Below are positions 1 to 64,000 of a DNA stretch of 64,000 nt, piece after piece (position 1 is the first letter of the stretch; each line of letters starts with the position of its first letter). The notes below the pieces were generated by a model. It searched no databases. It saw only the letters and a program-made list of their open reading frames with translations, and was not told the DNA's origin. The stretch comes from Diplolepis rosae. Lineage: Eukaryota; Arthropoda; Insecta; Hymenoptera; Diplolepididae. The DNA lies in assembly GCA_030998225.1 (NCBI GenBank), contig JAPYXD010000742.1, positions 5,022,001 through 5,086,000 of the forward strand, given 5' to 3'. The position numbers and the translations under genes were made by a program.

Positions 1-774
1 ATATACAAGTTTGAATAAGATATTTGATTATTTAAAAAAATTAAAAAACATATTTTATTTTGCATAAGAAATTAAACTTTGAGAATTGTCTAGTAAGAAA
101 TAAATTTCAAAAAATTTCCTTCAGAAGAAAGTACCTCAAGAAAATTTTTAGAATAAATAAAATCATTTACATGACAATTTCATCAAATGAATGCGAATAA
201 AAGACTTGATTATTCAAAAATAAATTATATTGTATTTGCATATAAATGATTTAGAGACTATCCAAGTGTGAATAAAAGGTTTGATTCTTTAAATATCAAA
301 TATATTATATTTAAATTTCAATATTAAATTACATGTTAAGATTTCTCTGATATGAAATTGAAAAATATTTATTTCGAATAAAATATCGTTAAAAATTTGT
401 AGAATAGCTGAAGTCTTTTACATCACGTGTTAATATAAAAATGAAGATGAGTGAACCTGTAATTTATAATGGCAGTGTATAAATTAAAATGATCATACAA
501 AAGATTTTAAATATTTGAAAAATTTATTTAAAGTATTTTAATTTACAGTCAAAGTTTGTCGAATTATCTTCATACAAAAGAAATCTCAATGTCTAATATC
601 ACATGCGAATTCAGATATAATTAATTAACTCTTTATGATAATCAAACCTTTTATTTACATTTATACATTAAAATTGTCATATAAAAATTGTTAAGTATTC
701 TAGAACTTTTTTTAAAATTATTTTATTTTTATAATATTGGTCACTTTTACTTAATAACAAAAAAATCTCAATGA
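1..774. repeat. AT-rich degenerate satellite-like repeat, left flank of the retrovirus
   Basis: No gene is seen. A loose unit of roughly 170-190 bp recurs, recognisable by a run like AAACCTTTTATTTACA followed by AAATTGTCATRTAAAA. It is in plus orientation around 640-700 and continues after the retrovirus at 18590-18830. Around 165-215 and 265-290 the same words occur in reverse complement, so orientation switches inside the array. The repeats are too degenerate for exact unit boundaries by eye. Confidence 0.5.
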
Positions 775-779
775 GTAAT
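775..779. repeat. Target-site duplication GTAAT, left
   Basis: GTAAT directly precedes the 5' LTR and is repeated directly after the 3' LTR at 18537-18541. Five bases is within the usual range for Ty3/gypsy integrases and fixes both element ends. Confidence 0.9.
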
Positions 780-1062
780 TGTTACGAGCAAACCGTGAAT
801 AAAATATTAAAAATTATAATAAGTTGTAATTTCATAAAAATATTTTATTATTACACAAGCGATGTATTTACGCAAGACTCAAATAAACAATAAATAGTTC
901 ATTCACAGTTCTCGTAACCTGAGCGCTTTTGCACGCTCAGCAGAGGCAGGTAAAGGGGTCGGTTCAAGGACCTAAACATATTAAGAAAACTCAAAATTAA
1001 AATAACAATCTCCATGCAATGGGAAAGATTGTTTATAATAATAAATAAGGTTATAGGTATAT

Positions 1063-1250
1063 ATGTGTATATGTATGATCTATAATATAATATATATTGT
1101 ATATGCTATGCTATATGTATATATATATATATATATATATTATATATGCTATGTCATATTTATATATATGATATATATTATATATGTTGTGTATGTGGTT
1201 TATGTATGTATATATATGTATGTATTGTATACTTTTTTTATATTATTATA
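1063..1250. repeat. TA-rich microsatellite inside the LTR
   Basis: Runs of TATATA and near-TATA words. This is the only place where the two LTRs differ appreciably in length, as expected of slippage. Confidence 0.85.
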
Positions 1251-1649
1251 GATAATATAACATGGGTTATTCATAATAACGCTAACTTGAGCGTTTAGAT
1301 TTGTGTCCATGTTTGAATGTGTGTGCATATATTCACGTGCCAATTATGACAAAAGATATTGGCACCTAAATGTATGCATGTAAATATATAATAAAATTAA
1401 ATTAAGCAGGCATGAAGTCAGAATGGAAGAATGAATTAAAATAATGTAAATGGAATGAATGAAGATTAAGAAAAACGTGGAAGTTTAAAAATTGTAAAGA
1501 ACGATAGAGAAGAGAATGCGAGAAAACAGCGAACGCACGTAGGTAGGATAAATAACGGAGAAAGAAGGAAAAGGAAAACGAAAAGGAAAATGCTCACACA
1601 CACGTAAGCTGGACCCTAGTGGCTGTAAGCGCAGGTATAACCCTTGCGG

Positions 1650-1657
1650 TGACGTCA
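1650..1657. promoter_or_regulatory. CRE-like palindrome TGACGTCA in the LTR
   Basis: Exact 8-bp CREB/ATF-type palindrome, present also at 16897-16904 in the other LTR. It sits in a GC-richer block (1610-1700) of short inverted words such as GTAAGCG and CTTACGC, unlike the AT-rich surroundings. An enhancer role is inferred from the motif only. Confidence 0.4.
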
Positions 1658-3296
1658 TGACACCTTACGCCTGCCGTAAACAGCTTACGCTCGCCTGTAC
1701 GCACCGACTTTGACGGATCCTACGCATGTTAGAGACCACGCGCTAAAATCTTTGACCGCTGGTATCGATGTTATGCATACAATAGTATTACTGAAACCAC
1801 CTCAATCCATTAAATCACTGTTCCTATTATTTATTATACCTAAAGCTTGAGTAGCTGAAAAATTGTCGGCCAGTGAGTAATACATTACCAACAGAATCTG
1901 AACCAACATTTTTCTGAAAATATGAAAAATCGAAAAGGTGTCAGATTCCAAAAAATTCTAAAGGTCAATCTAAAATCCTGATATTGACCTACGACTTGTT
2001 AAAATTCTGGAATAATCCAGAAATTATCATTAACTAATAAAATGCCAAGTCAACAAAAATTCTCACTTGGCAATAGACATGAAGAATTTCAAAACTACCA
2101 AGTATTTAGGTCTTCAATATTTCCAAATTCTTTCTCAGCAAAAATTCCTCTTCACAGAAATCACGCCACATAGAAATATTTCCAAGTCATCACTATTCCC
2201 CACCTGTATGACATCGATACAATTCCATAAAAATCAATCAATTTGAAATCAAAAACGCAGTCTGACGAGCTTCTTACTCCGGGTAAGAACTCTAAAGAGC
2301 AAGACACGGTTCTTTGCATTCGCCCGTCCGCGGTTCGGAACAAGTAAGTCCTATCACCTGGATAGTTGACCTAGATTCGTGAAAAGACCTAGCCAGGGCT
2401 ACAAATTGAGGATTTTACTTGGGCGGACGTAAATACTTCTAAAATCTTTCCTCCGACGAAAGCCGTTCACGGGGTTGTCGCGCTAAAAAATTATATAAGT
2501 AAAATTTTTTTTATCACTACGCTTCTGAAATAATATTTTGAGTGCGTCGGTGGTCAGTTAGCCGCGAGAGTTAACTGTGCGTGTACAGCCTGGCGTTGAA
2601 AAACAAAGTTCCGAAAAATAATCCTGTCGTCGAATCTCAAAACGACGAGAAGATATTTTTCGAAAAGCCACATTAAGGTTATAAACGATTAAAAGTGGAG
2701 AAAGAATACAATTTAAAAGTACTGTTTTCTTTCTGGTTCGAAACCATCCATCTTTTAATTTTTATAAAATTAACAAGGCAAAAGTGTCGAGAATTCGTGT
2801 GTGTGCGTTAATTGCAAACACGTGTAATCGGTGAAAAATGAACAAGAGTGACTAGTTTTAGTCACGCATCACAGAATTTTTAAAAGCCCAGTTGAGTCAG
2901 AAAATCAAGGGTGACATCGAAGACAGCCTTCTTCTCCAACCCTTGTCCTACCAACTGGTAGAGTTAACTACAAATATCGGTAAGCTGTATCGTTCTCAAT
3001 TTATAATATTTTATTTGAATATAGAAGCAAAATCTCCTGATTGAGCCTTTCCGAAATTTAGTAGATATTTTCTTTTCATCGAAATTCTAGCATTTTATAT
3101 TCCTTTCTAGTAGCCGGTAGAGAAAGTAAGGATTCCGAAAACGATCCTACTTAAAAATAAAAAAAAGGGACACAAAAGTGTCCTACAGTTTGTGAAGCCT
3201 CCGCGTACACTTTTTCATCTTTTAAATAAATATTAATTTATTATTTATAATATTTAATTATTTATTTATCCCTACCACCCGTACGTAACAAACTGT

Positions 3297-3314
3297 TGGT
3301 GGCAGCGGTGGGAT
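3297..3314 (+). promoter_or_regulatory. Primer-binding site, tRNA-Leu type
   Basis: TGGTGGCAGCGGTGGGAT starts six bases after the 5' LTR. Its complement, ending CCACCGCTGCCACCA, agrees with my recollection of the 3' end of eukaryotic tRNA-Leu (AAG/UAG group) plus CCA over all 18 bases. Minus-strand synthesis would start here. Confidence 0.8.
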
Positions 3315-3622
3315 ATCGGTCTTTCGCGCTATTCTCCACCGGCTACGTTTACTAGTAACTCTCTGTTACTAGCAAACTATTACTTTTCCAAATTTTCTTG
3401 TAATTTTATTTTCCATCTCAGCTTTAAGAAAAAGAAAAAAATTACAATTTTTCCGAAATTTTAAATTCAATTAGTTCTGACATTTTTCAAGTCTGGAACT
3501 TTAAAAATTTTCTTAAAATTTAAATTCTTCATATATATTGATGTGATATTATAATATAATACATATATTATATTATTGATTATCCAAACTCCTCTACCCT
3601 TAATCTAATCCTGATTAATTCC

Positions 3623-3739
3623 TTAAATTGAGCGAAATAGGTGAACCACCGCGATAATCCCGCAGGGGGTGCCAATTTCGACAGTTTCAATTCTATTCCC
3701 GCGATAGTCCGCCGAAGGGATTGAAACTTCTCAATTTAA
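3623..3739 (+). promoter_or_regulatory. Leader structure A, copy 1 (three-way-junction RNA)
   Basis: Closing helix TTAAATTGAG (3623-3632) with CTCAATTTAA (3730-3739), 10 of 10 paired. Inside are helix P2, CGAAAT (3633-3638) with ATTTCG (3675-3680), and helix P3, GTTTCAAT (3684-3691) with ATTGAAAC (3720-3727). Both hairpin ends carry nearly the same word, GCGATAATCC and GCGATAGTCC. Together this is a Y-shaped RNA with duplicated loop motifs. Copies 2 and 3 preserve the fold with changed bases. Packaging, dimerisation, translation control or protein binding are possible; a DNA-level palindrome role such as an insulator is the alternative. Confidence 0.75.
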
Positions 3740-3780
3740 ATAATCCTTTCTCTCCAAAAATAAATAAAATTGAGTTTTGA

Positions 3781-3817
3781 GAATTCGCTTTTGTGCTCAT
3801 TAGCAGAAAGTTAATTC
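3781..3817 (+). promoter_or_regulatory. Leader hairpin C, copy 1
   Basis: Apical stem TGCT (3794-3797) with AGCA (3802-3805) and a CATT loop; a 2x1 internal loop (TG opposite G); lower stem CTTT (3788-3791) with AAAG (3807-3810); outer GAATT/AATTC. The same architecture recurs three more times in the next 160 bases. Confidence 0.65.
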
Positions 3818-3820
3818 TGA

Positions 3821-3859
3821 AATTCAAGCTCTTGTGCTCTTCAGCAGAGAGACTGAATT
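3821..3859 (+). promoter_or_regulatory. Leader hairpin C, copy 2
   Basis: TGCT (3835-3838) with AGCA (3843-3846) and a CTTC loop; the same 2x1 internal loop; lower stem CTCT (3829-3832) with AGAG (3848-3851), a compensated change relative to copy 1; outer AATT/AATT. Confidence 0.65.
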
Positions 3860-3897
3860 TTAAACTTCAATTTTTATTCCAACTTTTCTTTCATTAA

Positions 3898-3934
3898 GAA
3901 TTTACACTTATGCTCTTTAGCAGAGTGTCAATTC
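3898..3934 (+). promoter_or_regulatory. Leader hairpin C, copy 3
   Basis: TGCT (3911-3914) with AGCA (3919-3922) and a CTTT loop; 2x1 internal loop TA opposite G; lower stem ACACT (3904-3908) with AGTGT (3924-3928), different sequence but fully paired; outer GAATT/AATTC. Confidence 0.65.
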
Positions 3935-3937
3935 TAG

Positions 3938-3976
3938 AATTAAGTCTTTTATGCTCTTTAGCAGAAAGTCTAAATT
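3938..3976 (+). promoter_or_regulatory. Leader hairpin C, copy 4
   Basis: TGCT (3952-3955) with AGCA (3960-3963) and a CTTT loop; 2x1 internal loop TA opposite G; lower stem CTTT (3946-3949) with AAAG (3965-3968), extended by AG/CT after one mismatch; outer AATT/AATT. Confidence 0.65.
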
Positions 3977-4414
3977 TTGAACATCAATTTTATTCCAAAT
4001 TACTTCTCCAAATTATTTTTCGTATGATATACAAGACATATATTATTGATTATTGTTATTTATTAATTTAATTGCATTGATTATATATAATTGTAGATAT
4101 TATTATTATATATAATTATATATGATTATATTGCATTGATTTAATCTAATATTTATTAATTATCAATTGTTTAACATTATTGACATTGTATCAATATAAT
4201 GTATGTTGTAATATAATGTTATAATTCTATTCTTTTTTCCTGGTGATTATTGTTAATTAATTATTGATAAATTAATTCTAATCATTCTGATTAGCCACTT
4301 ATTGACCACCAAACTATCCTAAAGTGATCTGGAGTCCAAATTAAAATTTTGTTGCCTTTTTAATTTTTTTTTCTCTCTAAATTTATACTTCATTTGTCGC
4401 CCATTACATTCTAG

Positions 4415-4496
4415 AATAAAATAAAAGTTAACAAGTCACTCAAGGGTTTGACCTTGAGGATAACTTGTGTGACTAATATTTAACTTTATTTTATTC
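4415..4496 (+). promoter_or_regulatory. Leader hairpin B, copy 1
   Basis: Long hairpin. Outer arms AATAAAATAAAAGTTAA (4415-4431) and TTAACTTTATTTTATT pair with one bulge. Apical stem CTCAAGG (4439-4445) with CCTTGAG (4452-4458) and loop GTTTGA. Middle stem AGTCAC (4434-4439) with GTGACT (4469-4474). ACAAGT (4431-4436) could instead pair with ACTTGT (4463-4468), so two folds compete. Confidence 0.6.
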
Positions 4497-4540
4497 GAAA
4501 TCTATCATTCGATTCTCATTACATGATTCATACTTCCATT

Positions 4541-4625
4541 AAAATAAAATAAAAGCAATGAAGTCACTCAAGGGTTTGACCTTGAGGCTAACTTGTGTGA
4601 CTTAACAATCGGCTTTATTTTATTT
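4541..4625 (+). promoter_or_regulatory. Leader hairpin B, copy 2
   Basis: AAATAAAATAAAAGC arm against GCTTTATTTTATTT; middle stem AAGTCAC (4561-4567) with GTGACTT (4597-4603); apical CTCAAGG (4567-4573) with CCTTGAG (4580-4586), loop GTTTGA. Confidence 0.6.
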
Positions 4626-4662
4626 GCAATTTCCACCCTCCTAGTTTTAGTACCTTATCCTA

Positions 4663-4745
4663 GAATAAAATAAAGGCAATCAAGTCACTGAAGGGTTTGA
4701 CCTTGAGGCTAACTTGTGTGACTTAACATCGACTTTATTTTATTT
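4663..4745 (+). promoter_or_regulatory. Leader hairpin B, copy 3
   Basis: AATAAAATAAAGGC arm against GACTTTATTTTATT; apical stem CTGAAGG (4688-4694) with CCTTGAG (4701-4707) now contains a G-G mismatch; middle AAGTCAC/GTGACTT kept. Least perfect of the three copies. Confidence 0.55.
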
Positions 4746-4901
4746 ACTATTTTAAAAAAAAAATATTTTTATTACTTTTTACTAAAAAAAAAATAATCAG
4801 GTTTTTTCTCTCTTAAAATTTAATCTGTGTGTGAAGATCATGTTACGATTTGACTAACGCATAGAAGAACCACTACCCGAAATCCAATCCTGATAAAATC
4901 C

Positions 4902-5018
4902 TTAAATTGAGCGAAATAGGTGAACCGCCGCGATAATCCCGCAGGGGGTGCCAATTTCGACAGTTTCAATTCTATTCCCGCGATAGTCCGCCGAAGGGAT
5001 TGAAACTTCTCAATTTAA
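4902..5018 (+). promoter_or_regulatory. Leader structure A, copy 2
   Basis: Nearly identical to copy 1. Closing helix 4902-4911 with 5009-5018; P2 CGAAAT (4912-4917) with ATTTCG (4954-4959); P3 GTTTCAAT (4963-4970) with ATTGAAAC (4999-5006). One A-to-G change lies in a loop-proximal position near 4927. Confidence 0.75.
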
Positions 5019-5032
5019 AAAAAATCCATAGT

Positions 5033-5151
5033 AGTGTTTTGTGCAAAATAGGTGAACCACCGCGATAATCCCGCAGGGGGTGCCAATTTTGACAATTTCA
5101 ATTTTATTCCCGCGATAGTCCGCCGAAGGAATTGAAATCACACAAAACACT
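5033..5151 (+). promoter_or_regulatory. Leader structure A, copy 3, with compensatory changes
   Basis: Closing helix is entirely different in sequence but still perfect: AGTGTTTTGTG (5033-5043) with CACAAAACACT (5141-5151), 11 of 11. P2 is CAAAAT (5044-5049) with ATTTTG (5086-5091), a G-C to A-U swap relative to copies 1 and 2. P3 is ATTTCAAT (5095-5102) with ATTGAAAT (5131-5138), again G-C to A-U at the outer pair. The duplicated loop word GCGATARTCC is unchanged. This is the pattern expected when the fold is under selection. Confidence 0.8.
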
Positions 5152-5432
5152 CTAGCAACCCCAATTACACCCTGAGTTAGCTAGGCTAGTAAGGAGTTTG
5201 TGCTTGAGTCTAGCTTTACTAATCTGTCTGCTTTAATTGTGTCGAGATTCAAACCTTGACTGGTTTTCGTCTCGGGACAATTATTTGAACTCGGGTTATT
5301 TCCTTTCTCTTTTATGCGTTTAGGGTAATCAAAAATTTATTTAAAACCCAGTCTGATATACAATTTTCGGTTACATTTCTATTAGTAAGGAAAAGAGAGA
5401 GAAATTTCCTTCGCCTTTTTCCTACTAACTTC

Positions 5433-5945
5433 ATGTCGCATCTACCGGTGGCCATTGACATCTCTCGCCGAAAACGCCCTAGAGGAGGAAGGGACTTGCG
5501 CCAAAGAAAGCAATTCGCAGAATTTCAGGAGCAGGTAACGCAGTCAATTATAAGTGAAAATCCGGACCAAATTCGCGAAATTAAAAATTTCGACGAATTT
5601 TCAAGTCTGTTCGAATCCCTTCTGGAACGAGCAGATAGTATAATTCAGAAGAAAACGTCTAAAAAGGTAGACTCGTTACAGGTTCAGGCCACGTCTCTCA
5701 AATTCAAACAAGTGTACGAACACAAACCTCTAGTTAAAAAACCAGGCCAGAAGCTCTGCGAACCTCAATTTTCAAAACATTCAAATCTAGAATTAGGAGT
5801 ACCTGTCATAGACCTAGCTTCAGAGTCCGAGTCATCCATAATAAACTTATCCTCAGATTCGGAAACAGAAGTACCAAGTGACGCAGAAACAATAGCTTCT
5901 GAGAGCTTAAAGTCTACCGACAGGACCATACTGATTAGTGACTGA
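5433..5945 (+). CDS. Accessory ORF upstream of gag (170 aa) with SUMO-interacting-like motifs
   Basis: I do not recognise the family. The intact ORF begins ATG at 5433, after the leader structures and before gag, where simple errantiviruses have no gene. Residues 12-17 (RRKRPR) form a nuclear-localisation-like basic patch. The middle is polar with a predicted helical stretch (about 25-75). The C-terminus holds two hydrophobic cores followed by Ser/Glu/Asp: VIDL (125-128, then ASESES) and IINL (136-139, then SSDSETE), which fit the SUMO-interacting motif pattern followed by phosphorylatable acidic residues. Inference: a small nuclear protein contacting SUMO or SUMO-modified host factors. It could instead be an N-terminal gag-related or regulatory exon. 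Its integrity contrasts with the broken gag, pol and env. Confidence 0.6.
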   Translation: MSHLPVAIDISRRKRPRGGRDLRQRKQFAEFQEQVTQSIISENPDQIREIKNFDEFSSLFESLLERADSIIQKKTSKKVDSLQVQATSLKFKQVYEHKPLVKKPGQKLCEPQFSKHSNLELGVPVIDLASESESSIINLSSDSETEVPSDAETIASESLKSTDRTILISD

Positions 5946-6462
5946 ATTCTAAGCCACATTTAAAGAAGTAAAAACCTAAAGCCTAACACTAATCTAAGGT
6001 TACAACATTGTTTTCGAAACTCGACTACAAGATTTTGCTTCTCGTTTAAGGTGTGATAGGCGCGCCATATTAGAGTGTGGTACAACCCTGCACAGCTGAG
6101 CCAACAACGGCTCCACGAGTTTCACTTATAATTTATAAATTGCCGTACAATCACCATAGCAATTCCTTCAGGCAAAGCCTTATCAGCACATACGAATAAC
6201 TCAGATGTGTCCCGGAATTGGCATATGCAACCGGTATAAACTCAGGTAAACCACGCGTAACCTGTGCAGGTTGGCAAACCCTCCCTAATATAGCGCCTAA
6301 CTCTATTTTAGAAATTAAGGTATATAACATAAGCTATTGTGTCACATGTCTGTACATATATTTATATATTAAGCGTCACAATATTCCGGGGTGGTCTACG
6401 ATACACGTTGGCCTAAAAACATTTTTTCTCTCCTATATCGATTTTGCTAGCATTACAACAAC
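5946..6462 (+). other. Non-coding spacer between accessory ORF and gag
   Basis: No convincing gene. An 86-codon ORF at 6218-6478 overlaps the gag start and has no recognisable features. The segment holds the first copy of a 16-base repeat, AATATTCCGGGGTGGT (6380-6395). Confidence 0.5.
6380..6395 (+). repeat. 16-base internal repeat, copy 1
   Basis: AATATTCCGGGGTGGT, 67 bases before the gag start. Repeated exactly at 12510-12525 and with one change at 16024-16039. Confidence 0.7.
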
Positions 6463-7814
6463 ATGCCTAGAAACGTAGATCGGAACCCGCCCCAACATGG
6501 GGACGACCACAGTCGAAACAACTTGGATACGGATCCCGAACAGGATACTCAAATACTCTTAAACCAAAGTGTTTCGGATTCATTAACCGGAGACCCTGCG
6601 AATATTCCGACCCCCGCGTCCTATCTCAATTTAAATACGAGCGCGGCAATGGCATCGGTATTGGAGTGTATGACTCTGCAGCAGAGTACATACCATATCC
6701 CCCAATTCGACGGTAAAAATCCGCCCCTAAAAGAATTCTTACAGGATGTCACAAACGGAGCAGTATTTGTAACCGACATTACGGAACCCGGTTTCATCAA
6801 GGCCGTGTTAGCCAAGCTCAAAGGTGTAGCTCGGGAAAGCGTCCGCGACAAAATTTCTCTAGGGTGAAGGACCTAATAGCGCACCTAAAGAAAAGATTCG
6901 CGCCGACGAAAAAGTACCAATGGTACTTCGAATCTATCGTTAACCTCCGGATGAAACAATCGGAAACCGTGAGCGATTATAACGATCGTGTACAAGGCCT
7001 TTTGAGTGGCGCTAGACACGCGATTGAAGAAAAATATACAGGCACGTACGGACCCACCAAAGAAAGCGCCATTATGATGAAGCCAGTGATCGACTGTGCT
7101 TTCGACGCCTTTATTAGGGGCCTACCAGACGATATATCAATTTTTGTCGACACTCGCAATCCAAAAGATCTTAGTGAGGCATTTGAACACGCCCTGCATG
7201 CCGAAGAACGACAGACGTATACTGAGAAAGCAAGAAACGCTGCGTCATCCTATCATATCGCGCGGCCCAGAGAATTTGCGTCAGAGCGTCAACGCTCACC
7301 AAGCCCCTTCTCAAAGCAAATGGAACATACAGAGAAGCAGGTAAAATCCGAGAGGCCAAATTCAAAGGGAAGCACAACTCTGACAATAACAGGACCTAGC
7401 ACTCCAACAAACCAGGCCCCAATGTACACATCCATGTACAGTCAATACCATTTGCCCTACCCTCCTTATCAAACTAATTATCAGTCTCAATATCCTTATT
7501 CCTTTCTTCAATACCCATTAAACTACCCATATCCACCCCACTACCCTTATCCTCCTCATCCCGCCATGATGCAATGTCCACCAGTCGAAAAGGGTCATAA
7601 AGCACCCGGCAACTCGTCGTGGCAAGGGCAAAGCAAGACTCCTCCCAGGTCAGCCTCTCCAGGACCATCAGGAGCTTTAAACTCCCAATCGACTCGTCGC
7701 TCGGACGCTGTGACGAGTCACTCAACTATACAAGAGCGTCCCAAGTTCGTCCACTTCCAGGAGAACTCCGTAGGGTCCTTCGAACGGGACGCAGCCAAGA
7801 AGACTCACCAGTAG
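6463..7814 (+). pseudogene. gag: gag, frameshifted (matrix/capsid-like polyprotein)
   Basis: Two ORFs in different frames form one gag: 6463-6867 (ATG start, 134 codons) and 6864-7814 (316 codons). The join near 6864 is a -1 relation without a slippery heptamer in the right phase, so I read it as a lesion. The first part contains a Ty3/gypsy capsid-like stretch from about 6700. The C-terminal part ends in a tract rich in Tyr and Pro (about 7438-7594) and a basic Ser/Pro region. No CCHC zinc knuckle is seen; errantivirus Gags also lack it. The 3' end overlaps pol and contains the frameshift signal. Particle assembly and RNA packaging are the family role. Confidence 0.8.
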
Positions 7815-8359
7815 TTAAACTAACTGCATCCGAATTCCGAGGTCCTAGGGCTACCTTCCTGGTCGACCCAGGTTCTGACGTGAATCTTGTGAAACTTCAC
7901 GCTTTACGCCTGGATATGATTATCGAACCCCTGAATTCTATCCTTATCACCGGCATAACCAACGATCCTGTGAAAACAATTGGTGCAGTGAAAATCACGA
8001 TTTTTAAGAGTCCTGTAGAATTTCACGTCGTAGGAAACGAACTCCCTATTTCGCCCGATGGGATCTTAGGACGACCATACTTACGGCAGGAGCAAGCACA
8101 AATTTCATTTAGGCATAATACTCTAGTCACCGTATCTAACCCTATCACGCCGATTCCATTTGTCGACGCGGAATCACAGGAAGCCAACAAAGCCCTTAAA
8201 TCGGAAATCAAGCCTTTTGCCAGGATCTTGAAAATCAAAGCAAGAACCAGGCAACCCATTGCGATAGACGTGTCCAATTCGGAAATCCATCAAGGGTGCC
8301 TGCCAAGGATTGATACCCCAGAAGGATTGTACATAGGTGAAGCAGCCGTCACCGCTTAA
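7619..8359 (+). pseudogene. pol: pol: aspartic protease region, ends at an in-frame stop
   Basis: Open in the -1 frame relative to gag; functional entry would be at the slippery site (7682) rather than an independent start. The retropepsin region is recognisable by LVDPGSDVNL (about 7861-7890) and GILGRPYL (about 8062-8085). The usual active-site triad is D-T/S-G; here it reads D-P-G, a substitution expected to impair catalysis unless this lineage tolerates it. TAA at 8357-8359 interrupts the frame, and the same frame continues at once into the RT region. Confidence 0.75.
7676..7741 (+). promoter_or_regulatory. Programmed -1 ribosomal frameshift signal (slippery site plus pseudoknot)
   Basis: The heptamer TTTAAAC at 7676-7682 is in the gag frame as T TTA AAC, a classic slippery site, and a -1 shift lands in the protease frame. 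After an 8-base spacer, stem 1 is GACTCGTCGC (7691-7700) with GTGACGAGTC (7710-7719), 10 bp including one G-U. Its loop contains GGACGCT (7703-7709), complementary to AGCGTCC (7735-7741), 7 bp, giving an H-type pseudoknot with loops of 2 and 15 bases. Position in the gag-pol overlap, phase and spacing all match retroviral frameshift signals. Confidence 0.9.
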
Positions 8360-10306
8360 GATGGCAAGTGTCACGTCCTCGCTATAAACACCACAGAACA
8401 AGACATAGAATTTAATGTCCCACCACAAGAAATCATCCCCTTTGATTTCTGCAGATTCCCTGGTGAAAAATACTCGGAATCGGAGACAGAAGACCTGTCT
8501 GAATATCCTCAGGAACAGCTGGGAGGAGGTAATTCCGATCGCGTGAAGAGAGTGATACAAAGTTTACATGTGTCACACCTGTCGCCTGAAGAAAAGGATT
8601 ATGTATTCGGCTGGGCCGAAGACTATGCTGACATCTTTTACTTAAATGGCGAGAAACTCACCTCCAATCATCTGATCCAGCATCGAATTCCGACCATCGA
8701 TGATAAAATCATCGTTAAGAAACAATACAGGTCACCTCACGAGGCTACTGAGCAAATACATGCCCAGATAGAGAAACAGTATAAAAGTGGCATCTTAGGC
8801 AGCTCTAAGTCTCCCTATAACTCACCACTTTTGATCGTCCCTAAAAAACTCGATGCATCCGGCGAAAGAAAGTGGAGGGTTGTAATCGACTTCCGAGCCC
8901 TCAATGAAAAAGTAATAGGAGATGCCTATCCACTGCCCAACATTTCAGACATCTTCGACCAGCTTGGAAATGCCCAGTACTTCTCGGTGTTCGACCTGGC
9001 AAGCGGTTTCCACCAAATTGAGACACACCCTGAAGACCGAGCAAAAACCGCTTTCTCATCACCTAGAGGACACTTTGAATACCTTCGTGTGCCCATGGGG
9101 GTCAAGAACGCACCGGCTACCTTTCAGCGCCTTATGGATACGGTGTTAAAAGGCATGCATGGAACAGAGGTATTCGTCTATTTGGATGATATTGTGGTAT
9201 ATGCAGAAAATCTCGAAGAACATGATAAAAAGACAAGAAGACTTTTTGATCGTCTTCGGAGTGCTAATCTGAAACTGCAACCAGACAAGTGCGACTTTTT
9301 ACGAACGGAAGTCGCCTACCTAGGGCACATCATCGGGCGTGAAGGGGTAAAACCGAACCCGGCTAAAATTAACGCCATTAGGAAATTTCCTAGACCCACT
9401 ATCGTGCGAGCAATCCGACAGTTCCTGGGGCTCTCTGGGTACTACCGAAGATTCATCCAAGATTACGCGGAATTGGCAAAACCACTCTCCGACCTTCTCA
9501 AAAAGGACGTAAAATGGGAATGGGGAAACAGCCAAAAGAGAAGCTTCAGAAGACTTCGCAGGTATCTCTGTAGGGAGCCTATTCTCTTATACCCAGACTT
9601 TCAGAAGACATTCAAACTAACCACGGATGCCTCCGAGCACGCGGTCGGAGCAATATTAACCCAAGAAAAAGACGGACTAGATATGCCCGTGGCATACTTC
9701 TCGAAAACGATGAACACTTGCGAACAAAGGTACCCTGAGGCCGAGAAAGAGTGCCTCGCCGTATTGTACGCGGTAATGAATTTTCGCCCATACCTATACG
9801 GACGAGAATTTATTTTGGCTTGCGACTACGAACCTATCCACTGGATAACCTATGTTGAGAACCCTGGAGCACGTCTCCTACGATGGAGATTACGGCTCCA
9901 GGATTACCAGTATAAGTTCGAGTACAAGCAAGGGAAATTAAACAGGGGCGTTGAGGCTCTTTCTGGAAATCCAGCCGCAGAAACGGATTTGGCAAGCTCA
10001 ACCGAATCCAGTGAAGATTCTGATGACTCTGGCGGAATGAGTCAATCCCATTCCCCGCCCAGGAGGAGATTCAATCCTGAAACTGCCAACTCAAACGGGC
10101 ACATTCCAACTAGAACTCGCAAACAGGTGTTAGTGATCCGCAACAAGGCTGAGGCAGAAATTCAATGCCCAGCACGAGGTCATCCACCATGCAGAGAGGA
10201 CTTGAACATCTCGAATCAGCACCTGGTACTTCCGGTCGAATTCCACCCTCCACAAAACCAAAGACGGCGAAAAGGGAAACTACTGTCGACCGAAAGCCAT
10301 CGGTAA
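8360..10306 (+). pseudogene. pol: pol: reverse transcriptase and RNase H (first)
   Basis: Same frame as the protease segment, separated only by the TAA at 8357. The ORF reported from 8543 starts at a GTG and is not a real start. RT motifs are intact: FSVFDLASGFHQI (motif A, about 8970-9020) and YLDDIVVYAE (motif C, about 9178-9210). Connection and RNase H follow, with TDASEHAVGA (first Asp, about 9620), AEKECLAV (Glu, about 9745) and CDYEPIHWI (Asp, about 9825), so the Ty3/gypsy-type RNase H keeps its main acidic residues. It ends in a low-complexity Ser/Asp/Arg tail and a stop at 10304-10306; pol resumes in the -1 frame. Confidence 0.85.
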
Positions 10307-11268
10307 TAAGAGGCAAGCCCATAGTCACCAGGTCTGCTATATTCAAACCAACTAAATCCAAAACCATTAGCACCATCCTGCCGGAGGAAGGCCGTCAAAC
10401 GGCGAAACGAAGGGGAAGACCACCTAATTCTTCTTCCACGATGCCGAAGGTAAGCTCCGATGAATCCTACGCGCCCCCAGTAGGTCGGATAGGCCCCAGC
10501 CTGAACGAAAGTTGCATCGCGAAACGGCTCTCGCGGCGTCGAGGAACAACGGGACTCCCGAGAACGACCACGAATTTCCATGAATCTTCCTCCGAGTGCG
10601 AACAATCTTCAAGCGATGACAACAGCGAAGATTCAGACCCTCCTGTGTACAGGAAGTCACACAGCCTTCTCCCAAGCCTGGCATTGCGCACAGATGGCGC
10701 GAAGAGCTGTTCTCCACCGAAGAGTGCGCCCCCATGCGTTCGAGCACCGAATCCTTGGTTCCCTCCCCTCCAGGAACCCTATGTAGACGTCTTCGTCGAC
10801 GGCGCCTGCAGCTACAATGGGAGAGGTGAACCCAGGGCTGGCATCGGCGTCTGGTTCGGCCCAGACAACCCATTGAATGTCTCTCGGCCAGCCAGGGGTC
10901 GGCAGACTAATAACGCCGCTGAAATCGAGGCCGCTGTTGAGGCCGCTAAAAGGGCTCAGGAGGCTGGAATAATGAAATTAAGAATTAACACTGACTCCAA
11001 ATATCTAGTCAGCAGTGCGACGGAATGGATCCCAACGTGGGAAAAGAACGACTGGAAAACTGCTGAGAACAAACCTGTTAAAAACCGAAACGAATTTGAG
11101 AAATTAAAAAATGCACTTGAGCCAATCGAGGTCATTTGAAACCATGTCCCAGGGCATAACGGCATTGAAGGCAACGAGGCAGCCGATAGGCTTGCCTGTG
11201 AAGGAATCGAAGGAAGAGCACTGTTTGGTTCTGAATCTGAAGAAGACACTGATAACTCTAGTGGGCCG
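10153..11268 (+). pseudogene. pol: pol: linker with AT-hook-like motif and second, cellular-type RNase H1 domain
   Basis: Frame 1 is open from 10153 (first ATG 10165) and overlaps the end of the RT/RNase H ORF, so a -1 change is needed within 10153-10306; no in-phase slippery heptamer was found. The first 200 codons are basic and Ser-rich and include KRRGRPPN (about 10405-10428), an AT-hook-like core. From about 10780 a complete RNase H1-type domain follows: FVDGACSYNG (Asp), NNAAEIEA (Glu), RINTDSKYL (Asp), EWIPTWEKNDWKT, and, after a TGA at 11137-11139, HVPGHNGIEGNEAADRLA (last Asp). The TGA sits where this family normally has Trp. The domain resembles cellular RNase H1 more than the retroelement RNase H upstream, suggesting capture. 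Frame continues into the integrase segment. Confidence 0.8.
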
Positions 11269-13209
11269 TTGAAGGCAATTGTCGACATTCCGCCCTTGCC
11301 TATAGACAGTGACGAGAACAGTAGTGATGAAGAATTTGATATGGAAACCCTTAAAAAAGATTTACAAAAATCATTCTCTCAATTCGAGAAATCTGTGGGG
11401 AGAAAGGGACTAGACATATCCAACATAAACCCTGACTCACTCTACTGGGATCATGAGGGCATGGACACGAAGAACGTTCCGGTATGTACCCATGTGTCAG
11501 AAGGTGAGGAAGACGAAGAACTATTGGAAAACCTGAAGGCCCTTGACCCCTGTGGGGAGTTCGACGATGACGCTTTTCCCAAAAGGGTTCAGAACTTCTT
11601 AGAACAATATGAAGAAAGGATGTCCGGATCATCTGCCAAACCAGACCAGGCGGAGGAGGCCCTCTCCAACCCACTTCAAAGTCTGGAAGAAGGAAGTGAA
11701 ACTAACGGAAAAGAATCTTGGTCACCTAGGCTTCATCCAAGACATCCCGGTGTGGAAAGGAAAAGCATGGTGAGATTGAAGGAACTCCCTGAGGATATCG
11801 AATCCCCAATAATTGGAAGGCAACCTTCAAGGAGATCATTACTCCCAACTCCAGCTCCGTCTGCAGCCCCAGACGCGAGGTCGACACCATTCTCAATCGC
11901 GAAAGAAGAGGAAGGAACGGATACGAACAAGAGCCCAACAAGAAGAGGCCTGGACCTTAGACCACGGCGACTACAGCGTTCGGAGACGTCCGAAACGACC
12001 ACCGTTGGCTCCACTCCATTTTCTAGCTCTTTAATCGATGTTGATATTCCTTATATCGATCCACCGTCACCCCCTTCCTTGGAGGAAAAGCCAGAAGTGC
12101 AAAAACCTATTCTGAATTGCACGGAGGTGCACAACATTAAGCACGAGTGGACAGAACCACTGACTTACCGACCAGACAACTACGCGCATTTTCTTTCTGA
12201 AGATTGCGAGCCCACAAACGCTATTGCAAAGCTGCTCGTGGCCACCGAACGTCTTGACCTCCAAGACGCCTGGGAAAGCCGACCCAAAAAGGGGCAAGTC
12301 CTGGTCACTTCGCACGGACAACACAAGACCGACTCGATCGTAGTGAAGAAACGACACTTTGATGAAATTAACTGGAAGGATGTGACTCAGGGGCTGAAAA
12401 ATCTCCAGCTGGCCCTTAAACGGGACAAGCAAACAACACTGCGAATGGCAAATTCAGGAGACCTCCTGGGCTCCTTGCCTCAGAATAAAATGACAGACAT
12501 TCTGTCTGAAATATTCCGGGGTGGTGACATAACTGTCACACTTTGCCACGGGAAGATTCAGGTTCCACCTCCTGAAATGAGGCCCAAGATAATCGAAGAA
12601 TACCACAGCAGCCTCATAGGAGGCCACAAGGGAATAACCAAAACCTACAGGAGAATTAGGGAGCGGTACACCTGGCCCGGGCTGAGAGATCAAATCACGG
12701 AATTTATTCGAGGTTGTAAGAGCTGTTTTGAACAAAAACTCGTGCGAGCTCGAACCCGGGAACCCATGCTCATCACCGACACTCCGGCCGAACCGTTCGA
12801 CAAGGTGTCTCTCGATACAGTCGGTAAATTACCAACTACCCCTAACGGAAATCGCCACATTCTCACGATGCAGGACAACTTCAGCAAGTACTGCATCGCG
12901 GTCCCTATACCAAACCTCAAGACCACCACCATCGCACACGCCGTCGCGACGACCCTCTTTTCGCAATATGGCGCTCCTAGAGCCATACTTATGGACAGAG
13001 GAGGAAGTTTTGTAAGCAAACTCATGAGGAAATTGGAATGGCTGTTCAATATCAAACAGCTGACGACTTCAGGCTATCGACCTCAGACCAATGGTTCGTT
13101 GGAACGAAGTCATATTGTACTAACGGATTATATCAAACATTACGCGAGCGACTTCGATGACTGGGATCGTCTGCTTCCATTCGCAATGTTCGCCTATAAT
13201 ACCCTATGA
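11269..13209 (+). pseudogene. pol: pol: long acidic linker and integrase (zinc finger and catalytic core)
   Basis: The first about 420 codons (to about 12530) are a Ser/Glu/Pro-rich linker of unknown role, very unusual between RNase H and integrase. Then a HHCC zinc finger (His-His near 12600-12630, CKSC near 12718) and a DDE core follow: SLDTVG, LMDRGG and NGSLERS, with 35 residues between the second Asp and the Glu. The apparent TTG start at 11269 is only where the ORF opens on the track; the frame is continuous with the second RNase H. The ORF ends at a premature TGA (13207-13209) just after AYNT, where the core should continue. Confidence 0.85.
12510..12525 (+). repeat. 16-base internal repeat, copy 2
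   Basis: AATATTCCGGGGTGGT within the pol linker/integrase coding region, identical to 6380-6395. Confidence 0.7.
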
Positions 13210-13579
13210 GCTTGTGTTTGGGCGATTAGCTAGGACCCCCAGCTCCTTCCCCCAGGGCGAGGAACTGGAAACCTACGGCTCCTACTTGCGTGACCTGATA
13301 GTCCGACTATCGGAAATACAGAAAATCGCGGCACGGAATTTGGTCAGGGCCAAACAACGCTCAAAGGAATTCTACGATCGCAAATCTCGACCCTTGAAGG
13401 GTAAAGTAGGTGACCAAGTCTACACAATAAATGAAGTTAGGGAAGGGAAATTCGACAGTAGGAGAGAAGGACCGTTCACTATTGTCGGGTTTACCGAAAA
13501 CAATAACGTAATCCTAGAGGACAAGTTCCGGGAGCGCTGCATGAAGCACGCCGACAAGCTTTTGATCTTTCATGGATGA
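13205..13579 (+). pseudogene. pol: pol: integrase C-terminal part in a shifted frame
   Basis: In frame 2 from about 13205 the protein resumes with PYELVFGRLA, the end of the gypsy integrase core. Related integrases have a further stretch of roughly ten residues between AYNT and PYELVFG that is missing here, so a small deletion with frameshift best explains the break. The C-terminal GPY/F-type module is visible as RREGPFTIVGF (about 13462-13494). The ORF ends at TGA 13577-13579. Confidence 0.8.
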
Positions 13580-13798
13580 AGTATTGGAGGTTTGCTGGTG
13601 TGCATCATAACCAGGCGCTGAGGTTGAGGACATGTCGCCAAGGAGAAATAACTAAAATAAAAATATAATAAATATATACATACATATATGTATTACACCA
13701 ATAAAGGGGACTTCCCCTCGAATCAACCCTGGCGACTTGTGCCCAACTTCCCATACTAGAACTATGACTAACGACAATAAAATTTCACAGGTAACATC
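13580..13798 (+). other. pol-env spacer
   Basis: No ORF of interest; contains a short AT-rich ATACATATAT stretch (about 13670-13695). The 3' part carries the candidate env splice acceptor. Confidence 0.5.
13776..13790 (+). promoter_or_regulatory. Candidate env splice acceptor
   Basis: AAAATTTCACAG ends at 13790, eight bases before the env ATG at 13799. Errantivirus Env is made from a spliced RNA, so an acceptor is expected here. A candidate donor is GTAAGC at 2980-2985 in the LTR. Confidence 0.4.
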
Positions 13799-14098
13799 AT
13801 GGAAACCACCATTCTATTATTATTTCTGGCAGCAAGTGCCATGCTCAAAAGCACCATCAACCAAGGGAGCGAGACCTACCGGATCCTGCCCTTTGAGGCC
13901 AGTACCGGCCTCTACTACGAATACCAGGGCGTAATGAGGCGCAGAGTTTCCACCTGGAGGATCACCAGCTTCCTGGACACTCAGAAGCTATGCCTTGGAT
14001 TGGAGGCGTATAAATCACGGCTAACTGCACTCACCGCAATGTGCCAACCAATGCTGGGAGCTGAATGTCAACACCAGCACACTTGCCCCAGGGGCTAA
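13799..14098 (+). pseudogene. env: env, N-terminal part with signal peptide
   Basis: ATG at 13799 is followed by a hydrophobic leader (METTILLLFLAASAML), typical of a secretory signal. About 84 more codons include several cysteines, as in the small subunit of insect fusion-type Env. The frame ends at TAA 14096-14098 and the remainder is in the -1 frame from about 14065, so env is broken close to the expected cleavage site. Confidence 0.7.
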
Positions 14099-15762
14099 GG
14101 CGACGAAGAATAACCCCAATGCTAGGATTTCTGGGAGGCATCGTCGGCCCCGTCGCTGGCCTTCTCACATACGACGATGGTCAGCAAATCGAGGATGAAA
14201 TTAATAACCTCAACCAGGTGGCTGCTAATCTATCACACCTGGTAGGGAAACAGACTCACGTAGTACGAGCACAATTCGAGGAAATACAAGGACGATTCAA
14301 CATCTACGAAGAACGTCAGAAAGAATTAAAACACCAGCTCACCGAGATCCAGAAAGGCATGTATGAGATGTCTTCTTCTGTATTCAAACTGGAATACTCT
14401 CGGGCACTTTCAAACACGCTTCACGTTCTAGAGGCAGGACTCGATGAGCACCTTCGAGCGGCCGATCGATTGCTAGAAATTATCCATTACGCCCGTCGAG
14501 GACAGTTGCATCCCTCATTGCTGACTACAGAAAAATTGCAACCAATATATCGGGACGTTCAAGATCACGCTCCCGCATTTGCCTTTCCGGTACCAGGGCC
14601 CAAAATAAACGTTGAGGACCTCGCCCAGGCAGCAACTACGACAATTTCCTGCAGGAATAAAACGCTCAGGGTATGCTTGGACGTTCCTCTGCTAGAAAAG
14701 ACCGACTACAATCTGTACGGACTACATTCCGTACTGGTGATCCAATCTATTCTGAAGAATGGTTCGGGAAGAGCATATGTCCGCTCCGAATTTTCTCACT
14801 TAGCTATGGCGGACTCGCAACGGACTTATCTCCTGATGAAGGAAAAGGAAATGGAACCGTGCAAGGAACTAAGAGGATTCTACATGTGTCCTGAGAACCT
14901 ACCAGTACGCGAAACATCTACTTATGCATCCTGTGAGATCTCCCTATTGAACAATCCTACGGCCGAGTCGTTCCGACTATGCGAAGTCCAGGTGACCTAC
15001 AGGAAACGTCCCTTCTTCAAGCTTCTGGAGACTCTAGGCGGCTGGATCTACTCTTTCCTGACGAAAACTGCAGCTGAAATAACTTGTCCAGCCAGAAGGA
15101 CTTCAAAAATACAGCTAAACGGAGTGGGTATCGTGCAGATTGCCCCAGGATGCTACTTGAGGACTAGCGGATTGAGCCTCCCATCACCAGGCTCAAGAAC
15201 ACAGGTTTCTGTGGTTACCTACGAGCCGTACCTCCACCTGAACCTATCCGAGCTATCACCGGTCCTGCTTCAGAACAAGCAACTTTTGACTCTAACCCCA
15301 ACTTCAAAGAAACAGCCTGAAGACAACCCGACTGAAGAAAGCAGGTTTGAAAATACTGACGAGACGTTGAACAAACTTGAAGACCAGCTCAACGAAATCA
15401 GTTCTCAAGAACACAGAAGAACCAAGCAGACCATCCTGACCCACGGCTCCTACGTCGGGATAGGACTCCTCTCCATAGGTTTAATAACCTACTTTGGTCG
15501 CGCCAAACTGATAACGGCAGCGACTAATTGGAGGCCATGCCCAAAACGAAAGGGTAAAGCCGAGGATCAACCAGCTATTCGTTTGGCTGAGGAACCAGCG
15601 GGCAATCAAGCAGCTGATTCCCATTCAGATGAATTCAGAATAGAACAACGATGCACCACCACCACGAATACACCTGCTCCAAAGAACAGGACCGCACCAA
15701 TCAGTACTTCCACATCGAAGGCAGCTACCCGATTACCAGCACAAAGCTTGCAACCAATGTAA
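14065..15762 (+). pseudogene. env: env, fusion subunit (transmembrane part)
   Basis: Frame 1. LRRRRI near 14095-14112 is a furin-like cleavage site, directly followed by a Gly-rich hydrophobic fusion peptide (MLGFLGGIVGPVAGLL) and a heptad-like helical region (about 14180-14480). A second hydrophobic segment near 15449-15500 is the likely membrane anchor, followed by about 80 residues of Pro/Ala/Thr-rich tail. This order matches baculovirus F-like Env of errantiviruses. The ATG at 14065 lies just before the cleavage site and lacks a signal peptide, so it is not a natural start. Confidence 0.8.
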
Positions 15763-16040
15763 AAGGAAGACGGAGGAAAAGTTAGGCTAATTTAAACCCG
15801 AATGTTGGGACGACGACATGTCGATCATAACCATTAATTGTTTTCTTTTTTTTTTCTTTTTAATGTGATACACAAATTGAACTTAATGCTAAGCTAAGAG
15901 GGAAAATTCCATTAATTATGGATTATTATCAACGATTTAGTAATTTTAATTGATGTTAATGGAATGTCAAAATGTTGTGTGAGGCCTTCCTTGAACCACC
16001 CCTGCTCTCGGGGACGAAAGCGCAATATTCCGGTGTGGTT
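15763..16040 (+). other. 3' untranslated segment before the 3' LTR
   Basis: No gene. A purine-rich run AAAAGGAAGACGGAGGAAAA (15761-15780) lies 260 bases before the LTR. The bases directly adjoining the LTR are not purine-rich, unlike a normal polypurine tract; instead the third copy of the 16-base repeat is there. Confidence 0.5.
16024..16039 (+). repeat. 16-base internal repeat, copy 3 (one change), adjoining the 3' LTR
   Basis: AATATTCCGGTGTGGT ends one base before the LTR start at 16041, where a polypurine tract is expected. Confidence 0.7.
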
Positions 16041-16356
16041 TGTTACGAGCAAACCGTGAATAAAATATTAAAAATTATAATAAGTTGTAATTTCATAAAA
16101 ATATTTTATTATTACCCAAGCGAAGTATTTACGCAAGACTCAAATAAACAATTAATAGTTCATTCACAGTTCTCGTAACCTGAGCGCTTTTGCACGCTCA
16201 GCAGAGGCAGGTAAAGGGGTCGGTTCAAGGACCTAAACATATTAAGAAAACTCAAAATTAAAATAACAATCTCCATGCAATGGGAAAGATTGTTTATAAT
16301 AATAAATAAGGTTATAGGTATATATGTGTATATGTATGATCTATAATATAATATAT

Positions 16357-16394
<38 letters not shown>

Positions 16395-18536
16395 GCTATG
16401 TCATATTTATATATATGATATATATTATATATGTTGTGTATGTGGTTTATGTATGTATATATATGTATGTATTGTATACTTTTTTTATATTATTATAGAT
16501 AATATAACATGGGTTATTCATAATAACGCTAACTTGAGCGTTTAGATTTGTGTCCATGTTTGAATGTGTGTGCATATATTCACGTGCCAATTATGACAAA
16601 AGATATTGGCACCTAAATGTATGCATGTAAATATATAATAAAATTAAATTAAGCAGGCATGAAGTCAGAATGGAAGAATGAATTAAAATAATGTAAATGG
16701 AATGAATGAAGATTAAGAAAAACGTGGAAGTTTAAAAATTGTAAAGAACGATAGAGAAGAGAATGCGAGAAAACAGCGAACGCACGTAGGTAGGATAAAT
16801 AACGGAGAAAGAAGGAAAAGGAAAACGAAAAGGAAAATGCTCACACACACGTAAGCTGGACCCTAGTGGCTGTAAGCGCAGGTATAACCCTTGCGGTGAC
16901 GTCATGACACCTTACGCCTGCCGTAAACAGCTTACGCTCGCCTGTACGCACCGACTTTGACGGATCCTACGCATGTTAGAGACCACGCGCTAAAATCTTT
17001 GACCGCTGGTATCGATGTTATGCATACAATAGTATTACTGACACCACCTCAATCCATTAAATCACTGTTCCTATTATTTATTATACCTAAAGCTTGAGTA
17101 GCTGAAAAATTGTCGGCCAGTGAGTAATACATTACCAACAGAATCTGAACCAACATTTTTCTGAAAATATGAAAAATCGAAAAGGTGTCAGATTCCAAAA
17201 AATTCTAAAGGTCAATCTAAAATCCTGATATTGACCTACGACTTGTTAAAATTCTGGAATAATCCAGAAATTATCATTAACTAATAAAATGCCAAGTCAA
17301 CAAAAATTCTCACTTGGCAATAGACATGAAGAATTTCAAAACTACCAAGTATTTAGGTCTTCAATATTTCCAAATTCTTTCTCAGCAAAAATTCCTCTTC
17401 ACAGAAATCACGCCACATAGAAATATTTCCAAGTCATCACTATTCCCCACCTGTATGACATCGATACAATTCCATAAAAATCAATCAATTTGAAATCAAA
17501 AACGCAGTCTGACGAGCTTCTTACTCCGGGTAAGAACTCTAAAGAGCAAGACACGGTTCTTTGCATTCGCCCGTCCGCGGTTCGGAACAAGTAAGTCCTA
17601 TCACCTGGATAGATGACCTAGATTCGTGAAAAGACCTAGCCAGGGCTACAAATTGAGGATTTTACTTGGGCGGACGTAAATACTTCTAAAATCTTTCCTC
17701 CGACGAAAGCCGTTCACGGGGTTGTCGCGCTAAAAAATTATATAAGTAAAATTTTTTTATCACTACGCTTCTGAAATAATATTTTGAGTGCGTCAGTGGT
17801 CAGTTAGCCGCGAGAGTTAATTGTGCGTGTACAGCCTGGCGTTGAAAAACAAAGTTCCGAAAAATAATCCTGTCGTCGAATCTCAAAACGACGAGAAGAT
17901 ATTTTTCGAGAAGCCACATTAAGGTTATAAACGATTAAAAGTGGAGAAAGAATACAATTTAAAAGTACTGTTTTCTTTCTGGTTCGAAACCATCCATCTT
18001 TTAATTTTTATAAAATTAACAAGGCAAAAGTGTCGAGAATTCGTGTGTGTGCGTTAATTGCAAACACGTGTAATCGGTGAAAAATGAACAAGAGTGACTA
18101 GTTTTAGTCACGCATCACAGAATTTTTAAAAGCCCAGTTGAGTCAGAAAATCAAGGGTGACATCGAAGACAGCCTTCTTCTCCAACCCTTGTCCTACCAA
18201 CTGGTAGAGTTAACTACAAATATCGGTAAGCTGTATCGTTCTCAATTTATAATATTTTATTTGAATATAGAAGCAAAATCTCCTGATTGAGCCTTTCCGA
18301 AATTTAGTAGATATTTTCTTTTCATCGAAATTCTAGCATTTTATATTCCTTTCTAGTAGCCGGTAGAGAAAGTAAGGATTCCGAAAACGATCCTACTTAA
18401 AAATAAAAAAAAGGGACACAAAAGTGTCCTACAGTTTGTGAAGCCTCCGCGTACACTTTTTCATCTTTTAAATAAATATTAATTTATTATTTATAATATT
18501 TAATTATTTATTTATCCCTACCACCCGTACGTAACA
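16041..18536 (+). repeat. 3' LTR (2,496 bp)
   Basis: Starts TGTTACGAGC, ends GTAACA. About eight substitutions and two indels relative to the 5' LTR. The TA tract near 16363-16388 is simplified compared with the 5' copy. Carries the same CRE palindrome (16897-16904). Confidence 0.95.
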
Positions 18537-18541
18537 GTAAT
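18537..18541. repeat. Target-site duplication GTAAT, right
   Basis: Matches 775-779. Confidence 0.9.
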
Positions 18542-19000
18542 TTCGTATGCAAATGTAAATATAATTTATTCATCAATAAAAAAAAGAAACCTTTTGTTTA
18601 CACTTATATATTGAAATTGTCACGTAAAAGATGTTATGTATTTCAAAAAATGGTATTTAAAGTATTTTACTCAATAGTAAAGGTTTGTCGCATCAAGTTG
18701 ATACAAAAAAATTGTTTAGTAATTGTAATTTCGTATGTGAATTAGAATATAAATTATTAACCTGCTTAAATATTGAATCCTTTAATTAACACTTATTTAT
18801 TGAAACTGTCATGTAAAAGATTTTACTCATTATAAAATTTTGATTTTATGGTTAAGTTTTCAAATTATATCTTCTGCCATTTCGAATTTGGCATCTCTTT
18901 CGCGCCTCCTTTGCTCGGAATCCAGCAGAGTCGAAAGAAACATAAAAACCTAGCGAGCTGTCGATTTGTAAGCAGTACTCTTACACACTCTTGAGTTTCA
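18542..19000. repeat. AT-rich degenerate repeat, right flank
   Basis: Continues the left-flank array: units with AAACCTTTTGTTTACAC (18589-18605) and AATCCTTTAATTAACAC (18776-18792), each followed by GAAATTGTCACGTAAAAG or GAAACTGTCATGTAAAAG. No gene seen; the GC-richer patch at 18895-18960 has no recognisable content. Confidence 0.5.
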
Positions 19001-19008
19001 TATAGCAA
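19001..19008. repeat. hAT target-site duplication TATAGCAA, left
   Basis: Repeated at 20887-20894; an 8-bp duplication is the hAT hallmark. Confidence 0.9.
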
Positions 19009-19178
19009 CAGGGTTGCAAAATTACGCGTAACTTGAGGCTTTCCATGTAAATTACGTATAATACGTAAATTGCGTAATTTACGTCGAAAACTGTAGTTAA
19101 TTACATATTCAAGGTAGCGAACCTTAAAAGAGTATGTATAATCTCTCTTGTTGCGTTTGTTTATGCAATTAATTATAA

Positions 19179-19409
19179 TTGAAATTTAAATCTGCATTCC
19201 TCTTAATTCGGCAAGTGTCGAAATTAAAATTAAAATATAAAAGGAGCAAATCTGAAGGAGGAAAAGGAATGAAATGCGCAAATAAAATCCCATGGTCGGA
19301 ATTGAATTTCAAGTGTTTAAAAGAAACTGATAAAATTGTGGCAAAATGTTTACAGTGTGACCAAATTCTAAAAAACAGTGCTTACGATCGGCTCGAAGGT
19401 CACAGATAA
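19179..19409 (+). pseudogene. hAT transposase N-terminus, BED zinc-finger remnant (76 aa)
   Basis: Contains IPWSELNFKC, then CLQC with 17 residues to a final H-R before the stop. This is the start of a BED-type DNA-binding zinc finger (aromatic, C-x2-C, then His), which hAT transposases carry at the N-terminus to bind subterminal repeats. The protein stops before the second zinc ligand pair is complete, and the dimerisation and RNase-H-fold domains are absent. Confidence 0.6.
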
Positions 19410-19844
19410 GTAAATAAAAATAAAAATCTATTAATTTATTTGTTTATTATCTTTTGCTAATCACTGGAATATCAATAATTTTAATAGAAAACCTAGAGAA
19501 GTTATAAATATTTACCGAACTATTATAATATGTTATATTCAGGATAACGTAAATTTCTTTTCAATAAATATTATAGTAATATACAGACTTTATAATGTTC
19601 GTTAATGTTGTGATCACCTTGCTTTATACTTATACTAAATTATTGTTTTATTTATGTTAAAAAACGTCTGAAAAGTGAAATCGACGAAAATATACCATTC
19701 TGGGAATAACAATCATCCATCTCAAGAGGACCTTACGGAAATAGATAATCCTTTTAAAAAAACGTAAAGTAAAGCTTATAAGCTTTTCAGTGATCCTGTA
19801 TTTACAGCAAAATGAAATAATATTGATAGCTTTAATAATAACGC

Positions 19845-20115
19845 TTTCGATTGCGCTGGGATTCGAGCCCAGGTATTTCGATTGCTGGTCAACTGCTAGA
19901 CCTGGGCTCGAATCCCAGCGCAGTCGTTAGCGTCTTTTCTTCACAGAAAAATTACAAATTCTTTAAATTTGAATTTTATTTGCATTTATTTGCGATATAA
20001 GAGTTTGAAATTGTCTTTGAGGACACCTGTTGGCAACGTATCCTATCTGATACGGGACTAGTGATTCTCCGATAATGTAGGCAGTGGCAGAAATTCCAAA
20101 CTCAACTAATTAATT
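19845..20115 (+). mobile_element. tRNA-derived SINE fragment with hairpin head
   Basis: The B-box-containing word ACCTGGGCTCGAATCCCAGC is present at 19899-19918, and its reverse complement GCTGGGATTCGAGCCCAGGT at 19856-19875, so the head is a short hairpin of duplicated tRNA halves. The body (GCGATATAAGAGTTTGAAATTGTC onward, split here for length) is shared with the SINE at 30201-30749. It lies within the hAT element, so it inserted later. Confidence 0.65.
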
Positions 20116-20886
20116 TAAAATAAATTAATAATATTTAATAATTTCATATTCAATAATTAAAACTCAAATTTTATTTTATTTATAAGCTTAATTTTTTTAC
20201 ATGTCAGTAGTTGAGTCTTGAGATTTAGAACAATAGTTTTATAAAGTCTATATCATTCGATTTCTAACTCAAGCAAAAAATTGTTCATTGAAAAAAAGTA
20301 CTAAAAAGACATAAACTAAATTTAAAAGTTATATTATAATTTGTGCAAAATTAAGAACATTTTTTATTTCTTTTGTGAACCATCTTTACTATTAAATAAT
20401 TTTAGCCACGGTAAATTCTTTTTATTTGACATGATATTCAAGTTTTATTTCATATAAGCATTAAGCACAAGACTTACTTTAGCGTTATTGTTTAACAGCA
20501 CTATTTCTTCTGAAGAAATATTGCTTTTATTGAGCACAAGACTCATACTTAAAGTGCAAGTGCTATCTCGACTTTTGTCAATATGCATCTGCTCACCTGC
20601 TAGCAAATTAATTTCAATGGCAATGCATCTTTTCCTGGAAAATAGTAATTTTCGTGCATTGGCCTACCACCCTTACTTATGTTTAAATTATAATTTTGAC
20701 ATTTATTAACAAAATGACAAGATTCACGAATGATACACAAAAATTAGGTTAGCTTGCGCACCCGCCAAAACTTTAAGTCTAGCATATACGTAAATTACGT
20801 GTAGAAAACCTCCACGTAATATACATAGTAAATTACGTATAGAAAACCATGTAAATTACGTTAGGTATTTTACTTTCGCAACCCTG

Positions 20887-20894
20887 TATAGCAA
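20887..20894. repeat. hAT target-site duplication TATAGCAA, right
   Basis: Matches 19001-19008. Confidence 0.9.
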
Positions 20895-20985
20895 TGAAAC
20901 TTACACAACTTTAGCTAACAGTGCGTACATGTGATTCCTCGCGCACGCAATATCAGCTGTAGGTACAAGGAGCCTTCAACCAGAG

Positions 20986-21301
20986 TAGGGTTGTAAGCGA
21001 TGTAACGTTTCATTGAAGCATTGAAACTTTCATTTGAAATATTTCAATATTTCATGGACAAAGTTTCATTGTTTCACGAAACATTAGGAGAAGAGGGGGA
21101 AACGTCTATCTACGCAGGCGCACATAAGTCAGATCAGGTTAGACAGTTATATCATAAAATGTCCTTGAAATATTTATTTAAACTATATATAGATTGAATT
21201 TTCCCGCTTTTCTGTTTGAAACTTTGAAATATTTCATGAGACCCCCAATGTTTCATGAAACTGTACATTAGATCAAAGTTTCATGAAATTTTACAACCCT
21301 A
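20986..21301. mobile_element. hAT MITE (316 bp)
   Basis: Terminal inverted repeats TAGGGTTGTAA and TTACAACCCTA, flanked by the 8-bp duplication AACCAGAG at 20978-20985 and 21302-21309. The interior is dominated by short words GAAACTTT, ATTTCAT and TTTCATGAAA. No coding capacity. Confidence 0.9.
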
Positions 21302-21374
21302 AACCAGAGAGAACTCAGAGAACCGCTGCGAATAGCAGACGCACTGCGCTGCGCGCGCAACCATTCACACGTAT

Positions 21375-21487
21375 GTACTGCTGTTGGCGTTGTGTGTGTA
21401 ACGTTCTCGTTTCAAATCAGGACACACTGACGTACTGCTGTTGGCGTTGCGTGTGTAACGTTCCCGTTTCAAATCTGGACACACTGC
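21375..21487. repeat. 57-bp tandem duplication
   Basis: Two adjacent near-identical units starting GTACTGCTGTTGGCGTTG (21375 and 21432) and ending GACACACTG. No function evident. Confidence 0.8.
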
Positions 21488-21489
21488 CG

Positions 21490-22002
21490 CACACGACCTA
21501 CTACCATTAAAAAACTTCGGCAGAGAACATTTTCTTTATTGCCTTTGTACCGATTGAAACTGCATAATGCGCATCTCCGATGCACATTCGTTTTCTTTGT
21601 ACTAATCTGAAAAAAGTATTACATACATTATAATTATATATCATTCAAAATTAACCAAAAATAAATAGAAGTACTTACCATTTCGATATTGCACTAAAAT
21701 AAATATACGGTACACCGGTACACTGCGCTGCTAACGCGAGGAGATTGGACGGCGTAATATAATTTTTAAAGTTTATAATAAATACTTTGCACAATAATTT
21801 AATATATATTATTTAATTATAATTCGTTTGAGGTTAATTATTCTATTTTCGCGACAGCGGCCAACATGGACCATTTGTTCATACTAGCGCCACGCACGGG
21901 AAGTTCGGGCAAATACTTCCCGAAAAAACGTACTCGTTTTTCGTGAAGTTGATGTACATCAGCCCCCTGCATCTTAGCCAGAATGCGCGTAATCCGCGAA
22001 AC
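21490..22002. other. No gene seen
   Basis: AT-rich sequence with a slightly GC-richer part at 21850-22000; nothing recognisable. Confidence 0.5.
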
Positions 22003-22055
22003 GAAAATGTCACAAGAATTGACCGTGGCCGCTAGGGGCGCTGATTGTTCATGAG
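22003..22055. repeat. Inverted repeat, left arm (pairs with 23866-23919)
   Basis: GAAAATGTCAC through CTGATTGTTCATGAGG matches the reverse complement of 23866-23919 (about 80% identity). With the hAT insertion removed, the arms would enclose about 1.1 kb: a MITE or the end of a THAP-type transposon. Confidence 0.6.
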
Positions 22056-22744
22056 GCCTGAATTCATTTTAATGCATGGGAAAAATGCATAAAAATTACA
22101 TTTTTGGGGATAAAAACTACTTGATCATATTTTTTTTTACAACACATGAAATTAGAAAGTTTTAAATATTATTTAAAGCAATTTTTACTGATATAAAGGG
22201 TAATATGCTTAAAATTTAGGCGAAAATTGTCTTTGTAATTCTGGCTGGAAATTGAAATCAAAGTTCTGTTATCTTCGTTTTAATATTAATATTTACATTG
22301 TGATTATTAAATAAAAATACAATATTTATTTATATTATCAATATTACTGATATTATATCAGTCTTACATATTATAATAGAAAAATTAGCTATTGGAATTC
22401 CATCAAATTGAATTATAATACGGGTATTAATTATATCATCATGATTTTGTTAGAAAAATTAGATTTTATTATAGGACATTTTGTATTTTATATTTTAAAA
22501 CTTCTCAGTAATTGAAGAAATTACATTTTTATGAATAAAACTTTCACATAAAGAATGAACGTACATTTGAAAAAGTAACAAATATAAAGAATGTATAAAA
22601 TTCCTTTATAAGTATTTGAAAACACTAAGAACAAAGATGTTTGTAATAAATAATAATCAAAATAATATACTATATTTCATAATAATATAATGGATATTTA
22701 GATCTCATATGCACATAATTTATTATGTGTATTTTATCTATAAT

Positions 22745-23540
22745 TAGGGATGGGCGATCTCGATTCGATTCTACGGAGATCGATCTTTTTTACTCGATTA
22801 ATCGGTTGGTTTGATATTTTTTTTCGATCTTTACGAACGATTCTCCTTTCTTTTTCTCCTATTTCTATGAACTGTTCCTATGAACTGTTTTTTAGTTTAA
22901 AAGAGAGATCAAGGGGTCGATCACGAGAATATCCTTAATGTGATATACAAAGTATATTAATATTATAAACTTTATAATAATACTTCATATTTATGCCAGA
23001 AATTTTATCATAAATAATACTTTAAGTGATATGCAAAGTTCGAAGTATATTAATATTATAAACTTTATAGTAATACTTCATATTTATGCCAGAAATTTTA
23101 TCATAAATAATACTTTAAGTGATATGCAAAGTTCAAAGTATATTAATATTATAAACTTTATAGTAATACTTCATATTTATGTCAGAAACTTTATCACTAA
23201 TAATACGCATTGCTTTAGAAATTGTGCAATTTAAAAAAATAAAAAACGTTCCTGATTCGCAAATATAGTGTGTTTTTTAAGCCTAATTTCCTTTTTTATT
23301 GATATAAACACTTTTTTATTTTGATAATTTAAATTCACAAAATATGCAAGTAACAATTATATCTCCAATTGTTATAAAACATTTTTAAAAAAGGTTATTT
23401 TACAGAAATTTATCATTTTCAGAAAAAGGTATTGATTTTTGAAGATCGATTCAAAAATCGATCTTTTTAACCGATTAATCGATCAAATTGAATCAATAAT
23501 TTCAGAATCAATTCTTTTTTTTGAAGTTCGCCCATCCCCA
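22745..23540. mobile_element. hAT element (796 bp) with internal tandem repeats
   Basis: Left end TAGGGATGGGCGA, right end TCGCCCATCCCCA reversed with minor mismatches, and an exact 8-bp duplication TCTATAAT at 22737-22744 and 23541-23548. Subterminal words are rich in ATCGAT and GATTCGAT. Holds a three-unit tandem repeat (22935-23210). No transposase. Confidence 0.85.
22935..23210. repeat. About 95-bp tandem repeat, three copies
   Basis: Units begin with AAGTATATTAATATTATAAA and contain CTTCATATTTATG and TTTATCA. Copies at about 22950, 23045 and 23137. The 67-codon ORF through this array is a by-product of the repeat. Confidence 0.85.
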
Positions 23541-23865
23541 TCTATAATACCTTAAGTTCAGTCAGTCAACTTTGTTGATTTTTGTATTCAAAGCGTTTTA
23601 AATTTAGTATAAATTAAATTTTAATAAGTTAAAGGCGCTCATGATAAATAAACCACAAAACAATGCACTTTTTCAGAGCATTACGTGTAGCCTGTTTTGC
23701 AACCTACAGCAACAAATTTCCGCATTTTCACTTAAATTTTTATATCACCGACTGTTAAAACCATTCCAATTTACCTAAAAAGCACACAAAAGCACTTCAG
23801 ACACCAATTTTTCACAAAAAACGTTAAATTTCAATATTCTATAATGCTAATCTGTATAAGGTCGC

Positions 23866-23919
23866 CCTCATGAACAGCCAGCGCCACGGTGGCCAACGGT
23901 CAACATCTGTGACATTTTC
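23866..23919. repeat. Inverted repeat, right arm
   Basis: Partner of 22003-22055, located about 165 bases before the THAP ORF. It could include promoter sequence of that transposon. Confidence 0.6.
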
Positions 23920-24083
23920 AACTCCAGAGTACGTAAACGATGAAAACAAATGAGATAAATACAGATAAATATGTGTTGAAAAAACTAACTAATATTGAAA
24001 TAATAGTGGATTCAATTATTAAAAAATAGTGGATTCAATTAAAATAATCTAGTGCTGTATTATAGTGGATCAGTGATAATAAA

Positions 24084-24266
24084 ATGGTTAATAAGTGCGT
24101 CGCCCCAAACTGTTCATCGGGTTACAGTTCAACTCGTGCTAACAGCGAGAAAATTCATTTTTTCAAAGTGCCTAAAGATTTAGTTGATGAATATCAAAAA
24201 GCAATAAGAAGAAAAAATTTTATTGTAACAGCCGGACAGTTTGTTTGCGAGAAACATTTTCTTTAA
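24084..24266 (+). pseudogene. THAP-domain transposase N-terminus remnant (60 aa)
   Basis: MVNKCVAPNCSSGY provides the two N-terminal Cys of a C2CH THAP finger, HFFKVPKD is a typical THAP stretch, and VCEKHF near the end gives the final C-x2-H. The stop falls right after the finger. THAP domains bind DNA in P-element-like transposases and host THAP proteins. The usual central Trp is not obvious. No catalytic domain follows, so I read it as a deletion derivative whose C-terminus is at 24742-25035. Confidence 0.7.
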
Positions 24267-24741
24267 GAAGAGGTTATTTGAAAGAGAGAAGTAAAGGATC
24301 CTGCTGGAAATGTTTTAGCATCGGTATGTATAAATAAATATATAAATAATAATTAATATTTTTGTAAAACTTAATGTGATAATTTTTTTAAAAATTTTAA
24401 TAGATATCATTTTCAATTTTTATTGCTTCAATTGTAATGTCCGAATTCTAACCTAAAGAAGATGTCTGTTGTTTTCCGGCTGTTCCTCTGACTTTTTTTT
24501 CCATCTCTTATTATTCTTGAGTTCCTTTATGTTTGGGATACTTTTAGTTTAAATAAATAAATGAAAATATGAAGATGTTACATTAGCTAATTTTCTTACC
24601 TTTTATTGTGAGAAAAATTTATTTTCAAATTAATTCTAAAATTTTTCCCAATTATTCCTTGAATTAGTAAGCCAATTTTCCAGAAGAATAATTTCCTTCA
24701 AAAAGTAAAATTAGCGAAAAATATACATAACTAAGCTAATT

Positions 24742-25035
24742 TTAAACAAATCGCCTGAAACCAAATTTATTGTTAATGCCAAAGTAGAATGTCTCTTTGA
24801 AAAGCATCATCGTAACAGAAACGCATTTGAGTTGATTTTCTGCGAATTTACTGCAACAAGTAAAAAAATCAGATTTCCGTGCAAAGACCATGTTGAAGAT
24901 GCTAAGGAAATGTTGTCCCACATTGTGCAATACTACTTGCAAATTAGAATGAGGCAATCTATTCTTCAAGAAAAAGCTGAGGTTACGATAGAAAGCGTCT
25001 TGAAAAGAAAAGCAGCAAAGCTGTGTGATACTTAA
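24742..25035 (+). pseudogene. Probable C-terminus of the THAP transposon protein
   Basis: Plus-strand reading open from about 24742 to the TAA at 25033, including FEKHHRNRNAFELIF, RFPCKDHVEDAKEML and YYLQIRMRQ. It looks like a degenerate helical C-terminal module and follows the THAP finger in the same orientation. Assignment to the same element rests on position; I do not recognise it independently. The ATG-initiated part is 24832-25035. Confidence 0.4.
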
Positions 25036-26616
25036 TTTTTTAGCCTTCTAGCGTATATTATTTATTAAATTAAAGTTTTTTATTGCGAAAGAGACTCAGA
25101 GCTATGTTTTATTTAAATTATTGTTTTGCTGTGTTAAAATTTTATATGCTTTTGAAAAAATCAATAAATCAATGTTCTACTTCATTTTATTTTATTAATA
25201 AATTATGTATTTTATTAATACTGAAATTGATATATGTATATCATAAATGTGAAGAAGAAATATATATACCGTTCAGTTTTCCAGACCCAAAAATGTATTT
25301 TTCACACTTGATATATTTATTCATTTCCCTTATTCAACAAATTTTTAATAACTCTAATATATATCAAATTTTCTTTTTCTATTTAACACAATTTACGTTC
25401 ATTATTCGTGTTATTCCTTAATAAGACTACTAACCTTTGAAAATCCTTACATTAAAAAATATAATTATTTCACAATTTATTTCTCTCCTTCCATTATTTT
25501 ATACATATAATTAACACTCTAGAAATAATCTATACTAACAAAAATAATACATTTATAAAGTAACTCGTCTTTAAACTTCGTAAATGTTTAAATTAAAAAT
25601 GTTTTAAACATTTCTCCCATTAGATTACATGTTATTCTAGGCCTACACGCGGAAAGCGCCGCCGTGCGACGAAAATAGTAAGATAGAAACGCGTAGCAAT
25701 AAGGACCGGCCATCTTTTTTTGAGTCGGACGGGGCTGGTAAGTGGCAACGTCAGTCTGCAAACTCGGTGAGAGCGAAAAAGAGAGACGATAAGTGGTTTT
25801 TTCTGTCTTTGTCTACGCGTACCGCGCTAGCCTTGGCGTTAGTGAGAGACAGCCTAACCCGAAATTCACTCTCTCTCTCGCCCAATCTGACAGGCTTCAG
25901 GCTAGCATGTCTCCTCTATTTATAATATCTCTATGCCTACTACAGACAGACAGACAGACACTTTCGTAAAAACCGTTTTTTCTCACTCAGGGGGTCTCAA
26001 AACGTAAAGATTTGATGAAAATTTCGAAAGTCATTTTTCACATAAAACCAATACCTTCTCATCCATGATGAGAATGTAAAAAAAAGAATTAAAAATACGA
26101 AAATATGAAAATAAAAAATTTAACTTTTTAAAAATAAGAAACTAATTCTCTTTCTATTGCATACATGTTCAAATTATAATAGTTAAATATTGGTTTTTCA
26201 TTCATGTACTTATCTTTCACTGACAGAAAGTTAATTTAGCAATTCATGTTCACTGTAACCTATTTCAATATCAAAATGATACAATAAAGCAAAATATTAT
26301 ACACCTAAAGTAACATTGAAACACTTTACACGTCGCTTTTCCTTGCTTTGTTTACCAATTTTTAATTTTCTTCAATATATATAATTTAAATTAAAATTTT
26401 TAAAGCGCGCTTACTGTTTTTGGGTATCTCAGCGGGTGGAGGGGATTGGAGGGAGATACATTTAGCGCCTCTATAATGCTTTCGAGGAACTAATTTAATT
26501 GGTTCCTACGGTGCGGTGAGAGGCAAGAGGGGACCGGTAAAAACACGCCGAAAGCGACGTCTGCATCTAAGTCTACCGAACTATAATTGGCCGCATCTAG
26601 GTTTATAATATCTTTG
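25036..26616. other. No gene seen; possible LINE 3' tail near 25940-26030
   Basis: The 112-codon ORF at 25083-25421 is AT-rich, low-complexity hydrophobic sequence and not convincing. CAGACAGACAGACAGACACT at 25945-25964, followed by a stretch with GGGGGTCTCAAAACG, resembles 3' ends of RTE-type LINEs of insects. 25640-25900 is GC-richer without recognisable content. Confidence 0.35.
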
Positions 26617-26880
26617 TATAAGGAGACCAATCTCTTATGGCCGTACTTCTCAAAACACGAAATGAAGTTCAGCCAAGTACTTAGTTAGGAAACTTCCCGA
26701 CGAGGGCACGTGTGTTCCCTGGGTGCAAAATGGCGGCATCCACGGTTGATAAGCACCGTGTATTGGGCTTCGCCATTTTGCGCCCAGGGAACACACATGC
26801 CCTCATCGGGAAGTTTTGTAACTATGTACTTGGCAGAACTTCATTCCGGGAATGGATATATGGAGATTGGTCTCCTTATA
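26617..26880. mobile_element. Foldback MITE (264 bp)
   Basis: Arms of about 115 bp pair across a 35-base centre: TATAAGGAGACCAATCT at 26617 matches the reverse complement of the right end at 26880, and ACACGTGTGTTCCCTGGG is mirrored by CCCAGGGAACACACATG. The centre itself holds CACGGT/ACCGTG. The TA at each end may be a mariner-type target duplication. The 92-codon ORF across it is a by-product. Confidence 0.8.
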
Positions 26881-27053
26881 TCTAGAGTTCTAAAGAGTTT
26901 ATGTGACCAAGAATATGTCTGGGAGCACGGGAATATGAATGAGAATTTCTCTGATGAATGTGCTCCTCGAGAATTTATGAGAATTTAAAAATATTTTTCC
27001 GTAACGGTTCAAGCTTTTATTTGCTTTTGAAAATCCGATTTTTGGTACCTGTA

Positions 27054-27113
27054 GAGCGGGTTGAAACTACGATTTTCAATCCTAGGGTTGAAAATCGCTG
27101 CTTCAACCCGCTC
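27054..27113. repeat. 60-bp hairpin palindrome
   Basis: GAGCGGGTTGAA (27054-27065) pairs with TTCAACCCGCTC (27102-27113), and CGATTTTCAA (27070-27079) with TTGAAAATCG (27088-27097). Function unknown; probably a solo MITE core. Confidence 0.7.
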
Positions 27114-27221
27114 CACAGTTACAGCCAATCAGATTCTCAAAAGAGTTGCTATGAAAAATAGTATACATTTCTCGAAACAAAACACAGCGAAAGCATTTCG
27201 TACGTGTGATAGCAGCCAATA

Positions 27222-27330
27222 GTAGGGACGGGCGATTCTGCTAAAAAGAATCGATACATCAGAATCGATACTTTTGAATAATCGATACCAAGGAATCGAG
27301 AAATCAAGCTCTAAAGTTGAATCTCTTAAC
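27222..27330. mobile_element. hAT end fragment
   Basis: TAGGGACGGGCGATTCTG followed by repeated AATCGATAC words resembles the end of the 22745-23540 element family. No partner end was found, so it is a truncated copy. Confidence 0.45.
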
Positions 27331-28516
27331 ACGTGTTAGATAGGCGTAGTTCAGTTTCGCGATACCTTTCTTTACATTAAAAGCACAATTTTTTTTACAT
27401 TTTTTTGGAAAACTAGTATGTTATACTAGAGATTATAAGGAATCGCATGCCATCATAAAAAACACGTGTACTGGCACTACTTTTAAAGATATACGTTGTT
27501 GAAACTCGCAGTTGCACAAATTCTTAGCCGGCTTTCTGAAGCAAATATTGTGAGAGCTTTGTTTTTACGAGCAGCTGATTTTTGTGAAATAAAAAATCCA
27601 TTTTTGTTGAGAAATTTATTAGACATCTTATTAGTATTTACAAACTGTCAATAAACTCATAATATAATCTCTCTCACACCATATGCTTTCGACCCGATAT
27701 GAGAAAGACAGGAAAGCGGTGTTGCCAAATCGCACAAATCGACGCAGAAGACACATTTTGTTACTTTTGCGCATAAACGGTGCTCAACTCATTCGGTTAG
27801 AAAGCTTAACAGTAATCCCACTGCCTATGATAGAGTAGGATGAGCACATCTACGGGCAAGAGAACGTCCTTAATATAATTTAAAAGTTCGACACTTATTT
27901 AGAAATTATTTTTTATTCGTAATTGTAATTCTTAATTAATCATCATGACATAACTTTTGTTTACATTATATTGTCAAGCTGTCAAATTTGACATTCCTAG
28001 CCTTAAAAGTCTTTGAAAAGAATTTTTGGCTCTGCTTTATCCAAACGTTATCGACATTTCTTTGCTGGCTTTCATTTGGCTTGGTTGTACGATGAGGGCA
28101 GCACTTCGATATGGCGGAAAAAGTGGTTAGCTATATATATCGTTCGATAAAACTTGACATTTTTCGAAGTTTATTTTTATGAAACCTTCACTATTGCAAT
28201 TCATAGTGTTTGGAAATAAATTTACAATATTATGAGGTTTAATGATACAGAAAATATTGGTGAAGGTATGGTAAAATTCCCTTAAATTCTCTGTAAATTC
28301 TCAAGTTGTCTTAAAATGACGGTCACAGTCACGAGAACCTGACCAGATTTTAAATGTCCGAAAAATTGAGAACTCTACTTATATCTAGTCGCCATGTGTA
28401 AATTCTATCCAAGGCATGGGAGTAGTATAAGGAGACATATCAAAGCCATTGGTCACGTCAATGTTTTCCGAAATAATTCGTGGAGTCGCAAAATAAAACA
28501 ATTCGTCTGGACCAAA
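27331..28516. other. No gene seen
   Basis: AT-rich single-copy-looking sequence; no ORF, RNA gene or element end that I can support. Confidence 0.4.
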
Positions 28517-30187
28517 GAATGTTGCGGTAAATTCAAATATAGTAAAAAGGGAAAAGTGTAAATATTAAAGAAACAATATGTAATCCATGCTTTTTTACCG
28601 GTATTAGTAATGATAGTATACATAATATTAAATTAATGAAATGAAATTTATTAAATAATACTAAAATATAACTCGATAATATTTATTATTATGGTATATA
28701 ATGTTGTATACATTTAAATAGGCATATGTATTTATTTATTAACTATAATTAAATATAAATTTATCATAAATTTATCAAATATAGATTACAAAATTCAACA
28801 AGTAAACGTACCTTGGAGTAGTGTAAAAATTATCTCACGTTCTGAACGTGAACTATTGATAATAGTTACATATAATAACTATTTTTAGTATAAATTAATT
28901 CGCGTATCATAATTCAACCCTTATTTACCTGTACATAAACGGTTTTAAAAACTAAAAAAAAGCTCCATCCCCTTCTGTTTTAAAAAATGTTGAATTACTC
29001 GATCTTGTTGCCGTATTTCATCATACGTTTAAATTGCTCAGGAGTAATAATTTGCTCCAACTGAAAGAAGTAATAGAAATAATTTTAAATATATACAAAA
29101 ATTATAAACTATTGTATTTTGTTCGTTTACGAACATTTTAATTTATTAGAAAATAATAAAATTGGAAAAGAAACAAACCCTGAAATATAATTAATACTGA
29201 ATGCAGATATTACATGAAAATTAAGTATGTACATGCTGTAACTAGTATGTTACTAAATAATAGAATCCAATTCTATAAAGACCAAAGTAATCATATAGAA
29301 GATTATCACTAAATAGTACAAAACATTAGGTACGAAAGTACTTCACAAGTAGCAAATCACTTAATTAAAAATTACCAGAGTATCTCAAACAAGAAGTTTT
29401 ATATGTCAAACTAAAGTAGTGATTAATTCAATACCTTAATTTTTAAACTACATGCAAAAGTAATAAATAATCAATTCTTAAATGAAAAAAATCAATAATA
29501 ATTACAATAATAAACAAAATAATAAATAAATAATAAAAAAATAATAAATAAAATCATTGTTTTCTTTTAAGAATTGTTTATTTATTACTTTTGCATGTAG
29601 TTTGAAAATTAAGGTGTTGAATTAGTCACTACTTTAGTTTGACATTTAAAACTTCTTGTTTGTGATACTCTGGTGATTTGTAATTAAGTGATTTGCTGCT
29701 TGCGAAGTACTTTCGTACCTGATGTTTTGTACTATTTAGTGATAATCTTCTATATTATTACTTAGGTCTTTATAGAATTGGATTCTATTATTTAGTAACA
29801 TACTAGTCACAGCATGTACATACTTAATTTTCATGTAATATCTGCATTCAGTATTAATTATAATTTAGAGTTTGTTTCTTTTCCAATTTTAATATTTTCT
29901 GATAAATTAAAATGTTCGTAAACGACCAAAATACAATAGTTTATAATTTTTGTATATATTTATAATTATTTCTATTACTTCTTTCAGTTGGAGTAACTTA
30001 TTACTCCTGAGAACTTTAAACGTATGATGAAATACGCTAACAAGATCGAGTAATTCAACATTTTTCAAAACAGAAGGGGATGGAGCTTTTTTTCAGTGTT
30101 TAAAACCGTTTATGTACAGGTACATAAGGGTTGAATTATGAAACGCGAATTAATTTTTACTAAAAATATTTATTATATGTGACTATT

Positions 30188-30200
30188 ATTAATAGTTTAT
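30188..30200. repeat. SINE target-site duplication, left
   Basis: ATTAATAGTTTAT, repeated at 30750-30762. Its length is typical of LINE-mediated insertion. Confidence 0.85.
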
Positions 30201-30749
30201 CAAATTAATTAGTTGAGTTTGAAATTTTTGTCACTGCCTACATTATCGGACGATCACTAGTCGCGTATCAGATAGGATACGTTGTCGACAGGTGTCCTCG
30301 TAGACAATTTCAAACTCTTATATCGCAAATAATGCAAATTAATTCAATATTTAAAGAATTTGAAAATCTTTCTGTGGGAAAAATGACGTTTTCGATTGCG
30401 TCTTTAAATATTGAATTTATTTGCATTATTTGCGATATAAGAGTTTGAAATTGTCTACGAGGACACCTGTCGACAACGTATCCTATCTGATACGCGACTA
30501 GTGATCCTCCGATAATGTAGGCAGTGACAAAAATTTCAAACTCAACTAATTAATTTGAAATCATTTTACAGCCGCAAGACTGAGCCACTAGGCGATATAA
30601 GGAGATCTTCCTGTGGAGAAAGAGATGTCGGACGCCTGTGTAGCTCAGTGGTTAGAGCAGTCGACCGGCAATCGAAAGACCTGGGCTCGTATCCCAGCGC
30701 AGTCGAAAGCGTCATTTTTTCCACACAAAGATTTTCAAATTCTTTAAAT
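30201..30749 (+). mobile_element. Composite tRNA-derived SINE insertion (549 bp)
   Basis: Flanked by a 13-bp duplication and absent from the matching position of the left palindrome arm, so boundaries are exact. It consists of one inverted body copy (30201 to about 30400), then a direct body copy (about 30400-30560), then a tRNA-like head (30637-30709) with A-box TAGCTCAGTGGTTAGAGC and B-box-like GGGCTCGTATCCC. The permuted order (body before head) is unusual and suggests a dimer or template switch. RNA polymerase III transcription is expected for the head. Confidence 0.75.
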
Positions 30750-31090
30750 ATTAATAGTTTATGTTCAGAACGTGAGATAATTTTTACACTACTCCAAGGT
30801 ACGTTTAGTTGTTGAATTTGTAATCTATATTTGATAAATATATAATAAATTTATATTTAATTATAGTTAAGATATAAATACATATGCCCACTTAAATATA
30901 TACAACATTATATACCACAATAATAAATATTACCGTGTTATATTTTAGTATTATCCAATAAATTTTATTTCATTAGTTCAATTATGTATACTATAAATAC
31001 TAATACCGGTAAAAAAGCATGGATTTCATATTGTTTCTTTGATATTTACATTTTTCCCTTTTTACTAAATTTGAATTTACCGCAACATTC

Positions 31091-31605
31091 GTTGTGATCA
31101 ACCTAAGTAAATATGGCGGCTCAGCCTTCAATTGGGCACACGACTTTGCGGACTTTCCCATTGGCATTGTGCATCCAGTGTATTATAGAGATCAGTGGTC
31201 TGGACCAAATTCCAGCGCCACTGCGGCCGCACTGCGCACTGATAGTAAAAGCTCGCGTGACAGAGTGAGGTCATGAATCTCTTGTATTACTGTATAAAAT
31301 TAAAAGGATAACAATTAAATAAAAAAGAGAAGAAATAAATAGTGAATGTGTAGAAAGTCAAAGAATAAAATATAGTAAGTAATTTTATAATACCTACCTT
31401 TGTAATACCTTTAAACATTATATATGTTTGCCTATAAATGAGGTCAATAGTTATGTAAAATGCGTTTGATTCAAAAAGTCCTTTTTGTTTTTAATTTTCA
31501 ATATTATTTTTATATTCAATTTATTAAAACATACATAGTGCATGTTCTTATAATAGATTTTTAAAAAAAAATCTCGGAGATTCAGTGGATTATAAGAATT
31601 TCATA
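31091..31605. other. No gene seen
   Basis: A short GC-richer piece at 31100-31280 has a 60-codon ORF without recognisable domains; the rest is AT-rich. Confidence 0.4.
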
Positions 31606-31606
31606 C

Positions 31607-32462
31607 GGTGTTGTTAATTGGCTTTAGGATCCAGAAATAATTCAGGAGGTTAGATACTTTCTAACTTTCGACTCTAATCGGAGCCCTCGTCAGTAATATT
31701 TACTTCTAAAATATCAAAATAATAAATAAAATATTGCACATATCAGCCCTATATTGGAATAAACTTCGGTAATATGAAAATGTAAAAACCTATAAGTTAC
31801 TAAGTCGTAAATATTCTGTTATTCGTCTCTGCAAATTCCGAAACATGTAATACGAATAATTTTACGTTTTGGATAACTGAAGTTTAATGCAGTTACATGT
31901 AACTGAAAATTTTGTCACAGTTTCGTAATTTTATGATAAATTTTATAAAAATTCTGTTACAGTTTGGTAATTTTAAGATACATTTTATGAGAATTCAGTT
32001 GAGTTTTATAATATTAAGAAAATTTCAGAAAATTCAGTACATTTTTCGCAATTTTAAAATATCTTTACTCAAAAACAGCATAAAAAATTGAAATGTAGTG
32101 CATAAACTTGTAATATAAACGTAAAATATAAAAAATTTTATAAAAATTCTGTTACAGTTTGGTAGTTTTAAGATACATTTTATGAGAATTCAGTTGAGTT
32201 TCATGCTATTAAGAAAAATTCAGAAAATTTAGTACATTTTTCGCAATCTTTATCTTCAGTAACATTTAGGCATAAATATATACTAGTTTTTAGTTCAGGT
32301 ATCTTAAATTTATGGGCTAGAATTTTATTGTTTTCCTAAGAAAGTTTGAGGTATTTTGTCGATGTTTTCTGTACAGTTTTATGTAAATATTATCACAGTT
32401 TTTTACATTTTTCACATTACCAAAGTTTGAGTTATTATTTCTGGACCCTAAAGCCAATTATC
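31607..32462 (-). mobile_element. Penelope-like element terminal-repeat derivative
   Basis: GGCTTTAGGATCCAGAAATAA at the left and TTATTTCTGGACCCTAAAGCC at the right are inverted copies of the same terminal sequence that ends the larger Penelope-like element next to it. The interior has no RT. A hammerhead-like core lies on the minus strand at 31666-31693. Confidence 0.6.
31666..31693 (-). ncRNA. Hammerhead-ribozyme-like core (CTGACGA ... GAAA)
   Basis: On the minus strand, CTGACGA (31693-31687) is followed by stem II GGCTC/GAGTC (one G-U) and GAAA (31669-31666). Compared with the copies at 32603-32630 and 36073-36100, stem II differs but still pairs. Stems I and III and the cleavage site could not be fixed by eye. 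Confidence 0.5.
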
Positions 32463-32602
32463 AACAACAACATCGTATGAAATTTATTATTGAAGGTCGA
32501 TACAACTCGTATTTCATAAATATTATAAAAATTCGATATATGTATAAATTGGCTTTAGGGTCCAAAAATAATGAAAACTCAGGTCTTATATTCTTTCAAA
32601 CG

Positions 32603-32630
32603 TTTCGACTCGATTTGGAGTCCTCCTCAG
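32603..32630 (-). ncRNA. Hammerhead-ribozyme-like core in Penelope terminal repeat
   Basis: Minus strand CTGAGGA (32630-32624), stem II GACTC with GAGTC, then GAAA (32606-32603). Penelope-like elements are known to carry hammerhead motifs in their terminal repeats. Confidence 0.5.
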
Positions 32631-33434
32631 TGAATATTTATTTCTAAAATGTATAAAAAAAACTAGATCTCAAAATAGAATAATATAAAATGTATGAGGA
32701 ATTTTTGCTCACGCAAAAAATTAACTGAAACTTATTTGAAATAAGATATTGTAAATAAAATGAAACTACAATTGAATGAAATAAGATGAAAATAAAAACA
32801 ATATTGCACATAAGTATTCTTTGGGGAGTCGTATAAAGGTGTACATGAAATTTGTTGTTTTTGTGAATTGAAGATGTATAAACGAATGTCACATGTGTAG
32901 AATGATGATTTATGATTCAAATGAAAACAGTAAAATTGTAATATGTGAAAAATAAAAATTCATAACGGTTTTAAATAAGGCATCTGCATTTTTCGGTCTC
33001 ATCAAATAGGGTTGGAGAAAAAATATGGAGACTAACCTTTCTATAACGTAGATGTGAATACATGAAAAAGTTTTTTCTATCATAAAAATAAAACTAAGAG
33101 CTTAAAAAATGCACAGAATTGCAGGTACATCTTCCTAGTATAATTCTTTGGGAACACCATATTGTAACTGTCACAGTTATCACCACGAGATTTAATTTGT
33201 AACTGAGTTATCGAGTTCGAGGTCAAGTTAGAGGACAAAGCGGAGTGGAGGGGGGGGGGGGTGTCCTTTTTGAATAGACTTCAGTGTTTAGGTTAACGGA
33301 AATAGAAAAAACTGGAAGGGTGCGTGCAAGATGAACGGAGTGTATTGACAGAGAAAGGTTGGAAAATGTGTAGAATTTTAGTGTGGGTAATAGTTTCCAG
33401 ATTTTTCTAAAGCTGTGGAGAATTTGTCTAAGAG

Positions 33435-34187
33435 CTAAGTTTTGTTATATAAAAGAGGAAAGTAAAAAACAGATAGATTCTCTGTGTACGTTCTTTGATT
33501 AACTGCTTGGGCATTGCTAGCAATGTGAGTCATTTCGAGAATCATACGTTTTTTATAATTGTTTGATCTGTCAACTATTTTTACCTGGTCAAAATTAAAT
33601 TTATGATCCTGGCGCCATGTGTGCTTGGTCAGGCCGGTCCATTTTTCTGGAGGGTTATATACATCTTTTTTATGTTCCTGGATTCTGTTTTTTAGAAGTC
33701 TTTTGGTTGTACCTATATAATTTGCTGTACAATCAATGCAAGGAATATTGTAGACGACATGTGCTGTTTCAAGTTTTGGTGTGGGGTCTTTTGCTGATTT
33801 GAAAAGATGTGATAGGTCATTGATATTGCGTGGTGCAATTTTTACATTGAAAGGTTTAAGGATACCTGAAAGTTTTTCAGATAACCCTTTAACATAGGGT
33901 AGTGACACATATTTCTGTGTTTGGCTAGCTGAGTTTTGTTTTTGCTTGTTTGTGCGAGTGTAAGAGTGAGCGGATGCCTCGCCCTCTCTCAGAGATGGAT
34001 GGTGTATGAGGGGCCCGGTTGTAGAGGCTTTATGTAGCAGATAATTGAGTCTGTGTTTTATAGTGGAGTTGATTATTGTTATTGGATAATTGTTTTGTGA
34101 TAGGATATTTTTGATTTTTTTGATGTTTTCTGTGTGGAAGTTTTTGTGTGCTAAGCTGATGCCTCTGTCAACAAGGTTGTTGATCAC
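33435..34187 (-). pseudogene. Penelope-like element: RT C-terminus and GIY-YIG endonuclease
   Basis: 250 codons in a frame shifted from the RT core. The C-terminal half has VVYNIPCIDCTANYIGTTKR (about 33770-33710) followed by LLKNRIQEHK, the GIY-YIG nuclease signature with the Cys pair and the conserved Arg and Glu-His typical of Penelope enzymes. The first half is the helical linker after RT. The nuclease nicks target DNA to prime reverse transcription in this class. Confidence 0.85.
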
Positions 34188-34882
34188 ATTAATTTTGTAG
34201 TGTAGTGGGCGGTGAGAATAAAAGTTAAGAATACGGCCTGAGTAAGTAGGTTTTTGGTACCAATTGGTCTTGATTCCGCTTCTACTGTAAATTGGATTTT
34301 ATGATTGTAACTGTTAAAAGTGATTCTAATTTTGTCTATTTCATCAGCCGGTACTGCTGTTATTATGTCGTCTATGTATCGAAAATAAAAGGGGAGTCGA
34401 AAGGGAAGGGAGGCTATACATTGTTTTTCTAGATCATCCATTACAATATCCGCAGCAATAGGAAAAAGGGGTGAACCCATGGGGTAACCAGATTTTTGTT
34501 TGTAGGAATGGCCTTGAAAGTTGAACGCAGAATTTGAATGGTAGATTCTAAGACCTTTTTCAAATTGATACCAAGGCATTTTTGTCTTTGGTTCTATTTG
34601 TGGCCATCTCTCTTTTATACCTTTGAAAGCTAAACAAATTTGGACATTTGTAAAAAGTGAAACAGCATCAAGAGATATGATTTTATGGCTCAGAGGCACC
34701 TGGATATTTTTGATTTTGTCGATGAAATCGAAGCTGTTTTTTACTCGAGAAAATGGGGGAGGTATGTTACAGGAGATAATGTTGTTATAAAAAGATGCGA
34801 GATTGTAAGTGGGGCTACCACAAAAAGAAACAATAGGTCTGAGGGGGTGGTCTGGTTTGTGAATTTTTGGTAGACCATACAA
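34184..34882 (-). pseudogene. Penelope-like reverse transcriptase core
   Basis: 232 codons with YGLPKIHKPDHPLRPIVS, ISLDAVSLFTNV (motif A), GYPMGSPLFPIAADIVM (motif B) and RYIDDIITAVP (motif C, YIDD). These match Penelope RTs. The frame is the same as the upstream fragment 34940-35278, separated by a stop, and shifts at the 3' end into the endonuclease fragment. Confidence 0.9.
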
Positions 34883-34939
34883 TTTTAAGAGCTCATAAGT
34901 TTTTTTGTCCGATAAGATGCGAGTGACTTACAAATGTAT

Positions 34940-35278
34940 TTATTTTTTGTCCATGGCTACAGTTATGTTGCCTTTGTCTGCTTTCGTAATCAAAATGTGA
35001 GAGTTGTTTTTTAGAAAGGTGTTAGTGGATTTCGAAAATTCTAATACTTGTTTTTGGAAGGTATTAAGGGGTTGTTGTTTTTTATTAGATAAACTTTCTA
35101 TGCAATTGACAAACTTAAGTCTCGCTTCATTTCTGTGTTCTTCGATTTTTTGGATATCGGATTCAAAGTCTGCAATTAGATTTTTGATGCAAAGTTTTTC
35201 AGAAGGGAAAGGAATACCAAAATTTTTTCCGAGGCTGATTGTTTTTGTTACTACGGTTGGAATGTCTGTGTCCGTCAA
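34940..35278 (-). pseudogene. Penelope-like element: RT N-terminal region
   Basis: 112 codons ending NNSHILITKADKGNITVAMD, a conserved Penelope motif preceding the RT fingers. A stop at 34940-34942 separates it from the core in the same frame. Confidence 0.8.
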
Positions 35279-35298
35279 ATTGATGAACCAAGAATCAT

Positions 35299-35883
35299 TT
35301 AGATAGTAAGGGGAATCATCATTGTTTGAATAGTTTTCATCTGTTTTTTTGAGACGTTCAAATTTCGATTCACAACTGTTTTTTTGCGATGCAAAATTTT
35401 TTGTGTTTTGTTGGCTTCAAAATTAAAAAATTGATGATGGATATTTTCAGGTAAAATTGTCATGATTTTTTGAATTACAAAGTTTAAGTCGGTTTCTAAT
35501 CTGTGGATTTTAAAACAAATGTCCTTAATTTCTAGGTTTAGAGTTGAGAATTGAAACTTATTTATCACTAAGGAATGTATGCTTGTAATGTTGCTGTTAT
35601 CAAAAACTGTTGCCAGAGATGCGATGTGTTGCAAATGTTGTGGAAGGATTCTCTCTTTCCTACAACGCCAAAGTAGAATTCTTTGGTTGAATTTAGTAAC
35701 AAGTTGAACCTTATAATGTGAAAATGTTTTCATGCAGGAGATGACCTCATCGCCATAGTCATTCTTGATTCTTCTGAAAAAATGGTTTCCTCTTCGTTTT
35801 CTTTGATTGTCCATAATTAAATAATTGTAGATAGGACTTGTATCGACCCTTTGATGAATATTCGAATTTATACGACTCCCCAA
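35299..35883 (-). pseudogene. Penelope-like element: N-terminal ORF part
   Basis: 194 codons, basic and helical, without catalytic motifs; located directly upstream of the RT in transcription order and shifted in frame near 35290. The reported first Met lies within the terminal repeat; an internal Met before DNQRKRRGN (about 35812) is as likely. Confidence 0.65.
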
Positions 35884-36072
35884 AGAATACTTATGTGCAA
35901 TATTGTTTTAATTTTCATCTTATTTCATTCAATTATAGTTTCATTTTTTTTACAATATCTTATTTCAAATAAGTTTCAGTCAATTTTTTGCGTAAGCAAA
36001 AATTCCTCATACATTTTATATTATTGTATTTTGAGATCTAGTTTTTTTATACATTTTAGAAATAAATATTCA

Positions 36073-36100
36073 CTGAGGAGGACTCCAACTCGAGTCGAAA
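36073..36100 (+). ncRNA. Hammerhead-ribozyme-like core, plus-strand copy
   Basis: CTGAGGA (36073-36079), stem II GACTC (36081-36085) with GAGTC (36092-36096), GAAA (36097-36100). A possible stem III is ACGTT with AATGT, followed by A, giving a GTA cleavage triplet. Stem I is unclear. Confidence 0.5.
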
Positions 36101-36389
36101 CGTTTGAAAGAATGTAAGAACTGAGTTTTCATTATTTCTGCACCCTAAAGCCAATTTATACATATATCGAATATTCATCAAAGGGTCGATACAAGTCCTA
36201 TCTACAATTATAAAAATTAATGTTAAATTTATTGCACTCTGCCAAATTTGAAGCTTTTCTTCCTGTCAAAATAATATAATAAAATAAGTTCTATTTATAG
36301 AAAATGTATTCCAATGCATAGGGGATACATACTTTATACTACACGAAAATAAAGAAATGTCATTCATTGGACACATGTTCAACTACTTA

Positions 36390-36516
36390 AATAAAAATTT
36401 AATTTCAATAAAAGTTAGACAAAATCTGCATCAAAGATTGCAGTAAAAATAAAATTAAAGTTACAAATAAATATTGCAACTCAGGTTGGGATTACTTACC
36501 TTTCTCGGTGCACGAA
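36390..36516. repeat. Inverted duplication, left arm (pairs with 41000-41110)
   Basis: Contains GCAACTCAGGTTGGGATTAC and CTTACCTTTCTCGGTGCAC. Reverse complement recurs at about 41000-41110, 4.6 kb away. The reverse strand reads GCACCGAGAAAGGTAAGTAA, a good splice-donor-like junction. Either long TIRs of an element enclosing 36.4-41.1 kb or a duplicated exon edge. Confidence 0.6.
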
Positions 36517-37034
36517 AAAAATGTCTTTTTCCCCCATTTTCCCGAAACTTAGATTTGATATTAGTGGTGAAAACACAGGTGGGTATAAAGCACTTAATTT
36601 CCTACTAATTTTCAAATCAAGCGTAATCCGAAAACCCACACAGAAAAATAGTTGAAGTAATTTTACTTGACTCTGTCGATTAAACTTGGGACATAAGGAC
36701 ATTTTAACATCTTTCAAATTCTAGTGGAGTAAAACAAATTTAATAAATACCTAATTCACCCAAAGTGAATAACAATAATAAGCTTCAAACGATAGTTGAG
36801 TAAAATGAGCATCGGGCGTATTACTTCAACCGGCAGTGGTATGGTTCTGTTAAATAAAAATAAATTCTTACCTCGAGTCTACCATTAGTGATCCGAAACA
36901 TACATGCATACATAAACATCATTCAAATACATTCACACCATTTAGTCGCAGCTAATCGTATTTTTAATCACAAATACTTTTAAAATATAACCTTACATAT
37001 ATAAACCTAATAAACTACACTCATACAATATAAT

Positions 37035-38016
37035 CCATTTTACCAGCTGGAAGACGAGAAAGATAGAACAGAAATATAAGAGCTACAAGTTAGAGATCTT
37101 GGCAATTGTTATAGTGCTTAAGAAGTTCCGTGCCTATTTGGTCGGAATATCTGTTAAGATGGTCACCGATTGTCATACTTTAACCCAGACGATGTCCAAG
37201 AAGGAAATTTCACCACAAGTTGTTATATGGTCATTGACTATGGAGGAATAACAGTATACGATCGATCATTCATATTAGAATGACGAAGATGGAACAGCTA
37301 ATCAGAAAAGACTATAGGTTACGGGGGATGCAGGAACAAGTCCAGAAATGGTTACAAAATTGTGTATCTTGCATCCTGGCGGAGCGAAAACATGGCAAGC
37401 CAGAAGGATTTCAACATTCGATGAATAAAGGTGAAGGATTGGTAGATACATACCACGTGGACCATTTGGGACCGTTAGCTTCAACCGAAAAGAGCTATAT
37501 AAATTACATATTAGCTTTTACCGATGCAATCACTAAATTTGTGTGGCTCTACCCAACAAAGACTACAAGTTCTGCAGAAGCGATCAAGAAATTACTGAGA
37601 CAGTCTGCTGGATTTCGAAATCCACGATGTATAATATTTGAAAGAAGCACAGGCTTTACGCCCATGGAATTCAAGAAGTACTGAAAAGAAGAGGGAATCA
37701 CTCATACGACAATACTCATAGGAATTCCTAGACGCAATCGTCAAGTACTACGTCCAAATAGGACGTTGAGCTCGATTTTGTCGAAGTTAGCTACTCCATC
37801 GCATGGTGATTGGCATAAATTCGTATATAAAGCTCAACAGTACATTATTCACATTCCAACCAGAAGCACGGGAGTATTGCTGTTTACTCTTCTTTTTGAA
37901 ACCAGGATGAAACTTCGAGGAGATCTGATGATAATCGAAATTATCGAAGAGGAACAAGCCGCTCTGTTTCTGGAAAAACGAGATGCTTTTGGAGACAGCT
38001 CGAGAGTCTGTTGCCT
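37035..38016 (+). pseudogene. Degenerate Ty3/gypsy pol (RNase H end and integrase)
   Basis: 37035-37250 translates to an RNase H tail (KYKSYKLEILAIVIVLKKF, then VTDCHTLTQT). 37280-37684 has an integrase zinc finger end (CVSCILAERKHGK), YHVDHLGPL with the first catalytic Asp, and KFVWLYPTKTT. Continuation at 37766-38016 is shifted. The second catalytic Asp region is corrupted (CIIFERSTGF). It is split by a MITE at 38020 and resumes at 38910. Confidence 0.75.
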
Positions 38017-38019
38017 TTA
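38017..38019. repeat. Target-site duplication TTA, left
   Basis: Matches TTA at 38907-38909. Confidence 0.8.
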
Positions 38020-38906
38020 GGGGGTACTATGGTAATCTTTTCTCAAAAAATCGAAATTTTTTTTTTTGCAATTTCGGTTACCCTAAAGTATAATGTATAA
38101 ACCTCCCTGTACTTCAGATGATATCGAAAAATGATAAAAAATGAGATTTGCCGCAAGGGGTCGAGCGCGCAGATAAAGCATATGCAACTTGAAAAATGTT
38201 TTAATACTTGAGAAAATTTAATCATAAAAATGGTTTAAACAAATTAATTTTATAAATTTAATAGCAGATTCGTGATCAGCGACCCAAAAAACATATAATG
38301 CGATATTCCAGCTGTGAAAAAATAATTTTTATCACCATTCTTATGATGATGATAGTGATAATTTTTTGCAAAATCTTTAACTGCGTTTTTCTCAAAACTG
38401 TGTTTTTTGAACTGGTGCCCACGATTCCGGCCCGTCTACTTGGCCGATTTGCCTACTTTTTTTTTTAAATGTTTAGAAAACACCTGGCTATGGAATGGCC
38501 CATGACCATTATTCTAAGTTAATATTTAACAACGTTATGACACAATTATTTACAAAAAACAGGCGAAAAAAAAGAAAAAAAATGAAAAGTTGCACTGTTT
38601 TTTTATTTATGAAGATATTTTTTTGGTTAAGGGTCATGAGATAGCCATTCATATGTACTTCAAAATAAAATTTGTTTCGTATGTTTCAGATCATCCACAA
38701 TGGAGAAATCGTGGGCACCACTTTTAAACATGGCGTCCTATGGTCCCCTATATCTACACCGGATATTAACAAAAATTAACAACCTAAATTTTTTTATACT
38801 CTCCATAACGTGTACTAAAACGTACAAAAATATTTTGACTACAGAATAAAAATTTGTGCAAAAATAAAATTCTTGAAAAAAAGGCCATTATTACCATAGT
38901 ACCCCC
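38020..38906. mobile_element. PIF/Harbinger-type MITE (887 bp)
   Basis: Perfect 17-bp TIRs: GGGGGTACTATGGTAAT and ATTACCATAGTACCCCC, flanked by TTA, the 3-bp duplication typical of PIF/Harbinger. No transposase inside. It splits a gypsy integrase pseudogene, so it is younger than that element. Confidence 0.9.
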
Positions 38907-38909
38907 TTA

Positions 38910-39165
38910 ATTCAAGCCGAGATCAAAAGAGCCTTTGGTATAAAGCGCAAAAAGGCGAGTTTTTATCAGGAAGATGATTTGGTGGCGATCCTTCATGCAT
39001 AAAGAGGACCAGGGCAGAAATTTTATACAAATTTTTTTGGACCCTACAAGTTACCGCAGGTCCTGAAGAACGATCGATACTTAGTACAGAAGATAGAACG
39101 AGGAGAAGTGCTTAAGAAGACTTCAACATTAATTGAATACATGAAACCCAGGGTAGAAACCAGCT
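38910..39165 (+). pseudogene. Gypsy integrase C-terminus, continuing after the MITE
   Basis: QAEIKRAFGIKRKKASFYQ then FFGPYKLPQVLKNDRYLVQK, a GPY/F-type integrase tail, with a stop in between near 39000. It continues the 37035-38016 pseudogene. Sequence after about 39165 may be the element's 3' LTR but its end is not defined. Confidence 0.7.
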
Positions 39166-39577
39166 CCATAAGTGACGCCCGAGGGCAGACGTCATGGTCC
39201 GGACGGCCGAGTGTAGTCAGCCCTTCGCCATGACAATTGGATAGGAAGTGACGTCATACGCATTCTTGATCGTCTAAAACAACAACACGTTTTGAGGTTA
39301 GTTTTAGGAGCGAATACACTTTCCCGTATATAATATGTATCACAATGTATCAGTTATGATGCATATATCATAATTAAATACTTATTAAACGAATATACTC
39401 ACATTCGTTATAAATTACTAAACAAAAACATAACCGCATAACATTTAACCGGAACTCTTCAACAAACTCCGCTCGACCAATTCGTATGAGGCACAGGGTT
39501 TGTCTCATCCTTCCCTAGAGGATCTTTAGACCGGTTTGGTGTGTAGCACCCTCGGTATTAGATATTAGTAACTATTA

Positions 39578-40681
39578 CCCATAAAACAATCTTGGGCCAG
39601 ACTTGCTTTAAACTTGATCAAGAATCATGGGAGGTCTTGCTCAAGTCTTGCGTAAATCTGTTTCCGCCCGGAGCGTTGAATCTTGAGCAAGATTCTTGAC
39701 TAAGAACGTGATCAAGACTTGACCAAGTTATGCTAAAGAATCTTGTGATTTTCGTTCCATGTAGAAATCAAGACTCTTGATCAAATCTTGAGCAAGCTTG
39801 GTCAAGATTTGCCCAAGAGCCGAGACTTCTCTATAGCGAGGAAGTCAAGATTCTTGCTGTAATCTTGGACAAGTCTTGACAATGAAAATATGTGGTGAAA
39901 CTTCAGTGTCTTTTTCTCCAGATTTGCTCGAAATTTGCAAAAAATTGTTCGGACTTTTATGTATCCGTAAGTTGATAAAAAAATTATTTTTAATTTTTAT
40001 AATGTTTCTCTTTGATTATCAATGTATATATTTCATTTGTAAAATTATTATTTGATTGAAAAGCATTTTTTCAATGATTAAAAAATCAAAGGAAAATTGT
40101 ATAAATAAAAAAATTCCAATTATGCAAATGAACGTGGTAATTTTTTTATTAGCTACATACTAATTTAAAAAATTTATATTGACAAATCGACTTTATTGGT
40201 TGAAATAGGTTTGCCAAAAAATTAATAATTTTACAGTGAAACTTAATAACGAGCGATTGAAGGTACATTGAGCAGTATCTTATTATATAATATTTGTAAC
40301 ATGTAACCAGGGCAACCTCGTTGCGATGGCAATCGCTAACTACTCGATTAGTAACAACTGTGATATACTAACCTGATTTACGAAAAAATGCTCCTTTATA
40401 TTTAATAACTTCCAACCTTAAATAGCTTACGTGCTATCAAAAAAGTGATTACAGATGCATATGTCTTGTTCAAGATCGTGGCTTTTCTGTTTCCGCCTCT
40501 GGATTGAATCTTGCTCAAGATTCTTGAGCTAGTATTACTGAAGAAATAACCAAGACTAGAGCTCTACGTAGCAATGTCATAGAACAATGTACAAAACTTG
40601 TGCAAGACTTGCTCAAGAATATTGAGGAAGAAATCTTGAGTGAATCTGGCGATTCTCTATTGCAAGATTTGGTTTTATGGG
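39578..40681. mobile_element. TA-flanked DNA element rich in CAAG/CTTG words (1,104 bp)
   Basis: Ends are CCCATAAAAC and GTTTTATGGG, flanked by TA on both sides. Both terminal 200-300 bp are packed with CAAGA, TCTTG and CTTGATCAAG-type words, and share direct repeats around TCTGTTTCCGCC and GTTGAATCTTG or ATTGAATCTTG (about 39658 and 40480). No ORF. TA target and short TIR suggest a Tc1/mariner-related MITE. Confidence 0.65.
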
Positions 40682-40999
40682 TAGGTGTGAGAGTATTTTT
40701 ATCTAAACAGGAGTTTTCATGAAGTGAAGAACATTAGATTTGAAATTAAAAAAAAAATAAAACCTCTGATTGGAAAACCCTGTACGAAGGAATTTAAACA
40801 TCACTAAACGTTTCCTTTAATGCAAAATTTCTAAGTGCAAGAATTTAAATAACTTGGCGTAAAATGAACGCCTTCTTCACGCGTATATACTGTTTCTGCT
40901 GAAATTGATCTCATATCATTTACACGTTTTAAAACCGCTGCCAAGGCAGAATACATGTAAAACTGTTGATGACTCAACAATTTGCAGCCAAGCATGTGC

Positions 41000-41110
41000 A
41001 CCGAGAACGGTAAGTAATCCCAACCTGAGTTGCAATATTTATTTGTAACTGTAATTTTATTTTTACTGTAATCTTTGATGCAGATTTTCTCTAACTTTTA
41101 TTGAAATTAA
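41000..41110. repeat. Inverted duplication, right arm
   Basis: GTGCACCGAGAACGGTAAGTAATCCC (read in two parts) mirrors 36480-36516 and the match runs to about 41110. Confidence 0.6.
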
Positions 41111-41486
41111 TCTTTGCCTGTTCTAGGATTGATTGCTTCTCTGGTACTTGGAATGTGTACATGCAATCTTCAAAAAATGATCTTTTCTATAATGTTTAAA
41201 AAAAGTTAATTTTGTACTAGCGTTAAAATTTTTAATAATTTTTGGTTGCATTATTTATTTAACAAATTTATTATATATCGTTTTTTAAAACTTTAATATT
41301 TTTATATTTTATTCGTGTAACAAACTAATATTTTTATTTTGTCCTTTAAAAAGAAAATAAACATTCTATCTATAAGTTCAAACCAAAGTATATTCCAAAA
41401 TTTTACATACCATTGGGTTTTTCACTAATACTTTAATATTATTCTTTGCTTAATTACCTTTGAACAAATTTGATTATACTTGCATG
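41111..41486. other. No gene seen
   Basis: AT-rich, nothing recognisable. Confidence 0.4.
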
Positions 41487-41807
41487 TTGTTTGATTGGCT
41501 TTAGGGTACATAAATATATATATATAGGATCCAAACTCTTCAGTCTCATCTATTGTAATTTAAATTTTAACTAACCTTAATTCATTGAAATTCGTTGAAT
41601 TTGGATACATTTATGTTTAGTTTTAATCCCTTTCCTTTTACTCCGTTGTTTTGTAAACCATATTATTTTCATATAGAATTTTTTTTCATATAGAACTGTG
41701 ATTTTAAAAGAAAAATGGAAGGATAAACACAAGAGGACTCCAATCAGAATCGAAACGTATGATTAAAGCTACTAATTTTTTTATTTATGGACTCTAAAGC
41801 CAATCAA
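41487..41807. mobile_element. Penelope-like terminal-repeat remnant
   Basis: TTGATTGGCTTTAGGGT at the left and ACTCTAAAGCCAATCAACG at the right are inverted Penelope-type ends. GAGGACTCCAATCAGAATCG then AAACG near 41723-41748 is a decayed form of the hammerhead-like core. Confidence 0.55.
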
Positions 41808-42253
41808 CGATCACGCAAATATTGTTATTGAGGGTCGATATAATTCCTATTTTTTAAATTTGGTTATATTTGATTAAATGTAGTTTTATTACGTTGGCGT
41901 ATGAAAAAATAAACTTGAATTTACGTGTTTTTATCACTATATTGAGCTTATTTTTATAATAAATTTGACTCTTTCATCATATTTCATTAAATATTAAAAA
42001 TTAAAACATAGTGGCTTGAGATTTTAACATAACACACGCGATCACATCTCTTCTAGGTATAATTGATTGAAAACAATTAAAATCCATTGAAAAAAACTTT
42101 GAATCGTTTTCAATTGTGTTTTTGAATAGTGTCCACACGATTAAGTCCACTTCTCTCTCAATCGTTTCAGATTTTGTGGCATATTTTAGATACAAATGAA
42201 AATATGTGTTAGCCAAAATAACATCATCCCAATATCAATCCAAAAAGACGGCG

Positions 42254-42412
42254 TTTTATCCTTGTATGCATCTAGAAAAATCGGTAAAATTCGAATAATA
42301 AATACTTTGTTATCAGGTTTTTTAGTTCTTTATCCTCGTATGCACCTAGAAAAATCGGCAAAATTCGAATAATAAATATTTTGTTATAAGATTTTATAGT
42401 TCTTATTTTTTC
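42254..42412. repeat. About 85-bp tandem duplication
   Basis: Two units starting TTATCCTTGTATGCATCTAG and TTATCCTCGTATGCACCTAG, each followed by AAAAATCGG and AAATTCGAATAATAAATA. Confidence 0.75.
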
Positions 42413-42587
42413 ACGTCAGTTTGGTACCAAAATCCAATTAACTCGTTAAGGGCCAAAATGGCATAAACGATACACCGGTCTTTGAGGTCGTGTAACTTAT
42501 GCTGTTCGCGACTAAAAAAATTGAGAGGGACATATTTATGAAGTTCAAAACTTGCCCTTTCCGATGGTAAATACCAAATTGATCCTT

Positions 42588-43393
42588 AGTTGGGGTCCCG
42601 TTCAGGTTCCTGTGCGACATAAAAACGGTTAGCACAGGATCCTTTATAGGATCCTCTGAGGTGAGGGTACAGTATAGATGAGAAGTTCCTTGATGGGATC
42701 CTTTAAGTCGTCAGATGAACAATCTAATACTGTACATGATCCTGTACAGGCTCTTATGTGTGTTCCTTTACGTGTTCCTATACAGTAAAAAGAAGGAAAA
42801 TATTTCTGTATGCAGGATCCCACAGAGGGAAACTTTAAAGGATCCTGACTGATTTTGAACCACGAAAAGATTCCTCTATAGGTTCTCGTAGAGGAACCTG
42901 CAAAAGATCTCACTCGGGTTTATACCTAACAATTGAACGGTTGACTGCAATAACGGTATTCTAGCATTTTCAGAAGTCACTTCTATTGCATTTGTTTTGT
43001 ACATGACTTGACGAGAAAAAAAAAAAAATATATATATATATTATATATACATATAGATTTTGAAGGTTCCTCTACAAAAACCTATAAAGGAATTATTTCG
43101 TGGTTCAAAATCAGTCGGGATCCTTTAAAGTTTCCCTCTGTGGGATCCTGCATACAGAAATATTTTCCTTCGTTTTACTGTATAGGAACACGTAAAGGAA
43201 CACACATAAGAGCCTGTACAGGATCATGTACAGTATTAGATTGTTCATCTAACAGTTTTATTAGCTAACCGTTTTTATGTCGCACAGGGATTTCTACGGT
43301 TCCTTCATAGGATCCTTTTAGGATCCTATTCAAAGATCCTGATGATTCTCATGCATGATCCTGTACAGGAACCTGAACGGGACTCCAAGTAAG
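42588..43393. mobile_element. Nested foldback built of GGATCC/GGTTCC words
   Basis: Outer ends AGTTGGGGTCCCGTTCAGG and CCTGAACGGGACTCC are inverted. An inner pair of about 190-bp arms (42715-42903 and 43062-43251) is about 90% identical. AGGATCCT, AGGTTCC and TGTACAGG occur many times. The two 86-89 codon ORFs here (minus 42644-42913, plus 43008-43268) are the two arms read in the same relative frame, not genes. Confidence 0.75.
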
Positions 43394-43433
43394 GATCCTC
43401 TAAAGGATCCTATACAGGAATTTTCAACAGGGA

Positions 43434-43535
43434 CACCTGCAAGAGGTCTGCAGCACACCCGCAGATTGAACATTTATATATAAATGTAATATTTTGATTC
43501 AATCTGCGGGTGTGCTGCATACCTCTTGCAGGCGT
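43434..43535. repeat. Hairpin with about 37-bp arms
   Basis: ACACCTGCAAGAGGT and CAGCACACCCGCAGATTGA mirror TCAATCTGCGGGTGTGCTG and ACCTCTTGCAGG, around an AT-rich loop. Confidence 0.8.
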
Positions 43536-44720
43536 GTGATTGAATGCAGGCCTGCTGCAGGCCTGTTGAAAGTCTCTAAACGAGCTGCAGGCCAGCTGCA
43601 GTCGTAAACGATTTTCACCCGGGACGCCGGCATGAGAGAAAAGCTTCGCAGAAATGGAGACACTATTAACGCTATCGACCTTAAAGATTCTATCCGTCTG
43701 TATGTTTATCTCTCTCCCGCTTTTTCTCTCATTCATGAATTGCACTGGAGATCGAGGATTTTTTTTCGGGTTTTTGTTCACGACTTTACATCGATAAATA
43801 TGTCGATGCGCTGACTTTCATATCGGATAGTAATTTGATCTTTGACAATTTTTTTCTTGAAAGAAATAGACTTATGGTGAAAATTACCAAGGGTAAAAAG
43901 TTTTTAAAATTGGTCAACAAATACATATAAATTTTTTCGGGGTGCTGTAAGCAATTTTTTGATTTTGCAAAAATTATGCTATTTGCAAAATTGAAAAGTT
44001 GCTCGAAACGTTTTGAAAAAATTCAGACGTATTTTTCGAGTAATTCCAAGAACTTTCCATTCTTAGTAATTTCCGGGGTTTGTTCATATTTTCAGACAAA
44101 AAAAATCCTGAATGTATTCGTGGAAATTTTGTAATTCGGGCGCCATTATGTAAAGACCAAAGTGAAAAATTAATCTCTGAACTACACATTCTTAAAGTTC
44201 AGACATATATTCCACCGGTTAAGAATGTTCTAGGTCGGTGACAGAAAGAGAAACCTTTGAAAACTCGCTTTCAAAAAAAAAAGATCGAAAAAATCGTGCT
44301 TTTTTTTTAAACTGAATTTTTTTATAATTAATAATTTTTTAGATCAATTTTGTACTTGCAATCAGAAAGGGCAAGTCTTAAACTTCAAAAATATGACCCC
44401 CTCAATTTTTTCAGTCGCGAATAGCATAAGTTACACGGCCTCAAAGACCGTTGTATTGCTTATGCCATTTTGGCCCTTAACGGGTTAAGGGGACCATTCC
44501 GTACAGACGGCGTTTTTCGCGACTTAACTTTGGGCGTGTATTACAAATAAGTATTCATCGTATAAACATGAAATTCAAGACAGTAGTAATTATTTATTGA
44601 CTCATTAATGCAAAGTAAATTCTTTGTCAAAATTCCGTGTTCGTCTTAAGATCTGAGCGCTCAAAGTAGACCATGCCTTTCACTTCTTTCTGTTTAATCC
44701 TCTTTTATATAAAAAACATT

Positions 44721-45075
44721 TTACATGAATTCCCTGTTCTTGGAGCCATTACCTGTAAGATGTGCCCGAACCTTCTTCCAATCTTCCATGGTTGACAAGC
44801 TTACCTTGTACTTTTTATCGAAGAAGTATCGCGCAGACGTCCTGTCTCTCACCATTTTCATGATCGGCCTCCTGGCAATAGTGGCAGTGGTTCGCAGCTT
44901 TTTGGAGATCACTGTACTAGTGTTTCCACAAATCCTCTGTGCTGCTTTACCAGCCTCGACTGTGGTGTGAAGGTGCAGGGGCTCTAACCCCATTAGTGCT
45001 CCTAACGTCGTTTTGGGTGAAGACTTCGAAGCACCAGTGATCCTTCTAAGGATCGGCCCTCTGAGCCTTTATAAA
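44721..45075 (-). pseudogene. Non-LTR retrotransposon fragment, RT C-terminal region
   Basis: The minus-strand reading includes LRRITGASKSSP (from about 45050), then GLEPLHLHTTVEAGKAAQRI. This resembles the thumb region after the RT core in R1/Jockey-related LINEs. A sister fragment in plus orientation is at 46137-46320, so the two make an inverted pair about 1 kb apart. Confidence 0.6.
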
Positions 45076-45789
45076 CTAGCAATAGTTTTCTGTTTGACTC
45101 TGTTCCACCAGACCAATTGTTCTCCTGCATAGGCATAGAATTAATGATATAGAGGTTTGAGACGTCTCCAACCCTAACTTGTGACGAATTGGGAGACGAA
45201 ATATTATGAAGAAAATTCTTTTACGAGACGGAAATTTAATCCCTCGATTAGGTAACAAAAGAAGACAATAGAAGCAATAAACAATACCTGTATAAACCGA
45301 AGGACTTTTGTACCTCAGTTCGGGATGAAATTGACATGCGGAAAACCCTTGAGAGAGACCAAAATTTTGAATAAAATGAGATTGAATACTATGAATTTTT
45401 TTTCGCAAAACACATTGTATGAGTGTAATAAATACATGATACGAGAATGCGAGTTGTGGAATGTACATAAAGTGACAATATTTTGAATAAAAAAGTAATC
45501 TTAAGCATTCAATAGAAACAAAACACACTATTCCGGAGAAGAAATTGAGTGGAAAATTAATAAAATTTAGTATGTTATATTTGTGCTTTTATGAGCGATT
45601 ATTCTCAATTATTTGCACAAATTCGCCATAAGCACATAAAAAACATGCGTTCCTTCCATTCAAAACGAATGGTTTTTTTCATCCAAATTTTATGCATATT
45701 CATATCTATGTGAGTAAAGCTACTCTTCGATAAAGTAACTTTCTAACGTTACGTTACTTTTCGAATAAAAGTAAGCTCTCACATTCACA
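45076..45789. other. No gene seen
   Basis: A 150-codon minus-strand ORF at 45076-45528 lacks recognisable features and has hydrophobic, low-complexity composition; I do not call it. Confidence 0.4.
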
Positions 45790-46113
45790 GTTACTAGAGA
45801 AAAAACTGGTCAAGTCACCAAAATGTTTTGCGAAGAGGATAAATGATAAAGCAAACTTTGATGGCATTAACCGATTGCTGATATGTTGGACACAAAATTT
45901 TTCAATCGTAAGCAATAAATTAACTTAGTAGACAGTCAAAAAAACTGTGACGACCTCCTATTTGTTAAATTTTTGAAGTTCTAATCGATAGAAGAAACCT
46001 TTACGAAGAGAAAGAATCTTATAAGAAATCGGTTAATGCCATCAAAGTTTGCTTTATCATTTATCCTCTTCGCAAAACACTTAGGTGACTTGACCTATTT
46101 TCTCTCTGGTAAC
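45790..46113. repeat. Foldback, arms 45790-45876 and 46027-46113
   Basis: AAATGATAAAGCAAACTTTG and GGCATTAACCGATT at the left mirror AATCGGTTAATGCC and CAAAGTTTGCTTTATCATTT at the right; arms about 87 bp at about 90% identity around a 150-bp centre. Confidence 0.8.
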
Positions 46114-46136
46114 AGAAAAGAACTTTGGCTAGTTTG

Positions 46137-46320
46137 TAAAGGCTCAGAGGGCTGATCCTTAGAAGGATCACTGGTGCTTTGAAGTCTTCATCCACAACGG
46201 CGTTTGCAGCACTAATGGGGTTAGAGTCCCTGCATCTTACCGTCGTAGTCGAGGACCGTAAAGCAGCCTACAGGATTGGTGAAAACTCCAGTACAGTGAT
46301 CTCAAAAAAGCTTCGAACTG
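46137..46320 (+). pseudogene. Non-LTR retrotransposon fragment, plus strand
   Basis: Same coding region as 44721-45075 but opposite orientation: ITGALKSSSTTAFAALMGLE then SLHLTVVVEDRKAAYRIGEN. Broken after about 60 codons. Confidence 0.6.
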
Positions 46321-47029
46321 CTCAGTTGTCAGGAGCCCCTTCGTGTAGCCGGTATCCTCCACTATTACCGTCAGAGGGTTGTTCTCTGAGCAGTCGAAAG
46401 CCCGACCCCTGTCAGTTCTGTGTTAGCTGGCAGATGTGTCGGCTTGGGCTTCATCGGACATTTTATCTCTTCATGGAGAGTGTTCTTCGAGCCCTTTCTC
46501 CACTTAGGGGCCACCCTGATTACCGTCGTAGACTGAGGATCTTTGGCTCCACTAGCCACTTCGTTAGCACGAAAGGTCTGTTGCCGCATCTTCCTCTCTT
46601 GAGACACATTGAGCCACTTCCTTGTGGGGATGCACCAGCATTTACCTGTTGATTTGCATCCTTCGTCGCAACTTGCCAAGATACCACTTTAGCACCCGAC
46701 CCCGAAGGCCCAGAACTCACAGCTACCGTCAGCATTTGTGCCTTTGTTGGGGCAGATTACAGAGGTGTATTTATGCTAGACCTTTGCAGGCCCAGTTCCG
46801 CATCCACCTCATCTCCCGCTTCTCCCACCCTGCTGTCCACGTTTTATTTTAAGTTATTGGACTGCATTTATATCCCACGAGAGGCTAAGGAAGTATTCGG
46901 TCCGACCCTGCAGAGGCCTGATTGCAGGGTTAAAGCTAAATACTTGGGAAGGTCGCCCGGTGTTCACTCGATAAAGCCCGTTTATGGAGATCCTCCATTC
47001 ACTCAGGAGAGCCCAATTGTAGGGATCAA
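46321..47029. other. Probable LINE-derived sequence, unassigned
   Basis: GC-richer than its surroundings, with several 70-100 codon ORFs on both strands. The minus-strand reading near 46371-46735 is Lys/Ser/Gly-rich and could be a LINE ORF1 fragment; no motif proves this. Confidence 0.3.
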
Positions 47030-47341
47030 TTGGTTGACGAAATTAACAAGAAACGGCCACACCTCTCACAAATAGAACATTGCACTGGAAAAAAAGCATG
47101 AATTGGGTTTCGAAATCGCTTCTGCATTCACCGCATTTTCCAGACCTGGCCCCCAGTGACGATTATCTATTCTCAAACCTCAAGAGATGGCTGTGTGGTA
47201 GGCGCTTTGAGTCGAACGAAGAAGTTGAACGAGAAACAAAAGGGTATTTTGAAAGGTCTAACAAATCGTATTATTTGGACGGCATGGAAAAGTTGAAAGT
47301 TTGTTTAACTCGTTGTATCGAGCTAAAAGGAGAGTACATTA
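47030..47341 (+). pseudogene. mariner transposase C-terminal fragment
   Basis: PDLAPSDDYLFSNLKRWLCG and FESNEEVERE, then SYYLDGMEKL and CIELKGEYI match the end of mariner-family transposases, including the PDLAPSD stretch with the last catalytic residue region. The upstream part is shifted in frame (RPHLSQ near 47057). The final codons adjoin the Kolobok-like insertion at 47343. Confidence 0.8.
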
Positions 47342-47342
47342 A

Positions 47343-49936
47343 GGGGTTACCCCCACTTGCAACTGTGAAAAAATCGATTTTTTTATTGCATTTTTTTGAA
47401 GTATAAGTATCTGAGAATATGTCCTGAAAATTTCAAGTCGATCCGAACAAAATTGACTGAGATATGAGCGTGTAAAGAGAAGAATCCGTTATGTAAACGA
47501 CCGGCTAGTCTGCCGCCTGGCGCGCTCGACCCTCTCTCCGGTTTCAGTCCATTGTTCTATGAAAAGGACCGTATACTTGGCATTCACAACGTTCATATAA
47601 TAGACTGGAATTTGTAGAAACAAGAAGCAATGATAATTTAGGGAAATTTCGACCAAAAAAAAGGAAGGGTATTTTTAACCCGAAACTGGCCGAATCGGAA
47701 ACTGAAAGTTTCAGCACGTCTGCGAAGAAACTGAAAGATGATATTGATATGACTGTGAATCAGAATCCTAATATTGAATATCGCATTTTAAACTTTTGTG
47801 TTGTGTTTGCTGCTATTTCAAGTTTAGTGAAGTGCAAAACGTGTAATGGAAATATTAAATTTGAAACTGCAAATGCAAGAGGACTAGGCTTTAAAGTCGT
47901 TGTGAAATGTGACTCATGTGCAGATAATTTGATACCATCTTCTCCTTTTGTGGCACATTCGTATGAAATAAATCGTCGATTTATATTCACTATGCGAGTT
48001 CTCGCCATAGGATTGGCTGGAGCACAAACATTTTGCGGACTTATGGACATGCCAAGGTTTCTTACCGAGACTACATATTCAATAATTTTAAAAGGTATTT
48101 ATGAGTCTGTGAAAACATGTGCAGATGTAATATTTAAAAAAGCCGTACGAGAAGAAATTGAAAATACACCTAATGGAGCAGGCGATGCAACTTCTAAATT
48201 AACAGTTTCCGAAGATGGATCCTGGAGGAAGCGAGGATATACGTCGTTGTTCGGAGTTTCATCAGTCATAGGCTACTACGGTGGAAAAGTACTTGATCTT
48301 GTGGTAAAAAGTGCGTATTGTAAAATCTGTGAATCGTGGAAACATAAAGTAAATGATGCGGAATACAAAGAATGGTACGAAATACACGAAGATAACTGCA
48401 GTGCAAATCACGAAGGCTCCTCGGGAAAAATGGAGGTGGACTCTATTATCGAAATCTTCAAGCGTTCAATAGCAAAATATAATGTCCTGTACCGTTACTA
48501 TATTGGAGACGGAGATTCGAAGACGTACACTGGGCTAGTAAATTCTCATCCTCATGACGACGTAGAAGTTATAAAAAAAGAATGCATCGGACACATCCAA
48601 AAGCGTATGGGATCCCGCCTTCGTAATTTAGTAAAAAAAAAACAAAAAGCTGGGTGGTAAAGGAAAGCTGCCAGGAAAATTTATTGACAAGCTCACTTTG
48701 TACTATTATGGGCTTGCTATTCGACGCCATTCTGATTCTGTTCATGATATGCATGAGGCAATATGGGCGACCTTCGATCATTACAGTTTAACCGATGCAT
48801 ATCTACACCACGAGAGATGTCCAACTGGTAAAGAATCGTGCTGTTCATATCAACGAGCCCAGGCGAGAAGCGAGGCTTTCCAACACGATTACAGACCACT
48901 TCCATCAAATGTATTGGATGCCATCAGACCTATATACCTATATATATATAAAGTAAAGAAACTTAACTCGAAAGATGCGTCGGTGGCTTTAATCAAAATA
49001 ACAACGAAAGCTTCAATCAACTTATTTGGAAAATCAGCCCAAAAATCGTCTCGAGTGGAGCAATCGTTGTAAATTTAGCAGCTTATATTGCCGTCGGACT
49101 ATTCAACGAAGGTTCAAAATCATTATTATTTTATTTGAACTCAATCAGAGTGAGCTGTGGACATAACGTGCACGAATACGCTGATAAAATCGACGAAGCA
49201 CGGATTGCACTCGCAGAGAGACGTGCGGCCGAGAGCACTCGTGAAGCAAGAATGTTACGAAGGCAACACCAAATTTCCGTTTTGCAAGCGGCATCGTCGG
49301 CGGAAGAACTTCTGTATGGACCCGGAATAGATGACTCTATGTAAGTTTACAAAAAAAATTATTTTCTTCGTGTAAACTGAAATTGAAACTTTAAACGCGT
49401 TTTTCTCGAAATGGCATTGCTGAAGTCGGTGACCAAGATTACTCGAACACTAATGAACCGATCTTCTTGAAATTTTGCAGGCTTATTTAATACATAAAAA
49501 TGTAGTCTTTAATCGTTCGATTTTTTGTTTCGAAAAAAATGGCCGTTTTATAGCCAAAAAACGGCCGTTTTTTTCGTTAAAATCGAACCATTAACTTTGA
49601 CTATCCGCCATTTTGTGAAAAATGAATATTTGTTTAAATCCTTCGATTAAAGACTAGTTCTTACTTATATTTGACTAAATCCATCCACATTTTTTGTTTC
49701 AGATGATCCACTTCGTCGCAATGTTGGTCACCGCAAACCGTATAAATAAAAACATTATTTCATTGACGGCCATTTGCCACTTAACAATGTAATATTTTTC
49801 AATAAAAAAATTACTGAAAGTTCTTCAAGATGTGTTCTTTAAGATGATATAGTGATCGATTAAAAAAGTTTTGTAGTTTTCTTTAAAAAAATTCATGAAA
49901 AAGGCCTTTTTTTGCGCTACAAGTGGGGGTAACCCC
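47343..49936 (+). mobile_element. Kolobok/Mutator-like DNA transposon (2.6 kb)
   Basis: Perfect 17-bp TIRs GGGGTTACCCCCACTTG and CAAGTGGGGGTAACCCC. Flanks are TTAA (47339-47342) and TCAA (49937-49940), compatible with a TTAA target duplication with one change, as in Kolobok. Encodes one frameshifted transposase. Inserted at the end of a mariner transposase remnant. Confidence 0.75.
47749..49344 (+). pseudogene. Mutator-like/Kolobok transposase, frameshifted
   Basis: Three ORF segments: 47749-48660, 48698-49072 and 49135-49344. The first has a Cys-pair region (KCKTCNGNIKF, CDSCADN), SEDGSWRKRGYTSLFG with the first catalytic Asp, an inserted Cys/His cluster (YCKICESWKH), YIGDGDSKTY with the second Asp, and HIQKRMGSRLR. 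The frame breaks in an A8 tract near 48638-48645 and again near 48985. The third catalytic Glu lies in NNNESFN read in the frame shared with 49135-49344, which ends in an Arg/Glu-rich helix. This matches the transposase family annotated as Mutator-like in many insects. The first Met is probably upstream of the listed start. Confidence 0.8.
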
Positions 49937-49944
49937 TCAAGAAT

Positions 49945-50339
49945 TGAAACCGGTTTTTGCCAAAAAGATAGATTCTTGTTCATTTTATCACGTCAATACC
50001 AAACACCCTAGTATATATATACTTATGGCAGGGAAATCAAATTTTTCACAGATTGTAGATATATTAGTGCTCAATAGTTATCATGACATTTATTTCTGTA
50101 TGACTTATGCATGCTTATGCTATTTATAAAGAAAAAGAGGCAAAAACCATGAAAAAAATAATATTTTTGGTCAAGACAACGCCATTTTCCATCAACCATT
50201 TTGAATTCATGAACGAATATGTTTTTATAGTAAAAAAATCTATGCCATCAGACCTAGATGCTCGAAACGATCAGATAATGTTTTCATGTTCAAAAGTACG
50301 ATATAGTGAAAAAATTGACATTTTTGTGATTTTTTGATA
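49945..50339. other. No gene seen
   Basis: AT-rich; could include the 3' remainder of the mariner copy beyond the insertion, but no mariner terminus is recognised. Confidence 0.35.
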
Positions 50340-50671
50340 TTTTTATCGCCATGATGAAAGAATGGCAAATGATAACAAAAAAGTTACAACAGGTTTAGTA
50401 AGAGTAGATAAAAGTACGATAAGATATGCATCCTCAAAATGACCTATGTTATAATGTGTGTTTTGAAACGAACAAAATAAGCTTTCATTCTGAACAAGAT
50501 TTCTTTTATCGAAATCATGCGGAGAAAGGAAGCTTACAAGTACGAGTGATGTTAAAATGAAACCGCCCAAACCGTATCAAATGACAACCTCACCAAACAA
50601 AAAGAATGCAAAACCTGATGTCGAATGTCGTGTGTCGACGTCCCCCGCGAATTCTGAAGGAGTAAAACCCG

Positions 50672-50932
50672 TCAAAGGAAGCTGACATTTGTTGCTCCGT
50701 AAACATTATTGACACCGAGCGAGCCGGCCAGGTACCTAAAAACTCTCTTCACGGCATTCCAATGACTCGCGTTGTTGCGTTTAAGATATTTACTAACCTT
50801 GCTTAAGACGTAAGAGAAGCATTGGGGCATGAAAATTAGAGACCTGCCCGCCTCGTGATAGGGTACATTTTTAATTTCCCCTTTACCCGCGTTTTTACAT
50901 AAAATCTGTTTTGGGTCCGCGGGCACGCTCAC
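50672..50932 (-). pseudogene. Copia RT/RNase H region, C-terminal part
   Basis: PYHEAGRSLIFMPQCFSYVL, then LSKVSKYLKRNNASHWNAVK and RVFRYLAGS, matching the conserved copia segment after RT. Several substitutions and stops outside. Confidence 0.75.
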
Positions 50933-50971
50933 GGGATTCGCACTACTTATTCTGAATTTACTTACGATTTT

Positions 50972-51277
50972 TTATGCAAATTCCTTCTGGTACTTGATGA
51001 AGATCTCCTCCTGAAGTTTCCCATAGAGAAAAGAGGTCTTAATTTCAAAGTGCAATGATTTGAGGTCCAGATGTGTAACGAAAGCGAGAAAAAGAGTTAG
51101 GGAATCGTATCGAATCATGGGGGAAAAAGTCTCCTCGTAGTAAACACCCTCGAGCTGACGAAATCCACTAGCACAGAGTCGGGTTTTGTGTCGCGCTGCA
51201 TTGTTTTTTTCGTCTCGAGCGATTTTGAAAACCCATTTGGAATCGATCAATTTCATCATAGAGGTCTGAGGAACCAA
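50972..51277 (-). pseudogene. Copia reverse transcriptase, N-terminal half
   Basis: SKWVFKIARDEKNNAARHKT, LCASGFRQLEGVYYEETFSP and IKTSFLYGKLQEEIF are RVT_2 motifs. The YVDD motif is not found, so the palm is incomplete. Confidence 0.8.
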
Positions 51278-51831
51278 TTCTCACGTTGAATTCGTGTGAT
51301 ACGATTTCGGTTATCTTCCATTTACTTGAATTAGGCCCGTTGTCCGCATCGTTGTACAAAATTGGTAAGAACTGCACCAAATTTGCCTGAGACTCGATTT
51401 CACCTTTTCGACCTCCGCTAACATTGGCTTCACTTCGTTCCGATCGCTACTGCCGCCGGAAGTTCACGCTTCCGAGCGTAAACAGTCGTTCGTGCGGCCG
51501 TCCGCGACACTGCCATCGTTTCGAAGTTTCTCCTGGTCGTTGATCCACGTCTTTGCGTCATCTTCATTGTTGGCAATTACAGCTTGCTCCTCACCATTTG
51601 TTTCTTCACGACGTAAATAAAAAATAATGTCCCTGTACACGGATATTTTTTCGGTGATCGGTTCGTAAACGCTTTAATTGCTCAAGTTACCTTGGTATCC
51701 GACAATGATGAGTTTTTTCGATTTCGTGTCTAATTTCTTTCCAAACAATTTTAGAACGTGTACATATGCCGCTCATCGAAAACTCGTAGATGCTCACATC
51801 GAGGTCTTTCGTTTTTTCAAAACTCGAACGG

Positions 51832-52185
51832 TTATTTTTCTCGTTGGGACCTGGACATTATCCTGTTTTGGAGATACACTACCGTATCCACTGATTCGGC
51901 CTGAAGAGAAATCGGAAGATTATTGGCTTTCAGCATTGTCCTCGCTGCCTCTACGATGGTGCGATTCACTCGTTCCGATTCCCCATTCTGCTTGGGTATG
52001 TACGGCGTTGAATTCGTCATCTCGATACCCTCTATCACAAGGAAATTTTCAAATTCGGCATTCACGTATTCCAGTCCATTGTCTCGGCAAACAGTTGTCA
52101 TTGAACGCCCGAATTTATTTTTGATAAACGTTGCAAACTCGCGATACTTCTCGACGACTTGATTTTCCGTTTGCAGGAAGTACAT
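51832..52185 (-). pseudogene. Copia integrase core fragment
   Basis: FATFIKNKFGRSMTTVCRDN then GLEYVNAEFENFL contains the second catalytic Asp, and PKQNGESERVNRTIVEAART contains the catalytic Glu; spacing looks normal. The first Asp region upstream is degenerate. Confidence 0.8.
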
Positions 52186-52256
52186 GAATTTTTACTCCGA
52201 CGCGTCGTTCACAAACACAATGAAATATCTCGCTCTACCTAGAAATTCTACTGACA

Positions 52257-52496
52257 TTATTCCGCATACGTCGAATAAAAAACTCTCGCTAACGTAACAT
52301 CGTTTACGATGGACCGACTTTTGAAAAGGTAAACGATGCGCCTTTTCAAAACGATGCGGCTCACAAAAGAGATCGTCCGCGTTACAAACCTAGATTTCGA
52401 AAACGAGGTCATTTCAGGAATTCGTTTTATTGTATTGTTTGAAATGTGGCCGAATCTCTCGTGCCACATTTTCAAGTCGGCCGCCGATTCACTCAC
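52257..52496 (-). pseudogene. Copia GAG pre-integrase domain
   Basis: LKMWHERFGHISNNTIKRIP is the characteristic start of the pre-integrase zinc-finger region; the CxxC downstream is lost. Confidence 0.75.
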
Positions 52497-52765
52497 GTTT
52501 TATGTCAGTAGCGCACTCTTTGAGGACAGGCGGTAGAACGAAATACACGCGATAGATCGCGTTTGCCTGTTTAGTACCTTCGGTAACAATCTTTCCGCGT
52601 CTCAAAATCACAGGATTTTTTGTGAAGGTCACATTAAAACCTCTTGGCGCGCACTCCTAACAGAAAATAGGTTTTACCGAAGTTTTGGAACATATAGTTG
52701 TCTACTCGTTGTTTACAAATTTGTCGAATCGATCGACTTGCATGTTGCGTGACATATTTTCTTCC

Positions 52766-54048
52766 TGTTACGAGCGGCTAAAAATAAAAGAATAACTTCT
52801 TTTTCAATAAGGACAATTGAGAGGGGTTATTGAACGATTTCCATCGAAATTAGTTTCTGTAGGTGAACGCGACGAATTTTTATTCTTAGTGCTCGTAACC
52901 TGAGTATATTGTAGGCTTAGCACAAATTTAACAAGCAGGAGGTTAGTTCACAAGACCGAAGGAGAATAATAACAAAGTTTTAAGAAATTCCCTTTTATGT
53001 ATATATATAATGTCTGTGAATGAATAAAGAAATAAAATTTTGGAGTAATTCCAAACCGACATCAGGTAACTAAATAGCCACACATAACGCGTATTTAATT
53101 ACCTGATACTTCCACACACCTAATTATAAAATTATAAACTTTAAAAGAATGTAATGTAATCTGAACCACTATCTTCTCAGTATGAGAAATAAATTAAAGA
53201 AAAGAGGATTCAGAATAAAAACTAACACACCTAAAAGGTCAAGTAGACATCGACCTCTTATTTAGTAATGCCACGGATAAAAAAAACGATTATGTAGCAG
53301 AAAGAGACAAAATTTCTCAGTTTGGCAATGGACATGAAAGTAATTAAGGCTACTAAGTATTTAGACATCCATTATTTCCAAATTCCTGGTCAGCACGCTC
53401 CACATAAAATTCTAAGTCATCACAATTCCCCACCTGAGTGACATCGATACGAGTCTACAAAAATAAATCAATTTGAAATCGAAATTGCAGTCTTACGAGC
53501 TTCTTGATTGGTTTCAAAAGTACACAGTGAGCGGATGAAAACAATGTTCAAATCTTCTCTCCGACAGAAGCCTTTCGAGGGGTTGGCACGCGGAGAAATA
53601 TTTTTTCGAATATTCTTCATCACTAGGATTTGCGCTCTAGTGTAAATTGGGGCACGCCGGTGTTCGGTGCGTTGAATACGCTAACGGTGCGTCGACAGCT
53701 TGGGGTCGAACAAAAAAAAAAGAGTACTTTATCCCGTCGAATCTCAAAACGACGGGGAGATTATCCTTATAAAAAAACCAACACTAGGGTTAAGCAAAAA
53801 AAAGTGGAGAGAACAAAACAATTTAAAAGTATTGTTTGTTGAAAAGCAACCATCTTTCTCTTTTCCCAAAAATAGGGTGTAAAAGTGATAGGATTAACGT
53901 GCATGTGCGTGCGCAGCGTGAAAAAGAAAGACTTGATTGACTTTCCTCAAGTCACGACCAACAAAGAAATCCAAGGCCCAGTCGTCATCCTTCTCAACTA
54001 GTATTATTAAGAACTAAATAAGGGCGAGTCAGTATCGTTCTCAATTTT
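52766..54048. repeat. Diverged, truncated LTR related to the large retrovirus
   Basis: Starts TGTTACGAGC like the LTRs at 780 and 16041, and runs collinear with them: TCGTAACCTGAG near 52893, TTGGCAATGGACATGAA near 53322, TCATCACAATTCCCCACCTG near 53414, GAATCTCAAAACGACG near 53740 and CAGTATCGTTCTCAATTT near 54029. It lacks the GTAACA end and many internal blocks. It is inserted in the copia element between Gag and protease, so this family has been active for a long time. Confidence 0.75.
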
Positions 54049-54059
54049 TTTTAATATTC

Positions 54060-54300
54060 ATTCCGGCACCACGTTGTCGTTGGCCATCATTTATGTTTCC
54101 TCTTTTAATAATAATCATTCCTGTACATTTTTGAGCGTCTGGCAATCGTAATCTACGCTGTCCCACGTGGTTTGAAGCGTTGAACTCTCCAGGGCATGAC
54201 CGATTGGCTCAGATTTTACTCGCGTTCCATCGACGAATCATTGATGCCGTTTTCGATGAGAATTGCTTTCATTTGGAATTTGTAGTCTTGATAATTTGAC
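54060..54300 (-). pseudogene. Copia Gag N-terminal fragment
   Basis: Minus-strand reading contains SNYQDYKFQMKAILIENGIN followed by a stop, matching the start of copia-type Gag (KF-x-N-Y-x-x-W-like block with Asp-Tyr in place of Trp). Supports a copia element spanning both sides of the nested LTR. Confidence 0.55.
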
Positions 54301-54620
54301 TTGTTAAACTTATCCATATGTCTGGTCGAAATGAAGTCCGCCATCTTGTACTTGATATGGCACTTGGCAATTGACAAAACAAGCTTTAATTTTAAACAAG
54401 ATGTTCATTCAAAGAAATTATGCAGAGAATCGAATCTTACAAGTACGAGTGATGTAAAAAGCAAACAGTGCAGAAAAATTCACGGTTACCATGGCAGTCA
54501 CACATGCGTTCTAAGAAAAATAAGTATACAAGGGCGTAAAGTTCGGAGATCACAATTTTTAATGACATATCAGTTTCTTATTTTATTTACTAATCGGGAA
54601 AAATTCAAGATTTAGTTCTT

Positions 54621-55029
54621 TTCAGGACGAAACGGGTTGAATCGGAAATACTTTGCATGATTCTAACAAATTTTGTATGTGGCCGCATGTTAAATATATA
54701 TCAGTTTCATTTCAATAAACAGTTTATACTGTGTTATACCCATTCAAAAAGGACATATTTTTTATTCCTTTTTCAATATTTTATGTCTATGTATCCCAGC
54801 GTTTTACAAATGTTTATAACATGAATTTAATATTTTATACGTGGAAATGTAAACTTTTCTATTCTCATCTGTTTTAAAACAAGAGTTGTCCATCTTAAAT
54901 TTGTGAGCCGTATGACAACAGAGGCCGTTGTATGCAGCCCGAAGAGTCTGTTTGCGCTCCGCAAACAGACAAAAATTTGGGCTGAAATTCCAAATTTTTG
55001 GCCAAAACTCAAAAGTAGGAATTTTCTTT
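54621..55029. other. No gene seen
   Basis: AT-rich; the short minus-strand ORFs at 54804-55073 have no features. Confidence 0.4.
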
Positions 55030-55375
55030 CTCAAATGTAGGACCTCTAGCGCTTTAGGGGTATCTGATTCCACAAATGATTTTAAAAATTAGTAATGGCC
55101 GACACAAAATACCGCATGTATTCCAAGAGAAAGTAATATTTTAAGTTCAAATTATGTATCGGGGTGTTTTTAGAGTCGCTGATTCCAAAATTGACCTCTA
55201 AAATGCAGAATCTAAAATGGCGAATGATTTTTCAGAAAAAGTAATATTTGAAATTTACTATTATGGGGGTTTTAGGATTGCTAATTTCAAAAATGACCTC
55301 AAAAAATTCTGAATTCAAAATGGTGGACACAAAATGGCAGATAATTTTTCAGAAAAGTAATACTTTTCATGTAAC
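55030..55375. repeat. Degenerate minisatellite, about 100-bp units
   Basis: Three or more units with CTGATTCCA, AAATGACCT, AAAATGGC and TTTTTCAGAAAAAGTAATA in that order. No coding capacity. Confidence 0.65.
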
Positions 55376-55669
55376 ATTTTTATAGATATGTCCTCCGCGC
55401 TGACTATGCCTCGACACACACGCTTGCGCTGCTACACTCAATTTTAATTTTCAAAAAAAGGGGTAAAAATCTCCTAAATCGCTATCATATTTTCAATAAT
55501 TTTTCACACATAAAATAAGTGCAAACAGCTTGTAATTTGGGGGGGTGGGGGTCACAAATATTTCGATGTATATGTCCATATTGTATGTGAAAACAGGGAT
55601 TGGTATTATAGTAGCATTGATATATTTATTAAATCTAAGTGTAAACATGTCAAGAAGCCACTTCAATAC

Positions 55670-55677
55670 ATATGTAT
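55670..55677. repeat. hAT target-site duplication ATATGTAT, left
   Basis: Exactly repeated at 60923-60930. Confidence 0.9.
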
Positions 55678-56153
55678 CAGTGATGTGCATTAGTCGAATT
55701 TAACCGACTAATTTTCGATTCGACTCAGCTGAGAAATGAGTCGAATTGAATTCGATTCGAGCAAGCGCTGAGTCGAATGTCGGATTTTCGACAACCGACT
55801 CAAGCGAGAGTCGCTTTCCGGCATTCAAATACCAGCAAGCGCTAAGTTGAGTGTCTAATTTTCGACAACCGATGATTGAAATGTAAATAAATACAGTAAT
55901 TCTTTATATATGTAAAGGAAAATTTGAGGTTATGAAAAACAAAATGCACTAAAATTCCAAAAATAGAAAATTTAATTCTCGCTTTGTTTTTTCTAAAACG
56001 TATAATATTTTATTGGACAAAACTGTTAAAACTTTTGCTTACATTTACAACTCTCAAGGTTCTCGGATTTAGATGAAATTTATATATGCTGGTGGGCATC
56101 AAAAAGTAAGCAATTCGTATTTTTTTTATCGGTCGAAAAATATTATCTAAGGA

Positions 56154-57874
56154 ATTTTTGTCGAGACACTTCTAGCGCCGCGCCTGAAGGAAAACTGTTG
56201 ATATTAGGATTTAAATTTTGCGCTTATTAGGTCATGTGACCCTGAGTCAATCTGTAACAAATAGAACATAGCTTACATAACTTGACACTCCAATACCGAA
56301 GGATCCACATACCACCATGGTCGGTTAGTGACTATGCCTTTTTTTTTATTGCACGGCCGGCGAGACAACACCGGGGACGAAACCACCATGATCCGGAGTC
56401 CAGTGGTTGCACCATCCACAACGGGCATCGTTAAAGTCGCTCCTCCAGACTTCTGACCCGACCGCAGCGCCATCTGTAGAAGACGCAACGGAAGGACGCC
56501 GCAACAGATTGAAACACGCCCCACTATAATTGCCGTTCACCCGAGCCGTAAACGCGCCCGACGCAACGCAGTCTTTGATTCGACCTATCACAATCCAGTT
56601 TCATAAGCAGTGTCTTCCCTTATTGGACGACGAAGAGGATTGAACATCGAACCTACCAATTCCAGATTGCTGTGGGATAGAACACCGCCATTCTTATTAC
56701 GTATCACTCCCATTGGTCAACAATTGAGATAGTTTCAGTTCTAACAGGAAGATGAATGCAACATGGGGACCCCCCACTATTACCCAAGACTCCTGGATAT
56801 AGCGGATGAGGATAAAAGGGGATGTATAGCCCCGTTTTACTGTGATACTACTGACCACGAGGCCATAGTAACTGTTATATACCAGTGGAGATGTTGTTGT
56901 GGCAGACAAGCACCAAGTCCGAGGTCTAAGGCAAGTTCCGGACGAAGACGTAGTGACACTGCCCAACCCTGGCCGAGACCCTTGGCGAGTTCCGGGTGAG
57001 ACTAGGACCCAATATCCAACCCTGGATGCTGTTAGGACGCGACCTGATAAAATGTAAGCAGGTGCGTTAGTTTTACCATTGGTTGGAAAGAGACACAACC
57101 ATGGTTAGAAAGAGACGGAATCACAGAGTGTGAAATAACGCCGTACTCACGAAAATATAGGAAAGATACGAGTGTAGCGTTGCCCAAGACTCCTAATAGT
57201 AGCGGATGAGGACAGCTTCTACTCTAATGCAAAATAATTATTAATTACCAGTGGACAAAGAACGCTTGACCAATGGGAGAAGAGCGGTAGAGATAACGCT
57301 TCCACAAGTAGACATGAAGATGCGGCTTAAGGATGCGTTGGAAATGAGTGCCGGAAGAGGAGAGCATTCATTCTGGTGAGCGTTGCGAGAGCGAAGAGGT
57401 TGGAAAGTAAATATTGTTGGACTGATTGAGATTAGAATTGGATTGAGAGATAAGATAAGGATCATAATATCAAATAAAAAAGGCAGTCCGTGCATACTGG
57501 TGAACAGTTTTGGAAGTTTGTCAAGCGACGGAAAAACAGTTAAGGTAAGAATCTCGTGACGAGGTTGGTTCGCTCGGGGCAGACTTTTAGGTTAATGGCG
57601 GCAAAGAGCCAGCCACGTGTTAGAGTGCAAGTTCCCCGACCGTGCCACACTCGATAACGGATTCCTTCTATAAAAGAACGATTGTGATTAGTGGTTAGAG
57701 TTTATTGTGCATTTATTTACTTCGCTTTTATATGTTAAACTGACCACATTTGCGCTGGGGAGAACTTTCCAATCTTCTCCAGTGCCGCGAAATTAAGGTG
57801 TTCGGGGAAGCGAATTGAATGTGAGCGGGACAAGTGTGCGAAGTTAGATCGTTGTGGGTGGTCGCGAAGAATAT
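56154..57874. other. Unassigned interior of the 5.2-kb element
   Basis: GC-richer than the rest. Contains an approximate repeat CCCAAGACTCCT...TAGCGGATGAGGA at about 56779-56812 and 57184-57211. Several ORFs up to 133 codons overlap on both strands with no recognisable domain. Confidence 0.35.
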
Positions 57875-58428
57875 TGTTACGTAGTGTGGGTCATGTTAAT
57901 TTAGGTTAGGTTAGGTCGTAGAGTTGCGCTAAGTGTTTTGCGTATGTATTCGAGTATCGACGGTTTGTTATCTATCTGTATAAAACCGTAGAATAAAATA
58001 TATTAAGTTTTCCTATTTTAATCACGGGTTGTTCTCATTCACTTTTCTAGTCTTATTTCAGCAATTTAGAACGAACCACGCGCTCTACCTTTAACCCAGT
58101 AGGTGGGGGCTGAGCTAGTGCAGCCATTTGTGGCACTTGGGTTTCCGATGTTACGGACAGAGGGAAGGAGTTAGGACTCGATTCGAATTATCCAATTTGG
58201 GGGTTATGTCATTCTATATTGTGTCGGTTTGTCTTTAGGAAATTTTAGGGTTGACCCAAGCAAGGTCTGGCGCCCATGGCATAATTTTTTTGTTGAATAT
58301 TGAACTCGTTGGGGGCGAACGGTAAACTTACCTTCCGACCCAAATTCTCTTTTTTTTGAATATCGAACCATCCAGGAGAAGACAGGTTGTTTTACCTGTC
58401 GACTCGGGTTCTATCCTGAAGCGTAACA
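57875..58428. repeat. Possible solo LTR (554 bp)
   Basis: Starts TGTTACG and ends CGTAACA (7-bp inverted ends). An AATAAAA with a downstream T-rich stretch lies near 57992, and AGGTTAGGTTAGGT near 57905. No target duplication could be found, so the call is tentative. Confidence 0.35.
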
Positions 58429-58589
58429 CCGAAGAGTGAGTTGCTAAGCGTATAGAAATTGCAACGTCACAGATTATAAAAAGCAAACAACTAAAGTTGT
58501 GTGATTCAAAAATTAAAATCTCGCATTCTATTTTCTAACAGGTATTTATTAGACAAACTGTTAAAATTAAAGAAATTTTATTTATATAT

Positions 58590-58830
58590 GTATATAGATA
58601 GAATATATATATCTTTATTTTATACTTCTCCTGGCGAAAAGCCGCTAAAAATTAAAGAAAAAAAAATTTCAATAAAATTTTATAAAATATATAATTTAAA
58701 TATTTGAATATTTTATAAAATTTTATTGAAATGTTCTTTTTAAAATTTTGTGCAGTTTTTCGCCAGGAAAAGTATAAAATAAATATATATATTTTATTTA
58801 TATACATTGTAACCTTAATTTTAATTTTCA
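58590..58830. repeat. AT-rich hairpin around CTGGCGAAAA
   Basis: TTCTCCTGGCGAAAAGCCG (about 58626-58644) mirrors the right-side GCAGTTTTTCGCCAGGAAAA. TTTCAATAAAATTTTATAAA and its complement meet near 58695-58715. Confidence 0.65.
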
Positions 58831-58902
58831 GGATAGAATATAAATTCAAGGATGATGAGCTTAGGTTATGTTGTATTTTTTTTTTTTGAAATAATGATGA
58901 AC

Positions 58903-59973
58903 TGTTGCTTCGAGTCACCTATCGACCAAACAATATTTATTTAAAACAAAAGCCATAGTTACAAAGTTCGGGGCTTTATATTGCACCCCGGGCAACCTAA
59001 CCCTACCAGATATGATTTACCGAACCGAACCTTAACTCGACTAATGTACAGCGTTGAGCGCCAGGTTATTTCCTTAAAATAACCAAAGTTCCTATTTAAA
59101 TACAAATTATGAATTGACCGGCCCACTCATACGGATCACCCTTAAAGCGACCTTATGAGTCGAATCCACTATTTACGCGGGCACTGACTAATTTTACGTT
59201 ACACTAATGAGGCTGTCCCAGAGTCTGCCGCTTCGGAATCTTAGTGGTGAGGTGTTTGATTCGCACACCACCCAAAAATTCTACTGCTCACTCTATTTGA
59301 CTAATTTGAATTAAAAAAAAACATAAAGAGAATAGGTCAAAGGCTACCTGAAAGTCGCTGACGCCCTCGCCAGCATCCACGGCTTGCCATCCTTGCGATC
59401 AACGAAATTAACCTCGTCGCACAGGTTAGTATGTTGACAACCTGTCAACAAAGCGACGGCGAACTCCTCTCCTTGGTGTTCTTGAGCAGGCGGGACTCAC
59501 ATCCGCCTGATGCTCCAAGGATCCTCTTCGTGGTGTGCTGAAGTGTCGTGGTGCCGTGTAGAAGCATTTCCTCCATCGCTCGTGGTGAAGCCTCGGCCGT
59601 GGCGCGAGTATTGATCGCCATCGACCGGACGGTGATCTCGTGGTGCTCGCGTGTGTTTGAAAAGAATAATAAAAGAAATAAAGATAAAAGTCAGTGTTGT
59701 GCATGGTTGGAACCCTTAGTCTGGCAGATAGAAATAGGTTCGCCGGGAGTCTAACCTCTCCCCTGAGGTAAACTAATATTTAGCATCCTTTATATAATAA
59801 TTAATAGAAAAATAATTATAAGTCAAAGTCAGGAGCCTCCCGAGCACATTACGTTCGATCCCTGACTTTCGACTGTCACAGACAGCCTCGGGCATGATTC
59901 TCTGCCCGAGGTTTGCAACAATTAAAGATTTTTAAAACAATCATTGTGCGTGGACAAATACCACGTCACAACA
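58903..59973. repeat. Possible LTR-like segment with TGTTG/CAACA ends
   Basis: TGTTGCTTCGAG at the left and GTCACAACA at the right. Near its end lies a GC hairpin CCTCGGGCA/TGCCCGAGG (59887-59911). No target duplication and no partner LTR, so weak. Confidence 0.25.
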
Positions 59974-60930
59974 TATAGAAATGTAATTTCGATAATTTTA
60001 ACAGTTTGTCTAATAAATACCTGTTAGAAAAAATAATGCGAGATTTTAATTTTTGAATCACGCAACTTTAGTTGTTTGCTTTTTATAACCTCAAATTTTC
60101 CTTTGAATTTAAAAAATATTGATCTATTTATTTAAATTTTTTCATCAACTTTGAAACATAATCTTACGTTTAATAATAGTCATACTAATAGTTATCAACA
60201 AGCTGGCAAATCAAAAACTTTTAATATTTTCAAGCTTGTTTTAGTTTCGATTTGGACTTATTTGCCTATAAAATTGCATGGAAGTTGATCAATAAGTCAC
60301 TATTTAATAAGTTCACCTCTAAAAATGACTTTAATCAATTTTAACCTAAACTAGTCAATATTTCTTTATTAAACTAATTGTACGTTATTTGGCTAATTCA
60401 TGCAATTGATTTGACACGAAAATAATTTCTAGTTTACGTTAAAATTGATAAAAGTCAATTTTAGGGTTGAACTTCAGGGGTTTTTATTACCCCTTGGAAA
60501 TATTTTTCGACCGATAAAAAAAATACGAATTGCTTACTTTTTGATGCCCACCAGCATATATAAATTTCATCTAAATCCGAGAACCTTGAGATTTGTAAAT
60601 GTAAGCAAAAGTTTTAACAGTTTTGTCCAATAAAATATTATACGTTTTAGAAAAAACAAAGCGAGATTTAAATTTTCTATTTTTGGAATTTTAGTGCATT
60701 TTGTTTTTCATAACCTCAAATTTTCCTTTACATATATAAAGAATTACTGTATTTATTTACATTTCAATCATCGGTTGTCGAAAATTAGACACTCAACTTA
60801 GCGCTTGCTGGTATTCGAATGTCGGAAAGCGACTCACGTGTGAATCGGTCGTCGAAAAATCCGACATTCGATCACGTCGAAAAGCCGACTCGAGTCGATT
60901 CGAATTATTTTGCACATCACTGATATGTAT

Positions 60931-61119
60931 ATACTGTACACTCCTACAGGAGTACCCTCCAAGCCATGCAATTTCTTTTCAACACTTATTCACGGAGTTA
61001 TTACTATTTTGACCGAGTGCTCAGAAGTCCACTTTGTCGTGTCGCCACTCTAAAAAAATAAGGCAGCACTTTTAGAATCGCTGGAATAAAGGATATCCTG
61101 ATAAAGTGACTAGTTATCT
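60931..61119. other. No gene seen
   Basis: Short spacer to the BEL fragment. Confidence 0.4.
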
Positions 61120-61262
61120 TGAAAGAGGACGATCTCATTCCAATGCAGTGGAATCTTAGACTCATTGTTGCCTCTCACTCAGGGCTTGATGGTATGACTC
61201 AAGTTGTTACCGTAAAGACATTATGCGGAATTTATAAACGTGCAAAAAAATTGTCTCATTAA
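61120..61262 (+). pseudogene. BEL/Pao pol C-terminal fragment
   Basis: Plus-strand reading PMQWNLRLIVASHSGLDGMT then QVVTVKTLCGIYKRAKK corresponds to the conserved end of BEL/Pao integrase (P-x-x-W-x-L-G/R-R-V/I, then VRVVxVKT-x-x-G-x-YKRP). Only about 45 codons survive. Confidence 0.7.
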
Positions 61263-61559
61263 ACAACGGATTAAATAGACATATAATACTATATTTACTA
61301 CTATTTATGAATAGTAAAGGCTAAAATGCAAATGAGTTTATATTCTAAAAGCCTATTATTATGTCATATTTTGGTTGTTTTGTAGCTATTACTAGATTGC
61401 TTCCTCGAACAAAGGTAAAAGAGACAAACCTGATAATAATTAGACAAACTTTGAGCACGTGTGATTCATGCCAATGAAACAAAATCACAGCGAAATCACC
61501 ATCTGTCATTCTAGAATCCGTACAACCAGAAGAGCCACTGGAACTGTTATCGATTGATT

Positions 61560-61965
61560 TTTTTGAACCTTGGTAAAAACAAAATATGGATGTTAATCGA
61601 GAGCTAGCAAGATTCTTCAGGACATTTCTACCGGCGGATAGACACGACTCATCGTATAACTGGACAGAAGAAATTTAAACGATACCCAATGAATCTTATC
61701 ACGACACAATAGAGATTACACCACATGAGGCTCTATTAGGAAAGAAACCAAAAAAATCTAGGATAAATGGATTCCGCAGATAGAATATAAAAAAGGTCAA
61801 AGCAATCAAACAGAATTAATTGAGTTTATAAGAAAAGAAATTAAATCTGAAGGGGAGCGAAGAAACGCAAGGATTAACAAAGAAGAAAAATCTGGGTTGA
61901 ACGAGAAAATCAGGCATAGCTACAGAAATTTCGAAAATGGTCACCAAGTCCGGAATGGGCAATAA
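61560..61965 (+). pseudogene. Ty3/gypsy integrase remnant
   Basis: Includes NWTEEI, then a stop, YHDTIEITPHEALLGKKPKK and, after another stop, a Lys/Glu-rich stretch ending EKIRHSYRNFENGHQV. This is the typical gypsy layout after the catalytic Glu. The catalytic residues themselves are not present. Confidence 0.65.
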
Positions 61966-61969
61966 AAAA

Positions 61970-62640
61970 GAAGTGGCCGCGAACCGATGAGTCGACAGGA
62001 GGACAGGCTAAAGGTTTTCTGCCTTTAGGCGAGTCTTGATCTGCTTTGTGAGATCTTTTGGGGCAGGCTGAGAGTTTTCTGTTCTGAGTCTGAGTTTTGC
62101 ACCCTTAATCTCTAGGAGACTCTAAGCAGTCTTATTAATAAATTCATCTTCATTAATAAATAGCTAGAGAATCCTCGGCTGCGGTTACATGCGAGTTTGT
62201 TAGAAGCATTTTTTTTAGTATCTGCAGATTAGAGCATCGTAGCTGGAGTCACAGACTTTTATTTAAAATCCAGCGATTGATTATATTCACTCTGAAAGAG
62301 AGTCTAGGCGACTGTAGATTTTAGGTCTAGATCTATGCTCATGTTAGGACGATTATAGGATTATTCTGGATTGATTTTTATCCTTATTATTATCGATTTT
62401 GTATGTACCACTATAGGTAAAATATCATATCAATATTTTGGATAGATTCGTAGGATTAAGTTAGATTTGTTGAGGTAGGGCGTTCCCTCTATTGGATTAC
62501 TTTTATGTATAAAAAAGGAAATCTTCACTGAGAAATTGTAAAGAGGGATCGCGAGTTAATCGATAATTAAAAATAAATCTTACATAAAATAAACAAAAAG
62601 TTCTTGTCTCTCCTCCCGTGGCATCCCTAAATATCTCAAT
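61970..62640 (+). repeat. Possible 3' LTR of the gypsy remnant
   Basis: Directly follows the integrase remnant; TATGTATAAAAAAGG (about 62504) resembles a TATA element, and AAATAAATCT follows near 62571. Ends not defined. Confidence 0.3.
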
Positions 62641-63173
62641 AATATAGGATAAGAAAAATAAAAAGTTGAAATATATGATGTAATCTGAGGTGCAGGAAGC
62701 ACTAAGATATATAGAGAAAATGGGGAAAAGGACGCCAAGTAGGAAAGTGATGAGACAAAGCGTCGGGTGAAATAGAGTTCCTTTTCAAATAAGTGCGTAT
62801 CAAGTGGCAGGACTTACAATTGGTGTGCAGCCCCGAGAGCCAAGATAGGCTGGCGATACGGTCGATAGCAGGATTTTTTAAAAAGCAGCACACAGATTGA
62901 GCGTATGCATATGATATCATGCAATTCTATCCCTCTTCTTTGTGTTTCTACTGCTTCAAGTCCTGTCACTCGTGTCTATTTCTAAAATAAATGAGTGTCT
63001 AAAGTCTGGCATGGTAATATTGATGTAGTTGTTAAAAGTTTCTTAATTTTTTAAAATGAATTTTCTTGTGTTCCTTATTTCTAACGTAATTATTTGTTTA
63101 ATGGTTCTATTATTGTCGAGAACTCTGGCAACAGACGTCTGTACCAAGAAGCCATATCTATTATTCTGAACTT

Positions 63174-63401
63174 TTAAATATTTTGTGGTCTAGGGAAATC
63201 TAATATTGGTTTGACTTTATCCTTGTCTTCTTGTGAACTTTTTTCGTTTACAACGAAACCTAAGTATTTTATTAGCAAACATCTGAGCTTATATTTTTCT
63301 GGGCTGATCGTTAAGTTTGTCCTATTCAGTTGATTGATGACTATATTCGAATAATATAAATGTTCGTTAAAATCTTGTGAGGCTATAATTATATCATCCA
63401 A
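63174..63401 (-). pseudogene. Ty3/gypsy reverse transcriptase fragment
   Basis: MDDIIIASQDFNEHLYYSNI continues a YMDD-type motif C, followed by LTISPEKYKLRCLLIKYLGF and a PILDFPRPQN ending, the standard palm-to-connection transition. 75 codons only. Confidence 0.8.
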
Positions 63402-63663
63402 GTATGCAAAAACTTAAGGCTTGTAAGTTTATATCTTGTGTTCTTAATACGTCTATTGTGGGGGCAAAGGTTAGGGTTCGGACAGTAATTGTACACGCTC
63501 AAATAAGAGAGCTTTATTCAATAGAAGTCAGAGAGCGTACCTCTAATCGTCCTTGCTCTCTTCGAATGCCTTAAAAACCTCCCCTTCAAGGTAGGCTCGG
63601 CATTGTTCTGACTGAGGCCTAAACCGACCACAGTGGCAGATTCAAATTTACCATGCTTTTGGA

Positions 63664-63930
63664 TTATAACTTCTTACAGATTCGACATATTTTATCGTTG
63701 CAGTTGTCGAAGTAGGGCCTACGGCTGCATATTTGCCGCTTCCTAATCACATAAGGTCCTTTGAAACGAGGAGGCGATTTTAAAGAAACGCCAGGCGTAA
63801 AATCAAAATTCATTATCATAACATAGTCTCTAATTCCGTAATTGTAAGGATTTCTACGTTTTCTATTTACATACAATTTATTATAATACTGAGCTTTTTC
63901 GACATTTACTTTCGCCTCAGTACGCATCAT
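63664..63930 (-). pseudogene. Ty3/gypsy integrase C-terminal fragment
   Basis: NVEKAQYYNKLYVNRKRRNP, then DYVMIMNFDFTPGVS and PPRFKGPYVIRK, the GPY/F-type integrase tail. It lies upstream of the RT fragment in transcription order, the reverse of normal pol, so these are two separate insertions or a rearrangement. Confidence 0.75.
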
Positions 63931-64000
63931 AAATCACGCCAATAAAATTGCACTGACTTAACCCATTTACATGAATCATGCGCTTTCTACCCCGATCTTC

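Follow-up and report, generated by a model that had tools for sequence, protein, structure and literature searches.

An array of Y-shaped RNAs and repeated hairpins in the leader of an LTR retroelement of Diplolepis rosae, and its possible role in RNA packaging

Among insect retroelements, the nearest functional precedent for the leader described here would be the switch between translation and packaging that reportedly operates through the 5' UTR and Gag of Idefix. In retroviruses, the packaging signal psi lies in the 5' UTR and the start of gag, and structured motifs have been proposed there as Gag sites (PMC12789967). Both the packaging signal and the RNA export signal of gypsy are stated to be unknown in a review, and the 5' UTR of this element carries an insulator with 12 Su(Hw)-binding repeats (PMC4276936). 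A tandem repeat of 151 bp, present in one to four copies, occurs in the 5' UTR of rover (PMC12992720), and redundant 5' UTR stem-loops constitute the retroviral PCE (PMC2657110). A report on a gypsy piece affecting a locust lncRNA describes no leader structure in its accessible text (PMC8786324).

The element analysed here is Metaviridae-like, gypsy being of the same group. Its leader resembles retroviral psi in its place in the genomic RNA, in its structured stem-loops and in the proposed Gag sites (PMC12789967), and differs from it in that modules of three types, in tandem copies, extend across 1.5 kb. With the gypsy insulator it shares the presence of repeats in a transcribed leader (PMC4276936); however, the repeats of the present element are folded modules, and stems vary between two types of Y-shaped RNA (Y). 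The likeness to rover consists in a repeat of variable copy number in the 5' UTR of an insect ERV, that of rover being described without RNA structure in the accessible portion of the report (PMC12992720). As far as a comparison of descriptions goes, the redundant stem-loops recall PCEs, although the listed PCEs belong to vertebrate retroviruses (PMC2657110). A literature search, with subscription journals mostly outside its scope, found no published description of such a leader array. When the leader was compared with Rfam, no family reached its gathering score (the best match, RF01454, gave 22.9 bits against the 75 needed), and a known RNA family was rejected as the identity of the Ys; across the whole window, the only Rfam hit at the gathering cut-off was a tRNA match at 30634. 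Within these searches, the original statement that no leader element of this kind had been described holds.

The window, i.e. the whole stretch of 64,000 nucleotides that was analysed, contains an LTR retroelement of 17.8 kb at 780-18536. Its two LTRs are 2.5 kb each and are 99.1% identical over the stretch aligned by self-BLAST (779-3290 versus 16040-18536). The features of the element are as follows.

775-779 and 18537-18541: target duplication GTAAT (5 bp), flanking the element
780-3290, plus strand: 5' LTR, starting with TGTTACG and ending with CGTAACA
3297-3314, plus strand: primer-binding site (PBS), recognised from sequence
3347-3379, plus strand: simple hairpin, stable (z -5.10)
3623-3739, plus strand: Y1, type A, a closing helix with hairpins P2 and P3
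3780-3979, plus strand: D4 family, four 41-nt hairpins with the tip TGCT-loop-AGCA, between Y1 and Y2
4408-4495, 4536-4623 and 4657-4744, plus strand: D2 family, three long hairpins around AAGGGTTTGACCTTGAGG, between Y1 and Y2
4902-5018, plus strand: Y2, type A
5033-5151, plus strand: Y3, type B, with the closing helix AGTGTTTTGTG/CACAAAACACT
5174-5226, plus strand: hairpin resembling a diverged D2 in sequence
5229-5286, plus strand: stable hairpin before the first ORF (z -5.37)
5433-5945, plus strand: first ORF, 170 aa, without a Pfam match
6464-13579, plus strand: gag, protease region, RT-RNase H, second RNase H and integrase, with frame changes and stops in this copy
13799-15762, plus strand: env, baculovirus-F type, here with a single frame change
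16041-18536, plus strand: 3' LTR, from self-BLAST and reading of its ends

The pol genes follow the Ty3/gypsy-type order RT-RNaseH-IN (PF00078, PF17917/PF17919, then PF17921 and PF00665), and a second RNase H (PF00075) lies at 10783-11208, between the RT-linked RNase H and integrase, which constitutes a dual RNase H arrangement; its final part, past a stop, scores under the Pfam cut-off. Gag gives a weak Pfam match, below the cut-off, and the protease region, which has no Pfam match, was recognised by eye. The env match (PF12259) falls in two pieces, with E values of 1e-28 and 8e-7; an env of this type would point to an insect or some other arthropod as host. Because frame changes or stops break up a number of its genes, the window element is a disrupted copy, and a recent one as judged from LTR identity. 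Errantiviruses have short LTRs, a short target duplication typical of the group and a group-specific primer tRNA. The present element shares with them the pol order and an env related to baculovirus F, but not the LTR and PBS traits: its LTRs are 2.5 kb long with TG..CA ends, its target duplication is 5 bp, and its PBS looks complementary to the 3' end of what we take to be tRNA-Leu. The label errantivirus, applied originally, is thus doubtful in view of the LTRs and the duplication. Viral contigs, searched with the ORFs of RT, env and integrase and with two DNA patterns, yielded no relatives.

For the first ORF, the ratio of amino-acid-changing to silent rates against seven other loci was 0.56, a value that includes post-insertion decay; its acidic stretches VIDL.. 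and IINLSSDSE presumably resemble SUMO-interacting motifs. A separate observation concerns a very stable hairpin at 13532-13620 (-40.6 kcal/mol, z -5.15), which covers the last part of the integrase ORF and the first part of the gap ahead of env and is possibly a signal for env expression.

Three Y repeats of 117-119 nt, at the coordinates given above, lie between the PBS and the first ORF. They had been proposed to share a fold with a closing helix and two internal hairpins, and we found the fold as drawn, with z-scores of -4.53, -5.48 and -4.53 for Y1, Y2 and Y3; in a check suggested at the outset, none of 200 dinucleotide shuffles was as stable as any of the three copies. Folding of the minus strand is weaker (z -3.39, -3.10 and -3.88), and with DNA parameters the same three-way shape is obtained, copies 1 and 2 having a different P3 tip in their minimum-energy folds. 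In a fixed-step scan with 120-nt windows, the mean z of the leader was -1.36 (34 windows, 5 at or below -3), compared with -0.35 to -0.76 elsewhere in the element. The leader thus exceeds the remaining parts only slightly in structure, and the signal resides in the modules and not in the leader as a whole.

All 130 cells in the pairing table of the three window copies are paired, and seven pairs are changed on both sides. Shuffles of this table gave 2.3 such pairs on average, and none of 500 reached either 130 pairing cells or 7 double changes, while the number of further pair types was matched by 7 of 500. When the substitutions between copies 1 and 3 were placed at random, 7 double changes never appeared (the maximum was 5 in 200,000 placements). 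An origin of the Ys as chance inverted repeats was rejected on the basis of the shuffles and this random placement. The closing helix of copy 3 had been called completely different, which was an overstatement: its 10 comparable pairs comprise 5 unchanged pairs and 5 double changes. Hairpins P2 and P3 do show one G-C to A-U double change each in copy 3, as claimed; considered alone, they contain 2 double and no broken pairs. The joint chance of this is about 0.005, and each of the six core substitutions replaces C/G by T/A, so that support from the window outside the closing helix is modest. Copy 3 also loses one marginal pair at the junction (columns 62-107). The tips, described as unchanged, are indeed invariant across the window, but elsewhere they are not: in three of the four Ys of a sister element, L018, the P2 tip differs from that of the window, and a few copies of the family vary at columns 86-88, in the P3 tip.

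More information came from other copies in the host genome (757.7 Mb in 428 contigs). A search with the P2 word, allowing up to 3 mismatches, gave 149 matches, while the reversed control pattern gave 0. From the 100 listed of these 149 matches, 54 stretches outside the window were defined, and all 54 were fetched. A covariance model built from the window Ys and run on them with E up to 1 produced 129 matches, of which 122 scored at least 50 bits and 7, below 21 bits, were set aside; with the three copies of the window, this makes 125 Y copies, 101 of them distinct. Two Y types are present in the 54 leaders, A at positions 1 and 2 and B at position 3, and in 25 loci where three Ys were matched the arms of the closing helices follow the order A, A, B, as in the window (the first Y of L052 and the third Y of L060 are partial copies). 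The PBS was present in 32 of the 54 loci, some stretches stopping short of it, and lies 296-354 nt upstream of the first Y in 28 of these 32. The number of modules differs among the 54 insertions, and apparent Y2/Y3 hybrids, in which unlike closing arms are joined, occur in 6 of them (L023, L034, L039, L044, L053 and L063), while L043 carries an apparent Y1/Y3 hybrid; in most of these seven loci the switch points fall inside the shared P2 core. In a further search, with the DNA of copy 3, 76 matches were obtained, and among the 40 of 145 candidates that were scored no new family was recognised. Four pattern matches in prokaryotic genome contigs were taken as chance, because the covariance model recovered none of them.

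The two types allowed fixed differences to be compared with mutations private to single copies. Of the 122 genome copies, 105 have the ungapped length and were typed, 73 as A and 32 as B; the 17 that differ in length were excluded. A difference was regarded as fixed when it was shared by at least 80% of each type. By this definition 17 columns are fixed, 16 of them paired, and they touch 9 pairs: 7 are changed on both sides, 1 is changed singly with pairing kept (U-G to U-A), and 1, the junction pair 62-107, is broken. Private differences touch 221 pairs, 2 of which are double changes, 71 single changes with pairing kept and 148 broken. Double changes are therefore strongly over-represented among fixed differences (7/9 versus 2/221, p = 2e-10) and broken pairs under-represented (1/9 versus 148/221, p = 0.001), in tests that assume independent pairs and copies, an assumption that related copies and the closing helix may violate. 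When the hybrid copy L023, one of the 32 B copies, was omitted, private differences gave 2 double, 69 kept and 142 broken pairs out of 213 (p = 3e-10 and 0.001). Private changes were about equally frequent in paired and unpaired columns (2.43 and 2.00 per column, column 27, an A/G variant common to 21 copies, being omitted). In this way, one genome serves as its own control, the private mutations of the 105 typed copies separating selected from neutral change in the stems. Window copy 3 itself has a private T at column 72, where the 32 type-B copies elsewhere have C (30) or A (2).

On the other hand, no double changes shared within type A or within type B were found, and variants present in at least three copies of one type keep and break pairs equally often (four of each in A, two of each in B); hence, the evidence for compensation in the Ys comes from the A/B split and from the sister element. 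Five of the seven double changes fall in one helix. Independent change at paired positions, which had been named as an outcome that would argue against a conserved structure, does occur, but it is mostly private, whereas the fixed differences between A and B are mainly compensatory. Together with the folding results, this supports the original view that structure, and not only sequence, is kept in the Ys.

Y sequences are also better preserved than their surroundings. In the 23 loci with spacer identity to the window below 90%, spacers are 86.2% identical to the window (10,496 positions), while the parts of Y outside the 28-nt search word reach 93.6% in the P2/P3 stems, 94.9% in the closing helix and 92.4% at unpaired positions. 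Y was better kept than spacers in all 23 diverged loci, and in 48 of the 53 loci with enough spacer. As all loci were found through the Y word, an upward bias for Y may remain even outside this word.

The original prediction was right about the Ys but missed that they are one of three repeated hairpin families. Of the 29 loci in which Y1 is followed by another Y, 18 contain six D4 hairpins, arranged as three pairs; in the window there are four, the fourth being a hybrid of numbers 4 and 6. In L041, with the register chosen from folds, all 66 cells of the six D4 paralogues pair and 7 of the 11 pairs have changes on both sides; none of 2000 shuffles paired as well, and 47 of 2000 reached 7 double pairs. 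The four D4 hairpins of the window, taken alone, show weak covariation, equalled by 63 of 500 shuffles. Among 78 distinct D4 hairpins, 85.4% of cells pair, which is above every shuffle, and the 10 double pairs represent no excess over slid registers (9 to 11). The leader of L062 contains twelve D4 hairpins, and their spacing looks like that of a repeated 239-nt block. In D2, the inner hairpin is nearly constant among the three copies and covariation is next to none (two consensus pairs with changes on both sides; the covariation term, +0.11, is unfavourable). The D2-like hairpin at 5174-5226 is no more stable than its shuffles (z -1.26, 26 of 200 as stable), and that at 5229-5286 is 96-98% identical between loci.

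Only one sister element, L018, was recognised among the 54 fetched loci. The first ORF of the window finds in this locus only a match of 33 residues at 42% identity, whereas the leader of L018 contains all three module families, Y, D4 and D2, in a different order, with four Ys of types A, B, A and B. Compared with the window, these Ys add four changes on both sides of a pair, two in stems (12-59 and 69-100), one at the end (1-119) and one at the junction (62-107). In the table of seven Y copies from both elements, 10 of 316 cells are unpaired; 6 of these 10 are in the L018 copy at 2226, which is also the carrier of the 12-59 and 69-100 stem changes. The D4 hairpins of L018 add one A-T to G-C change. 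Because the first Y of L018 is 97% identical to window type A and the other three are 85 to 92% identical to the nearest type, it is possible that Ys of the two elements were exchanged by recombination; otherwise, both Y types would predate the split of the two elements. A diverged relative of the first ORF lies behind this sister leader.

Taken together, the comparison of sequences indicates that the modules fold, that Y and D4 paralogues differ by paired substitutions, that Y is better preserved than the spacers, and that the families recur in a sister element. The place of the array, its multiple copies and the paired tips fit a platform for binding a protein that would act on genomic RNA. 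The explanation we place first, while rating it somewhat short of an even chance, is that the leader serves the genomic RNA as a multi-copy signal, packaging being its most likely purpose. The leader of the full-length RNA would then be an array of Ys in two co-existing types, twin D4 hairpins and long D2 hairpins, in which each Y would present two near-identical tips (CCGCGATARTCC) for protein binding and several Y copies would add avidity. The most likely binder of the tips would be the element's own Gag, so that the array would act as psi, marking genomic RNA for packaging and assembly; as a natural extension, the RNA might be switched from being translated to being packaged. Packaging is ranked first because retroviral psi occupies the same place and consists of structured stem-loops (PMC12789967), and the structured RNA seen here does lie between the PBS and gag, as looked for in a psi. 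More tentatively, the leader may be a modular, multi-copy psi or a combined export and packaging platform, selected for structure in at least two element families; similarly tentative is the suggestion that in such a psi the A-B Y pairs and the twin D4 hairpins would each form a two-part putative binding site. If true, this would provide a covariation-supported candidate for the cis signal reported as unknown in gypsy. The RNA modules of the leader are bounded, repeated and supported by comparison, and lend themselves to tests of packaging or export. Against the packaging reading stand the Y hybrids, the variable number of modules, the lack of double changes within types, the unpaired cells of the seven-copy table with L018, the D4 controls, the near-zero covariation of D2, the detection of all loci through a Y word and the recognition of a single sister element.

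Control of translation, in which the array would be an IRES, a shunting structure or a PCE-like helicase platform that makes the ORFs accessible past a long, ATG-rich leader, is a less likely explanation. The gypsy element has two IRES (PMC4276936). Here, 12 ATGs precede the start of the first ORF downstream of the LTR, and the distance from Y3 to this ORF is steady, 389-395 nt in 24 of the 25 non-hybrid loci in which both were found. However, IRES folds are generally compact, whereas the module block varies both in number and in length.

We regard as still less likely a CTE-like signal by which unspliced RNA would be exported from the nucleus or retained there, its repeated loops recruiting an export factor. 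Such a function could make use of the two like tips per Y and of several Ys, and would match the gap in knowledge of gypsy RNA export noted above (PMC4276936); but MPMV has its CTE at the 3' end, where all its mRNAs share it (PMC12789967), and poor scores were obtained for the candidate acceptors whose use would splice the leader out. By position matrices, a donor at 2980 ranks second in 2401-6500, and the acceptors before gag and env rank 105 and 231 of 790 AG sites. The notion that the leader is specific to unspliced RNA through this LTR donor and those acceptors was not counted as evidence for the packaging reading.

An origin by mutation alone appears improbable. According to it, template switching during reverse transcription copies one hairpin arm onto the other, so that paired changes arise without selection, and arrays grow by repeat slippage. 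Template-switching events restore palindromes in general, and repeats clearly recombine in this family, as seen from the hybrids, the copy-number changes and L062 with its 12 hairpins; the concentration of double changes in one helix also suits this explanation. Nevertheless, the other double changes lie outside that helix, as isolated pairs in two more helices, bulges persist, Y is better kept than spacers, and fixed differences favour paired over unpaired columns (16 of 92 versus 1 of 27), a tendency in the same direction that is not significant alone (p = 0.06).

Finally, a DNA-level element, either a cruciform or an insulator like that of gypsy, as had been offered among the original options, is the least probable and now doubtful: the repeats do occupy the same place in the 5' transcribed leader (PMC4276936, PMC7800606) and the Y DNA fold is stable too, but stems change sequence in a matched manner that would be needless for a protein reading duplex DNA, pairs kept as G-U become A-C on the other strand, and a U-G pair is kept in all six D4 paralogues of L041. 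In Y1, Y2 and Y3, standard pairs number 45 of 45, 45 of 45 and 45 of 46 on the plus strand, and 42, 42 and 43 on the minus strand; plus-strand RNA is thus mildly favoured over folded DNA, by a small margin.

Several other features of the window were noticed. Fragments at 53307-53837 are 67-73% identical to the LTR and represent a remnant of a related element. Large inverted repeats at 28513-31094, with arms about 92% identical, enclose the tRNA-like match (30634-30705) and probably constitute a palindromic or tRNA-derived mobile element. On the minus strand, broken ORFs at 33435-35907 have the look of a Penelope-type retroelement, as recognised by eye.
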